Source: Sarcomyxa edulis (Eukaryota > Basidiomycota > Agaricomycetes > Agaricales > Mycenaceae). From it: a stretch of DNA of 64,000 nucleotides. Shown here piece by piece: positions 1 to 64,000 of this stretch (positions within the stretch are counted from its first letter, which is position 1; every line of letters starts with the position of its first letter). A program made the translations under genes and the position numbers. The stretch spans positions 434,001 through 498,000 of the forward strand of contig QUOL01000019.1 of assembly GCA_009761415.1 (NCBI GenBank). The letters run 5' to 3'. The notes under the pieces were generated by a model. The model was not told the origin of the DNA and ran no database searches. It worked only from the letters and a program-made list of their open reading frames with translations.

Positions 1-3000
1 TTGAGGAAGACTTGAAGTAGATGATGACTCCTCTAGGGGCTTTCTCGCTTTCTCGGGCCAATTCGACTCTGGTCGATCCTCCATACGAGTTGACGGATCA
101 TATCCCGTAGAGGGGCGGGTATCCCGGATGGATTGTACGTCATGTTCAGAGTCGTTTTGGGGACGAGGTGAGGCGGAGAGTAGAGGCTCCTCTGGCCTTT
201 TATAGACTTGCTCACTGAGTCGACTCTCGAGACCTCCGGGCCGTTGACTTTCAGGACGATCGAACCGATCCAATTCGCGATTTGACGTCTGGTCTTGGCG
301 AGAGTCGATATCCATAGCCATACCACGATCAGATCTGCTTGGTGGCCGTGTATCATCAAGGTATCGTCCGCTTGGACGACCTCGATCGAACGATGGATCA
401 TCTCGTGAGAGTGAACTGAGGGACGGATCCCTGGAAGGGGGAGGAGGGGTTGCTGCTCGATAATCATTTGGACGTGCTGGTAAGTCATGCGGAGGAGATG
501 AATGTCTTGGTGTCCAAGTCCTGGGAGCTGAACGACTGTCATGGTCTGGAGGTGCATTGAACCGAGGCTAGACCGAGTAATGTCAGGATTATGATCGTCG
601 AGAATTGAGAACGCAATACGCACTGGTTCTCGGCCAGCATCCCGTCGAGGATGGGGAGGATATGGATCAGACGGATATCCACCTGGAAGCGATTCACGAT
701 CCCGATCGAATGGCTGGAGATAAGATCAGTTGACATGGGAAAACTAGATTGGATGTAACAAGACCAACCGGAGGTGATGATAAACGACGACGTTGGCGTT
801 GACCACCGTCAGGGCCTCCTGACGAAGGTCGATAGCTATCGACAACACTTCTAGGATTATACATCTACATCATAGTTCAGCATCAGTAGGTCAGACAGGA
901 AAACAAACAATAACGTACTTGACGTTCGTGAGATTCATGTGGCGGCTGGTTGCTTCCTCGAGCTCGACTGCTCCGGACTGGCTCGGGATTACTGCCCCCG
1001 GGTCCAGCGCGAGCACCAGAGCTGTATCGGACTCCAGAGAGAACGGGAGAAAACGACGGCGCTGGAGAGTTCACAAGACTCGTCATAGTTGACGACTGGG
1101 GAGGTTTTCGGTTACCAATAGGGACACTATTGGTCCCTGAAAGCTTGATCTGAGGTGCTCGAAGCACCTGCGGCGAGGGATCAGCTCGCCGCCCACGAGG
1201 GACAGGAGGATCCCTACTGACCTGAAGAAGACAATCTAGCTCGAAAACCTGAGGCCAATGACAGAGACCACTGAAGTTACGTACCGGCGTTCTTTCCGTC
1301 GGTCCAGACTGCTCCTCTCTCCTCAATTCTGATCTTCCACTCATCCCTGCGCTCACAATACGGTTTGCACCGTGCTCCCCCCATCTCTGGTTAGTACTCC
1401 CTGCCATGTGAGGAGGAGGCGACCTCTCTCCAAGAAAACGTCCCCTGCTGAACGGTGTCGTGGGAGAAGTGATTGTGGGTGAAGGCATCGCAGCCGAAGA
1501 CGTCGAAACGGAAAGTTTACTCGCCATAGCTCTAGGACCTTTCGGCAGATCACTATTGGACTCCCTATCCGCATACATCCCAGAACCAGCCCTGATCGCC
1601 CCCTCATTAGAATTAGGTATTCCAGATAGTGATTGCGGCCAAACTATGTCCCTAAAACGATTGAATGTTATATAGTCAACTTCCATGTCTACGACTCTGA
1701 CAATAAGGATGGTCTCAACTCGCGGGGAGGGAACGGGATACGTGTGCCGTTCTTGCCTCGTATTCCGGAAGGTCCAGACGGAGGCCTTCGGGAGGAACGC
1801 GGTATGTCAGTGGTGTTCGCTTGCGTGTGAACTTGAACGCGAGGCCCTGACGGAAGAGCGTCTCCTGAATTCGCTGAAGGTCTTTGTTGGGTGTCTCTGG
1901 GCCCGACCGGGAGTACTGGGGTTGAGGGTACGCTTTCAGCATTCGATGACCCTTGAGGGGACGGCTGCTCTGGCTTATGTGAAGCCATTTCGCGAAACCT
2001 GGCAGACTGAGGAGGCAGCGGCTGCCTTTTTCGACCTTCTGTAGCGACAAAAAGGAAGACAATGGTCAGAATTTGCGCGCATACGATGGTAAGAGTTCAA
2101 TGGAGGTACATACGTGCTTGGGATTGATGATCAGAAGGAGGCGACGAAATCGAACTCGATCGGACGGGTATAGCAGCATCTGGTCCTGTTGACTCTGGAC
2201 GTCGCATGGAGCGATCGTGGGGTGCAGATAAACGATACCGATCTTCGTCAATAGGCCACGGTCGCGTGCTACTTGTTGGGGGGTCGTCGATCTGCGTAGA
2301 AGATGTCAATTCGACATCTCGTCGGTCATGCTCACGGTCGCGTTCGCGCTCCTTTCGCTGAGGCGCGATAGTATTTATGTCATCTGGAACATAAACGTCG
2401 TGCCCGCGCGATCGAAGGGGTGAAGAGGTAGGGTTGGCATTGACATTGCTTGCGATATTAGCGTTAGCGATAGGGACTGCTGGGCGATCGAAGCGGCTTT
2501 TCTCCCGCTGTCTTGGAGCTGGAGGGGCAGCAGCAATGTTTGCTGGAGGCGGTGGTGGGGCTTGAGCTCGAGAGTGTTCGGCGCGCGGCTCGCGTTCGCG
2601 CTCGTAAACATGAGGCGGTGATCTGTGTCCTATAAAAATTTGAAAAGGAGGAGGGGAAGAAAGACAAAGTAGGAAACAACAAATGGTTCAAAGAAGAAGG
2701 GGGAAATGTAAAAAAAAAAGAAACAGATGGATCCATGATGAGCGTCCTTGAGTCGATGCGAGGAAGAGAGGCGAGGAGTAGAGAGGGAGAAGGTGAAGTA
2801 TATGTGATGATAGGGAGTAACGAATACCACACAGCGGTGCCAGGCAGGCACTAAGCACGAGCGGCAGTTCTCCGTCTTGGGAGTGATAGCGCTAGCGCTG
2901 CTGCTGCCAGATACGAATACGAATACGGGTAACACGGAGAGAGGTGGAGGGAGGAGAGGTGGGAATGATAGTGATGATGATGATAACGTACTAGGAGCAA

Positions 3001-4372
3001 GAGTCGCAGCAGAATCGTCATGCATATTTTGATCCCGACTTTGGCTATGTCCTCCCCGACCATTTCGAGATGGGTTGCGGTCTCCATCATAAGCGGCAAT
3101 TGAGGCATCTTCAGGGTATGTATCTACTTGACGTGGTTGACGACGCGAATGTGTTGGAGAATGAGGTTCGACAGGCGGGACCCAATGACGTCCGGGGGAA
3201 TCGCGAGGGACAGATGATGCACGACGGGGAGGTGAGTCCCTGCGTGAAGAGTCTCGCCCTTGACCTTGAGCACGAATGTTAGGACCTGAACGACTAGAGG
3301 GATAGCTTGGGGGTGGTCGGGCCTGATCGCGACCACGCTGAAGATGCTGCTGTGGAGGGGGTGAGCGAGATCGAGAGAAAGAATGCTCTGGTCCAGGAGA
3401 CGCTGGTGGTGTATATGAATTCTGTGGAGCATACCGTGAGTCTAACTCCCGTTTGTTGCTGCTGCTGTCGGCAGGAACCTTGGCGTCACCTCCTCCTGGC
3501 CTGTAATGACGATCCTCATAAGACAAAGCATCGGCAGACGCGGACGAGGCCATGACTTGAGAGGCCGATGAGTTAGCTGGATCGAAAGGGCGAGGAGGAC
3601 GAGAAGTCGCAATCGCGCCGTGACTAGGACGCGCTTCCGCAGGAGTTCGACTAGTGCTCCTTCCGCGATGACCTCCATTTTCTTGAGTGCTACTCATGGG
3701 TCGAGTCCACGTCGATTTTTGGGTTTTGGTATTGTAATAATATACGCCACCGCCGTTTCTGGGATGCTTGATCTCCCAGTCAGGAGGAAGCGAGGGGTCC
3801 GCGTTACTAGAGGAAATGGGCTTCCCGGACAGAACCCCATTAGCCTTACTCTTGTCCCTGTCGGAGATACGGACAGTAGACCTCGACATTGCGGTGGCCT
3901 CGATGATAGACGGATGAGATGGGTGCATGAAAGGAACATTGGCAACTACAGGTTTCGGAGGAAGTGAGTGAATGATTTTAGAAAAAGATTGAGAGCGTTG
4001 TGGAGAGTTCGAAGTATTTGGAGGAGATCCGGCGCCAGAAAAGTGTTTCTGTGAATTGGACGAGTTTTCGCGTTGAACGTCTCGGTTTTGAGCCTGTGGC
4101 GTTGACTGTTGTTGTTGGTGCTGCGCCTGCTGATGCTGCTGGTGATTAACACTGTCAGATTTCTGGATAGAGGTAGGTTTCGCTGAAGAAGGATCTTGTC
4201 GCTGATATGCAATGAAGGCCTGGTCGTCGTCGTCCCCATCAAGAGATACAGCATCCTCTGCGTCTTCGACATCGCCCGAACCTCCCTTCTGAGACCTATG
4301 TAAGTCAGAATGCTGCTGCTGCTGCTCGTCGTCTTCATTTCCCCAGTCGAGGACCTCGGTATCTTCTTCCAT
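1..4372 (-). CDS. WW-domain, Arg/Ser/Pro-rich low-complexity protein (3' end outside window)
   Basis: The start codon is at 4372 and opens an acidic, Gln-rich N-terminus. A single WW domain lies at about residues 193-225: it begins LPPDWE, has a YYYN aromatic run and ends STWTRP, so both signature Trp and the final Pro are present. WW domains bind proline-rich peptides. The rest is disordered, rich in Ser, Arg, Pro and Asp with RS-like stretches, which is common in RNA-processing or scaffold proteins (inference). Exon 1 is about 4372-2992; further exons lie near 2629-2110, 1988-1690, 1686-920, 870-780, 725-627 and 565-1, with GT...AG borders and a CTGAC branch site before the last. The frame is still open at base 1, so the 3' end is missing. 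No specific ortholog was recognised. Confidence 0.7.
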
Positions 4373-4628
4373 GATGAAGGTAGAAAGCAGGAAAAGTTGA
4401 GTATTGAATGGCGGAAACGACTTTGATTTGCATTCATTTCAGACTCCGATACAGGTCCCGCCTTCCCTAATTTTCCGATCGCAACTTAAGAGCGGGGACC
4501 TCTTCGATGATGAACAGATCATTCGTATCATTCTGACAAGTGCCTGCAATAACTCAGCTGCATCTCAAAATCCCTGCGATATCCTACGAATTAGACAGAC
4601 TCCAAGCACTACGATATTCTCAGCTTGA

Positions 4629-4799
4629 AGGCACCGTTACCTCCAAGCTTTTCTCCCGGAGCTCGTGGACAACATATTGGACTTTCTACACTGTCTTATC
4701 TCGTCTCTTACCTCGAGTAGTAGAACTTGGTTGCCTACGACACATCATCACCTCTTTTCTGGACTGCTCCTTTACGAAATGCCCGTACTCAATAGCTAG
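4629..4799 (+). pseudogene. F-box domain relic
   Basis: A 57-codon frame bounded by stops on both sides reads LPELVDNILDFLH and then TWLPTTHHHLF. This is the F-box signature of the large agaricomycete F-box families (usual form LPPELVDNILDFLH...RxWxPTxRHHLF). F-box proteins recruit substrates to SCF ubiquitin ligases. There is no in-frame ATG before the motif, the Ser/Cys-rich middle of the F-box is altered, and a stop follows directly, so only a fragment remains. An unusual spliced short gene is not excluded. Confidence 0.5.
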
Positions 4800-5087
4800 G
4801 TCAGGAAGGCCAACATGTAAGTATATGTCAGTTTACTACTAACACTATCCTTTTCTGCCGTTCTTAGTTGAGTTTCCGAGGCAGGCGCATTCTCAAAATT
4901 CCATGCCTGCACGTCCCTTTCGTCAATCCTCTGCTAATATCTAGTCTAAAACTGATAGAAACGAAGAGAGTATCCAGTACTGTTGTTCGAAGTATCACTA
5001 AGAGGATGCCAGTATGTAGCGAGAAGGGTATTCCAGTTATCACCGAAATGTGTCCTGCATGAAGATTCTTTGCTCTACAATTACAAT

Positions 5088-6569
5088 TTATTTTGGGGCC
5101 ATGCAAGAAGAAACTAGGAGGGTGTCGGTCCAAGTGGTACCGACCTCCGTCGGTGTCTCACCCAGGACATAACTACCTGCATAAAAGTTTCCTGCAGCCC
5201 AACCAACATATCCCAAGAATACTAGGTAGAACACATTTTGTTAGCAAATGAAATGATGCGGTACAATATCAATGAATAGAGACGCACCGTCAGAATTGGC
5301 TTTCTGGAACGCGATTTGTTCGCACATGAAGGTGACACAGCTGGCGACGTTGCCTCCTCCGGTTTCGGTGTTGAATGCCTGACGACCATTACAGCGGAGC
5401 CACTGAGCGAGAGGGGCCCATGCAGTGTCGATGTTGTTCGTGACACATTCGGTGTTAGTTCCACTACATAGATAATGTCAGAGATGATACAAGATAGGAT
5501 GAGACTTATCCTTACGAATTATCACTGTCTAAATACTGTAGTGGCGGTGAGTGAATATTCGTGATTATTGAAACTAGGGGGACGGACGAACCTTGTGCAC
5601 GTCGAAGACAAGGCCAGTAATCGTTCCATCGGGGTTGACAACCTTACTGAGTGCATCCGCAGATCCGTTCGAAACAAAAGTCTCGGCAGAGGTCCAGTTG
5701 TTACCGGGAAGGAGGATCAATTGGGTTTTGGCACTGAAAAAGAGCACATGTCAGTAATGACTCGAATAATTCACAAAGGAAGTACAAACCCCGCATTTCT
5801 GATGGCGGTAACGGCAGCCTGAACACTTTCTGCCCAGAGAGTGATATCGGGAACATCATGAGGTTCGTTCATCCTAGATGCGGAGGGTGTTCGGTTTCAT
5901 GATTTGAGACAGTATAGAGACAAGGACATACACCCCGAATATGACTTTTGACTCAGAGGCATAATTAGCGGCTACTGCAGACCAGAGGTCGGCGAATTGT
6001 TCGTTGGTTGGGCCACCTTGACCTATGATCTAGCAGAAGACGCGATGAGATTCCGTTTTTTTCCAAGCTCACGCTGACATAGGTACGTACGCCTCCATTC
6101 CACCTGGCGTAGTTGTGGATATCAACGATGCATGAGGCACCAGTCGCCAAACAGGCCTATCGCACAAATTTCAGTTGCTATTCGGATCGACTATAGTGAA
6201 GAAGCATACCTGAACAAGGGCATCATACTTTGCAAAATTTGTAGGGTCGATAGGACCACCCAAAATGTCGTTGACGAGGAACTGCCAGCCTACCGGAAGA
6301 CGGAAAACATTGTATCCATCATCCTCGACGAAGTGTTGCATTTGGCCTGCACCATCCAGACCGTAGTATTCGAGTAACGGAGGCCATGCTGCGCTGGCCG
6401 TGCACGAGCCATCACTATTACAGCCGAAATCAAATCCAGCAATATTCACACCGGCGAACTGGAGTGTTCCAGCCGTGGATGGGGGAGTGTTGGGTGCGCA
6501 GGTTGCGTTCTGAGATAGGACTGGGAGGACAGTGAGGCCGAGGATGATTAGAGCTTTGAAAGCGGACAT
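5088..6569 (-). CDS. Secreted GH5 subfamily 5 endo-beta-1,4-glucanase (Cel5A-like)
   Basis: The start at 6569 gives a signal peptide (MSAFKALIILGLTVLPVLSQ) and then directly the catalytic domain, with no carbohydrate-binding module or linker. Visible landmarks of GH5_5 are GVNIAGFDFGC, DIHNYARWNGG, IGQGGPTNEQF, the acid/base Glu in MNEPHDV, the nucleophile Glu in NTETGGGN, and YVGWAAG near the end. The enzyme should cut internal beta-1,4 bonds of cellulose outside the cell. At least seven exons are needed. Exon 1 is 6210-6569. One exon is only 20 nt (5516-5535) and encodes YLDSDN plus part of a Ser, which sits in the conserved HKYLDSDNSGTN stretch of the family. The stop is TAA at 5088-5090. 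The layout closely follows Trichoderma-type EGII, so the call is firm. Confidence 0.9.
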
Positions 6570-8101
6570 TTCACTGGCTTAATTGCGACAGGGATCGACG
6601 AACCTCTTATATATGATGGCGGTCCTGCAGTGTGCTCACCGAGTAAACTCACGACGGTTAGAGGTCTCCCGAGATGTTACCGAGTAATGCGTGGTCGGGA
6701 ACACCAGATATCCAAGAGAAGAAGACATCATATAGCACCTGCTGGCAACTGCGAAGAAAGTGTTGGACTACCGGCGGCTGATGTTCGCATGAACATCGGA
6801 AAGAGTATCAGCTGTGCTACAGATGAGATTCCAGCTAGTCTTTCCGATACATGGCCTGCCATAAGGCACACGAGAACGTTAGCGTCCCCCCTCCAGACAC
6901 TGAGCAAACATTGAGCGTGGTCAGAGGTCTGACTCCGTGTAAAGTAGCCGTGATTGATTGACAGTGCGTTGAAATGGCGAATAACCCTAGACGAGTACCT
7001 CTAGACTTGTAATATACGAGTTGGGGATCACTAGCTTCAAGTCGATACCCTCGGCCGTACTCCGGGTACGATGGTAAGAATCGGATGACCGTGGGAGTCA
7101 GTTGTTCACTAGGTGCCGGCTCAGGCGCCGTCTAAACACCTGACTTGTACTTATACAGTTACTTTCATTGTCGCATTTGTTCAAGACCTTGAACACGACA
7201 AAAAGAGACGTGTCAATCATCCACACTACGGAACTAGTAGTACAGATACGAACAGCCTGACAGCATGATGTTCGCGGTTCGAGACGAAATTCCTCGCGCT
7301 CAAGATGCAGAACGAACTTGAAGGCATGGTTGTACACGGGCTTATTAGTACGTTGGGCTTTTGACCTTTTTTTCGCTCGTTGACATCGAGGAAGTACGAC
7401 GAAGAAAGCTGTGATATTCTGATGATATATGTTTGTTTTTGGCATACCTCCTGTCGGAATGGTCCTGGAGGGCGCACATTGGTGGCGATGCAGAACCTAT
7501 GTGCGAGTGTTCTGGGGCTGCTGGCAGGTGTTTCGGATGTGGGTGACCTTACCAAGTAAGGTGAAGTTGACCTTATCCCGCCGTCGGCACCTGGACTCTC
7601 TCTCGATCAGACACTTCCGTAACGTACTTACACCGAGACCGAGCCATGCCAGTCGTTGATCTCAGTGTCTTTCAGGCTCAAGCGGCCTTTCGATGAGTTG
7701 GCTTGACTCATCCCAGAAATTCAGCTCCGAATTCCACCTCGCCTTCAAGTTCAGTGCCCAACGCTCCACAGGCGCCTTTCTCAGGTCGGTCGTTCCGAAA
7801 TCCCGTGTACAGGCCCTCTAAATATTTTCCAAGCTCCAGTATACCCATTCAATTGCTGTAACACCGAGCATAGGCATCATCGCCTTGGCCCTGTTCTCTG
7901 GTGTGCAACATATTGACCAGGACCTCCAAAGGAAGAATAAGAGGGCCGCCACCATTATTCTTGTTCACCTAAATCCGAACAGTGCGCGACTTTGTCCGCA
8001 TTGATCGCGACTTCGCAATTTATCGAAGTCTCCGGGCTTCCGCAAGCTTTTCCTCGTAAATATCGAGGTTTGTCGAAAGTTGTAACGAGATTTCGACCAC
8101 C
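6570..8101. other. Intergenic stretch, no gene recognised
   Basis: About 1.5 kb between the GH5 gene and the DUF6533 gene. Both neighbours start away from it (minus to the left, plus to the right), so it should hold both promoters. Short open frames here show no recognisable motif, no splice-linked continuation and no repeat structure. Confidence 0.5.
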
Positions 8102-9870
8102 ATGGATAATTCCGCAACGCTCGATTTCGTCCATGTTGCGTTTGTAACTCGTTGCTGCCAGGGTGAGTACATTCCTTCTATCGTTAACACGTATGTTGAT
8201 GCATCGATACTGAATGTGTTCGACAGCGGCTGTGTGTGCTGCCATGATCTACGAGAATTGTAAGTCACAATCACAATCTCAATGTGTCGACCACAGACTG
8301 ACGGCATTGATACTCAGTGACAACCCTTGATCTCGAGGTCAGTTTGTAAAACATATATACATGCATATCGTGGCACCAATATCTGACTGATAGTGCCCTT
8401 CTTGCTCTCTGTAGATCGAGCTTGTATGGGTATGTCTTCATTTCGATCTTACTGACAACAGTCTGCTGACCGGACACCTAGAAAACAAGATGGTCGATGG
8501 TCAAGGTGTTGTTTTTGATTGTAAGTTCCTCATCTGTGAGCTCCCATATCTTGTCTCATCAATCTATGACTCTGGGGTAGACTCGCTACATGGGGAACCT
8601 CATTACAATGTATGTCCTATTTCTTCAATGTGGCCAGCATCTTCGTTGAATTATCATAGTGGCTACGCAATTGGTGCGGTCTGATACTCTCAAGATCTTG
8701 ACATATCGTCTCATCCTCAACTTAGTATACCTGATTCCTCTTCCTTCGACGCAAGAGTGGCTTAAGGTACCTATCTGTTTCTTCTAGGCTTTAGAATCCA
8801 TCTGACTATCTACTGACTCAGGCGTGAGTGACCTGTATCTTTCTTAGTTACCTGTCTCATTCATTCGTAGATGTACGTTTCTGAATCTTGCGTGGTTCAA
8901 TCGAGCTCTATTTTGATCCCGTGCAATCTCAGGTGAAGCCTGGAATGCTATCCAAGGCTGGGGAAGCATTATGGTGATCTTGTCTATGCAAGGTGTGTCG
9001 AGACGGGTCTCATAGTCAGCACACGCTGACTTCGTAATCATCGATGATAGGGTTGATGCAATACCGCGTTTCTGTCATGTACAATCACTCAAGAAGACTC
9101 ATCGCTTTCATGGTGGGATCCCTTATCTGCGAAGCCATCGCTACATGCACAATCTTTGGTATTGTCTGGAAAAGATCAACATGTGAGTGTTTCGCCGTAT
9201 GCACGCTCGTACTCGCTCGCCTTACGACAACGTCTCTTTAGTCAGTACAGATCCATTTCCTGGTATCGCGATGTGCACTATCACCTCGACACCACGTTAT
9301 TTCTATGCGATCTGGATCCCTGTCATCTTTGTCGAGTTCAGCCTTGTCCTGCTCTCACTCAATGCTGGAGTTCAGTGGTATACAACGCAAAGGGTTCATC
9401 TGGTGCGACTAGGGGCTCGATCTCATAGTCCCACACTCTGGTATATTTTGCTGAGGGACAGCATATCGTTCCCAATATTGTGAGTTGTCACTGCAGAGTC
9501 GTCAAAGGTTGACGATCCAATAATTTCTGTTTTTGTAGAACTCTTTCGTCATATATCGTCAATCTCATCGTATGGGAGACTCTTCCTGTAAGCGTGCCAT
9601 CCTTTCATCAACACACAGAAATCTGATCTCTGGGCCATGCTTTTGTATGCTTAGGCTTATTGGATCGAAGGTTCCATTGCCTTTGCGGGACTCGCCGCTC
9701 GCGTCTTGAGCTGTCGATTGATCTTGAACCTTCGACACGCGTATTATCTCCCTTTCAACTACGAGCTTGATAGTTCTCCAGACACCATCAGCCACGAGCT
9801 CCAGTTCATACACCCTACGACGAGACACAATAGAGTCTCCGAGGAGTCATATGGGCCTGATTTGGGATGA
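8102..9870 (+). CDS. Seven-transmembrane DUF6533-type protein
   Basis: The ATG at 8102 opens MDNSATLDFVHVAF. Splicing through small exons then gives AAVCAAMIYENLTTLDLE, IELVW and KTRWSMVKVLFLI, the pattern of the basidiomycete DUF6533 domain (YDxLLTxDxEIELIW...KVLFLxxRY). Later exons are hydrophobic segments: LKILTYRLILNLVYLIPL, GLMQYRVSVMYNHSRRLIAF, a TPRYFYAIWIPVIFVEFSLV helix and FVIYIVNLIVWETL. The last exon ends with a polar tail and TGA at 9868-9870. At least ten exons are required, some under 20 nt. These proteins are probably plasma-membrane receptors or channels of unknown ligand. The function is not established and I do not assign one. Confidence 0.78.
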
Positions 9871-10211
9871 ACAGTTATATGCAGCATTGTTATGTACATT
9901 AGGCACTGTACCCGTACGATATATACACACGTATAAATACCACGGAATGCACATAATCTTCACAGTACATACTTACGCGTTTTGTATTGGTCTTGGAATC
10001 TGTACGCGTGTCCAACGTGCAACCGCGTGTCAGATACTGTAAAGTCGCGACGCGAATGTGACTGTGACGGTTCGTGACGGTCCTACTCAAAACTTCGATT
10101 TCAAGAGTCAAGCTAGTCAAGACCCAGCGGCCAAGGCATCGTCCAGCGCAAAACCTCAAGGAGACATACCTTATCTTGAAATACTTCTCAGACAATTATC
10201 GGAGGGAAAGA
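9871..10211. other. Short intergenic region
   Basis: About 340 bp between two plus-strand genes. It holds the 3' end of the DUF6533 gene and the promoter of the methyltransferase gene. No other feature was seen. Confidence 0.5.
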
Positions 10212-11594
10212 ATGTTCAAATTTGACTTTGACATCGAAGATCTCGACGAAGAGCACGCCGGGCCTTCTTCATCTAGTACCCTCGCAGGGCCCTCTGATCT
10301 GCAAACCCATACCATCCGCGAACCTTTCTCAGAGATACTACTATTGCAACTCGTTCGTCTCGTCCTCCCATCCAGCTCGCTTGCCGATTGATATCAGACT
10401 TACATATCAGCTAGACGACCTACCCTCACTTATATCATACTCTCCACTTTCGATCCCACTTGCATCAGGAGAAACCCTGAATCTCGCGCGGAGAGACCTT
10501 TTTGATGCTCGATTTCAGTTGATCTCAGAAGGTAGAGGGGAAGAGGATGGAGATCAAGCGAAGGACATGAAACTTGACCTCTTGGCATCCGCCTTGGATT
10601 TCCTGCACACTCCTTCAGATCTCGTACCAGGCGTGTATGAAGGTGGCTTGAAAACCTGGGAGTGTAGTCTCGATTTGGTCAATTACCTAGAGGGACTCAA
10701 AGGAACGTCATCCTATCGAGGTATCCTCGGTAAAAGATCTTTAGAGGTTCGTCGACTCATACATCATCAGATTCCTCAAGAATGACCTACCAATGCTACA
10801 GATTGGCTGTGGTACGGCAGTCCCATCTCTCTATCTCCTCCACGACATTTTCTCGTCAGAACCACAACCTGAGTCCCGAGAACGGCAGACGCAGGTTCAT
10901 GTGCAAGACTATAATAGCTCAGTTCTGCAGCTTGTTACGTTGCCAAACATCCTTCTCACATGGTGTATGTCCTTTTGATTCGATAAGAAGCGTCTTTATC
11001 CATTGAATCACATCCCCTCTAGATATGTCACCTTCCTCGTTATCGTATCGTTCGTCACGGAACGAGATAGACACGGACGAAACCACTCTCCCACCATCCG
11101 ATCCATCATCTGCGGGAGAACTACCAGTCACCCCAGAACTGAAATCAGCCTTTCTCTCCTCTCTAGAAGCTCACGGTCTCACCCTCCGCTTCTTCTCCGG
11201 CTCTTGGAATACATTCGACCTAAATCTCTCCGGAGGAAAGTACGATCTTGTCTTAACATCCGAAACTATATACCGTCCAGAAAGTCTGGGAGCATTAACC
11301 TCGTTGATGCAAGCAGCTTGCGGGTGCGGGGATTCGAAAGACGTTCCTCTCGATCAACTTACTTCATCGTTATCTCTGACGAGTCCTTCTCCATCCCTTC
11401 GACCGTATCTTTGCCTAGTCGCTGCGAAAATTCTCTATTTCGGTGTGGGAGGTGGTGTATCAGACTTTATACGTTTCATTCAAGAATCAGACGAAGGACC
11501 TGATGTTAGCGGAAGGAGGAAGAGGAGAGTGGAAACAGTATGGGAACGAAAAGTTGGAGTAGGAAGAAAGATTTTGAGCGTGGAATGGCTATAA
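10212..11594 (+). CDS. METTL18/Hpm1-like protein-histidine N-methyltransferase
   Basis: Class I SAM-dependent methyltransferase. The N-terminus (MFKFDFDIEDLDEE) and the motif GLKTWECSLDLVNYL match the METTL18/Hpm1 family, which methylates a histidine of ribosomal protein L3. Motif I reads VLQIGCGTAVPSLYLL, followed by an acidic DYNSSVLQL motif and YDLVLTSETIY, all in family order. Introns fall near 10350-10408, 10746-10791 and 10970-11024, and the stop is TAA at 11592-11594. The C-terminal third has a low-complexity insert rich in Ser/Pro, and it ends with GRKILSVEWL. It is probably cytosolic or nuclear. This is a housekeeping gene and probably marks the left boundary of the metabolic region. 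Confidence 0.82.
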
Positions 11595-11914
11595 CTGACA
11601 ACCTGCAATCTATCTGCACGTGGACAACTCGATGTTGACGAGACCGGCAATTCTGACATTGTGGCACAAGACTCGACTTCTTATTTGTCCATGTCATGCA
11701 CAGGCCTCGCGATGTGGGTCCCAATGATACCCCCCATCCTGAGTTCCCATGACCGAAACAATCACAATAACATATATAGAGTTCACGCTCCATTCCCATC
11801 GGCCATAGAAATTGCCAACCAAACCACTTTGATCTTCTCAGCGTGTGATTTCGATCGCGGCTGTATCGACACGGGGAATGGAGCTGGTTCACTGTACAAT
11901 CATCACTCTCTGAG
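11595..11914. other. Convergent intergenic region
   Basis: About 320 bp between the 3' ends of the methyltransferase (plus) and P450-1 (minus). A true last exon of P450-1 could lie here, but I could not find one with the usual C-terminal PF...PRS motif. Confidence 0.4.
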
Positions 11915-14128
11915 TCATCCAATGCGAATACGAACTACGACGTACATGTTTACGCCATCGAGCCACGGTATAGTTTCAGGATCTACTTCGATTTCCATCC
12001 CCGTTTCCGGATGCTTCGCCTTTGTGATGTCAAATGCCCAGAGTAGACTGGCGATAGCACCCCATACGAGTTCGACTGCAAGATAATTGGCAGGGCATTG
12101 TCTAAAGAAATGGCACAGACTGAGTTATAATTTGGTGATGGTATTGTTTAGTGGCATCTACCTTCGGCCGAAGCTTTCCAAGAAAGAAGAGTCAGATAAA
12201 CTTCTACATTCCACCGTCAAAAAAACTCACCCAAATGTCCAGTGACCCTCTACAAGACTGCTACTAGGTTTTACGCAACCACTCTCATCTGGGTTGTACC
12301 ATCGAGCGGGTTCAAAAATCAGCGGGTCCTTGTAATTCTCGGGATCCCTATGCATGTTCCAAATTGAAGGCTAGAGTTCGAAAGCACAATAAGTCGGTCG
12401 TCAATTAGTGTCAATAATATCTGAATGCATAGACCACACACAATGATGAAAGTCCCCGCAGGGATCTGAGATACTGGTAGGTTAGAAAGGAGATCATTTA
12501 GATCGAAGCAGAAACGAATACCTTATGTCCCTGGTATTCATCATCTACATCTGCCTTGTGCGGGAACGCTAAAGGTGTGGCAGGTATCCACCGAAACGCC
12601 TCTTTGACCACGGAAAAAACGTACGGCATGAATTTCATCTGCTCGTATCGTGGAGGCTCTTCCCCAGAAACTGAATCGAGCTCCGCTCGAGCCTTCGCGA
12701 TGAAGTGAGGGAATCTGATGCACGCCAAGAGGAAGCTATGGAGAAGACACGCTGTAACAGATGTTCTGCAGTGACATGGAAAACTTAGCGGTCATATCAT
12801 ACGGTATATAAATGACCTACCCCGCCTCGAACGAGCTTCCTCCTAGCTAGAATAGAGAATGCATCAGCTGGGAAATACTGAACAGACGCCGATGAATCCT
12901 TACGTAGGCCACAGTCTCATCGTCTAGACCGTACTTTTTTTGGGAGCGCCAAACCTGAGCAATGAAGCATTCACTGGCAGGGCCTGTATCCATGTGCAAT
13001 TTGACGTTGTAGGCCAGACGACTGAAAAGCTAGTAAACTTTGTCAATAGATGCGCACGTTTCTTATCGTCTTCACGGACCTTTAACTCATCGTTATGTTT
13101 CTGAATAGCCTCTTGACGCCACGGGGCAAGGAAATCAGGAAGATAATCCAACCATGGAAAAGTGCTACACGACACTGACGTCAGACGAATATAACCATAG
13201 GTTCATTTATGCGATGCTTACTCAACGAGATGGGCCCCAGGCAGAGCCTGCGCGGGGTAACGTTAATAGTGAAACAACGAATTACCAGTAAGAGGACACT
13301 CACATCCAGGTTGAAGCTACGATTTGACTCCAAGATAGCTTCTAGATCGGCGTCGTTACCTTTGATCCCCGTGCCATATGTTATTGCCATCACGATGCTC
13401 GCAGTGTAGCGGTACAAGTGCTGATGATATCCTGCAGGAGATTCCACGATATCGTATAAGAGCCTTGACAGTTGTTGTTCTTCTCTGCTGTGGTACGAGG
13501 CCAGAGCTGAGACATATTTTCGAGTACTAGTCAGTAATATGACGAATGGCGAAGGTAAACCAAACCCACCGTTGGGACGAAGCATTAATTTGAACATTGC
13601 TCTTTGAGTCTTCAGATCACTTCCATGAGGAAGGAGGAGCATCCGTTTATTATTAGAACGATACTTGGCCGCGAAGACTGCCTGCTTTCGTCCAGAGAAG
13701 TTTGCCGATCTTTTTTCCAACTGTAGAGATATTAACTTTAGAAAGGAGGAAAATTTGACGGTGTACCAGCTCTTCTGCATCACGAGGCTTGCTGAGAAGG
13801 ATGTAATTCTCGCCTCCGAATGCAATACTGACAATAGGTCCTGAAGAAAGACATAAATAGTTGGTGGCGGTCAGACTGCGTGGTATGCATAGACATACCG
13901 TACGATTTATAGATCTCTTCAAACCACGTCCAGGAGCAACTTGCGGGTACTTGGAGCGAATTACCTGTAAATTCAATGACAATCAGTGCCATGTTGTTCC
14001 ATAGCTGCACTGTTCTACGTACCCAGGATCGGCCAGCCATGGGGTCCAGGAAAATTGGGCTTTCTCGAACGGGATGCAGATCGAAGAAGTACCAAGGTCA
14101 AGACTAAGAACGCTAGAAAGTAATACAT
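11915..14128 (-). CDS. Cytochrome P450 (P450-1), atypical I-helix
   Basis: The start at 14128 gives an N-terminal membrane anchor (MYYFLAFLVLTLVLL) and a hinge ending FPGPHGWPILG. Exons then give WFEEIYKSYG, SIAFGGENYILLSKPRDAEEL, a KRMLLLPHGSDLKTQRA C-helix region, ALPGAHLVD, DYLPDFLAPWR, the ExxR helix (KEAFRWIP) and PARWYNP. The heme loop FGFGRRQCP carries the Cys ligand and is completed by a 12-nt palindromic exon at 12162-12173. Oddities: the oxygen-activating I-helix reads AGTSVT instead of AGT[DE]TT, the residue after CP is Ala rather than Gly, and the usual C-terminal PF...PRS stretch is absent from the reading used here. It is a microsomal monooxygenase by family. It is paralogous to the broken P450 at 17.3 kb and lies beside the prenyltransferase. 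Reduced or altered activity is possible. Confidence 0.8.
12162..12173 (-). other. 12-nt palindromic microexon of P450-1
   Basis: CTTCGGCCGAAG is its own reverse complement. It is flanked on the minus strand by an AG acceptor (12174-12175) and a GTAG donor (12158-12161). Only with this exon does the frame read FGFGRRQCP across the heme-binding loop. Confidence 0.7.
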
Positions 14129-14793
14129 CGATTTTTGGAAGAGAGATCGGCGCTCTCAATGGACTAGAAAAGAGACGTCTTATGAGACCTCCGATAACAG
14201 GAACGGGACCCGAGAATTGATAGGAACCCTGATTGCCTCCCGCGATTCTGGAGGCTCAGTCTCATCCACTCAACTGGTCAATCATTGTCCTGTGGGCGCG
14301 TGAGAGTAGAGGTGATGAGACATCCATTGACGGGCCAAGTAAGTGATCGTTTAGTCCGAGCTAGAATCGAACTTGAACAGCCTCATGCATCTTTCCATCT
14401 CACGAGAAGCTGATACCGATCACCATCAGCCTGAGTGAGTGAGTGAATTGTCAGTACTCAGTTGCAGGAATATCGCTCACCCAAGTGGTTTGAACGTTGA
14501 GATCAAGTTGAGATAGGCAAAAAATTGGTGGACGAACTGACTCAAACTTCAAGTTATTCAACGGATTCATTGTGACCTGTTGGTGACCTGGTCACGCGAC
14601 CGGTGCACCATCATGTACTAGTACCGTGACAGCGCCTTCGCGGGAGTTCAATGCGCATATCCACCGTCAAGTGCATCAGATAGGTGTATAACTAATATAG
14701 ATCTGCACCCAATGGCCTAAACTTATATATAGACTCGTAATAAGTACATCATTTACTCAGAGCGTCCCATCCGATGGAGAGTCTGGCACTCGA
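14129..14793. other. Intergenic region upstream of P450-1
   Basis: About 665 bp holding the P450-1 promoter and the 3' end of the prenyltransferase gene. No gene or repeat was recognised. Confidence 0.45.
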
Positions 14794-16200
14794 TCAAGCC
14801 ACCATCACATAAATGTAGTCTGCAAGAATACCAGCCCATAGAATGATCCCGAGTGTCCCGTTGGCCTAAGTATGTAAGATGATGTGTTAGTAAGATGGAT
14901 CTTGTGGCTTCTGGTAAGTCAGTGGAACCGGTAGTACCTTGAATTTGACCCAACAGTCCTCCGGAACATCAGGCTTCAAAGTGATGAGTTGCCATGCCAA
15001 GTGAAGCGCTGTACCTCCCACTCCAATGATGAAGAATAGGGGTCCTTGAGAATTCAAAATCTCGGCGTACGCAACGGCTAGAACGAAGGCAGCGGCAAAA
15101 AACGAAAGAATGAGGCGGACATGATCGCCGAATAAGAGGGATGTTGATTTGACTCCCGCTTTGACATCGTCTTCACGGTCCTGTAAGGAATAGTAATTGT
15201 AAATATGAGGCCTTGACGCGAATAATGAATACAATTTATACCTGACACCCGTAGATAGTATCATATACGATGGTCCAACTATGGAGGAAGACGAATAAGT
15301 TCTAGACTGCAGAGAATAAGGCTGACGGAATATATCTACCAAGCACTTCCGAAAAACAACACGAGCGGTACAGCCAAGTCAGTCTGGTGCAGAAGTTGCG
15401 ACCAGGAAACGAGAATGCCCCAATTCATAGCCAATCCTGATGAACGTATATGAGAAAGAATATGCGGGATCGAAACAAATACGATTACCGAGCCATGCTT
15501 GAGGCCAGTATGTGACGCGTTTCATAAGAGGATAAAGCGCGTGAACTGGGAACACGCCAAAGAGACCGACTTTGATCCTGTATACGGCGATGGTCAATGC
15601 CGAGGAGTACAAAGTCACGAAGGAATGAATGCTTGCGTGAACGAGTCTGTGAGAGCCAGCAAGCTGATGCAAGGAAGCAATAACGCAAACAGGAAAATGA
15701 CCGCAGAGGTGACAGAGATATATCCAGATGCAAGAGGTCGGTTTTTTGTGCGTTCTGGATGATACTATGAGTAGAATAAATCTACCAACAACAAGAGGTA
15801 GACTTGCCAACTGCAACAGAAATTCGTTAGCAAATGGAGGGATCAATAGTCAGATGAACTATCTACCTTGTCTATCGATATCCCGATCGCAGATATCATT
15901 GATGACACATGCGGCACTGTGAAATAACGTGCTACCTATGAGATATAGCATCGTGTCCTGTAGAAGTAGCATCGGAGGTCGTTGAACGCGACAAGCGGCC
16001 AGCGTCAAGGCCCAAGCTGAGAGCAATATGCATGATCAGTTAACGCGTTAAAGCAAATTTTGATACGTACCACAAGGCGAGAACATCAAAATAGCACCTG
16101 CCGGGAGTTTGTGGAAGCGACCTAGCTCAAAGTAAATTCGCCACATTGGCGGCTGCTTCAGGAGCGGCTGGGAAACTAGAGGGGTGGTTTCGGAAGACAT
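14794..16200 (-). CDS. UbiA-family aromatic prenyltransferase
   Basis: Integral-membrane enzyme of the UbiA superfamily (COQ2 / fungal meroterpenoid prenyltransferase type), which joins an isoprenyl diphosphate to an aromatic ring. The first Asp-rich motif reads NDICDRDIDRQ, followed by ERTKNRPLASG. The second reads YGCQDREDD, followed by VKAGVKSTSLLFGD. Both Mg-diphosphate motifs are intact. There are about eight hydrophobic helices. The start at 16200 gives a short N-terminus (MSSETTPLVSQPLLKQ) and then LGRFHKLPAGAILMFSPCAW, with no mitochondrial presequence. This favours a secondary-metabolism enzyme over ubiquinone COQ2. At least seven exons are needed; the last (ANGTLGIILWAGILADYIYVMVA) ends with TGA at 14794-14796. 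The neighbours are two P450s. The substrate is unknown. Confidence 0.86.
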
Positions 16201-17270
16201 GGCGGTCGCGTCTGGCCTTCTGACAGGTTGACAGGTAGATTTTATATGTTACAGTTCAACGGGTTGAGCGACCGGCCATGAATTGCATTCGCGGTGGCTA
16301 TGAGATCATGATACCTTGGGAAAATCAGAAATACCGAGAACATACGCAAGCCATCCATGATGTATCACCGAAAGAGCCAAAAACGATAATACGTGAATAA
16401 TTGCCTCGTTGAGGTGATGTACATCCCCTGGGCGCCTCATCGGTGTCATTATCACTAAAGCTGTGAGGAAGGCCGTCCGAGTCTGAAAAGTGCCACGCTG
16501 GACATTGGAAGGATATAGAATCGTATCTTCGAATCCGGACCATCGATATCTCCTCTAGCTCAATTCTCAGCATTAGACGCACTCCCAACGGCCTATCATT
16601 GGATCAAAGGCTAGGTAAGAATACACTTAGGATATGATCAAGGAACAGAAACGAAGCTCACAGCATCATGAGACGGCAATAAGTACTTTCCGGTACTATT
16701 GGGGTCGAGGAAGCAGCCGGCACCAACAAGACCAGTTCACTATATTATTCAGTGGCATCACGTTGCAAAGTGAAGACCCAAATACGACATGTCGACGCAG
16801 GTTGACGCACGTCGCAGAGAGAAAATCCGGACATCCTGGCCCGAAAAGGTAAGAAAATAGCACGTGGCTTCCCGAGTCCCGACACTCATTTTCATACTTC
16901 TCCAGTTGGAGTCTTTCCCACTCATCTACCTCCGCACGGCACAAGAATCCCTATCTATCATCTATAGGATTCATCAATGACTTCGTGTTCTAAATCACCG
17001 TTTCACAGTTCATCATCTGGGCGACTCGAAATCATCCGATCGCAATTCGTCTCTTCCTTGTTTCATCCTAGTATGTGTACCCATGCAAGCCACCCCAGGT
17101 CCATCCTATAATCGATGATATGGTAATGCTTGGGATTCTTCGCTCCTGAGTAATGCACGGCCCGAGTCTAAAATGCGATGGCCGTCAGTCGCTCATCCGA
17201 GCAGTGACTGAACGCTCATCAATATATAATAGTTCTCTATCTAGAGGTGTACGCTCTTCGCTGCTTGATC
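16201..17270. promoter_or_regulatory. Bidirectional intergenic region between prenyltransferase and P450-2
   Basis: About 1.07 kb between divergent starts (16200 minus, 17271 plus). A TATA-like box TATATAAT lies at 17223-17230, 41 bp before the P450-2 ATG. No coding content was recognised. Divergent arrangement suggests co-regulation (inference). Confidence 0.5.
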
Positions 17271-19117
17271 ATGTCACTTTGGTATCTCGCTACTATCGCA
17301 ATTGTCCTTGGAGCTGTGTCATGGCGTCTATTCAAAGGTTCTGCGAGCCAGGCGAGATACCCGCCGGGCCCCAAGGCTCATCCATTCTTTGGTCACGCTC
17401 TTCAAGTACCAACGATACAAACCTGGAGATATTTCGAACGACTTTCGCATCAATATGGTAAGGAGCCGTCTCTAGACGTAGCCAGCCGAATCTCTCTCAA
17501 AGATTGTGGAATACAGGTCCTATTGTCGGCTTGTCCTTGGCGGGAGACAGAATCGTTGTCTTAAATAAAGCCGCAGATGCGGAGGAACTCGTAAGTTACA
17601 TAGCTTTCATCCTACTGAGTGAATTCCACTCGAGAATGTTCTCCTCTAGCTTGGTCGTCGATCCCATAACTACTCTTCGCGAAAGCCGCTGACATACGCA
17701 GGAAAGTACCAATCCAACAATAAACGTCTCGTTCTATTACCGTATGGGGAGGCCCTCAAGAAACAACGGGCTGTATTTCACCAGATGTTACAACCCCAAG
17801 GTATGTCTCCCTCACATACAGCCTTGGCTATCCATGCTCATCCATACCCCGCAAGTTGTTGGGGCATACGAGACTATACAGGAGCTAGAATCTTTGAAGT
17901 TCTTACATGACATGTTGAACCGGCCTGCTGAATCCCCGCGTCACACTAAACGGTTTTCTGCTTCGTTGGTTTTCAATCTCAGTTACGGAAAGCGATTGCC
18001 CGATGGCGGCGAGGACCTTGACAGCGTTTTAGCTATTCTAGACAACTTTATACAGGATACATATCCTGGCGCACATCTTGTCGATAGTCTTCCTATCTTG
18101 GATAAGCTCCCTGATTCCCTGGCCCCATGGAGGGCTCAAGCCCGCCGAAAGCATGATATGGAGATGAAGGTACGTCAAACGAAATGATCATGACTTGTTG
18201 TGACTCAATTTTGGAGCAGTTCTATAATCGTCTTGTCTTAGAGGTAAAAGACAAGATGAAAAACGGTGAAATAGGTCTCGAATGTTTCGCAGCACGATTA
18301 TGGGATCAACAAGAGAAAATGGGTCTTGATCTTGAAGAGGTCTCTTACGGTCAGTCTTTGATGTTTGATACACATCTCCCAAGAAGGTTGACGAAGCCTT
18401 GTGCAGTCGCGGGCACTGCCTTCGAAGCTGGAACAGATACCACGGCGGGTACCATCCAATGGTTCCTCATGGCAATGGTACTTTACCCACAGACCATGAA
18501 GAGAGCGCAGCAAGAAATAGACGCCTTACTCTCTGGGAGCGATACAATTCCCGGGTTCGCTCAAATCAATCATCTACCATACTGTGTTGCGCTCACAAAA
18601 GAAGTGTTTCGGTATGTTTTCTTCACTAAAGCCTTCCTATCGAATTACGAACGTGTATTTGTCAGATGGGCGCCTGCTGCGCCCGGAGGATTCCCGCATT
18701 ACTCGGATGCCGACGATGAATACAAAGGATACAAGGTTCGCATTCATTTTCTTATCTATGGGTCTAATGGTTGACGTCTCTATGTTCCTCGTGCTCAGAT
18801 AGACGGAAAGACCATGGTCATTCCCTGTATTTGGAGCATGGCATGTACTGTCAAGATTGTGACCTTTATTCTCGCTAAATTTCCCATTGAAATAGCATCA
18901 CGACGAAGAAGAATTCCCTAATTCATACGTTTTCGATCCTGATCGCTTCATGCGCTCTGGTACCTTTGCCGAGCACGATTCACTCACTGACGGTCATTAC
19001 GGATTCGGATTTGGCCGGTGAATTTTACTATCGATGTTTACACTAGGTGATCATCACTGATTTCCATCTAGGCGAAAATGTCCCGGACAGTACATGGGTG
19101 CTAAAAGTGTTTGGCTT
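17271..19117 (+). pseudogene. Cytochrome P450-2, 5' part, interrupted by retrotransposon
   Basis: The ATG at 17271 gives a membrane anchor (MSLWYLATIAIVLGAVSWRLF) and hinge YPPGPKAHPFFGHAL. Further exons give GLSLAGDRIVVLNKAADAEEL, NNKRLVLLPYGEALKKQRA, PGAHLVDSLPILDKLPDSL, a canonical I-helix AFEAGTDTTAG, the ExxR helix KEVF(R), FDPDRFMRSG and the heme loop GFGFGRRKCPGQYMGAKSVW. Everything needed for catalysis is here, but the frame is broken inside the L-helix at 19117, where the retrotransposon LTR begins. The last helix and the beta-4 region lie 24 kb away at 43268-43524. One intron near 18839 seems to use a GC donor. The residues around the break are undamaged, which fits a recent loss of function. 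Confidence 0.88.
19113..19117. repeat. Target-site duplication GGCTT, left copy
   Basis: GGCTT directly precedes the left LTR and reappears at 43268-43272 directly after the right LTR, as expected for a 5-bp Ty3/gypsy integration footprint. Confidence 0.92.
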
Positions 19118-19597
19118 TGTAAGACCTGCGTAGTTTGTGGGAGTAACGTGAGGGTAGAGTCGAACGAAGCCCTGGCGAATTCACGTAGTAGTCTTGTGGT
19201 GTGTAGACCTAATGCCCAAGTCGTTATCTTCGAGTAAGAGGCTCAAGGTGAACCGACAGTCCGTGAACACACTTATGAGCCTCAACCTCCCCGAATATCC
19301 GTGGGAGTACTCTTGGAAGACTAACGAAGCAGGCGAGCTTTCAGTCCGCCCGTTGCCTAAGGTTTTCAGGCAGGGCAATGATGGTAAAAGATAATAATGA
19401 TTCGGGCGCTGTTACAGCGCTAAAGTGACTATGTGACAGTAACGTAACTACGGTACGTGACTTCTCATAGTCGTATAGTACAAGACTGTTGAAGTCTTAA
19501 ATATCGTAAGCCACATACGTGGGGTCGTTTCGGAAGCTATCAATGAAAGTAAAAGGTATAAGCGAAAATGAATGGCAGAGACATGAGATGCGTCACA
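19118..19597 (-). repeat. Outer element LTR, left copy (3' LTR)
   Basis: 480 bp, beginning TGTAAGACC and ending GCGTCACA on the plus strand. Read by eye it is identical to 42788-43267. On the minus strand it is preceded by a G-rich polypurine tract. Confidence 0.95.
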
Positions 19598-19607
19598 AAG
19601 CCCCCCT
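19598..19607 (-). other. Polypurine tract of outer element
   Basis: The minus strand reads AGGGGGGCTT immediately before the 3' LTR, the normal position of the plus-strand primer. It fixes the element's orientation together with the ORFs. Confidence 0.65.
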
Positions 19608-19623
19608 AGGTTCCGTGGACGAC

Positions 19624-22299
19624 CTATTTCGGAATTTCGGGAACTTTCAACCCCCTCAGTGGTATCCTATTCCATCCGTAGCCGTATGCTGACATGAGAT
19701 CGTCGTTAGCGCTCGCAAAGTCCGAGGGCGCGGGGACAAACAACGGAGAATTCTGTCCTCTGTTGGCCTGTCTAAGCACGCCATGCCAACCACTCTCGGT
19801 CTTGGGTTCAACTCTCCCGGCTTCCAGCTTCTCGTAGATCTCCTCGAAGACGAATCGCTCAGTGATTTCGTTCCAGTCCCCATGATAATGTTGCAAGAAT
19901 TTCCTGAGAATGCCCTCAGTAGGGTAGAACCATTTGTCGACGTCCGGACCTCCAAACTTGACGTATCCGTACAAAGCGCTGATTTCTTCTCGGGAGACGC
20001 TGTCAGTCTGAGCAAAGGTCATATCTTCTTTGTCTACCTGGCCGCGATGGTGTAGAGTAACTTGCACGGAGGGACCGTTCATAAATTGACGAACTAAATC
20101 GTCGCCTCCGTAACGTCTGGCAATCCACGAAAGGGGACCGCCCATGCCGATAAAGGCCCGTGCGTGGGGTCTCTTGAGAATGTCTAGGACCTGCGCCCTG
20201 TAACGATCGTACAAGTCCTCGCCGCCCACTCCCCATTCCAAAGGGGCGGTTTTGAAACCTAAAGTGTAGTATATCTCGGCAGCGTGATCCAGCGGAGTAA
20301 GGATAGCTGGTCGGAATAGAGGGATATCTTGGGGTTTCACAAAGATGAAGAATTGGTGACCCCTCTCGATGGAACGAGTAAGGGCGTCTTTAATGGACTC
20401 GATGCCCGGAGCCATATTTGCTAGCAACCGCATCATCACAGCAGTGTCGCGATCCTTGACGATTAGAATGCCTTTATCAATCAGCTCAAGACTCCACCGA
20501 CACGATTTGGGGACCGCGCTGACGCTCCCGGGATTGTGGAGAACTATGAACTTCTCGTACCATTGGGCGAGCGTAGATCGAGTATCGTCCAGCTTGCGCA
20601 CGTTCTCGCGCCTGCTTTCTTCCTCTTGGCCGTGCAGCTCCATCCGGTCCTCGCTATCCATGCTAGAGTCTATCGACCTGGCCCGAAATCCTATCCGCCT
20701 TTCCAGACTGCTTTCCCCTACTCTAGTCGTTTCAGCCATGTCGCGAACCCAAGTCGATGGTGAGTAGGCTTGGTTGTAGTTACTTCGGTAACGAGTGAAC
20801 TCGCGAGAGTCGTCGTGAGTTTGAACGCGGCGAGAATTCGAATTCTCGTAAGGCTTTGGTCGAGTAACTTTCTTTCCCCGGCTGCCTTCCTTCCTCGGAT
20901 AGGGCCGACCACGGTCCTGTAAGCTTGTGGACGCTCCTGAGACAGACGCCTCATCGTCGACTATCATGTCATCCGGATGAGATGGAGGGTTGATCGCGGA
21001 CGGCGCTTGTCCTGCCGGGAGTCGGGGTTTCCTTGATGGCACTCCGCGAAAATCTGGCTTCTGAATTTCTCGTCCAGTCTCGACGTCGATAATCTGTCCT
21101 GGCAGAGGAGCGTAGCGACACTTGTACGTCTCCCTCAGCTTGAAAGAATCGTCTTCATTCTCTGTGAAAGTCAAGATTTCGTCTCCCTCAGCCACGCGAG
21201 GGCGGAACATCCAGAACATCTTGCGGTGCTCCCTAGGGTCGTTTAATATGCGGTAATGGTAAAACTTCTCCGCTCGCTCAACGGCCCACTCGGTGGTGAG
21301 TTCTCGTATCCTCCAGCCTTCAAAGTGCATGATGAATCCGTGGTACTTGGGGCCGTTCTCCAGAACTTCATCCTGGCCGGTGTTCCACTCCTGGACCTTG
21401 GCTTGGTTGAATTCGTCGTGATCCAACAGATAAGGAAAGTCGATTAGCATGTTTGGTACGTCCTCTGCATGAAGCTCCACGGCGTCCGGGATTGATTCTA
21501 AGTGTTCGGTGTAACGACGTAGAAACTGAGGATTATAACGGGCAAATCGAGGTTCTCTGGCTTCGACCTCCGTCCACACATAGTAGACCGGTACGTCATT
21601 AGCGATCAAATGTCCGATATTAATTTCCCTCCAATCCTTAGCCAGGTTGACGATAACCCCTCGTTTCTTTCGGTTCCACAAACCCAATCCAATGATGTCC
21701 TCCGTCGTCTGTGGCTTCAGTCCATCGGTCCAGTCAACTGCACTTTCGATCCACCAACCTAAGAATCCTCGAGCATCCAGGACGCATCGTTTCACCGCGG
21801 CTCCTACGATTTCCACGTCGTGTTCTTCGGAATACTCCCTGGTCAGGATGTTGAAGTCTGGGAAATAGGGTATAGGAGACGTTTTGCCGTAGGCTGTTCC
21901 ATGCCTTATCGCTAAACAGTATCTCTGTAGATGAATGATAGTCTGGCGGGCTCGTATCACCCAATGATTCGGTAGGACAAACGACTTTCCGTTCTGCACT
22001 GGCTCGACAGATCGGTTCAGATCGTGATACCATGCATCCGGATCGTCGTCGTCGACGGCGATCCAAGCCCCCCAGTGATGAGAGAAAAGGTACCATAGAG
22101 CTTCTTTCGTCCACTCGTATTCCAGAAGTATGCCCGCCGTCCCATACGCCACAGGGTATCTGTGTGAATGCTTGAATGCGAGAATTCCGAGAGGTAGGAT
22201 CTGACTGGAGGGGTTTAGACAGACCACTGTCGTTCCTTCAATTTCTGAGATTTCGGGCTTTGGGATGAGTCCCAGGGAGTTGCGAAATAGCGCCTCCAT
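19624..22299 (-). CDS. Env-position accessory ORF of outer element (891 aa), function unknown
   Basis: A single uninterrupted frame of 891 codons from 22299 to 19624, lying between pol and the 3' LTR. It is not an enzyme family I recognise. The first ~400 residues look globular and rich in Trp and Tyr (for example GAWIAVDDDDPDAWYHDL and VPVYYVWTEVEAREPRFARY). A low-complexity linker rich in Arg, Ser and Pro follows at about 430-590, then a second globular part. There is no obvious signal peptide, furin-like site or C-terminal membrane anchor, so it does not look like a classical envelope protein. Similar long third ORFs occur in other mushroom gypsy elements (from memory, not checked). Frame preservation over 2.7 kb argues that it is under selection or very recent. 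Confidence 0.7.
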   Translation of the reverse strand: MEALFRNSLGLIPKPEISEIEGTTVVCLNPSSQILPLGILAFKHSHRYPVAYGTAGILLEYEWTKEALWYLFSHHWGAWIAVDDDDPDAWYHDLNRSVEPVQNGKSFVLPNHWVIRARQTIIHLQRYCLAIRHGTAYGKTSPIPYFPDFNILTREYSEEHDVEIVGAAVKRCVLDARGFLGWWIESAVDWTDGLKPQTTEDIIGLGLWNRKKRGVIVNLAKDWREINIGHLIANDVPVYYVWTEVEAREPRFARYNPQFLRRYTEHLESIPDAVELHAEDVPNMLIDFPYLLDHDEFNQAKVQEWNTGQDEVLENGPKYHGFIMHFEGWRIRELTTEWAVERAEKFYHYRILNDPREHRKMFWMFRPRVAEGDEILTFTENEDDSFKLRETYKCRYAPLPGQIIDVETGREIQKPDFRGVPSRKPRLPAGQAPSAINPPSHPDDMIVDDEASVSGASTSLQDRGRPYPRKEGSRGKKVTRPKPYENSNSRRVQTHDDSREFTRYRSNYNQAYSPSTWVRDMAETTRVGESSLERRIGFRARSIDSSMDSEDRMELHGQEEESRRENVRKLDDTRSTLAQWYEKFIVLHNPGSVSAVPKSCRWSLELIDKGILIVKDRDTAVMMRLLANMAPGIESIKDALTRSIERGHQFFIFVKPQDIPLFRPAILTPLDHAAEIYYTLGFKTAPLEWGVGGEDLYDRYRAQVLDILKRPHARAFIGMGGPLSWIARRYGGDDLVRQFMNGPSVQVTLHHRGQVDKEDMTFAQTDSVSREEISALYGYVKFGGPDVDKWFYPTEGILRKFLQHYHGDWNEITERFVFEEIYEKLEAGRVEPKTESGWHGVLRQANRGQNSPLFVPAPSDFASANDDLMSAYGYGWNRIPLRGLKVPEIPK

Positions 22300-22701
22300 C
22301 TCTCAGCAGATCTGGTCCAACAGAAAATCCTTGGAGAACCAGTCTACTCACAATGAGGGGCAATCCGGATCTCCGTGAATGCTGCCCTCACCGTTGACGA
22401 GTACTGAGGGAGTAGAGGCAGAAAGAGGGGAGTGGCGGATCGTTCATCAGCCAGCTTTCTAGATAGCCATATTTGGGGAACAAAGGGATAAGCCACGCGA
22501 CGGTCCAGAACACCCTAACGGGCATCGCTCCGAACGGTCCGGGTCCGGGTTTGGAATAGTGGACGTCCGCATCGTAGAAATGAGAATCGAAAATAATCAA
22601 AAATAATGGAAAAATAGACGAGAGGGAGTAACATAAGTACATAAAGAAAAGAGATAAGAAAATTAGGAGATGGAATGAATAAGACTAGTATTGAAAGGAA
22701 G

Positions 22702-22706
<5 letters not shown>

Positions 22707-22772
<66 letters not shown>

Positions 22773-22782
22773 GAGAGAAAGA
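22707..22782. repeat. (GA)28 microsatellite with GAAA-interrupted tail
   Basis: 56 bp of perfect GA repeats (22707-22762), then an imperfect GAAAGAGA tail. It lies between the pol stop and the start of the env-position ORF. On the element's sense strand it is a TC tract. Confidence 0.95.
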
Positions 22783-22812
22783 ACACGCTCGTACAGTTTT
22801 CCTCCGAGCGAT

Positions 22813-24275
22813 TCAGAGGTTGTGGTTCCGTTTGTAACGATTCAGAACTTCGGGTGCGTTCTTCAAGTGGTAGGCCGGTTCCCAAGTGTCAAATTGAGGC
22901 CCATAGTTGGCCCATCGGACCAGGTAGAGGAGTTTTTTCGATCTTTTGTCCCATCTGTGACCAACTATTTTCTCGACTTCCTCTTCTGGATCCTCAGGTT
23001 TTTCTTCCCTGGTCTCCGGCAGTACAGTACGTTCACCGAGATCTGGAGTCGTTTCTTCGTATTTCCTCAGGTGCTCTATGTTAAACACCGGCGAGCCGGG
23101 ATACTTGTTACTTAGCCGCAACCGAAATACCTTGGGATTGATCTTCTGGATAACTTCGAAAGGCCCAATCCACCGTTGCGTAAGTTTGACCCCTTCGCCT
23201 TTTGATTCCAACCACTCAAGTGTATGTGGGTTGACTAACACTTTGCTGCCTTCTCGGATTTCAGGTGAAGGACGTCGTCCCTTGTTGTAACCCTTCGCCT
23301 GACTCTCCTGAGCCTTTGCGATCGCCAGACGAGCGTCTTCTCGGTGCATTGCGACGGTTTCTAAGAATTCCCGAGAATCGTCCCTCAAGTTGTAGTCTCG
23401 CAGCGGCTGTCGATCCTTTGGAAATAGAAAGTCCAGAGGCTCCTTCGGATGGAAACCGTACAGTAGGAAATAGGGACTCATCCCTGTGGTCTGATGAATG
23501 GAGCTATTGTACGCAAACTCGAGGAGGTGAAGCCACTCTACCCACGAAGCTTTATTCTTCCCCACATATGCTCTAAGGACCGTTTCGAGGTATTTATTCA
23601 CGATCTCAGTCTGTCCGTCGTGTTGAGGATGGTGCGCCGATGACAGTGCCATCCGCGTCTTCAAGAATTTGGCCACTTCCTTCCAAAAGTCCGATGTCCA
23701 CCGTGGATCACGGTCCGTCACAATGCTATCCGGGAGGCCAAAACGACACGCTACATTCTTCACGAATAAACGGGCGAATTCCTCAGATTTCAAAGCCGTA
23801 GTCGTCGGAATAAATTGTGCATGCTTGGTGAGTCGGTCTACCACCACGTAAATGGCATTATATTCCCCTGACCAGGGCAGGTTAACTATGAAATCCATAG
23901 AGATCGATTCATATGGCCTCGAAGGGATCGGATTCGGTATGAGAAACCCGTACTTGTTGAAATTGGTCCACTTGATTTTCTGACAGACATCACAGGTCGA
24001 ACAAAAACGAACGATGTCTGCTTTCATACGTCTCCAATAAAACTTCCGGCTCAATTTCGTCCATAACTTTTCCGGCCCCGCGTGTGCAGTTGCAAAAGGA
24101 CTCTCGTGGGCTTCTCGGAGGAGTTGGTTTCTCTGGTTAGAAGGTACGCATAGTCGCGGCTGATAATCGGCGTCCCTGAAGTACATAAGTCCCTTCTCGT
24201 CTTTGAAGAATCGTCGTCCCGGGATCCACTCATCATCAGGGCCTATGGGGCTCTTCCATAAAGGAGCTAGCACGG
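22813..24275 (-). pseudogene. Outer element pol, 3' part: integrase and chromodomain
   Basis: In element direction the frame emerges from the inner insertion at 24275 and ends at 22813. It shows the end of the RNase H-integrase linker, an HHCC zinc finger (a HESPFATAH His pair, then CSTCDVC), and the DDE core with D in MDFIVNLP, D in VTDRDPRW and E in DGQTEIVN. A GPF/Y-like region and a C-terminal chromodomain follow, with KKLLYLVRWANYG and FDTWEP. Chromodomains target chromoviruses to marked chromatin. It is separated from the gag-RT part by 11.7 kb and has no start codon of its own; an ATG at 24351 lies inside the inner LTR. Confidence 0.9.
24272..24275. repeat. 4-bp target duplication ACGG of inner element, left copy
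   Basis: ACGG directly precedes the inner left LTR and directly follows the inner right LTR at 35957-35960. The outer pol frame is consistent with removing the insert plus one copy. Confidence 0.8.
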
Positions 24276-25265
24276 TGTGAGGATGCCAGCATCCCCAGCC
24301 AAGGAATTGACAACTATACAACAACCTACTCTTATGCGACTCCCCAGACATAGCTAACTACAGAGACACTGGTGGTATTACCACAAACGACTTACTTTTC
24401 GAATGACCGGACACTGAAAGACACCAAGTACCCGCTACTTGACGGTTCCTCCCCGAAAGCGGCCTCTTCATCCACTCACGAAACGCTAACCCGCCTTCGG
24501 TCACGTCTCAGAACGTTTTGGAATACCTGAAATCACACACGAACAACTTCTCCGAAGGAAATCTACCGCCAGAACCCAATTCCCTATCGTCGTTTCACCT
24601 GACCGAAGGCCCAATGTACTCGATCACCTCTCCGCAGCCCCCTAGATCCTTCGGACAGATCCCAAATCGTTTCAGCAGGCTCCCTTTCACCTCTAGAAGA
24701 CCTCATCGAGAGATACTTCACCGACAAAACATTGCCACCAGTCGACATACCGCCAACGTGATGCTTGCTGCCCTGAGCTGTTCTTCCTATCAAATCGGAC
24801 ATATTCCCTTTACATTGTGATCTCAATTCACACCTTTCCATGCATCTGGACGCCTCGTTAAGACCTCCGTCCACCCTGACCAAGTGGTGCTACGGAATAT
24901 TCTTCCCTCTGTGCTTATCACATGACACAGCACTTGTAAGCGAGGTATCGCCCGCTAACAAAGACACTACAGGTCTCCGCCTAGCAACCCACATCAAATT
25001 CACTCTTCTCGGACAACTTTGGCCGTCGCATCTTGGAAAAATCTATCGGAAGCTCCCCATCATCCTGCTCACTCGGACATGTTTCATCCCTTCACAAATT
25101 CACCTTGCAACGCTTTCAGAGAACACCTCAGGCCCTAACCTTTCACACTGAGCGAGGTTCGGACACATCTAAACCAATACCGGATCTGTTTCATCATTGG
25201 AGATCTCGGGGACCTTGGGATGGCACTCGGGGTGAAGAATTAGGCAAGGACAGGGAAGGAATTCA

Positions 25266-25273
25266 TATATAAA
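25266..25273 (+). promoter_or_regulatory. TATA box of inner LTR
   Basis: TATATAAA on the plus strand, repeated in the right LTR at 35199-35206. Its orientation agrees with the primer-binding site and polypurine tract, and marks the likely genomic-RNA promoter. Confidence 0.6.
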
Positions 25274-25489
25274 GTAGGATAGGACATGGAGAACGGTAGA
25301 TAGAACCAGTGTGGACGAGAACCAGAGGAACATACCCGAATCGACCAACTACCCAGTTACTCTCTATAGGAATTCTATCTCTTTCTCATACTTCTGAAAC
25401 CGAGACAAGGAACGATTACAGGAGTCGGTCAAAACAAGAGAAAAAGGACTTGATTCAGTCGGCAGTACCACTCCCGGAGCAAAGGAAGC

Positions 25490-25828
25490 TCTCCGAAATC
25501 AGTCCAGAGCTGTCCGAAACCCTCGAAGCTCTCCGAAATCAGTTCAGAGGTGTCCGAAACCTTCGATAGCTCTCCGAAGACGTTTTATAGCTATACGAAG
25601 CATCGGTCAGCTCACCAAAAGCTGTCCGAGGCCCTCGTAGGTTCTCCAAGATCGAACTTATAGCTGTCCGAAGCCCTCGATAGCTCTCCGAAGACGTTTT
25701 ATAAGCCGTCCGAAGCATCGATCAGCTCTCCGAAAGCTGTCCGAGGCCTTCGTAGGTTTTCCAAGAACGAACCTATAGCTGTCCGAAGCCTCTAAACGGC
25801 CTACCGAGAACGATCCTACAAGTCCGAA
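25490..25828. repeat. TCCGA-box array and 114-bp tandem duplication inside inner LTR
   Basis: Thirteen copies of TCCGA (mostly CTCCGAA or TGTCCGAA) lie within about 340 bp downstream of the TATA box. Part of the array is a degenerate tandem duplication with a 114-bp period (25564-25677 and 25678-25791). The same array is present in the right LTR. Confidence 0.85.
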
Positions 25829-26025
25829 GCTTACCTTACACCTCATCATCCCATACCCACCTCACCACCGTTTTACGAACACATTATCCAAACACAAGTC
25901 ACTGGGCATTAGGATTTCTCGCTACGTAAAATCCCCTCCGAGAAAACGTCACCTTACCCCCTAGAGGCGAACAACAGTTAGGAGTCTAGCCCATCTACTC
26001 CTAGCACCGCAGTCCTCATCACAAC

Positions 26026-26043
26026 TGGAGCCCACCGCGAGGG
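26026..26043 (+). other. Candidate primer-binding site of inner element
   Basis: TGGAGCCCACCGCGAGGG begins 2 nt after the left LTR; TGG pairs with the CCA end of a tRNA. The further match does not fit a standard acceptor/T-arm spacing perfectly, so the priming tRNA is not identified. Confidence 0.55.
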
Positions 26044-26376
26044 GGATTGAAAGCCTCTTCTTAGGCCTTCCAAATACCGCGATTATCCGTTAAAAATATC
26101 CATAAAACGACCTCTCCAAAGAAACTGCTTCGTTCACCGTTACCACCGTCAATAAATCACAGATGGGTCTCATCCCAGACGCTTCCTTCCAATCATAGAC
26201 ATCACGCATAAAAGGAACTACTTCTCTACCCTATCCACAGACATTACTTCCAACGACTATATTAAAACGAATATACGTCTCTCAGTCTCCGAAATTAAAA
26301 GAAACGGAATCGTGGATTATTTTCTTATAAAAATACATAGGAAACAAAAATATTACTTTCAATCCGAACTACTATC

Positions 26377-28111
26377 TTACGCGGTATCGGCCTCCTCCTC
26401 CTCAAAAATAAACCCGTACTGGTCCTCAACTTGCGATATTGCAGCGTCGATAACACCCGACAACTGATCACGGATGACCGGGGCGAGCTTACCGAAAACC
26501 TCGACACCAGCAGCGCCGTCAAGAATCCTGACCTTCAAGCCGTCAACCATTGACTTCCACTTTCCTCGGCGACCTGTGGCCTGTTGACCCTGGGAGACGG
26601 ACGGGGGATTGACCGAGGAAGGTCCAGATGGCTCGACAATACCCGTATCATCGAAACCTTCGAAATGACTCGCGAACTCTCGCTGAAGAACGGTCTTGCG
26701 GGTTTCCGGAATACGCATCTCACCAAAAGAAATTGGAATCTCGGACAAGGTATCACTGGGTGCCGACTCCGCAGCATGGTGACCACCAACGAGCTTGGGT
26801 ACTACGAATAAAGAAAGCAGTAAATTTAAGGGAAACGCGATTCCTGGAACAAAACGCACCACGTATTTTCAAAGACGCAGACTGGGATCCTTCGACAACA
26901 ACCGGTGAAGTCTCGCGAGCCTTTCCTTTCCCTTTACCTTTCGAAGGCATTTCTTGGCGCTCGCTGATAGTCGAAGGGCCAGGGAGACTGTTGGAAGTTT
27001 CGAAGACGGGAGCGGTTTTCTTTGGGGCAATAACGATTTCCCCCAGTTGAATCGCTTGGGAAAGGTCAAGGAGGCCTTCGCCCTCGTGTATATCACAGCC
27101 GATCCTTCGAGCAAAACACCGGTCGCAGGCGTGGCTACGATGCCCGTTGCAGGTCACGTTGTTCTTAATGCACGCGCTACAACGCCAGTCCTGTAAAGAA
27201 AGATATGGGGCTTAGAAAGAGTTAGAACAAAAGGGAGGAAACGTACTAGGTGACGGATGAAATAAGGCTGATGGGCCTTTAGGATACGACCTGCTCTCTT
27301 TGAAGAAATACCCGGGGGTTTCTTGATAGGAACTACGCGAATTTTGGAAGGACCTATAACTTCGACGCGAGGACGAACGATGTCGGTACTAAACTCCTCC
27401 CTTGTGCGCTTGACTCCGCGAGGATGCCTGACCCTCACTTCAGGAGACGATACGTCTCCCTCGGAACTCTCGGGGTTGACCGCGGAACCAATGGTTGCTG
27501 GGGGTGGATCTGTCGCGTGAACTGTGGCGACGCCGCTGGGACCGGAATCGGTATCATCGGCTGAAAAGAATAAATCGAAATCAGTCAAAGGAGGACGGGA
27601 AAGCGGGAACTGACTTACCAAGCTCATCGATCTCGTCCTCGGACAAGTTGGGAAACTCGGAAGTCCCCAGTATCTTTTCAAAGCTACCGTACCACGGAGC
27701 AGGAGTCTCTTCCTTAGCAGGAAGGAAGAGGGGAGTGCGACGAGCGGGGAGATTATATTCGAGCGCCTCTAAGAAAAAGTCGGGAATGACGACCAGCTGG
27801 CGAACAAAGCCAATGATATCGTCATCCAAGGCAGGGAAATCGTCGAAAGCTGGAGGAAACGGAGGCGTCCACCCAATGTGTAGGAAAGCCACACAAGCTG
27901 AGTGGAGCTCCTCGCGACTTCTCGCGGTAGCCGGACGGAGCGCCTCAATCAGACCATACTCGGCGCCTGAAATCCTCCGTGTCGACCTCATGGAGTCCGA
28001 AACCTGTGCTGGAACCTTGGTGGTAGGAAGGCCGCCGGATAGCGCGAGGTTGAAGGCCTCAGAGAACGTAAAATCGGGAGCGACTTGTGACGTAGACGAC
28101 GATAGAGGCAT
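26377..28111 (-). CDS. Zn2Cys6-like cysteine-cluster protein carried by inner element
   Basis: A spliced gene reading from 28111 to 26377. Exon 1 (28111-27619) is globular and ends LSEDEIDELG. Exon 2 (about 27560-27250) is Pro/Ser-rich and ends HQPYFIRHL. Exon 3 (27193-26880) holds six cysteines spaced C-x2-C-x6-C-x7-C-x2-C-x6-C (CSAC...C...CDRC...C), the spacing of fungal Zn(II)2Cys6 clusters, with RR in the second loop. A later exon ends EEEEADTA. Introns have GT...AG borders and the reading is colinear. Zn2Cys6 clusters usually bind CGG-type DNA triplets. Here the cluster is internal rather than N-terminal and I see no fungal transcription-factor middle domain, so DNA binding is only a possibility. 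It is antisense to the element that carries it. Confidence 0.6.
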
Positions 28112-28929
28112 GGGAATAGTCTTAGGAGGTAATGGGAGAGGTGATCGAGACGCGTTTGGTGCTGGAAAAATGGTGGGCAGAGGGCGATTGAGAATTGATC
28201 GATAAAGTTCGAAAGTGATTCCATACCTCGGCGATCTCGTTTCGGGTATCTCCAGGCACGTGTCGATCTAATCGCGCTTCGCATCTCGCGGTGGCACCAA
28301 ACAAAGGAGAGGCCGATGCCAAACACCCACTGGTAACCGAAGGATCGGACAGCCTAAAGGAGATCGGGCTCGATCACATCGAAAAAACGAAGAAAGTCGA
28401 GACCGGAGAACAACAATCATGGAGATAAAAATCGTCGGAGCAAGCATATCCAGGCGAACAAGCACGATTGAAAATGAAATAATGGAAGTCATCGAACATA
28501 AAAAGTTAAGGGTTAAACGGTACCCAGGAAGTCGATAAGAAGAACGAACGATTAAAGCAAGCACGAAACGGACAAGTTTGCGCCATGGGAGTCATAAACC
28601 CATAACGGATAGAGAGCGACGGCTCTCCTGTACACAGTGACGAAATACTGCGAAAAGACCACGGACGACAAACGATCGAAAGAAATTGGAAGAAAACGAC
28701 TATGCGGGGTTCGGAGACGGTAGATCTGGCTGGCCAGCGGATCTACTGACGCAGACCGAACCCAATTATGCGCTGATATGATAAAAGTATGCAACTCACG
28801 ACGTTTTACAGATTTACAAGGAGACCGAGACGCTGGGTCTCACACTATGCAAAATTATGAACGAATTATGCGCCTGTTATCAGGCATTTATTTTACAAGA
28901 GACAAGGAATCGGAAACTCATCGGACGGT
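28112..28929. other. Spacer between inner-element genes
   Basis: About 820 bp between the Zn2Cys6-like gene start and the next gene's stop. It should hold the Zn2Cys6-like gene's promoter; no clear TATA box and no convincing coding frame were seen. Confidence 0.4.
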
Positions 28930-29865
28930 CTACAGAATGGTAGTATCAGGTACCGCTCCAGCTCCTCGACGATTAGCCCTTGCCCCTCCGCGACCTCTCC
29001 CACGCGTCGCAGCGTTCCGAGGGTCTACCTGTCCGAAAGCTCCAGGGCCGAAATGAACTTGGTGGAGACCTCCGAGACGAGGATAGGGAACGTCTCCGTG
29101 AAGACGGACCTCTTCAAAGCCCTCTTTCACGGGAAACCTCGCGACGAAGGGGACAAGAGGATATTGAGGAGCAGGAAGAATAGGATTGGGAATGAAAGCC
29201 GCCCGCAATCTGAGTAGGTCGTTAACTTGCTGCTGCTTCATTTCGGGAAGCACGCCGTACACGTTGTACGCATCGGACGACTCAAATCCATCGAAATCCA
29301 GGGCAGTTCCGACGTATCCGACCTAGAAAAAGACGAAAAGAAATAAATCAACGAAGGATGAGAACCAAGAAATATGTAAAACGCGCCTGGGCAACCATCT
29401 CGCTCTTCACCGACGACAAAAGATACCCAACGTTCCTAACGTTGACCGCAACGTAGTCCCCCTCGAAACCAAAGTTCTTCAGAAAGAACTCGAGCATGGC
29501 GACGGTAGTGGTGGCTTGAGCGGGAATTGGAATGGTATCCCAAGAGCCTGATTTAATGGCCTCGGAGGCTCGGAGTTTCATAGCTTGATGCTGGACGGAC
29601 GATGTTGAAAGAGGAACGATGAAGGAAAAACAAGCGAGCCGCTTACTACGTAATTGACGATCCGGGTGAGGAGGGTCCTGACCCAGAGCCTTTCCTCGAG
29701 AGGAACGTCCGTCGGACACCTCCCATTTACGGAGAGATGAACGATGCCTAGGAGGCTACGAATTGACCGAGACCAGATGGTGGTCGGAGACCTCTCATTT
29801 TCGAGGTCGGGATCCTGGGGATTTTCGGGAAAGCGATTTGCAGACAAACGGAGAATAAAGGACAT
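28930..29865 (-). CDS. Inner-element family protein E (paralog array)
   Basis: Start at 29865, with three exons. Exon 1 has the divergent first block (RSIRSLLGIVHLSV) and ends LTRIVNY before a GTAGTAAG donor. Exon 2 begins HQAMKLRASEAIKSGSW, has IPIPAQ and then the second block ML-F-FLKNFGFEGDYVAVNV and LLSSVKSEM. Exon 3 begins VGYVGTALDFDGFES and ends in an Arg/Gly-rich RGRGRGGARANRRG tail, which is RGG-like and suggests RNA binding. The second intron appears to use a GC donor. No known domain was recognised. A TATA box lies 52 bp upstream of the ATG. Confidence 0.55.
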
Positions 29866-29916
29866 CGTTGATGGAACTTTACTGACTTAAGGATCAGAGC
29901 AAACGATTTGGGGAGG

Positions 29917-29924
29917 TTTATATA
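29917..29924 (-). promoter_or_regulatory. TATA box for gene E
   Basis: TATATAAA on the minus strand, 52 bp before the ATG at 29865. Confidence 0.5.
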
Positions 29925-29966
29925 TGCAGACTACAATAAGTGGCATATGATTCTGGGAGCGTTACT

Positions 29967-30685
29967 TTACTCCGTCGTTTCCTCCTCCGACCCTGGCCAG
30001 TCCTCCGCGTCGCTATATCCTGCACCTTCGGACTCCCCCTCGACTACGACAACGCGCTTAGGTACGACCCTTTCGAGGAGATCGAGACGGATCGATCTGG
30101 TCATCGCGCTTTCCAACGCGGCATCCCCGGGCTTCTCGTACTCTGGCCAATCGAAGGCATCTTCAGCCGACGCGTAAGCCGCCAGGGCGCGTATGCTAAG
30201 CTCGGTAAGAGCTCGGACGGCTTCGACCTCCCAATGAATGGGGCTTGCTGGCTGAATTCGGACAGCCCGACAAATCAAGCGCAAATGGCTAATCGTTCTA
30301 TTCATCTCGGACGGAATCACGTATAAACGCCTGTCCTGCTTGTTCAGCTCCTGCCACTGGCTGTGGAAATGGACCTGTTACCGATCAAGTGAAAACCCGT
30401 TAAACAATGAGATCGCTAAGGGTCGAGTTTAGACCAACGTACCGCGAGGAGCAACACGATTTGCGCATTGCAGTAGTAGGGAACCCTCTCGCGACCAGTT
30501 AAAGCTACGAAGTAGCCATCGGGCCCGAGTTCACGGAATATAAAATCGGCAACGAGGCCGACAGCGGGGCGCAGGAGGCACCTGAGATAGTGAATCATTC
30601 CGTCACGATCAAGGATATCGAACGTTGCTGCCTCTTGGGCAAGAGTGTTCAAAAGGACTTGGTGTAGGGGTTCCATAATTTTCAT
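29967..30685 (-). CDS. Inner-element family protein D (paralog array)
   Basis: Start at 30685. Exon 1 gives MKIMEPLHQVLLNTLAQEA and then the first family block YLRCLLRPAVGLVADFIF, ending at a GTACGT donor near 30441. Exon 2 begins VHFHSQWQELNKQDRRLY and continues with the family signature IPSE(MNR), then a helical stretch ending FDWPEYEKPG, and finishes with an acidic tail (DWPGSEEETTE). The [F/Y]LRxx[LI]RP[MA]V block and the IPSE...EYP order are shared with genes A-C. No known domain was recognised. Confidence 0.55.
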
Positions 30686-30725
30686 GGGCTCTGTGGTGAC
30701 CTGAACGGAGGAATTGATTCACCCT

Positions 30726-30732
30726 CTTTATA
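30726..30732 (-). promoter_or_regulatory. TATA box for gene D
   Basis: TATAAAG on the minus strand, about 41 bp before the ATG at 30685. Confidence 0.5.
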
Positions 30733-30770
30733 CTAAAAATATCGCGCTATTCAGCTATCGGACACCCCTT

Positions 30771-31366
30771 CTACTTGCCCGTACCCTCCCCTGCCAACCG
30801 TATCACGAACTCCGGAAATTCCACGGCAACTGCCTCTCGGTGCATTACAGGGACGATAGACCAAAGGAACTCCTTCGTTAAATCCTTCCTCTTCACAAGT
30901 ACATCTTCATCGTACCCGAGCTCAACTCCGTGATGGATAAGGAATAGCTGCACCATGCTTGCGAGGCGCAACGCTTCTGACGGAACCACGGCCTCGTCTC
31001 CTCGGCCAATTGCCGTCACCCTATCCCTAAACCGTAGAATGGCATCCTAGAAGACGTAAGGTTAACACTCCGAAGCTCACCGAGTGAACCACGGACGCCT
31101 ACCAAATGATCCAACACGATGCGGAACCAGCCTTTCGTCTCGCTCCATATGATCGGTTCAACGGTGTCTCTCGGGGAACTCGTTATAAGATAAGCCGCGT
31201 ACCCCCGCTCGACGATCTCCACCATAGGGCGGAGGCGGAATCGAAGGAAGTTTGTAAAGCCCTCGGTAGGAGCGAAATCCCCGGCAAGAACTTCGGGAGG
31301 ATGGGCATACGACAAAAACTCGTCTCGGAGAGCTTGAGTAAACGATGAACTAACGACATGCGACAT
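30771..31366 (-). CDS. Inner-element family protein C (paralog array)
   Basis: Start at 31366. Exon 1 gives MSHVVSSSFTQALRDEFLSY and the clearest first block, EGFTNFLRFRLRPMVEIVERGY, then FRIVLDHLV before a donor near 31104. Exon 2 begins DAILRFRDRVTAI and has the second signature VPSEALR, then HHGVELGYDED, and ends with EFPEFVIRLAGEG. It matches gene B in both blocks and in the terminal [EF][YF]PEF motif. Function unknown; probably a small helical protein of about 170 residues. Confidence 0.55.
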
Positions 31367-32428
31367 TTTGGCTGGAATAACGATGGCTATCCTGCGCCAG
31401 CTGGCGTTCTTTATACCTCATCGGACTTAGGACTGACGTCTCGGACCGATAAGAGGTGTCCGAACGGACTCCGTGCAGCCACTGTTAACCGTTGGATTTT
31501 CCGGACCGTGCCTTATCAGAAGCAGTAAAGACGCATGTTCTTCGGTATAGATGCTCACGGAACGATTGCGAATGCCACATGCAAAAGAACACGAGCTGGC
31601 CGCCACGTCGCGCCGCTACCCTGGGACCATCTTTTCGACTATTGTCGCAGGTCCTTGCCTCACCTGATACACTTCGCCGTGTCTCGTTCCTTCGCAAAGA
31701 TTTCGCAAGATCGCGGTCACATCACCCGCACACGTATTAACCCGCACAGTCTCAACTGCGCCGTAAGAACAACGACGATCAGGACGCAAGCCACCTCGAT
31801 CTAAACGGCCATGACTTCATGAAGCCACTGGCGCTTGACGGCTGTCGGCTTTGAGCGCTGTAGAAATGCAACTGCATCATCTTGAAGAAGAGAACAGCAT
31901 CTTGCGCCGGCCGAGTTATTGAACGGGACGAGAAGATCATCCTGACATCGCATATCGGCGAGGCTACGGAAGAACGAAATGATGACCAGGCCACTGAGCG
32001 ATATAGCGAAATTGTAAAGGAGAAAAGCTCTGAAAGCATTAATAACCTCTCTCCGTTCTCATCTCACTCGCCTCTCCTCTGAACTTTCCTCTCATCAAGA
32101 GCCGCTGACGGAGTTACGAACTGTCCGCGATTCAAATGTCTGCGCACAGCGGGTGGAATCATCGGACATCGGTACCCTTTATAAAGGAGGTTGGGAGGCT
32201 GCCCGAGATAGTTGTTGCCCTCCGGACTGACAGTGCATTCCATAAACTACAAGATCTCTGAACACGGCACGCGAAAGGAGTGTTTACCCATTAAAGTACC
32301 AACGACGACAAAAACCCCCTCGGTCACATCCAGGAAAGCTTCCCCGCTACGCGTGTGTTCTGAAATGCGAATTTCCGACTATTAGTATCCCTCTGAGGGG
32401 CCCAAAGAACGAGACCGACGGCGCCTGC
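31367..32428. other. Long spacer in inner element
   Basis: About 1.06 kb. It holds the gene C promoter, a cluster of CGG/CCGA-type motifs at about 31420-31475 (tcggac, tcggacc, gtccgaacgg) and a palindromic TTTATAAA near 32180 that could serve either strand. No convincing gene was found. Confidence 0.4.
31409..31415 (-). promoter_or_regulatory. TATA box for gene C
   Basis: TATAAAG on the minus strand, 43 bp before the ATG at 31366. Confidence 0.5.
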
Positions 32429-33013
32429 TTACCAGAACACCAGGTCCTCAAATTCGGGATACTCCTTTGCCCCGCCAGTCAATGAAGCGTTAACGTCGGC
32501 CTCATCTTTTAGTGACTGAAGCATTTCCCTCCTCTGACCGACGCTGCTGAGGGCCCAGTCCCCGTGAAATCCGACCTTGTCATAAACGATAAGACTGAAC
32601 TCCATCATACGGGATACCTCTGAAGGAATTTTAAATTCGGCGGCGTTGGCATCGGTCCTGGCCCGCTGACGGTATGCAACGATGAGTTCCTGCGCAGAAG
32701 GAATTTTTAGTATCTCTGCGTTGCCCCGCTGAAAAACGGTGGAAGCCCGTACAACGTTCTCGACGAAAAACCGCATAAGCCGCCTCGACAGCGTATACTG
32801 CCCGATAACGCTATCGGTGTCATCGGGAAATGCTGTCACCCTATGGGGAAGCGTCGCCTGGATGACACCGAACATCATACGAAGGCGTTTGCGGAAGAAT
32901 CCATCGAAGCCCTCGTGCGGATAGAAGACGGGTCGAATGAAGGACGGGACGTTCAGCGTCATGAAGTAGTCGCAGAGTCTCTCGCGAGCCATTTGCATAC
33001 TGCGGGCAGGCAT
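32429..33013 (-). CDS. Inner-element family protein B (paralog array)
   Basis: The first ATG is at 33013 (MPARSMQMARERLC). The frame is open slightly further upstream, but only with a GTG. It is an intronless version of the family: first block HEGFDGFFRKRLRMMFGVI, then the second block IPSEVSRMMEFSLIVYDKVGFHGDW and RREMLQSLKDEADV, ending EYPEFEDLVFW. The frame ends at a TAA that overlaps a possible GTAAGC donor, so a further exon cannot be excluded. It has both blocks in one frame and is the best anchor for aligning the other four. No known domain was recognised. Confidence 0.58.
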   Translation of the reverse strand: MPARSMQMARERLCDYFMTLNVPSFIRPVFYPHEGFDGFFRKRLRMMFGVIQATLPHRVTAFPDDTDSVIGQYTLSRRLMRFFVENVVRASTVFQRGNAEILKIPSAQELIVAYRQRARTDANAAEFKIPSEVSRMMEFSLIVYDKVGFHGDWALSSVGQRREMLQSLKDEADVNASLTGGAKEYPEFEDLVFW

Positions 33014-33042
33014 TTCGATTTTCAACACGAAAGGACTCGTCG

Positions 33043-33049
33043 TTTATAT
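33043..33049 (-). promoter_or_regulatory. TATA-like box for gene B
   Basis: ATATAAA on the minus strand, about 30 bp before the ATG at 33013. Confidence 0.4.
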
Positions 33050-33108
33050 GTATATGATGACTGCATGCCCTCGATCACCTCTCCGAACCCTTCCCTCTTC
33101 TTGCCGCC

Positions 33109-34049
33109 TCATGCCCCCGACAAATTGTTTAGTCCCTGTTCGATAATCGCCGCCCCGCCAATCAAACCGTTCCTCTCCTCTTCGGATAACGTCTCCAAAA
33201 GCAGGCGAAATGCCCCGTGTGTTGCCAAGCTTGCGAGTGGCTGGACTGTACCTCTCCGATCAGCTCGTTGCCGCACCGCTAAAGTGTCAGAATTCTTACC
33301 GGACAAGGCCCTTTCTACCTCGGCCACCTCCATTTCTTCGTCCCCGTCGTCCGTTGCAATACTTATGACGGATATGCCTTCGTCTTCGTTGTTAGCCGGA
33401 TTTTCTTCCCCCTCGAGGTTGTTGCCCCTGTCCGTACTAATCGTACCATCTCGATGTACCCTGGGACCGCTGTATGGATGCTTCTTCAACACGGCATGCG
33501 CATGGAACCGACCACGCGGGTCCGCCTCGATGTAATCGAAAGCGACGCCGAATGTCGATCGGCGGGCGTATTCTTCTATGAAGTACAAGATAACGTCGAT
33601 CTTATGTGCCTCGTCCTCGTCCTGATCCCCGGAAAACCCTACGACGTGGACGCACCGCTGCACCTGGTAAACGGCGGTCACTGCTTCCTTGGGAAACGGC
33701 TCCGTGGTATCGTCCATGCACCTCCCCTTCAGTACCCATCTAAGTCTGAGCATGAATACCTTAACCTTCGCAATTAGCACGGACCCCCCCTGAAAGGCGC
33801 ACACGCACTCACCATGTGCTGGCACAAGATTTTAACGTGCTTTCTCAACGTGTATACACCGTGACTCGAGAACTCCGGAAGGAGAACGTCCGCCACAGCA
33901 TCTTGAAAAATGCAGCTGACGACTAGGTGAACCATGGGACGGATATTGTTACGCAGGTATCCGAGGAAAGTTGCCATCGTAATATCGCCATCTATCCCGT
34001 CCAGATCGAGGCAGCGCGTAAAGAAGAGTTCTTTTGCTATGGGATCCAT
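33109..34049 (-). CDS. Inner-element family protein A (paralog array)
   Basis: Start at 34049. Exon 1 gives MDPIAKELFFTRCLDLDGID and the first block FLGYLRNNIRPMVHLVVSCIF, ending CQHM at a GTGAGTGC donor near 33812. Exon 2 carries FPKEAVTAVYQVQRCV and the second block VVGFSGDQDEDE, then YFIEEYARRSTFGVAFDY. A long acidic region (EDEGISVISIATDDGDEEME) and a C-terminal helical part follow. It is the longest member of the five-gene array and the one nearest the polypurine tract. No known domain was recognised. Confidence 0.55.
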
Positions 34050-34094
34050 TTGGCTTGTTGCTTTCAGGAAAGCCCTGGCTGTCTTGACCTTGGA

Positions 34095-34101
34095 ATTTAT
34101 A
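34095..34101 (-). promoter_or_regulatory. TATA box for gene A
   Basis: TATAAAT on the minus strand, 46 bp before the ATG at 34049. Confidence 0.45.
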
Positions 34102-34199
34102 GGTCCTTGGCCGGTCGTCCTTGCCCTGTTTCGGTCACGGACACGCTGTTGTGTTTGCCCTCCGGATGATCGACCGGGGACGGTCGATATTTAAAAGTT

Positions 34200-34208
34200 A
34201 GGAGGAAG
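34200..34208 (+). other. Polypurine tract of inner element
   Basis: AGGAGGAAG ends exactly where the right LTR begins, on the plus strand. The minus strand at the same place shows no TGG primer-binding site. This fixes the inner element's orientation as plus. Confidence 0.7.
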
Positions 34209-35956
34209 TGTGAGGATGCCAGCATCCCCAGCCAAGGAATCGACAACTATACAACAACCTACTCTTATGCGACTCCCCAGACATAGCTAACTACAGAGAC
34301 ACTGGTGGTATTACCACAAACGACTTACTTTTCGAATGACCGGACACTGAAAGACACCAAGTACCCGCTACTTGACGGTTCCTCCCCGAAAGCGGCCTCT
34401 TCATCCACTCACGAAACGCTAACCCGCCTTCGGTCACGTCTCAGAACGTTTTGGAATACCTGAAATCACACACGAACAACTTCTCCGAAGGAAATCTACC
34501 GCCAGAACCCAATTCCCTATCGTCGTTTCACCTGACCGAAGGCCCAATGTACTCGATCACCTCTCCGCAGCCCCCTAGATCCTTCGGACAGATCCCAAAT
34601 CGTTTCAGCAGGCTCCCTTTCACCTCTAGAAGACCTCATCGAGAGATACTTCACCGACAAAACATTGCCACCAGTCGACATACCGCCAACGTGATGCTTG
34701 CTGCCCTGAGCTGTTCTTCCTATCAAATCGGACATATTCCCTTTACATTGTGATCTCAATTCACACCTTTCCATGCATCTGGACGCCTCGTTAAGACCTC
34801 CGTCCACCCTGACCAAGTGGTGCTACGGAATATTCTTCCCTCTGTGCTTATCACATGACACAGCACTTGTAAGCGAGGTATCGCCCGCTAACAAAGACAC
34901 TACAGGTCTCCGCCTAGCAACCCACATCAAATTCACTCTTCTCGGACAACTTTGGCCGTCGCATCTTGGAAAAATCTATCGGAAGCTCCCCATCATCCTG
35001 CTCACTCGGACATGTTTCATCCCTTCACAAATTCACCTTGCAACGCTTTCAGAGAACACCTCAGGCCCTAACCTTTCACACTGAGCGAGGTTCGGACACA
35101 TCTAAACCAATACCGGATCTGTTTCATCATTGGAGATCTCGGGGACCTTGGGATGGCACTCGGGGTGAAGAATTAGGCAAGGACAGGGAAGGAATTCATA
35201 TATAAAGTAGGATAGGACATGGAGAACGGTAGATAGAACCAGTGTGGACGAGAACCAGAGGAACATACCCGAATCGACCAACTACCCAGTTACTCTCTAT
35301 AGGAATTCTATCTCTTTCTCATACTTCTGAAACCGAGACAAGGAACGATTACAGGAGTCGGTCAAAACAAGAGAAAAAGGACTTGATTCAGTCGGCAGTA
35401 CCACTCCCGGAGCAAAGGAAGCTCTCCGAAATCAGTCCAGAGCTGTCCGAAACCCTCGAAGCTCTCCGAAATCAGTTCAGAGGTGTCCGAAACCTTCGAT
35501 AGCTCTCCGAAGACGTTTTATAGCTATACGAAGCATCGGTCAGCTCACCAAAAGCTGTCCGAGGCCCTCGTAGGTTCTCCAAGATCGAACTTATAGCTGT
35601 CCGAAGCCCTCGATAGCTCTCCGAAGACGTTTTATAAGCCGTCCGAAGCATCGATCAGCTCTCCGAAAGCTGTCCGAGGCCTTCGTAGGTTTTCCAAGAA
35701 CGAACCTATAGCTGTCCGAAGCCTCTAAACGGCCTACCGAGAACGATCCTACAAGTCCGAAGCTTACCTTACACCTCATCATCCCATACCCACCTCACCA
35801 CCGTTTTACGAACACATTATCCAAACACAAGTCACTGGGCATTAGGATTTCTTGCTACGTAAAATCCCCTCCGAGAAAACGTCACCTTACCCCCTAGAGG
35901 CGAACAACAGTTAGGAGTCTAGCCCATCTACTCCTAGCACCGCAGTCCTCATCACA
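34209..35956 (+). repeat. Inner element LTR, right copy (3' LTR)
   Basis: 1,748 bp, the same length as the left copy, with TG...CA ends. It differs from the left copy at two or more positions read by eye. Confidence 0.94.
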
Positions 35957-35960
35957 ACGG
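35957..35960. repeat. 4-bp target duplication ACGG of inner element, right copy
   Basis: ACGG immediately after the inner right LTR, matching 24272-24275. A 5-bp duplication is not supported: the fifth bases differ on both sides. Confidence 0.8.
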
Positions 35961-38900
35961 GATCATTCTGATATCCCTTCACGAATTCGAGAACGAGTCG
36001 CTCTTCCATATGAACATGAATACTAGGGGGAGGATTCAACGCCCCCCAGTATTCAGCTGAAGTACGGTCTACGTTCGGATCAGATTGTCGGTCTTCTTCA
36101 GATTCCGTTGCTGCATCGTCATTGGCCGGTTTCGTAGCGTCTTCGCCCCCCAGACGTTCAGGATCGACAGCAGGATGGACGTCTTTACTTCGGCTACGCG
36201 TGACCGCCCATACCGACTTGACCTCCTCGAGGCAATCGTCAATGTCCCATGCCACGAAAGTGGCACGTTTGGCAGGCGCCGATTCCAATGCGGCCTCCTG
36301 TGCAGCAGCCAAATCGCCGTCCGTCACTATGGCGTCCAGAGGATCACGAGCTGGTGAAATGTGAGAAGGAGGTCCCCTCGGCAATCGCGATAAAGGATCT
36401 ACGTTCGAATGAACTCTCCCAGCTCTGTGGATGATTTCAAGATTATTGTAAGCCGCAAATACCGTTCCCCAGGCCGCCAACCGTCGATTAGAATTCTCAT
36501 ACGTGCGAGCCCATTGTAGCGCCGAATGATCCGTCACCAACAGCACCTTCTCCCCCTCTATGAAGGGTTGGAATTTCACTAGACCTTCCTTCGCCGCCAA
36601 CGCTTCCCGTTCTGTCGTCGAATACCGAGTTTCAGCCGACTTAAACGTACGCGACCAGTATCCAATCACCCGTTCGACGTGCACGATGGACTCCTCGAAA
36701 GTAGCCCCCCATACATCGTCTTTGGGAGAGTCAGGGATAGTGTTGGAGTATGTCGTCGTCAACTTCGGAGGGGGTACCCCGGCGTTATACGCGTCCAGCA
36801 ATCTCTTGTACGTCTTCGTGCCCTTCAGATCAGAAACTTTGATCGGTTGGATTTGTTGTAGAGCACATCCCAGAGCCACATCTGAAGCATCCGTATACAA
36901 CCGATACGGCAGGCCCATGATTGGGTGTCCTAACACTGGAGCCGTGCGCAGGGCGTCCTTAGCTGCTTCGAAAGCTCGTTCCTGCTGAGCGCCCCATTCC
37001 CACTTGGCATCCTTTCGCAATAGTTGAAACAGAGGCGAACATATGTCTGCATAATAGGGAATAAAGGCGGAGAAGTATACGATCATCCCCAAGAAGGTCT
37101 GCAATTGCGACAGCTTGCGCGGCCTTTCCAGCTCCAAAATGGCTCGCACCTTTTCGAAGTGAGTCGATAGACCTAACCGAGAGACTTTATGCCCCAGCAA
37201 CAAGATTGACGAGTAAAACAGGTGGCATTTGCTCGGTGATAGGGTGATTCCCGCTTTCTCGATTGCCTCCAGCACCTGGTCCAAGTGTTCGATATGCTCC
37301 TCGTAAGTCTTGGAATATATCACGATGTCATCAATGTAAACGAGGCAGAACAGCCATAGATACGGGGCCAAAACCGACTGCATCACACGTTGGAAGATAG
37401 ACGGGCCGTTCCGAAGACCAAATGGCATTCGGCGAAACTGGAAAAGTCCTCGGTGAGTCCTGAAAGCCGTTTTCTCCACATGCTCGGGATCCATTTCCAG
37501 TTGTGTAAACCCCGACAGGGCGTCAAGCGACGACAGTACTTGCGCACCCGAGAGAGATGACAATATCTCAGACTGCCGTGGAATCGGAAACTCGTCCGGT
37601 ATCGTTACTGCGTTTAGTTTCCGATAGTCGACGCAAAATCTTGCCTTGCCGTTGCGGTACGCTATGACTACCGGTGCACTCCATGGACTGATGGACGGTT
37701 CTATCACACCTTGTTCAAACCACTTGTCCAGCTGTTCCTCAATCACCAAACGTTTGGCCGGAGAAGTCCCGTACATGGGTACCGCAATAGGTTGCTGCCC
37801 ATCCACAGTTCTGATATGTACTCTGGCCGGATGATGGCCTAGTCGGCCGTCAAAGCCAAATGCCCCGGCTCTCTTGTGCAGCATCGCCCAAGCCTTATCT
37901 TTCAAATTGTCAGGCAACGATCCGACATCTATCAACTCCTCCATCTTGGACGACGGATATATAGTGGGGTCCGGCATTGCTGCAGTTTTTGGGCCATATT
38001 CCTCTTCCGTTTCTTCAGAATCGGGCTTGTGCAATCCCGTCGACATAGTCGCTTCGATAACGGCAGAAGCTGTCGCGGCCATGCGATGTAGAGCTTCGAG
38101 ATGAAATAGTTCGGTCGGGCGATCGAAATACAAGGACGGGTCTTGGATAGTCCCGATTATCTCCCCTCGATGGATCATCCGAGGGTGATCGCTCGGGTTT
38201 GATACCGGTACGTATGGATTTTTCGACGTTATGAGGGTGTTCGGCACTACCAGGTGAGTGTGATCAACGTTGGGCAACAGGTTTTTCTCCACGAACCATT
38301 CAGCGTCGGCTCCGAAATCACCTTCCACCAAAATGGAGACGGTATGATGTGGTTTGACGTGATACGTCCTTGAGGCCCTAATGCAACGCGACTCGGTCTC
38401 CATTGCCACTTTTCTTCGATGACGCCGTGCTTTGTCTCGCCTATGCTGCTTTGCTCTGGCGAACTTCTCCACGGACTGAACACTCTTCCTCAGCCGCCCG
38501 AAGTCGCTTGTTCTGGCGACCCCCTCAGCTTTGACCGTGTAAGGTGAATTGGAGAATCGAATCGTCGTTCCCTCGTCGACTCGTCGGACGACCGAAACTT
38601 CGTAGGTGAGCTGGTAATCCTCCCCCAACAATATAGGCACGGACATCCCAGGGACTACGTAAGCTTCAGCTTCCGTCTCTAGGACGCACCCGTCTTCTGT
38701 CTCCATGAAAATTGGTATTCGGACAAATCCACTCAACTGTGTTCCCTTTTCAGTTAGCTGCCAAAGCTTCATGCGGACACCTTGTCGGATAGGAGGCGGG
38801 GACGACAACGTATTGTAGTAATCGAGAGATATGAGGGTTATGTCGGCGCACGAGTCCAATCGAAGGTCAGTTATCGGATTGTTCAAATTCCCAACTCTTC

Positions 38901-41346
38901 CTTTCATTGCCAGCACTGAGACTCCTACCGCCGAAAGGCCTTCTGCCATCACCCTTCGTTTCTTTAGACGTACTATCAGATCGCTGCTAGGTGGTGGCTT
39001 GTCCAATTCTTCATGCGAAAGGGCCGAAACCTCTGGTATTCCTGAGCTCCCCTCGTCATTTTCCACACGATTATACAGAGCTTCCGCGGTCGTTTCTCCT
39101 GAGTTTCCCTCGGGCACGATATCTCCTTCTCCATCGTCGCCCCATCTTTCTCGGTCCTCATTACTCAGTTCTATCGCTTCAATCAAGTGTTTCTTCGCCA
39201 CTGGCATCGATTTCGCGTATTCCTCATCCTCGTCGTCCACGGTCTCAATCTGCGTTCGAAACCGTTTGACGCCCGGATTAGAGGTCGATGCTGCGTTGTC
39301 GGTCTTACTCCCCCACTCCCCAATCGACTTCATTGTGGTCGATTCAGGGATGAGGGAAGCCGACTCAAAACCCGCTTGATTCAAAACTTCTTGCACGCTC
39401 TCCGCGTCTACTTCCTCTCCAGCCAACATTTCGTTCAATGTGACATGATACGCGTGATTGTACAATTCCCCCAGCTCATCTTCGCCCTCTTTGAATCCTG
39501 CTCTAGCTGATCTTTTCTGTCGTTCCAGATACACATTGAAATCCGGACACTCCCGGTCCCAATGGTTGGAGCTACCACACACTTTGCAAGGCGAAGGAGG
39601 GGGCCTACCCATCTTGGTCACTACGTGATCGTTTTTCTTGAACGGGTACCCTCCTTTCGGAGGTGGCCTTTGTCTCCGACGGACAACTTGATAAGCTTGC
39701 TTATCCGAATTATCGCCCAAAGATTCATCTTTGGCAATCGAGTCAGGCTCCAAGGATGCATCACTATTGGCTAGGTTAGAGTCCCCATTTCCTGTCGCCT
39801 CCGTAAGGTTCGCGCGTTTTACTACGGCGTTCCCCCTCCAACGATTTGTCTCGTTCTGATATCCGATTTTCCTCAGAGACGAGGCTAGGTTATCCAACGT
39901 GACCACGTCCGAGGATGCTTGTCGATAATTGTATAGCAGAGTCTCCTCGTGGGTCACCACTCGAGAGTACAGGGTCGCTGAGTCCGGGATGCTGTCCAGA
40001 TTGAGGGTCGCACTCCAGGAGATGGGGGCCCTCTGCATGACAATGAACACTTCCAATGGCCCTCCATTGTCTCCATTAGCCAACATCCTTGTATAGATTA
40101 TTCGACGACTAATGAAAGCTCTCGGGCTCTCCTTCTCATGCCCTCGTTGTCTAAAGCGTTGCTGGCTGAATTCAAGATCCATTTTCACTTGCCATTTACT
40201 TCCTAAATAATCATCCTTGATTATCTGTAAGAAATTCAAGTAATGTAGCCTCATGAAAGACTTCCGCCCTTGATCCAATGTGCTCCACCAATTGCGTACG
40301 TCAGACCCTTCCTCCAGTTTAAACCATAGCCAGTGTCCTAAAGCCGTAGGTATCCAACCACCGAACGAGGCCACTTCTTGCACGTCCCAGAAATATTGGA
40401 TGGCGGTATCGTGGTTTCCATCCCACGACGGTAACTGCTCCTGCTTAAATTCCGGCTTGATTGTCGGAACCAAGTACCCGTACGGTGCGTTGGGGAAGCC
40501 GCCGATCTGGCCTGGCCCCCCTCCACCGTTGGGATCTGGAGGTCCGCCATAACCTCCTCCACCTGGGGGAGGCGGTCCGGGATTGCCGCCGCCCGGAGGA
40601 CCGCCATATCCTCCTCCAGGACCTGGAAACGGTGGTCCGCCGTATCCTCCTCCAGGACCTGGAAACGGTGGTCCGCCGTATCCTCCGCCTCCCGGAGGAG
40701 GTGGTGGACCTGGCCATCCATTCCCACCGGGTGGGCCCCCCGAACCTCCTCCTCCAGGAGGTCCAGCTCCACCCCCGTTCGGAGGCGGAGGGCGTATCGG
40801 ATTCCCCTCACCTGGATTCGCGTCATCGCCGACACCTCCGGACGTAGGGTTTCCTTCTCTTCGGGCGCCAGACGCGTTAGCTCTATCTGAAGGTTTCTCA
40901 GTGTTCGTCTCCAAATCCACCCCTCCGTCAAACTCATCCAGGTGTCCATACCTTCGCTGATAGGGTATACGCGGATACTGGAAAGTAGGGTTATTCCTCA
41001 TTCTTTCCCTCGTGTTCTCGTCCTCGTTCTCGACTCCCTGTGCTTCAGCTTGAGATTCGGCCGGGTCACTCTGCTCGCGCGCCTTGCCTTTATCACCTGG
41101 ATACGTGTTCGGGTAGGTGAGGTTGTCATCCAGAACGACGGAGGAATTTCGATAATCCTGATAATTGGAAGGAGAGAAAGGGATGGACGACACTCGGCCT
41201 TTATAGTGCGTACCCCCTTCAGGTTTGCCAAAAGGAAAAGGTGCGGCCATTCCAGTCACTACGTCGGGTAAAGCCACAGACGGTGGTTTAGCTGGATTCG
41301 TTGGGGCATACGGAAAAGACCCAAAAAAAACGCTAGAAGGTTTCAT
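35957..41346 (-). pseudogene. Outer element gag-protease-RT-RNase H frame, cut before integrase
   Basis: The ATG at 41346 opens about 1,800 in-frame codons. Order (approximate residues): acidic N-terminus; Gly/Pro-rich region 182-282; Gag-like helical domain around 300-490; CCHC knuckle CKVCGSSNHWDREC near 585; aspartic protease LDSCADITLI near 833; reverse transcriptase with FRMPFG-like FRRMPFGLRNGPS and the catalytic YIDDIV near 1338; RNase H from LYTDASDVALG near 1488, with TDHSAL later. The frame then meets the inner element at 35956, after which it runs a few codons into LTR sequence. The protease has Cys where D-[ST]-G elements have Gly. It overlaps the upstream ORF by 14 nt. Confidence 0.92.
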
Positions 41347-42787
41347 GGGCGTACTGCCTCCGAATATTCCGGTTCGTGGACGACTTGGAAGTTGAATCGA
41401 GGTGAGGTGGAAGATCCTTAAACGCCGTTTCGGGGACCTCCTGAACGACCGGATCGATGGACACTTTCTTCGAATTGTCCCGCCTGGTGACGAAGGAGTC
41501 GTCTACTGGCAGCTGAAAATCTTCTGACGCTTTGAAGCTCGACCTAGGAGGCCTTTGATTTTCGACTCTGTTGCCCGCAGCGTCGTAATGAATCGTAATC
41601 GGATTTTCCTCTATTGGTCTCTCGGGGAAAGCAGACCGTAAGCTCGGGGAAGGAGATAAAATCCGAAAGATAGGTTTGTTCACTCCCATTTCCCTAAGCG
41701 TTTCCTTTGAGAACTGAGCTCGGAAATGAGGGACATTTTGAAATAAATGGTACATCTTCTCCTCGTTGGTCCGGTAGGCAGGCCAGTCGGCATACAGTTC
41801 CGAGGCAGTAGATGTAGGAGAGGCGGGAGTCGATTTCTCTTGGTACTCGACATCGTATTTCTCTATGTACCTTAGACCCAATTCGAGCCTTGTTCTGAGT
41901 GATGACCAAGCTACCTCCAATTCCGATAAGGAGCCAGAGCCTGCGAGAGTTGATAACAACACGTCGTGAGGATCCACTAGAAAGAACCGTTGACGTTGGG
42001 GAATTAGCAAACCGGCCCTCCTAGCGTAAGCCTGTAGATCCTTAGCAGTCTGTTCGACAAACACGTAGAGTCCCGTATTCAACGAAAACCGCGGAGTACC
42101 TTCAGTCTTGCTATTCCCTTTATCTACCACGTCTCTTTTGTCGAGATGGATTTTCTGGGTGATTTGGGCTATGCGAGCCCCAATCGACATCGATTCCTCT
42201 CCATCAGTCTCGTACTCTCTTCTCAGCGACGCCATTTCCGAGAGTAGGTATCCCCTGGCTAAACCCGGGTTACGATACTCGGGGGAACCTCCGGGATGAG
42301 GCTCACTGATCGTTTCAGTCGCCATAGCCGTCTCGCCGGCGACCGAGGCTGTATGTGAAGAGGGGGGGTTATGGATAATACCTTCGACTTGTACGTTACT
42401 GGAAGTGGGCTGGTTAAAGTGAGCGTCTGTGGGTGACAACAGGGAATAAGTGATGCGTGGATCGAGAGAAATCTTCGATCGGAAGTGACCGCCTTTGAGA
42501 TGGGCTCTCAATAGCCCGGTCTGGTGTTCTTCAGAAGCTGCTTCCTCTTGTACGGTCCTGTTACGATTCGAGAACGAATGTCTCTGCGAATGGGATGGCC
42601 TGCGATTGGTAGGCCGCGGTAGTAAAGCTGTAGATTCGTCGCGATCTGGAGATTCTTCCGGAGATCCAGTGCGGTTAGTTCGTATCGGAAGCCTTGAAGA
42701 GACTTCCCGTCTTATCGGATTGGGTTGATAACTAGAATTCGTATAATCGGCCAGGTTGTGCGACGTTAATCCCACATAGTCCACCAA
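41333..42787 (-). CDS. Outer element upstream ORF1 (Gag-like or accessory)
   Basis: The frame is open from inside the 5' LTR, through the primer-binding site, to a TAG at 41333. There is no ATG until 42325 (MATETISEPHP), so initiation is either at that ATG (about 330 residues) or non-canonical upstream. The N-terminal part is disordered and basic (Arg/Ser/Asn-rich). From about residue 170 it has helical stretches such as YLLSEMASLRREYE and YVFVEQTAKDLQAYARRAG. No zinc knuckle is present, and the downstream frame already holds a Gag-like domain with a CCHC knuckle. It may therefore be an extra capsid-region or regulatory protein. Its last 14 nt overlap the start of gag-pol. Confidence 0.65.
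   Translation of the reverse strand: MVDYVGLTSHNLADYTNSSYQPNPIRREVSSRLPIRTNRTGSPEESPDRDESTALLPRPTNRRPSHSQRHSFSNRNRTVQEEAASEEHQTGLLRAHLKGGHFRSKISLDPRITYSLLSPTDAHFNQPTSSNVQVEGIIHNPPSSHTASVAGETAMATETISEPHPGGSPEYRNPGLARGYLLSEMASLRREYETDGEESMSIGARIAQITQKIHLDKRDVVDKGNSKTEGTPRFSLNTGLYVFVEQTAKDLQAYARRAGLLIPQRQRFFLVDPHDVLLSTLAGSGSLSELEVAWSSLRTRLELGLRYIEKYDVEYQEKSTPASPTSTASELYADWPAYRTNEEKMYHLFQNVPHFRAQFSKETLREMGVNKPIFRILSPSPSLRSAFPERPIEENPITIHYDAAGNRVENQRPPRSSFKASEDFQLPVDDSFVTRRDNSKKVSIDPVVQEVPETAFKDLPPHLDSTSKSSTNRNIRRQYAHETF
42768..42786 (-). other. Primer-binding site of outer element
   Basis: On the minus strand TGGTGGACTATGTGGGATT starts 1 nt after the 5' LTR. It complements a plausible tRNA 3' end: CCA, discriminator A, seven acceptor bases, five T-stem bases and an AAT T-loop end. 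The tRNA species was not identified. Confidence 0.7.
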
Positions 42788-43267
42788 TGTAAGACCTGCG
42801 TAGTTTGTGGGAGTAACGTGAGGGTAGAGTCGAACGAAGCCCTGGCGAATTCACGTAGTAGTCTTGTGGTGTGTAGACCTAATGCCCAAGTCGTTATCTT
42901 CGAGTAAGAGGCTCAAGGTGAACCGACAGTCCGTGAACACACTTATGAGCCTCAACCTCCCCGAATATCCGTGGGAGTACTCTTGGAAGACTAACGAAGC
43001 AGGCGAGCTTTCAGTCCGCCCGTTGCCTAAGGTTTTCAGGCAGGGCAATGATGGTAAAAGATAATAATGATTCGGGCGCTGTTACAGCGCTAAAGTGACT
43101 ATGTGACAGTAACGTAACTACGGTACGTGACTTCTCATAGTCGTATAGTACAAGACTGTTGAAGTCTTAAATATCGTAAGCCACATACGTGGGGTCGTTT
43201 CGGAAGCTATCAATGAAAGTAAAAGGTATAAGCGAAAATGAATGGCAGAGACATGAGATGCGTCACA
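42788..43267 (-). repeat. Outer element LTR, right copy (5' LTR)
   Basis: 480 bp, no difference from 19118-19597 seen by eye. Confidence 0.95.
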
Positions 43268-43524
43268 GGCTTGCTATAACACATTTATTGTGGCTTTTTG
43301 ACATTACACCAGAGCACGATACATCCGGCACGGCAATTCCGGTCAATCCCAATTATTGCACTTCTGGCATGACCTCGTACGTTCGATATCAGTCGTGGTG
43401 TTCTTTGTCGTCGGTTATTCACTCAATACTCCACAGAAAGCCCATAGATTTCCCTGTGCATCTTTCTCCTCGATCCCTACGCCTGGAACGGCTCGTTAAG
43501 AAGGAATGGGCATTGTCTCAGTGA
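43268..43524 (+). pseudogene. Cytochrome P450-2, 3' part
   Basis: It starts with the second copy of the GGCTT duplication and continues the P450 L-helix frame: LAITHLLWLFDITPEHDTSG, then NPNYCTSGMTS, a GT...AG intron of about 60 nt, and the usual fungal C-terminus DFPVHLSPRS, ending KKEWALSQ with TGA at 43522-43524. Reading phase agrees with the 5' part at 17271-19117 if the insertion and one duplication are removed. It has no promoter or start of its own. This proves that the retrotransposon sits inside one formerly continuous gene. Confidence 0.9.
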
Positions 43525-44799
43525 TCTCGCAATAGGAACGGAGGTTCAAGTGCTGACGAGCGGTCTCTCGGCAGGGCGAAGCGATTTCCAGCAATTCAAT
43601 TCACTGTGTCTATAGGAAGCTCGTATCTACGCGAGCCCAAGGGTATATTGATGACCGTCGGGCTTTTTATCAGTGGAGACGGATTCATTGTTTTCATTGT
43701 ACGTGTCACTATAGCGTCTTAGAATGATCTAAAATATGAGATATAATACTCGTGGAAGATGCATTAGATTTACTGCAAACTATAAACCGACCCCAGGTCT
43801 CTTATTCCCGGTACCCCTCTTGGACGAGCCTGAGGACTATCAGTCTTCCATAGGTTCTCGCTGTCGTTGCGCATGATGTCTATCAAAAGATGCTGATGAT
43901 CAACTATTACAATGGAAGTCTAATCAAAGTATCCCCCCAAGAATTGTATTATCAATTTCCGGTTCTTCACACCAGCGGGACAATCTCCGATGAACCACAT
44001 TCTACCTCCTCTATTTCTTACCACGGGAGACATTCTATGTCTTCAGGCACACTCAAGGCACAGTGGGTGAGAGCAGTTTTAGAATCTCGATGACTCTTTG
44101 GGTGCGTCGTAAACCGCTCTAACCGCTCGATCTGATGGAAACTGACAAAGTATGGGCTTGTTCAATTAAGTTCACTAGCTTGAAATGGGAGGGAATTTTG
44201 AATCAAGATGCTCTCTCCTCGAGTGCGTGATAGTGACCGAGGAACACTGCCTCCCGAGTCCAACTTGAGATTCGAGACGCGACGCGACGCGGTCACGCGT
44301 TTTAAATCACATGGGCGATATAAATCGGGCGTTGGAGTGAGCCGAGATGAACCGAGACATCCACTGTTCATCCCAGGATGCAGAATCGGGGTACCTGACT
44401 ACACAAACTCTTCCTCGTATTCGGCGCCAATCCTGCAAAAATCTGTATTTGTGAACAGTGCATGGTTGAATCATGGGTATCTTTCTCCGTTAGATCAATT
44501 TCAGTTTACTGCACACTCACATCGAATCGCACTCCCAGAACTTGAAGGCCAGTGTTGGTCGACCCGTATGGTGATTGCTTACTACTTAGGACTCTCTTCA
44601 TCAAAATCGGACTCATTTTCTGTTTCAGAATCATGACAGCGCATCTCTGTTAATTCCCATCAGGCGTCCGCCGACAGAACCGGTATAAAGGAGAACACTG
44701 TCCTATATCTTTATTCCTCATTCTACAAGTAAGTGTTGAGACCCAAACAGCTAGAACTATTCTTGTTTCTTAGCCTTCCGGAGTTCACTCTAGTTCATC
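43525..44799. other. Intergenic region, no gene recognised
   Basis: About 1.27 kb between P450-2 and the DUF6534 gene. A TATA-like GGTATAAAGG lies near 44681, about 115 bp before the downstream ATG. A 142-codon open frame at 44208-44636 has no recognisable motif and I do not call it. Confidence 0.45.
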
Positions 44800-46824
44800 A
44801 TGGGAGCCTTTGATTCGTCCTTGGGCGCGCTTACCGTAGGCTACACTGTCGCCACTGCGTAAGTAGCCTCAGATCTCCACGTTTCTCGTGACTTACGCGC
44901 GGCTAGTCTTTATGGAGTCATGTCTGTGCAGGCTTTCAACTACTTCCAAAGGTTTGAGAAAGACCGTGCTGCATTGAAACTTTTGGTGCGTGGTACCCAC
45001 ACTTGAAGCTCAATGTTTGTTTTGTCTTATCGATGGTGTACAGGTCGCGGGCCTTTGGTACTCTCTATGCACTGATAGGATGCGCTTGGATGCTCATCTC
45101 CTTGTATCAGGTTTCTCGATACTTTGCAGCTTGCCTTCATTGGCCATGCTTTATACTTCTGGATGGTGACGAACTACGCAAATCCAGCTTCACTGATTAA
45201 CTCAATCTGGTGAGTCACCACTAAACGAAGGACACATTCTACTTGCAATGCTCATCATCTTTCCGTCTCTTTAGGAGCTTCAATGTCAGTACCTAATTTT
45301 CCGTGACCTTCTGGACTTATAACGTATTCGTCAATCAGATGGGAATCTACGTAACAGTATGCATGATCTTCTTGAATCACGTTTCTGAAAGCTGATTGCG
45401 GGCCCACAGAACACAATTGTGGTCATCGTCGAAATGTACGCCTACAAATTGAGCGAGTAGGTCTTGATCTAATGCTGTTTACATCACAGATTTTTAGCCC
45501 ACAGAGTCTATATCGGTGAGACTACCTGGCTTTGCTTGCTAGAAACGCTTCTTGATTATCCCCACAGTCAGTAACCGTAACAAATGGCTTACTGGAATAA
45601 TTGTAAGTCCCACGATCCCGGTACATGATCCTAATAGTCTGATGGACATCACAATCACTCAGATTTTGCTGTCTCTTTCGTATTATGGTAAGTCTCACAT
45701 CTTCACTGGGGTGTCCATCCTGTGACGAGCCGTCAAATTTACGGATGTTAGGCTGGGAGCTAGGTGAGTCTGACTTAATATGCTCTATCCGATATATATT
45801 CACATGCCCATTCCCCAGCAACTCTTATTCGAACGTCTGTGGCGTAGCTCTCTATGTTTTGACCGCCTTGCCTACATCTTCCAACAGATTCCAGCTAGTC
45901 AAGATTGAGTTATTCTTCAAATTCCAGGCAAGTCACATACCCCAGTCATAATCTCATATACCGACATCATTTCCTCAGTGGATAGCAAGTACTGGACTTG
46001 CATGTGCCGCGGTAGCGGACTTGCTCATCGCCGCTTCCCTCTCCTTGTACCTCCACAAGAGCCGCACTGGAATAAAGAAGTCTTTACTATTTCCCATCAA
46101 TGGAAAGCACTGAACCTGAAATATCTCTCTATTTGTCAGTACTGATTCCGTGATCAACAAGTTGCTGCTCTACGCTGTAAACACAGGCCTTCTGACTGCG
46201 TGAGTGGCATTCTTCTACGTATGAATTTACTGCTCATGTATGGATCTCCAGGGTGTTTGCCTTGATTGATATGATCTGTGTGCGTCCATTTTTTATGAAT
46301 GTGCTATACTCTTAACAGAAGTTCTTCAACAGTTCCTCACGATGCCAAGCAATCTCATTCACATCGCCTTTAACCTCATCATCGGCAAATGTAAGTGCCC
46401 TCTATCTTCCTGCTCTGAAGATACATTTTGATTGATATATAAATACCCAGTGTATACCAACTCCCTCCTCGCCACGTTGAATTTCCGCCAGACATTACGA
46501 GACCAGTTGAACAACGGTGGCGGTATTGCACTTTCGTCTTTGAACGCCCGTCCAGGAATGGTCCCGTCCTCTACCACTGTTGCAGGCGATGTTCGGAAGG
46601 TTTGTGGGACCTTATTTCGAAGTCGAAGCTACATCTCAACTCATTCCTGCGCGCCATAGTTCCCTAGCAATGCTGGTACCGACAACACATATGTTCATCC
46701 CGAGTATATCACCTTGACGGCTCAGAACACTGTCACGGTAAGTGGTTTGTGTTGGCCTGGAAATCGACTTCACCTCTGACCTTTGGCACAGTCGAAGGCA
46801 GGAGAAATCATGAGCATAGCTTAA
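44800..46824 (+). CDS. DUF6534-type seven-transmembrane protein
   Basis: The ATG at 44800 opens MGAFDSSLGALTVGYTVATA. Splicing gives LYGVMSVQAFNYFQRF..KDRAALKLLVAGLW, HALYFWMVTNYANPASLINSIW, NTIVVIVEMYAYKLSE, a WIASTGLACAAVADLLIAASL helix with LYLHKSRTGIKKS, INKLLLYAVNTGLLT and VYTNSLLATLNFRQTLR. This is the order and wording of basidiomycete DUF6534 proteins (...YxxLVTNYxNP...DxLIAxxLxxLLxxSRTGF...YxNSLLATLNxR). At least twelve exons are present, several under 30 nt. A Ser/Asn-rich tail follows, and TAA is at 46822-46824. Probably a membrane sensor or transporter of unknown role. The exact borders of the second and third exons are uncertain. Confidence 0.78.
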
Positions 46825-47091
46825 GTCTTCATTATCATTATTTTCCTAGGCAGATTGTTGTGTTATGTCATATTTATTTCAACTTATACCTTGACGAGTG
46901 TCGTGGACTAGATGTTCATGTGGACAGTGCTCACATCTTACCGGATGAGAGTACAAGGCGTTTACCACCCGACAGTCCGTATATCGAATTGAATCAATAG
47001 AAGGCTGGGATTTGATATAGTAGTGGTTCAAAGTTTCCTCGATTCAGGCTGGATAGTAGCGAGATACAGGTACAACAGTTTCTTCAGAGGG

Positions 47092-48033
47092 CTACGCGCC
47101 ATCTTTCACAGCTTGCCACGCCGGACGAGCACTGATGTCTTTCCACCACCTGGAACCTAGTGTCAGCCATGTCGTTCATGCTGCATGAGATTTCGTGAAT
47201 TTTACCTAGCCACATTCGGTCTTGTTAAAAGGGCATCAATACCACCTTTCTGCAATAGTCATCTATATATCAGCAATCGTCCTCATTAGCGAAACTGGAA
47301 TACTGACTTCGGTGATGGTGTAGCCAAATGGCAGGTGGAATAAATCTACGATGGTGAGAGTCTGCGGGACTCAATTCAGCGTGACGTAGAGAAATATATG
47401 TCCACTGCACTCACATCTCCAGCCAGATACTTCTGTTTGCTCAAGATGGTCTCGTATCCGTCAAGCTTGCTGTTCAGGGTACTAAGCAGATCTTTAACGC
47501 GTGCTGCATCCGTAGTTCCGCCCCTTAACCTAAGGATCAAGATGCGTCAGAGCGACTCGGAGGACCCTAACACCCTCGTGCATAATCTAGATGGCAAAAT
47601 ACTGACGGTTTGATGACTATTTCCAGAGCTAGCTGACTGGCAAAAGGATCGAAGTTGTTGTTCTCGATGCTAGCGGCTTGTTCGAATTTTGCCACAGCGG
47701 CAATGTTCCCCAGATCAGGCAACAAGTTGCTCCCCTTGCCGTATTTCATGCACAGATAGCGGCAGATAGCTCTACTTTCGAAAAGCTCGAAGCCATCATC
47801 CTGTCACAGGACGAAACGATATCAGTGCTGAGGGACCACGTATACGAAAGCGTACGAACCGAAATGGTAGGCACTAAACCGAAAGGTTGCCTGGCAAGAT
47901 GCTCTGCCGAACGTTGTTCGCCTTTGACTAAGTTGACATCGACTACCTCGTAAGGAAGATTTAACTCCTTGCAGATGAGAGCGACACGACGAGTACAAGT
48001 AGATCCTATGAAACCGTAGATTGTCAAGACCAT
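47092..48033 (-). CDS. Glutathione S-transferase, phi-like
   Basis: Starts MVLTIYGFIGSTCTRRVALI at 48033 (an in-frame ATG three codons earlier is possible). The GST N-domain shows the catalytic-region Ser/Thr after GFIG, ELNLPYEVVDVNLVKGEQ, PFGLVPTI (cis-Pro loop) and FELFESRAICRYL (the ES(R)A glutathione-contact motif). The C-domain gives LSTLNSKLDGYETIL, KYLAGD, VDLFHLPFGYTITE and a final WWKDISARPAWQAVKDGA. About six exons, stop TAG at 47092-47094. It conjugates glutathione to electrophiles in the cytosol. Beside an exporter and oxidases it may detoxify or tailor the cluster product (inference). Confidence 0.85.
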
Positions 48034-48351
48034 GACAGACACGAAAGTTGGGAAGAGGCTCTGGAGTTGGGACGTGAGTATAAGTACCGTTGATCAAGGA
48101 CGATCAGAAGAACCTGCTGTCAGCTGGCGACGTATAACTCAGCAAAGGATCGGGCATGTCATCTACGCCGCGGAGTGTTGTGGGTCGATGTAGTTTGTCC
48201 ACTTCTCCTGCGTGTGGAATGTCTAAAATTAGAGGCAATCGCTGAGAATATCGGCCATCGATGATATGAGTAGACTGTACACTGTTGATCAATACAACAC
48301 AAATGAGAACGCCGGCTTGGGAATGACATCAAACGTCCCGTTCGACAGTGT

Positions 48352-50488
48352 TCATTTATCTGTAGAAGTCTTTTCCTCATCAATCTCGTCAGATCTTTGG
48401 GGACCCTTCTCTCCCACTGCACCCACACCGCGTAGAAACACGACGGCGAGGAAAGTGCCTATAGGACACGTCGTGATCAGTCAACAATATCTCAAATCCA
48501 AAAAATACTACGAACAGAGCATGGCCATCGAAAACGATGTCCACTGAGCGGCTTGGTACGCTTTGAGCTGAGTGGCCCGAGGAAGGTTCATGCCAGACGT
48601 CTGTACATCAAGACCGAGTTTCTTTGCTTCGTGTTGCAATACGCTGCTATGCGCGATCGTCGAAATGGCGAGCCCAAAAGCAGTTCCAAGCTGGTGAAGA
48701 AGAAATCAGTAAGCTGTGGCGGGAACAATCTGTGGAATCGGCATTCTTGCCTGCATCAATGTTTGGAAAAGGCCACCAGCTAAGCTTTGCTCGTGGGGGA
48801 GCGATACTTTTGCCACGAAAAGACTGCCTGCTGCAAAGACAAAGTCTCCTCCGAAGACTGATACGATTGTTGAAGGGAATCCGAAGGCCCAATATGGTGC
48901 CGATGGCTTGATGATGGCGAAAAGTAAGGCTCCGATGCCGGTGAACGATGTCCCGAAAGCTGTTTTGAAAGATTGGTGTTTGATTCCTCGGATGGAGAAG
49001 GATTATGGTCACGAACCAATCAAGATAACAAGGTCCAGACGACTGATGACAAGAACAACAAACACATTGCAGAGGCTACCAGCGACAGTCATCGGCAGCA
49101 TCCGAACGGCGGCAAGAACTGGTGTTAGCTCCACGTAATCCTCATAATAGATCTATGTTGCAACATATCGTTAGCTAGGTCGTCATTATACAACTAGAAA
49201 TGCACAGTACCTGGGCCCAGAAATACCAAGAGAGGAACGCTGACCATTCAAAGAACGCGATCATTTGCATGACAGCAAACTTTCCCTTCGCACGTGTCCA
49301 AAGGCTGAGCTTCATCAATGGCGGTCGTTGTTTACCAACACTGTTTTCGAGATAATGTTGCCACCAGATGAAGACAGCAATGAAGATTACGCTGACGATT
49401 AGAAGAGCGATTATATCTGGACGAAGAAAGTGAGGGGTCGTCAATCTTCATCTGTGACTGACTGCTTACAAGGTGTTCTCCATCCTTGAGGAGCGAGCTC
49501 TCCTTGTGCAAGCACAAAGGTGAGGAGTACCAGCCCAGTCGTAACGAGAATGCCACCGAGCCAGTCCACTCTTTTGTCCTTCTCCCCAGTAGGCACATCG
49601 CGATCGATAACGAGACAGCCCCCAATAACGCATAAGGCCGAAAAACCAGCAAAAAGGAAGAAGGGAGCACGCCACGTCGCTCTACAGAAAGCATGGGTGT
49701 CATTTTTGGGTTTATTCAAGTTGAGCTAGGCTAACACTTACGCTGCACGTTGTGCTAAAACAGCCCCTAATTGGGTACCCACAGCACCTCCGAGAGGTGC
49801 ACCGGCAGAAAATGTCGCAAACGCAGCAGAGCGAGAACGACCAGGAGGGAAAGATTGCGCTAAGATACCCAACTGAGTAGGCATGCATCAAACGGTTATT
49901 GTTGAGCAACACCTTGAACACTCGAAAGACATACACAAGCAGGAAGATAAGCGGCTGGGCCCAGTCCCTGAAATCCTCGCAAGATGTATAGGGTAGTGAT
50001 GTTTTTAGCAAAACCGCAGCCGATGGAGAGAATGCCTAGCCAAGCTGTTCCAGCCAGGAAGACTTTTTTCCGGCCATGCAGATCAGCAATTCGACCAAAA
50101 AACAACAGAAGGCAACCCTGGCAAAACCGATTCAAATGCGGCAGACCTCAAAAAGATAGAAATAGCATACTGAAGAAAGCGCAAAGGCCGATACCAGCCA
50201 TTGGAGTTTGTCTTCGGCCACTCCAAGGTCGCGCCCTATGACGGGGAGGAAAATTGATACTGCGCTAGACGATGCAACCTAGAAATGATTACCAGGGAGT
50301 ATTCGAAACCTGTAAGTTAAACCGTAGAGGCAATGCATCCTTACATTCGTGATCATTGCTAGAGTGCATGTCGCGACCAAAACGACTGATTTCCATGCAG
50401 TTCGCTCAGAAGGTGCTAGGGTGTTATCTGAGACAACTTCTTTGACAGTGTTGGTCGATGAGCTCTTTTCTATCGGTTCAGATTCCAT
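48352..50488 (-). CDS. Major facilitator superfamily exporter, DHA2-like
   Basis: Start at 50488 with a polar N-terminus (MESEPIEKSSSTNTVKEVV), then TM1 (SVVLVATCTLAMITN). The MFS motif A loop reads GRIADLHGRKKVFLAG. FATFSAGAPLGGAVGTQLGA fits the antiporter motif C region. Later helices include FLFAGFSALCVIGGCLVI, LLTFVLAQGELAPQGW, FAVMQMIAFFEWSAFLSWY, LPMTVAGSLCNVFVV and FGGDFVFAAGSLFVA. About 12-14 helices suggest the drug:H+ antiporter 2 group. One intron (donor near 48750) uses GC (CAG|GCAAGA). The stop is TGA at 48352-48354. A plasma-membrane efflux pump, likely for the cluster product or for self-protection. Confidence 0.85.
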
Positions 50489-51084
50489 CGTAAAGGTTCG
50501 TGAAACGTCTGTCCAGACGCCTTCAATTCGAAGTCGTGCCAGTGGGTGGAAATGCAGCGTGACCGATAGAAATAGCCGCGCATTATGGAATCCGGGTGGC
50601 AGTCAGCTGTTGTTCATGAGAAATAGACTCGCAGTCGGAGGCTTCGAAATGATTGCAGCAAATCGACATCGAAGGCAGCCTGGGCGTGAATTCCTTGAAA
50701 GTTGAGAGAGTCCGTGCCAAAAAAAAACCAGTCGAAATTCAGACTCCGTGAATAATGCCAACCCCGGTCATTTGCCGCTCATACCCGCTCATAGCCTTCA
50801 TCTTACCATCTATGAATTTCTCCTTGATTTGTGCATTTTATGATCAGTATCAATTACTTATAGATATATATCTGGGTTTTATATCGATCATGGCATTGGA
50901 ATTCAATCCATCGACTGATCAGCTCGAAGTTGATCAATCCCACCAGGCTTACTTATAAGCAACCTATCAGGCGCGTAAGACTCAGATTTCTCTATCAGTC
51001 TATACGTTCTCGGCTATTAGGTTAGTCTATTGAATTACCCACTCAATCCGATACTCGCCTTGACATATCCTAGACCCAACCAAC
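50489..51084. promoter_or_regulatory. Bidirectional promoter region between MFS and NmrA-like genes
   Basis: About 600 bp between divergent starts at 50488 (minus) and 51085 (plus). No coding content or clear palindromic operator was recognised. Confidence 0.45.
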
Positions 51085-52026
51085 ATGATAGTTGCACTCG
51101 CAGGAGCATCAACGGGAATCGGGCATCACCTCGCCGACGGTATCCTCGAACACGGAGGCCATACATTGATCATTCTCAGCCGTCATGAAGCCCCCGAATT
51201 CACCGCCAAAGGCGCTCATGTCAAGGTCGTATCCTTCGAGTCGAAAGAATCCCTCGTAGCCGCCCTCGAAGGCGTACACACGGTCATCAGCGCCATCGGT
51301 GATCATTCTCGTTCTGGGCCAGCTCAGCTGGCTCTCGTCCAAGCCGCTATATCTGCGAATGTCATCCGATTCATTCCTAGCGGGTGGTCTGGCATCGACG
51401 GAGGCAAAGACGATGTCATCGAACTATACCGCTTCCAGCAACCCGTCTTAGCCGCTCTCCGCGAATCTAAACTTGAATGGAGTCATCCTGAGAACGGAAT
51501 ATTCATCAACTACTTCGCGACTCCGACCAAAGGGATTGGTCATCTCAAACCCTTGAAGTTTTGGATCGATGTGGAGAACTGCACCGCCACGATTCCCGGA
51601 GATGGAGAGAAGAGATTGGTGTACACGGCCGCGGAGGATGTCGGGAAGTTCATCGCTAAAGCTTTGGACGTCCCTGGAAAGTGGCCTCGGTCCCTCAGAA
51701 TCGTCGGGTCGAGCGTGACGCATAACGAGATTTTGAAGATCGCGGAGAAAATACGAGGCAAGCGAAAAGAACCGCCTCTTTGGCACTATTCAAACTGACT
51801 TGTACGGTTTGCAGGAAAGCCCTTCAAGGTCACGTATAAGAGCGAGCAAGACTTGCGTGGGGAGCTAGTCCCTAATCCGCCCTCGCCCTTCGTTAACCTG
51901 CTCACGGGATTGAGTTTGGCTGTCATCGAGGGCCGTTTCTCGTTTGAACCCACTCTCAATGATCATGTCTCCGTGCCATTCGTATCTCTGGAGGAGTTTA
52001 TAGGTCAATGGTGGGGCAAAGCCTGA
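51085..52026 (+). CDS. NmrA-like / isoflavone-reductase-like NAD(P)-binding protein
   Basis: The ATG at 51085 opens a Rossmann fold with the dinucleotide motif GASTGIGHHLA, close to the atypical-SDR NmrA form. Further landmarks are LEGVHTVISAIGD, IRFIPSGWSGID, NGIFINYFATP and YTAAEDVGKFIAKAL, all typical of NmrA-like reductases and regulators. Exon 1 runs to about 51756, the intron uses a GC donor (GAG|GCAAGC), and exon 2 starts KPFKVTYKSEQDL and ends FIGQWWGKA with TGA at 52024-52026. It could be a tailoring reductase or a redox-sensing regulator. The sequence alone does not decide. It diverges from the exporter gene. Confidence 0.82.
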
Positions 52027-53356
52027 ACAAGTTCATTTGAGATGAAGAGGGCGTCGTGCTGTATCAATGCTACAAGTGAATATCTTTCGTTACATCGAGA
52101 ATTGAATAACATGAACGTAGCTTCGAACTATCCGCATGCACGCTATCATTTTCCTGAGATTCAGAATTCGTTGGACCAGAGTGACTCCCCTTGCCGGCCA
52201 TGACTCGGCAATGGTACAACCTACGTAGAAGCCGGTTTCAAAGTCCTGAAATCGAAAGTTAATCGCGTTAGTATCGTGGAGCATCTCTCGTCGACCATCG
52301 GGACAACATAGCATCAGTACTGTTGTATCTCACCGTTCACTCCAAACCAAACTGGCTCAAAGATTGTCCAGCCTACATTGTCTAGGACCACCGCCGTATT
52401 AGTTCCTATCAGTGATCATGATAAGTCTCACCAAAGGTAATGATGAAGACAATGACTGCGATCACTTCATTTTGTGCCTCGATCGAAATCTAAAATAAAG
52501 GCGTCCTCGCCGTGTCACTGACTGGGAGATATTCCCTCAAGAAAGTATGTGAGTCTCATGCATAAATGCATGACCCACTCTTTCCACCAAGGCCGTTTGA
52601 TCTTGCCTGATTTTGAATCGACTTCTCTTGATGCTGATGGGTGTCGTGCGCAACAGGAAGTATGAGTCGGGGGCCGGATAGGAGATCTCTCAGAACTAAC
52701 AGCGAGGTCTTGTTAATTCGAGTAAGCTCTCCCATGCCAGAGTTTCGAATTGTTTTGGGCTTACCTTGAGAATTCATTGAAGCGCCTTGTAAAAAGGGGT
52801 CATCATCTCGTGACCTCCGAGTGTATCATTTCTTCATTGATTGTCTAGGGTGTGCTTCCATAGGCGGTGGCGCACCCTTGAGAAAACGAGACATGTGAGG
52901 TTGCATAGACTCATAGGAGGACATGGCGCTTCAATATTACATACGAACACATAATGACCTTGCGCGAATTATGCCACCTCGATAGACATCGGCGGACCTT
53001 GGGCCTGAGGAGTAACAGTGACATCGGGAAGAGATGACCTCTTCGACACCAGTCGAGCATTGAACAATCTGAGCAAGTTGAGTTGAACGCACCAGGTCAA
53101 GGCTCACCGGACTCCAGGCATTCGGAACCTGCAAGGTTGAACATGGTTGAAAGAAAGAACGTAAGGCGCTCTGGGTCCAAGAAACGTCTTTCTGCAAGAA
53201 AGTACATTCAAGATGTAGCACTAAAGATTTAGACATACAGAGGGAAAAAACGATAGAAACTAGTATTTTAAATGCTGCGTTTCAATTCCACAACGGCAGA
53301 GCAAGACAATCAGATATTCGAATCGCACCTTGTCCATACTGTGTAAGTCCAATATC
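52027..53356. other. Intergenic region with a possible tiny membrane-peptide gene
   Basis: On the minus strand between about 52780 and 52330, splice-bounded pieces read MNSQ, then IEAQNEVIAVIVFIITF, then DNVGWTIFEPVWFGVN before a stop. These would make a short one-helix protein. Support is weak (no family recognised, exon order guessed). A 99-codon minus frame at 52937-53236 has no recognisable motif. Confidence 0.25.
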
Positions 53357-54338
53357 TTAGTGAACCATATCCGTGTCCATGTTTGAATTCCCCTCAACCG
53401 TCGTTGCAGAGACAGCATCTTCGCCATCACTCCACTCTAAGAGATCAGCATCGTCAAGACCCTCGAAGTCTTCCAGAGCAGCACGCCTTGCACATTCTTC
53501 AGCATATGCCTCCAGTTCCTCATCTTCGAGGTCAGCAGGTGTAAAATCAGATGTAGTTGTTGTGGCTGGTGGAGCAACCGTCGGGATGGATGGTACGTCT
53601 TCTATTGAAATAGTTAGGTGGAATGATTGTTGGTAGAACGAGAGACTGTACCACGTAACTCCTCCTCCCAACGGCCGACGTCCTCAATATCTGGGTCTAC
53701 CGACGACCCCACATCGTGAGCATATGAAAGACGATATGAATGTTGTGTCTTTCGGTTAGCATTACTTATTATTCGTCGGAATAGCTGCAGGAAACAAAAT
53801 CCATGAGATGGAACAAGATATGGAGGAGGCTACTCACCTCATCTTGCATAATATCATCCTCCTCCTCCTCCTCGTCATTCTCACAATCCATAGCCATTTC
53901 GTCATATCCGTCGCTGCTTCCAATATACCTCCTTCCTTTGATAGCCTTGTCTCTCGCTTTGGCAGCTCTCTCAAAGCATCGTGCTTTGAAACGCTGCCTT
54001 AAAAAAGATGTTTGCGGAGTTTCTGCAGACGCAGTTGGAGTCGTTCCGCCCCCAAATAATGCTCCTATACCTAGAGAAGTCACAGAGTTAGGTGATCGAC
54101 CTGTCCTAAGGCTTGTCTTGGACGACGACGCGACAGGTATGATGGGCGTCCTAGACTTGTATTGTGAGTATCTGCGTGCTTGGGCGGCTGACACAGGAGA
54201 TTTCGGACTCTCGGGCGAGGCTAGTGGAGACGACTTCAGGGGTGTATGAGTATAATTTCGCGAGGAAAATTGCGCAGTATTTGTAGAGGAAGAGGAAGGT
54301 GTTGTTGGTAAATGCAGAAGAGGGCTCGAAGATTGCAT
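53357..54338 (-). CDS. Conserved-looking acidic protein of unknown function
   Basis: Start at 54338. Exon 1 is Ser/Thr/Pro-rich (MQSSSPLLHLPTTPSSSS), then a basic helix FKARCFERAAKARDKAIKGRR and an acidic run of Glu/Asp ending MQDE. Exon 2 (about 53785-53653) gives LFRRIISNANRKTQHSY and DPDIEDVGRWEEELR. Exon 3 (about 53600-53357) has EDEELEAYAEECARRAALEDF and LLEWSD, ending DTDMVH. The acidic helical C-terminus looks conserved rather than random, and the splice sites are GT...AG. I do not recognise the family. It may be an ordinary nuclear gene sitting inside the metabolic region. Confidence 0.6.
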
Positions 54339-54880
54339 CCTGAAGATGCGGGAGAAAGAAACCTCTTCAAAAAGCAGTGATGGTCTGAAGTTGAACGTTG
54401 AACTATGAGTAAAATTGTGTCAAGGCGGCAAAAGAGCGGTGCCGCGTACGGTCACAAAGGTCACATCACACCACCGGGTCAACAGACGCGTCGCGTCCAT
54501 ATTCTTGAAAATTCACAACGACAGACTACGACGCGTCTGACCGTCTAGGATCCAAATTTGAAACTAAAATTCGATTTAGAATGCATAGCGTAGACGAATA
54601 TGATAAAAGCCGTTCAATGATCAAGCACATGCATACCTGTTTGATAATGATAGTATCAGTAGAAGGTTACGTGCCATGCAAGATAGTGCTGCTAGTTTTC
54701 TGCTCAGGTGTTGATAAGTGTGGACATCTTGTGGACATCCCGCGCCCGCCTTTGGGATAGATGAGGATGTAACGTAGTCGGTGGATAGTGAATCAAAAGA
54801 ATAGTACACCATACAAGTCGATTATAGAGAAATAAAGTAATTGCTAGCCTTGTAAATGTTCACCCTCTGGCATGCCTGCA
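54339..54880. other. Intergenic region
   Basis: About 540 bp upstream of the unknown gene and downstream of the amidase. Nothing recognised. Confidence 0.45.
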
Positions 54881-56819
54881 TCAGAACTGTGGCCTAACAA
54901 ATTCCCGACCACAGTTTCGCATCGCAGCTTCTATAACCTTCATCCCCGCCAATACCTTCTCCTCCTCTAGCTTCCTCCCAGCGATCTGCACCCCAACAGG
55001 TAATCCGTGCATCTTCGTCGCGTCGTAGATCCCAAACGTACCCGCAGCAACGGGATTCGTAGTGTGGAAGTCCATCGGGAGAGCGTCAATCCGTCTGTCC
55101 ACGAACGTGATGGGCAACACGCCCGCCGTATAATCAAGCTGTGCCAGTAAGCTTCTATGACGCAAAGCTCAGGCTGAGGAAGGGGCTCACGAGATTGAAA
55201 ATAAAGGTATACCCCGCACTCATCAGCGTCGCTTTCTCCGTCCCGCCGTGCTCCAGACCTGGCAAAGCGTGTGGCACTGTCAACACGAAATCAAATTCTT
55301 CGGCCGCCCAAGCTCGATGCCACGACCCTCGATATTCATCACGCTGTACAACGAGATCGCGTTCTTCGAGCACGGATTTCGTATTCATAATCTCGAGGAA
55401 CTCGGATCCTATGGGATCTTGCGAGCGATAAAACCATGATAGCGCGCTTTTGATCCATCGAGGCCAACTCAGCATTGATAGAACATTGATGAGATCCGGG
55501 TTGGTCCATTCATTGGAAGATATTAGGCTTCGAAGTTGGGCGCCACCGTCAGCGAATAACAGTGAGTAGGCTATCTTGAGGCCGTCAAGTATGGAAGGTG
55601 GCGAGCTGACCAATGTTTGAGTAGAGTTTGTTATTGAAGGGAATTGATTACTTACAAATCGACGACTTCGTGTCCGTCGTTCCTCAGTGCATCAATGACG
55701 GATTGTAAAGCTCGTTTGCACGCAGGGGACGGGGGAACGATTCCTGCGATAATGGAATGAGATACTAAGTCACAACTTTGTTGGTAACGCACCATCGTTC
55801 CATATGACTCCCCACTTCAACTTCGTTTGCAATATCACTGGCCTCCATGGAAGAGCTATGCACTAGAAACTCGCCCGTAAGTTCAATAAGAGAATGAGTA
55901 GGATGTACTCACGGAATGATCGTATTTCCACGGTTTCATCGCTACCACTCGTTCCCAAAACTCCTCTAGATCTTCCAAGGTTCCAGCCATAGGCGAACAC
56001 GAGATCTGGATTCCTTCGAGACCCATCATGGATGAAACTGTGCCGGAAACAGGGAATCTCCCAATGCTGCTCCTCATCCCGTAAACTCCACAGAAATGAG
56101 CTGGAATCCTTACGCTTCCACCCACATCCGTGCCGATCTCAATCTTGCTACCTCCAAAAGCCAAGAGAGCAGCGCCACCGCCTGTGGAAGAGCCAGGGGA
56201 GTAGTTGGAGTTGTATGGATTTGAAGTGATGCCAAAGACATCTGAGCGCGTCTCGAGCGAGACCAGGGCTAAAGGGACTGTGGTTTTCGCGTGAATAAGG
56301 GCCCCAGCGTCTTGGAGGAGGCGAACTATGGCCGACGAACGTACGGCAGGACGATGGACGTTACGCGAGTATCCAATGGTGGTATCGTGTGCGAAGATGT
56401 CCACGGTGTCCTTTATGCTCACTGGCACGCCTAGAAGAGGTCGGTCGACGTTATTCGTTGGATCGCGATGGTTGGCAATGTCCAGCGCCTCGTCGAACAT
56501 GATATCTGATACGCAGTTGACCGCCTTCTGTGCGTAAACCGTCCGCTTGCCGTAGGTCATTAAGACGTCGAAAAGCGTGATAGAACCGGCTTGACATCGC
56601 GAAACAAGTTGTGATATAGAGAAAGAGTGTATTTCGTTCTCGTGGCTTGATAATGGATTGGAATAGACGGCAGGAAGACGAGCGAGTTTATCCTTTCGCT
56701 CGGTGTTCTTCCAAGCACTGCAGATTCGAATTTTGTCATAATCAACAACTAGAAAAACAGGCGAATCAGCGTACTCACCATGCTTGCCGGTGACCTGAAC
56801 TAGAGTATGGGGGAAGCAT
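54881..56819 (-). CDS. Amidase-signature enzyme
   Basis: Start at 56819 (MLPPYSSSGHRQA); the first intron is near 56778-56715. The Ser-cisSer-Lys triad region is complete: Lys in VSIKDTVD, cis-Ser in GSSTGGGAALLAFGGSK and the nucleophile Ser in GTDVGGSVRIPAHFCG. Later exons include MAGTLEDLEEFW, a DxLKIAYSLLFADGGAQL-like stretch and the family ending HGLPVGVQIAGRKLEEEKVL, with GREFVRPQF before the stop at 54881. About six exons; the ~550-residue length is normal. It hydrolyses an amide bond in a small molecule. Fungal amidases of this type occur both in general amide metabolism and in biosynthetic clusters, so membership is uncertain. Confidence 0.85.
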
Positions 56820-58233
56820 TAATGAGGAGAGAAACAAAGACTTAGATAACGAAAACGCCGTACGCGTTTTAAAGGAACCCGGTTCGAGCTTTATCGGGCA
56901 TATTTCCAACTACTCCTGGTCAAATCGCTTCATTTCGTTAATTGAATGACGTTTGATAGGCTCGATATCGGCCCATGAATATGCATCAGAAAGTGAGAAA
57001 GTATATCTGAGTGCAATTTGTAGCAAGAGGTATACCATAATGGACAGAGTACGGCGAGTCGGCAAGCTATTAGGTGTACAAGTAAAGTGGATTGTATCGG
57101 ACACACGGAGACATAGAGTAGGCTGAATGAAGTACAGCTGTTCAATGGCGATGCGAGAAATGCACAGGGTCACAACAGGGCTGAGTGCTGTAGGTGTTGC
57201 CGGCGCCCCAAGTCAGCGGAGATATGAAGGCACATTCGTGTGTTGCATATCTAGCAAGGTCGAGGCAAAACTGGGAAAGTTCGTACCGCGTCCACCGGCC
57301 TGTTGTACCTTTTGTAAACCGCGTGGACCGTCGATTGATTATTACGGACATGAATGAAGCGACGTGGTCGTCGTGGCTTTCAGGAGCAGTGACTAGGAAC
57401 TATTCAATTCAGGACTGCCCAAACTCGTAGAGACCGACGACGCCGGCCTCAGGAACGACTGTCGGACGTGTATATACTTGAGAAGAGCATGAACTAGAGC
57501 CATTCGGTTTCCAGAACAGATGCGTTAACCAGTGGCGCAAGTGTATCCTCCGGTTTCTAGAGTCCCGAGCTGCCCGAGTCAACGCCAGCGTCGTATGATA
57601 ATGATTGAGATGCTCGCAGTGATTATGAGCACATTCGAAAGATGCGAGACGTGTGTAGAACGAAGTGGGCCTCCCGCACTCTTGAAGAGAATGAAGACGT
57701 GCCTGTACAAAATTCTCGGCCTGTCAGAATGGCAGCGAACGCCATCAAGTTAAAGCCGCATACTGTATATAAAGCTCCGAGTTCTGCTCAAGGTCTTGAA
57801 GACGAGTCTATTAGCAACATTGCAAGTAAGATAGAGAGTTGCCGCCGCCGCACCTAAGGATCCCCAAAAACATTGATGCGACTCGAGTAGAATCCCGAGG
57901 ATCCCATGTTTGAGTTACTCGGAGATATGCGCAAATTGCGTTCACTCGCTGACGACCTCTTCGGTAGCAGACATTACTTCTGCGTGAAACTCTTGCGGAG
58001 TGATGATGGAAAATTATTTTGACATTGTTGTACTTGTGGCTGGGAGAACTTCGTCCATTTCAGCATCAGCATAAGACAGTAGAGTGTGATTTTCCAGTTG
58101 AACACGGCAGTCGTGAGATATAAAACAAATACAACTCACTTTTTCAAGTTGTCCCTTGCGTAACATCAGCAGTTGACGTCCAAGTAGTCTGGCAGCAATG
58201 CACATCATAGAAGAGCTACGTACATAGTCGTGC
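56820..58233. other. Intergenic region, no gene recognised
   Basis: About 1.4 kb. Several short open frames on both strands have no recognisable motif. It includes the amidase promoter. Confidence 0.4.
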
Positions 58234-58745
58234 TCAGCAGCCGCACCCACCGATCCAGACAGATACGGTCGGTTTTCCTTGAGCTGAACCACCAAAATCG
58301 TCCAAGCGTCTCAAGGCCCTCTCTCCGGTTCCTTCCTCTAATGGTCCAAAAACAACGTACTTCCCTGCTATCTTGGTGATAGGTCAGGACAACAAAAAAT
58401 TGGAACGTGCTGGAGTTGTTCCTCGTCTTTCCAAGGCCTGGAGATGGTTCAGACCAGACGTCCAGCGGAGGCTTTACGAATTGGAGGTCGTCTCATTTCT
58501 GAGGAAGGAAGAAATCCAGTCAAAGTCCTTTGCAGAGACAGGGATGCCGTTTCATATGCATATCGAGGTCTTGCAAGATCGCTCGTTGTTCCTATGAGAG
58601 TTCGCTAAGAGTCGAGGTTAGACCGTAAATTCCTGCGTTTTCGTCAGAAGAGAGCAGGTGGGGCTGTATGCAGCTTCATGGCGACTGTGTTCTGCAGGAT
58701 CTCCATTGAATATGTCGAGATATGTACTTGACATACTTGACGTCC
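58234..58745 (-). pseudogene. Cyclophilin-type peptidyl-prolyl isomerase relic
   Basis: Pieces in order on the minus strand are: YLDIFNGDPAEHSRHEAAY (near 58730-58675), PPIRKASAGRLV (near 58500), GLGKTRNNSSTFQFFVVLT (near 58440-58385), then in a shifted frame ITKIAGKYVVFGPLEEG and VSVWIGGCG. The third and fourth pieces are the cyclophilin substrate pocket (usual form NTNxSQFFIxL...GKHVVFGxVxEG). The stretch between AGRLV and GLGK, where the catalytic Arg and the first half of the barrel should be, is missing. There is also a frameshift before ITKIAG. It is a decayed gene with an internal deletion; an unmodelled intron cannot replace the missing part at this spacing. Confidence 0.55.
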
Positions 58746-59368
58746 GAACTAGACGTAGTTCTTGCGTAGTTCACGAGGAGAAAGACTCTCAGTGAGACCA
58801 TTTTTTGAGAATTCAACATCGAGCCAGTTTGATCGACCCGCGTATCGTCCTAATTTGAATGACCACCCATTCTGCACCATTCTACGATTTCAGAAGGATA
58901 TCTGAAGAGACAGAATTGTAATAGTATACTCACAGATGTATACTCCGGGTGCCTACCTTCTGGAATATTGGTTTTAGTACCTACACTGATGTTGGGGAGG
59001 ACAGTGTGACACCTGACTGTAATGTCACGATCCAAACCAGTCGCGACTCACGGACTTGCGACTGCTAGGACTTGCACTCGACGCCAACTCGACGCTCTCG
59101 ACCTCCGTTGCTCCTCCGAGTCTTGCGTGTTCAACGTTCAAATCTCCATCCATTTGCGCACAATTACACCGAAAATGCCGCCGAGCCTACGCAAATAAAC
59201 TAGCAGATCATCTGAAGCTACATACCAAGACATCATGCAAACCCATGCTCAGGCCATGCCACTTGTTGCCGGTCAAATATTTTTCATTGTACTTTGACGA
59301 TATCGATGTGATGTGTATCGATGACACAACATGAGAATGATTAAAGACATTAATACCACCCATATTTC
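58746..59368. other. Intergenic region downstream of the PKS
   Basis: About 620 bp. No gene or repeat was recognised. Confidence 0.4.
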
Positions 59369-62300
59369 CTAGGAAGTCTGCGGAGATCGCAAAAATCCGA
59401 CTCTGTGCCAATAACCCATCCATTTCTCTACATCGTGCAAACCCAGCTGTGGCATACTAGCTTCCTTGAGGGCTGGAGACGCAGAGATACCTTTATCGGA
59501 CGCCACTTTTGGCATCAAGCCAAGACTTTCTGTGTTCGAACGCTCTTTTTGATCCCGCAAACCTAAGCGATACATGTCTACGAGTTTCAGAGCGGAAGGA
59601 CACTCCTTGTCTTGCAATGAATCGAAGTCGGACGATATGTGTTGCAGCCGAGCGAACCATTCAGGGTAGGGCACTAGATGTACTCCAAGCATCTTCGAGA
59701 TCGGTTCTATGATAGTCGTCCATTTGACCGGTCGGGGATGTATTACGTGGAGTATCTCATGAGATGAGTCCCGCATATCGATGATTGCAGTGGCGGCAAT
59801 GTGCACTGGGAGCCACGAAATTTCCTGATTTCAGAGCATGTCAATAGAAGCTGGCATTGAGTCTGGATGAAGCGATTGCTTACATCGTCCCCTTGAGGGA
59901 GACATCCCGTAAACACCCCAGACTGAACGAGAGATGGAAACCAGTGCGAGGTGTTCCAAGAACCATTCAGGCCTCCAGTCAGCAGTCCAACTCGGATGAT
60001 ATTTGTTTTCAGGCGCATTCTGTCGGCTGCTAATTGGAAAAGTCTTTCAGCCACCCATTTTGATTCCAGGTAACCTGTCTGGACGGTTGTTTGAGGATCT
60101 AGGACTGGTTCCTCGAGGCCTATGGAACGGCTTCCAAGGTCTTCCAGGACAATCACTATGTCAGTTTTTCTTTTGCAACAAACCAGTACAGAATGATAAG
60201 CCTACGTTGATATATCCCAACAGAACTAATGAATGTTAGCGAAGGTGATGTAGGGAGCTGCGACTGTGTTGCAAATTCTAGGAGCCTTCGCGTCCCTTTG
60301 ATCAAAGGCTCAAACTTGAGGAGCGGCGCGAGAAAGTCGATTTCCCAAGCTACAAAATGAGATTCAGAAGGAACCTCGAAAGCTTGTAACGAGCCTCACC
60401 ATTATGGATGATCTGCGAAACAGAGGAAAGGAGCTAGATGTATATCCTATCAGCATATAGTCCGACGCTTTAGGACAAAAAGTACCTCATTCATCATCTC
60501 GGACGCAACGCCGAGATCATCAGCGGAAAGATCACCTTCCACTAATACCAGTTTAGACGAATTGCAAAGAGCTCTCAGGAGACCTTGAGACTGGAAAGAA
60601 GCCTCCTGCCTGGTGAGCAAAGAAACCCCGTTATGAGCCTTTCTATTGAACGCATAGACTTTGTCTATGTCGGGGGAACCAAGCAATTGAGCGAGGATGT
60701 TACACCCTAATGCGCCAGTGGTACCTGTGACAAGGACGACATGGCGTTGGGCCAATGTTTCAGGTATCGTGCGCACCGGGTGTTTGCTGATCATGCCCTC
60801 CGAATATTTGGTAAGAAGACTAAGCATTGCTTGCGACTTTGACAGCGTAGGAGACACCTTCTGACGGATAGTCGGAGAGGACGATGACGCACGGGTAATT
60901 TTCTTCCGAAGATCTTCGAAGGAAATGTCTGCTAATAGTTGTATCTGCGAAACGTCGACGATAGCCCGGAGTAGAAAAGAGAGTTTGGACGCCGAGAGTG
61001 AATCAATTCCATAGGCTGTGAACGGGACGTCCACAAAGAAGTCATTGGGTGGGATGGAAAGTGCGTTTCTGACTATGTCCATCAGGACCAACTCTACATC
61101 CTGCGAATCTGGACCTCTTGCAATCATTCGGTTTGGTACAAGATGTTTCCCCAATTTTGTCATGCCGTGTGTTCGTTCCATTGCCTCCCAATTGAGGTTT
61201 GGGACGTAATGTCGGAAGCGCTGACCGTTTTGATACTTGCAAATCGCGTCTTCCAGCCAAAGCACCATATCTGACAAAGAAAAGTTGGTTATACGCTGTA
61301 CCGACATAAACATCTGATGTACACACCTTCTGCTGGCATTGACCACTCCGCGTAATGGCTTAAAAGTGATTCCTTCACATCGAGTCGGTCGGCTAACATC
61401 AAGGAAGAATCGGAAATTCCGGGACAGACAAAAGAGAAACCATTCGGCATCGACGATATTTCTTCCTCTAACGCAGTATTCGCACTGCAGCAATATCTGT
61501 TATAGTCACGAGAAAATGAAGTTCGAATAGGGCGCCACGCACGCAGAATAATTCGATTGCCCTCCAGCACCAAAGAGTCCGGATACCGAAGAAAACCCAA
61601 TCACGAATTCCAAGTTGGAAATGTCACATGTGTCGCGCAGGACCCGAAGAACTCCTGATTTGGAGGCAAACACGTCAGAAAATTGATTCTCAGTAAGGTG
61701 CTGGAACACTCCGTCAGATAACACTGCAGTTAGGACGAAACAGCCCCCAAGTTGTGGATGCAACGCTTCAACGAGGGCTTTCATCTGTGTGAGAGATGTT
61801 CCATCCACGCTTTCTAAGTGTAGATCTAGATGTTCAAGCCCCTCGAGGTAGTTGAACATTCTCTTGAGACGTAAATTCTTGCTGTTTTCGAGCTTCTTTT
61901 CACCACGACGTGACGTTAAAGTGATATGACGGGCACCTCTCTGTTATAAAAATGATCAGTCACTAGTAGATCGGCCATTAAACTATATGGGTCAGAAACA
62001 CCTTCCACTTACGTCGTAGAGGAACATTGCGATGTGAGCCCCAATGCTGCCAATCCCTCCGAGAATCAGATAGGTTTTCCGTGCGTCAAAGACAGCGTGA
62101 AAAGCCGTCTTGCATTCATCAATCCGAAGATTCGCAGTCTCTGATGGAATCGATTCCTCTTGAGCAGGGGTAGGCAAAGGATGCTGTATAAAATATTCTA
62201 TCAGGTGCCCCACAGACTGTAAGGCCGCCCCCACAGAGCAAGGATCTTGTTCAAGTATTGCGGCAAGCCCTACAGCTTTATCCTTCCAGAGGAAAAGTCT

Positions 62301-64000
62301 CCCGTGTCCAGGATCCAACAATGTCTTCAAAACTTGCACGTAGGGTTGGTCCTCGTACCCCGACACAATTAGATCAAAACCGGTATGAGCCATGCTCACC
62401 AGATTGAGGAGACCGATGTCACGCTGAACCTGACAGAATTTTACCTCCAGTCTGGAATACGCTTCGGCGACAGCCATGCCAGTAAGGGTGTCTGCGTGTG
62501 TCAGAAGGATACGTAGAGACCTGAGCCGACTTTGACGATTGAATGCACTGATTCCAGGTGCAAGGACCGCAGAGACAATACCTGGGACATGCGCAGCAGC
62601 GGCTGATACCAATGCGCGGGACAGATCATCAGGGACCACACCAACAGCGGCGGCATCCACGCAAACGATGTCCGATGATACTGTGGTCATCCCCCACACT
62701 AAAAATCCTTCTGGAAGGCCCGAAGCACTGCTTGCAACCACGGTTCCTACCACACCATAAACACGCCCTTGAGGTGATGATGCGTGAATGCGCACAATGA
62801 CGTGATCTGGCGGAAGTTCAAAGTCTGCTCCAAACCTTCCTGGATTCCGTTGAGAGAGATTGCAGGGCAGCGGAATAAGTCGAGGTATCAGGAGATCTCC
62901 GCTAGCGGTGATGATGATTTCTGGTTCATCTGCCATGGAATACGGCAGCCTTTCGAGACAGTCATAGCGTGACTGTTCCGTGTAGCAAGGAGGAAAAAGA
63001 AGGTGGTGAAATCTCCAATGCAGGTATTCTCTCCGCAGGGCACGAACCAATCCCAGCGCCGAGCTACCGTGATAACCTTCCGTGGAAGTTATCCAAATAT
63101 CCAACTCTTGCGATGTATCGAGACCGCTAAACTCCCATTGCAAGTCAGTCTCCCGACCTTTCGTATATTCGAAGTGAAAAGCTCTGGTTCTTCGGAATAG
63201 GTGGGGTACCGGTGCATTGCTGTCCAAGATATTCTTCTGAGCCACAACGGTGAAGTGGAACGGGTCGAAACGTTCCATATAACGAGTGCATGTTACAGAG
63301 AACGCCGACTTCCTAAGGGCTTCTAGGTATCTGACCTCGAGAAACAATTCAGCAGAAGAGGGCTTTCCAAACACGGAGTTGTACCAAACGGTCCCAGGAA
63401 GATCCTGGTCCCAGGCGAGCTGATTTTTCTGGGTCGAAATCAAAATTCCTGAAGGCAGAAGAAGGTCCTGGAATACCCCAGCGATAGTATCCAGATTATT
63501 TCCAGGGAATGCAAAGTGGAAGGCCAATAAGATATCGAAGGGGTCCCGGTCAATGTCCGAGTCAAGCTTTGGCAAACGTTCACGAACCCCACTAGGTTCA
63601 AGGTCCAGAGAACGGACATTGTATGATCGCGAATCTACGGGAATCAATCGCTCGTGGGTCTTGTTGCTGACGTAAATCTCGTAGAACAGAGTGGGGCATT
63701 CCTTCAGCACTTCGGCCATTCTCGGAATGAAAGAGTCCACTGCAACAGTGCGGATAAGATTGATGAACGTTCCGACAAGCTAGGACGTAGACATACCGTT
63801 AGTCAAAACCGAAAGTCGTACAAGTCGCCTGGTATCTTTGAAAGACATCAACACCCTTCGCAACTCTTCGCAGTTTGTAGAAAGCGCAGCATCGAGCTGA
63901 GGTCCTTCGATTACAGGCAAGAAGGCATTCTAAGACCAAGGTCAGCCATCGTATTCCTCGAAACATTCAGGTTCACATACAGTCATAGTCTTTCGTTGCA
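59369..64000 (-). CDS. Multidomain polyketide synthase, C-terminal half (MT remnant, KR, ACP, thioester reductase)
   Basis: The gene enters from the right edge, so KS, AT and DH are not seen. Visible order is as follows. About 63.7-63.2 kb: a methyltransferase-like tail (DPFDILLAFHFAFPGN). About 63.2-62.2 kb: a linker/structural ketoreductase half without motifs. From 62.05 kb: an active-looking KR with TYLILGGIGSIGAHIA, FSSVSGLFGAGGQSNYSAAN (catalytic Tyr and Asn). About 61.0 kb: an ACP with Ser in AYGIDSLSASKL. About 60.75-59.37 kb: an SDR thioester reductase with VLVTGTTGALGCNIL, a 13-nt exon encoding IIHN, and GYLESKWVAER (Tyr and Lys). No thioesterase is present, so release should be reductive, giving an aldehyde or alcohol. 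No enoylreductase motif was seen. It is cytosolic and the likely core enzyme of the cluster. At least nine exons; stop at 59369. Confidence 0.85.
60400..60412 (-). other. 13-nt microexon in PKS reductase domain
   Basis: Flanked on the minus strand by an AG acceptor (60413-60414) and a GTGAGG donor (60394-60399). It encodes IIHN plus one base and links to AWEIDFLAPL, restoring the conserved IHNAW motif of reductase domains. Confidence 0.7.

What the first reader, a model, noticed from the sequence alone, without database searches (positions are those of the whole stretch)
26024..34208. An LTR element without pol that carries a six-gene array antisense to itself
Seen: paired 1,748-bp LTRs, PBS-like TGG after the left LTR, purine tract before the right LTR and LTR TATA box all give plus orientation. 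All six supported genes between them read on the minus strand, and no gag, PR, RT or IN motif is visible. Known: antisense ORFs exist in some plant LTR elements (Grande, Retand, RIRE2), usually one per element. A multigene antisense cargo in a fungal LARD-like element is, to my knowledge, not described. Inference: the element may replicate cargo genes that are expressed independently, with sense genomic RNA and antisense mRNAs able to pair.
Basis: partly seen in the sequence, partly recalled or inferred. Interest (0 to 1): 0.9.

Follow-up and report, generated by a model that had tools for sequence, protein, structure and literature searches.

The report
Retrotransposon carrying six antisense genes
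A fungus carries a family of jumping genes whose genome also holds a row of six or seven ordinary, intron-containing protein genes written backwards on the opposite strand, and selection has kept those genes intact even in copies that have lost the genes for jumping.

Summary
24276-35956 is a young LTR element (LTRs differ at 2 of 1748 bases, TSD ACGG, tRNA-matched PBS, PPT) inserted into another Ty3/gypsy element. Its 8.2-kb interior has no detectable pol, a faint gag relic, and six minus-strand genes.

The own genome shows what it is: a non-autonomous member of a family (F1). The autonomous copy read in full (17.5 kb) carries sense gag-pol plus the same array antisense between pol and the 3' LTR. 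A second family (F2, 20.6 kb, 2090-bp LTRs) has the collinear array plus one more gene. Orthologues G2-G6 are 31-52% identical, with the first intron at the same place.

G1 is open with all introns in 11 of 13 copies examined (75-100% DNA identity; dN/dS 0.10-0.18). G2-G6 show 101 synonymous and 36 nonsynonymous variants (pN/pS 0.11). Variation falls on third positions of the antisense frame. TATA boxes lie 35-59 nt upstream of five of six starts.

One or two antisense ORFs per element are known (Grande, Retand, RIRE2, Botrytis Boty). My searches found no report of an antisense array of spliced, largely paralogous genes kept in gag-pol-less copies. Expression and function are untested. Verdict: new variant of a known kind, high interest.

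The parts
24276..26023 (+). 5' LTR (1748 bp, TGTGAGG...CATCACA) with TATATAAA at about 25266
   Evidence: 40 matches scored of 108 candidates, 97-100% identity, in the own genome
24272..24275 (.). target-site duplication ACGG, left copy
35957..35960 (.). target-site duplication ACGG, right copy
26026..26043 (+). primer binding site, complementary to 15 encoded 3' bases plus CCA of an own-genome tRNA-like gene (Lys CTT by eye)
   Evidence: not called by ARAGORN
26047..26193 (+). degraded relic of the gag N-terminus
   Evidence: tblastn with F1 gag, 45% over 55 residues, E 0.005
26377..28111 (-). G1, 520 aa; exons 28111-27616, 27557-27247, 27190-26860, 26801-26377; Zn2Cys6-like CX2CX6CX7CX2CX6C
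   Evidence: 11 of 13 copies examined open with the three introns, dN/dS 0.10-0.18
28930..29865 (-). G2, 271 aa; exons 29865-29647, 29590-29387 (GC-AG intron after it), 29322-28930; Arg-Gly-rich C-terminus; TATA at 29924
   Evidence: F2 orthologue z 129; relatives P0121-P0124
29967..30685 (-). G3, 216 aa; exons 30685-30443, 30374-29967; TATA at 30732
30771..31366 (-). G4, 179 aa; exons 31366-31103, 31046-30771; TATA at 31415
31420..32428 (-). gap in F1 where F2 has gene Gx; a TATA-like site is present at 32183
   Evidence: no convincing Gx similarity (best E 0.26)
32429..33013 (-). G5, 173 aa; exons 33013-32753, 32689-32429; TACTAA branch site; TATA at 33048
33109..34049 (-). G6, 295 aa; exons 34049-33813, 33759-33109; TATA at 34101
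34200..34208 (+). purine tract AGGAGGAAG
   Evidence: same place in the C1 copy
34209..35956 (+). 3' LTR
19118..43267 (-). host element: chromovirus (480-bp identical LTRs; RT-RNase H ORF 41502-35911, integrase+chromodomain ORF 24357-22813) split by the insertion

Best explanation
24276-35956 is a recently inserted, non-autonomous member of a fungal Ty3/gypsy lineage. The lineage keeps, antisense between pol and the 3' LTR, a collinear accessory module: one Zn-cluster-like gene (G1) and a set of small spliced genes, largely one multiplied family (G2-G6, plus Gx in F2). Shown: anatomy, a gag-pol-bearing form and gag-pol-less forms, a second family with the same order, purifying selection on the antisense proteins. 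Inferred: the LTR drives the sense genomic RNA, which is copied with gag-pol supplied in trans by autonomous copies; module genes are transcribed from the integrated DNA by their own promoters. Because their introns are antisense to the genomic RNA they are not spliced out before reverse transcription, so spliced genes survive each round. The proteins probably act as accessory factors of the element (G1 as a nuclear DNA-binding regulator of LTR or array expression) rather than as passengers. Specific activities are unknown; an accessory role about 65%.
For: Autonomous C1 copy: identical LTRs (0 of 1748), TSD GCGT, sense gag with protease, pol with RNase H and integrase zinc domain, antisense array 97.9% identical to the window's. 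G4: 31 copies of exon 1 without stops and 31 of exon 2 open over 91 residues; the one TAG reported at exon 2 is the splice acceptor by my reading. By G1 type, 15 autonomous-type copies plus 2 fragments and 15 window-type copies; gag-pol itself was read only in C1 and C12. G1: dN/dS 0.10-0.18 in 54 of 55 pairs, splice sites kept while introns diverge. G2-G6: 101 synonymous, 36 nonsynonymous variants, no stops. Changes sit at antisense third positions. F1/F2 orthologues on the diagonal, z 33-129, phase-0 first intron at the same place (aligned by eye). Five of six starts have a TATA box at 35-59 nt. G2 relatives in other datasets end at the same exon borders by eye.
Against: No RNA or protein data. 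G1's Zn cluster is below Pfam's cut-off (13.2 against 21 bits), and its F2 counterpart has a different second spacing (by eye). No Pfam family reaches its cut-off for G1-G6; no solved structure matches G2 (the others were not searched). G1 had no relative in one protein search, which scored 7995 candidates within length limits, and has no TATA box. Only 2 of 6 F2 starts have TATAWA. G2/G3, G3/G5 and G5/G6 show no pairwise similarity (z near 0), so common descent of all five rests partly on intron position. Two of 13 G1 copies are broken. The 274-aa plus ORF over G5/G6 stays open in C1 and is 182 aa in C12; at about 2% divergence that says little.
Confidence: 0.82

Rival explanations
1. The array is host-beneficial cargo (a domesticated gene cluster riding on the element), so selection acts through the fungus rather than the element.
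For: Module kept in copies without gag-pol: window, C6a, and C6b as far as it was read; own promoters.
Against: The matches listed in the own genome fall into the F1 or F2 identity classes, many near-identical copies each; none looks like a single-copy host gene. Same order in two families with different LTRs. Adjacency to an LTR was confirmed for 19 of 31 array copies.
Confidence: 0.15
2. The antisense transcripts, not the proteins, matter: RNA pairing with the genomic RNA tunes retrotransposition through small RNAs.
For: Antisense geometry over the interior; proposed for plant antisense ORFs (PMC7264820, parts 1 and 2 of 3 read).
Against: Selection is on amino acids and splice sites; an RNA-only role does not need open frames. 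Both roles could coexist.
Confidence: 0.07
3. An unrelated mobile element or virus inserted antisense into an ancestral gypsy element and its genes are decaying remnants.
For: Explains the antisense block, own promoters and lack of homologues; a candidate for the origin.
Against: Not decaying: pN/pS 0.11 and conserved order across F1 and F2.
Confidence: 0.05
4. Chance antisense ORFs or an annotation artefact.
For: Long plus ORFs overlap (274 and 241 aa); the 274-aa one stays open in C1.
Against: The 241-aa plus ORF gains stops in the other ten G1 copies compared; codon-position signal is antisense for G1-G6; introns conserved.
Confidence: 0.01

Closest known systems
Plant LTR elements with antisense ORFs between pol and 3' LTR (aORF-3R): Grande gene23, RIRE2, Retand TRP28, PvRetro13
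   Same: Ty3/gypsy, antisense coding between pol and 3' LTR, own promoter in Grande, nuclear or DNA-binding role suggested; some Retand elements non-autonomous (PMC7264820, parts 1-2; PMC11963269, passages)
   Different: One or two antisense ORFs per element (Retand: 104 antisense ORFs; cluster number about 63, worked out from '37 of the clusters (59%)' in the passages). Here six to seven spliced genes, largely one family, no TRP28 match, in a fungus, collinear in two families
Boty / brtn of Botrytis cinerea (BcGypsy1)
   Same: fungal gypsy element with an additional antisense gene (Zhao et al. 2011, seen only as cited in PMC7264820 and PMC8365987)
   Different: one antisense gene, ascomycete host; brtn sequence not compared here
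LARD (large retrotransposon derivative)
   Same: LTRs, PBS, PPT, no pol, presumably mobilised in trans (definition recalled)
   Different: interior is coding and under selection, on the antisense strand
Antisense accessory genes of retroviruses (HTLV-1 HBZ)
   Same: antisense gene for a nuclear protein (PMC11963269, passages)
   Different: single, with an antisense promoter inside the 3' LTR (PMC7264820); here a gene array with internal TATA boxes
Giant LTR elements with extra coding (Ogre, Burro)
   Same: size class of F2 (20.6 kb) and extra coding capacity (PMC6431247, passages)
   Different: the word antisense does not occur in that review

Membership tests
LTR retrotransposon | paired LTRs, TSD, PBS complementary to a tRNA, PPT | tested here: met
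   9 of 9 F1 pairs tested have perfect 4-bp TSDs
Ty3/gypsy (Metaviridae-type) | gag, protease, RT, RNase H, integrase in that order, sense | tested here: met
   In sibling C1: gag-asp_proteas, RT_RNaseH, Integrase_H2C2 in order. RVT_1 and rve were not reported there at E 0.1; they are among the precomputed domains of several close relatives of its pol. Absent from the window copy
Non-autonomous derivative / LARD | cis signals kept, gag-pol missing, autonomous partner with the same LTR | tested here: met
LARD | interior without coding function (recalled) | tested here: not met
   purifying selection on six antisense genes
[quoted passage not shown]
Retand lineage | antisense TRP28 (PF04195) protein | tested here: not met
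   no such Pfam match among G1-G6
Boty/brtn | homology to brtn | not tested
   brtn sequence not held
Zn(II)2Cys6 transcription factors | CX2CX6CX5-12CX2CX6-8C binuclear cluster (spacing recalled) | tested here: inconclusive
   spacing met in 11 of 11 intact G1 copies; Pfam Zn_clus 13.2 bits, under cut-off 21
HBZ-like antisense regulator | antisense transcript expressed and acting on the sense promoter | not testable with these tools
   no expression data

The most novel reading that the evidence does not exclude
These elements run a second, antisense genome: an ancient, collinear set of accessory genes with its own promoters and introns that each copy needs in cis or nearly so, since even gag-pol-less copies keep it. 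G1 exists as a pool of strongly diverged versions (dS up to about 1) swapped among copies whose LTRs and other genes are about 98% alike, as if it set which helper, host or sibling an element can work with.
Probability: 0.35. Interest if true: 0.92.

Novelty: new variant of a known kind. Interest (0 to 1): 0.82.

Why it matters
It indicates that an LTR retrotransposon can stably carry several spliced genes, because an antisense intron is invisible to splicing of the genomic RNA. It makes the open question of what antisense ORFs do directly testable: six to seven genes, two families, gag-pol-bearing and gag-pol-less copies with near-identical LTRs in one 36-Mb genome, and natural G1 variants to compare.

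Tried and rejected
Chance-ORF and plus-strand coding readings were rejected. A frameshift reading of G5 and G6 (A-run and G-run length differences between copies) was dropped because both runs lie in introns set by branch sites and by the F2 orthologues. My first G6 acceptor was moved 6 nt to fit F2. Homology between Gx and the F1 gap was looked for and not found (best E 0.26).

Protein search with G1: no hit. Viral-contig scan with F1 pol: none confirmed. Solved structures with the G2 alignment: none. Structure of G1 exon 1 without alignment: mean pLDDT 39, discarded. An exon-fragment alignment meant for a second fold was too poor and was not submitted. tRNA scan of the window and of two candidate loci: none; the tRNA was read by eye and has an apparent intron. 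Eight paper searches (I saw their listings) showed no multigene antisense array in an LTR element; listings were cut to the top rows and subscription journals are mostly not held.
Full report
Observation. The LTR pair is exact: 24276-26023 and 34209-35956, 1748 bp, two mismatches. Target duplication ACGG, PBS, purine tract and LTR TATA box all give plus orientation. The element sits inside a minus-strand chromovirus: an ORF with RT and RNase H at 41502-35911, integrase plus chromodomain at 24357-22813, identical 480-bp LTRs (Pfam named no gag or protease in it). Across the insertion point the chromovirus frame is continuous.

Genes. On the minus strand the interior encodes G1 (520 aa, three introns), G2 (271 aa, two introns) and G3, G4, G5, G6 (216, 179, 173, 295 aa, one intron each). 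The first intron of G2-G6 is in phase 0 at the corresponding place in all five (by eye on the alignment). Pairwise similarity is clear for G4/G5 (z 15.8), G2/G5 (7.5) and G2/G6 (5.4), weak (3.8-4.2) for G2/G4, G3/G4, G3/G6 and G4/G6, and absent for G2/G3, G3/G5 and G5/G6 (G6 there with the earlier acceptor). A TATAWA motif lies 35-59 nt upstream of the ATG of each of G2-G6. The minus strand of the interior holds seven such matches at six places; the sixth place, 32183, lies in the gap where F2 has an extra gene. G1 has none. In F2, two of the six starts tested (G4, G5) have TATAWA within 120 nt and the rest only variants.

Family F1. In the own genome (35.6 Mb, 40 contigs) 40 LTR matches at 97-100% were scored of 108 candidates. 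The G5-G6 stretch has 31 matches, 28 of them over the full query at 98-100%. Of the 31, 19 abut an LTR in that list; the other 12 have no adjacent LTR in the list. The copy at C1:2004806-2022287 is autonomous: identical LTRs, sense gag with aspartic protease, sense pol with RNase H and integrase zinc domain, then a diverged G1 and G2-G6 antisense. A second gag-pol-bearing copy, at C12, has another element inserted. The window copy differs from C1 by lacking gag-pol and by having another G1 version; from 28604 rightwards the two are 97.9% identical. By G1 type, 15 autonomous-type copies (plus two fragments) and 15 window-type copies were found; the presence of gag-pol in the rest of the former, and its absence from the rest of the latter beyond the window, C6a and C6b (read to 9.7 of about 11.7 kb), is inferred. 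Nine of nine F1 LTR pairs tested have perfect 4-bp duplications, each of the form NCGN.

Family F2. C12:984683-1005290 carries 2090-bp identical LTRs, sense gag and pol, and antisense G1', G2', G3', G4', Gx', G5', G6' in the same order. F1 and F2 orthologues score z 33-129 on the diagonal and at most 15.4 off it, at 47/153 to 116/222 identical residues. Eight or nine F2 loci exist in the genome. The F2 flank duplication is imperfect. G1 and G1' were matched by position and Zn motif only.

Selection. Thirteen G1 copies were examined, of 17 matches; the four not examined are three at 100% identity and one fragment. Eleven are open over the whole gene with all three introns bounded by GT or GC and AG; one is disrupted in exons 3-4 and one lacks exon 1. 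In one of the eleven (C34b) the aligned stretch ended before a stop codon. Of 55 pairs, 54 have dS above 0.05 and dN/dS 0.10-0.18, median 0.137, dS up to 1.06; the 55th is evidently C34a/C5, whose proteins are identical. For G2-G6, six copies (five for G5 and G6, one of these lacking the first 90 or so bases of G6) show 101 synonymous and 36 nonsynonymous variants and no stops (pN/pS 0.11; per gene 0.02-0.17; binomial p 2e-35, treating variants as independent). Substitutions in G1 fall 522, 482 and 1722 on antisense codon positions 1, 2 and 3; G2-G6 show the same bias; the overlapping 241-aa plus ORF gains stops in the other ten copies. The 274-aa plus ORF over G5/G6 is still open in C1 and shorter in C12, which at about 2% divergence is uninformative. 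The selected frames are therefore the antisense ones.

Mosaicism. G1 versions are 75-100% alike in DNA while LTRs and the rest of the array are about 98% alike. Two copies, C6a and C6b, share a nearly identical G1 protein N-terminus and then diverge. Versions of G1 are evidently older than the copies that carry them and are exchanged between elements; recombination during reverse transcription is the likely route (inference).

Mechanism. Shown are structure, conservation and selection. Inferred are transcription from internal promoters, trans-supply of gag-pol, and accessory function. The antisense placement explains how introns survive an RNA stage: the genomic RNA shows the splicing machinery only their complement. 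That gag-pol-less copies keep the array suggests that its products benefit the copy that encodes them, or the host; I favour the element.

Spread. F1 pol has 1892 relatives in the protein collection; among the 120 listed, at up to 93% identity, the named ones are from Leucocoprinus, Pleurotus, Rhodofomes and Candolleomyces (that these are Agaricomycetes is recalled). G2 relatives P0121-P0123 are 86-89% identical to F1 over 42-44% of the query, and P0124 (53%) resembles F2 by eye; their sequences change character at the same exon borders. Their host species are unknown. G1 had no hit in one search.

Known work. [quoted passage not shown] Retand regularly has antisense TRP28 ORFs (PMC11963269, passages). 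The brtn gene is cited in PMC8365987 (passages). Bdelloid LTR elements carry extra ORFs (PMC5408684, passages). A survey of fungal LTR elements has no occurrence of 'antisense' (PMC3248453, term search). My eight answered paper searches (listings seen) showed no multigene antisense array; the library is partial.

Noticed in passing
window 19624-22302 (-): 892-aa ORF of the outer chromovirus, same sense as its pol, downstream of the chromodomain, no Pfam match.
   Followed up: no
window 41333-42850 (-): 505-aa ORF overlapping the start of the outer RT-RNase H ORF, no Pfam match.
   Followed up: no
F1 insertion sites, own genome: Nine of nine 4-bp target duplications tested have a central CG (NCGN), suggesting a target preference.
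   Followed up: partly
window 25485-25790 and 35418-35723: LTRs contain internal repeats about 115 bp apart.
   Followed up: no
L052 1-1685: The F2 element at C12 lies beside an F1 gag frame that ends at its LTR, so it seems to have inserted into an F1 copy.
   Followed up: no
L041, L042 (C38:359989-379704): Two G1 copies lie between LTRs 18 kb apart whose outer flanks form one duplication CCGT.
   Followed up: no
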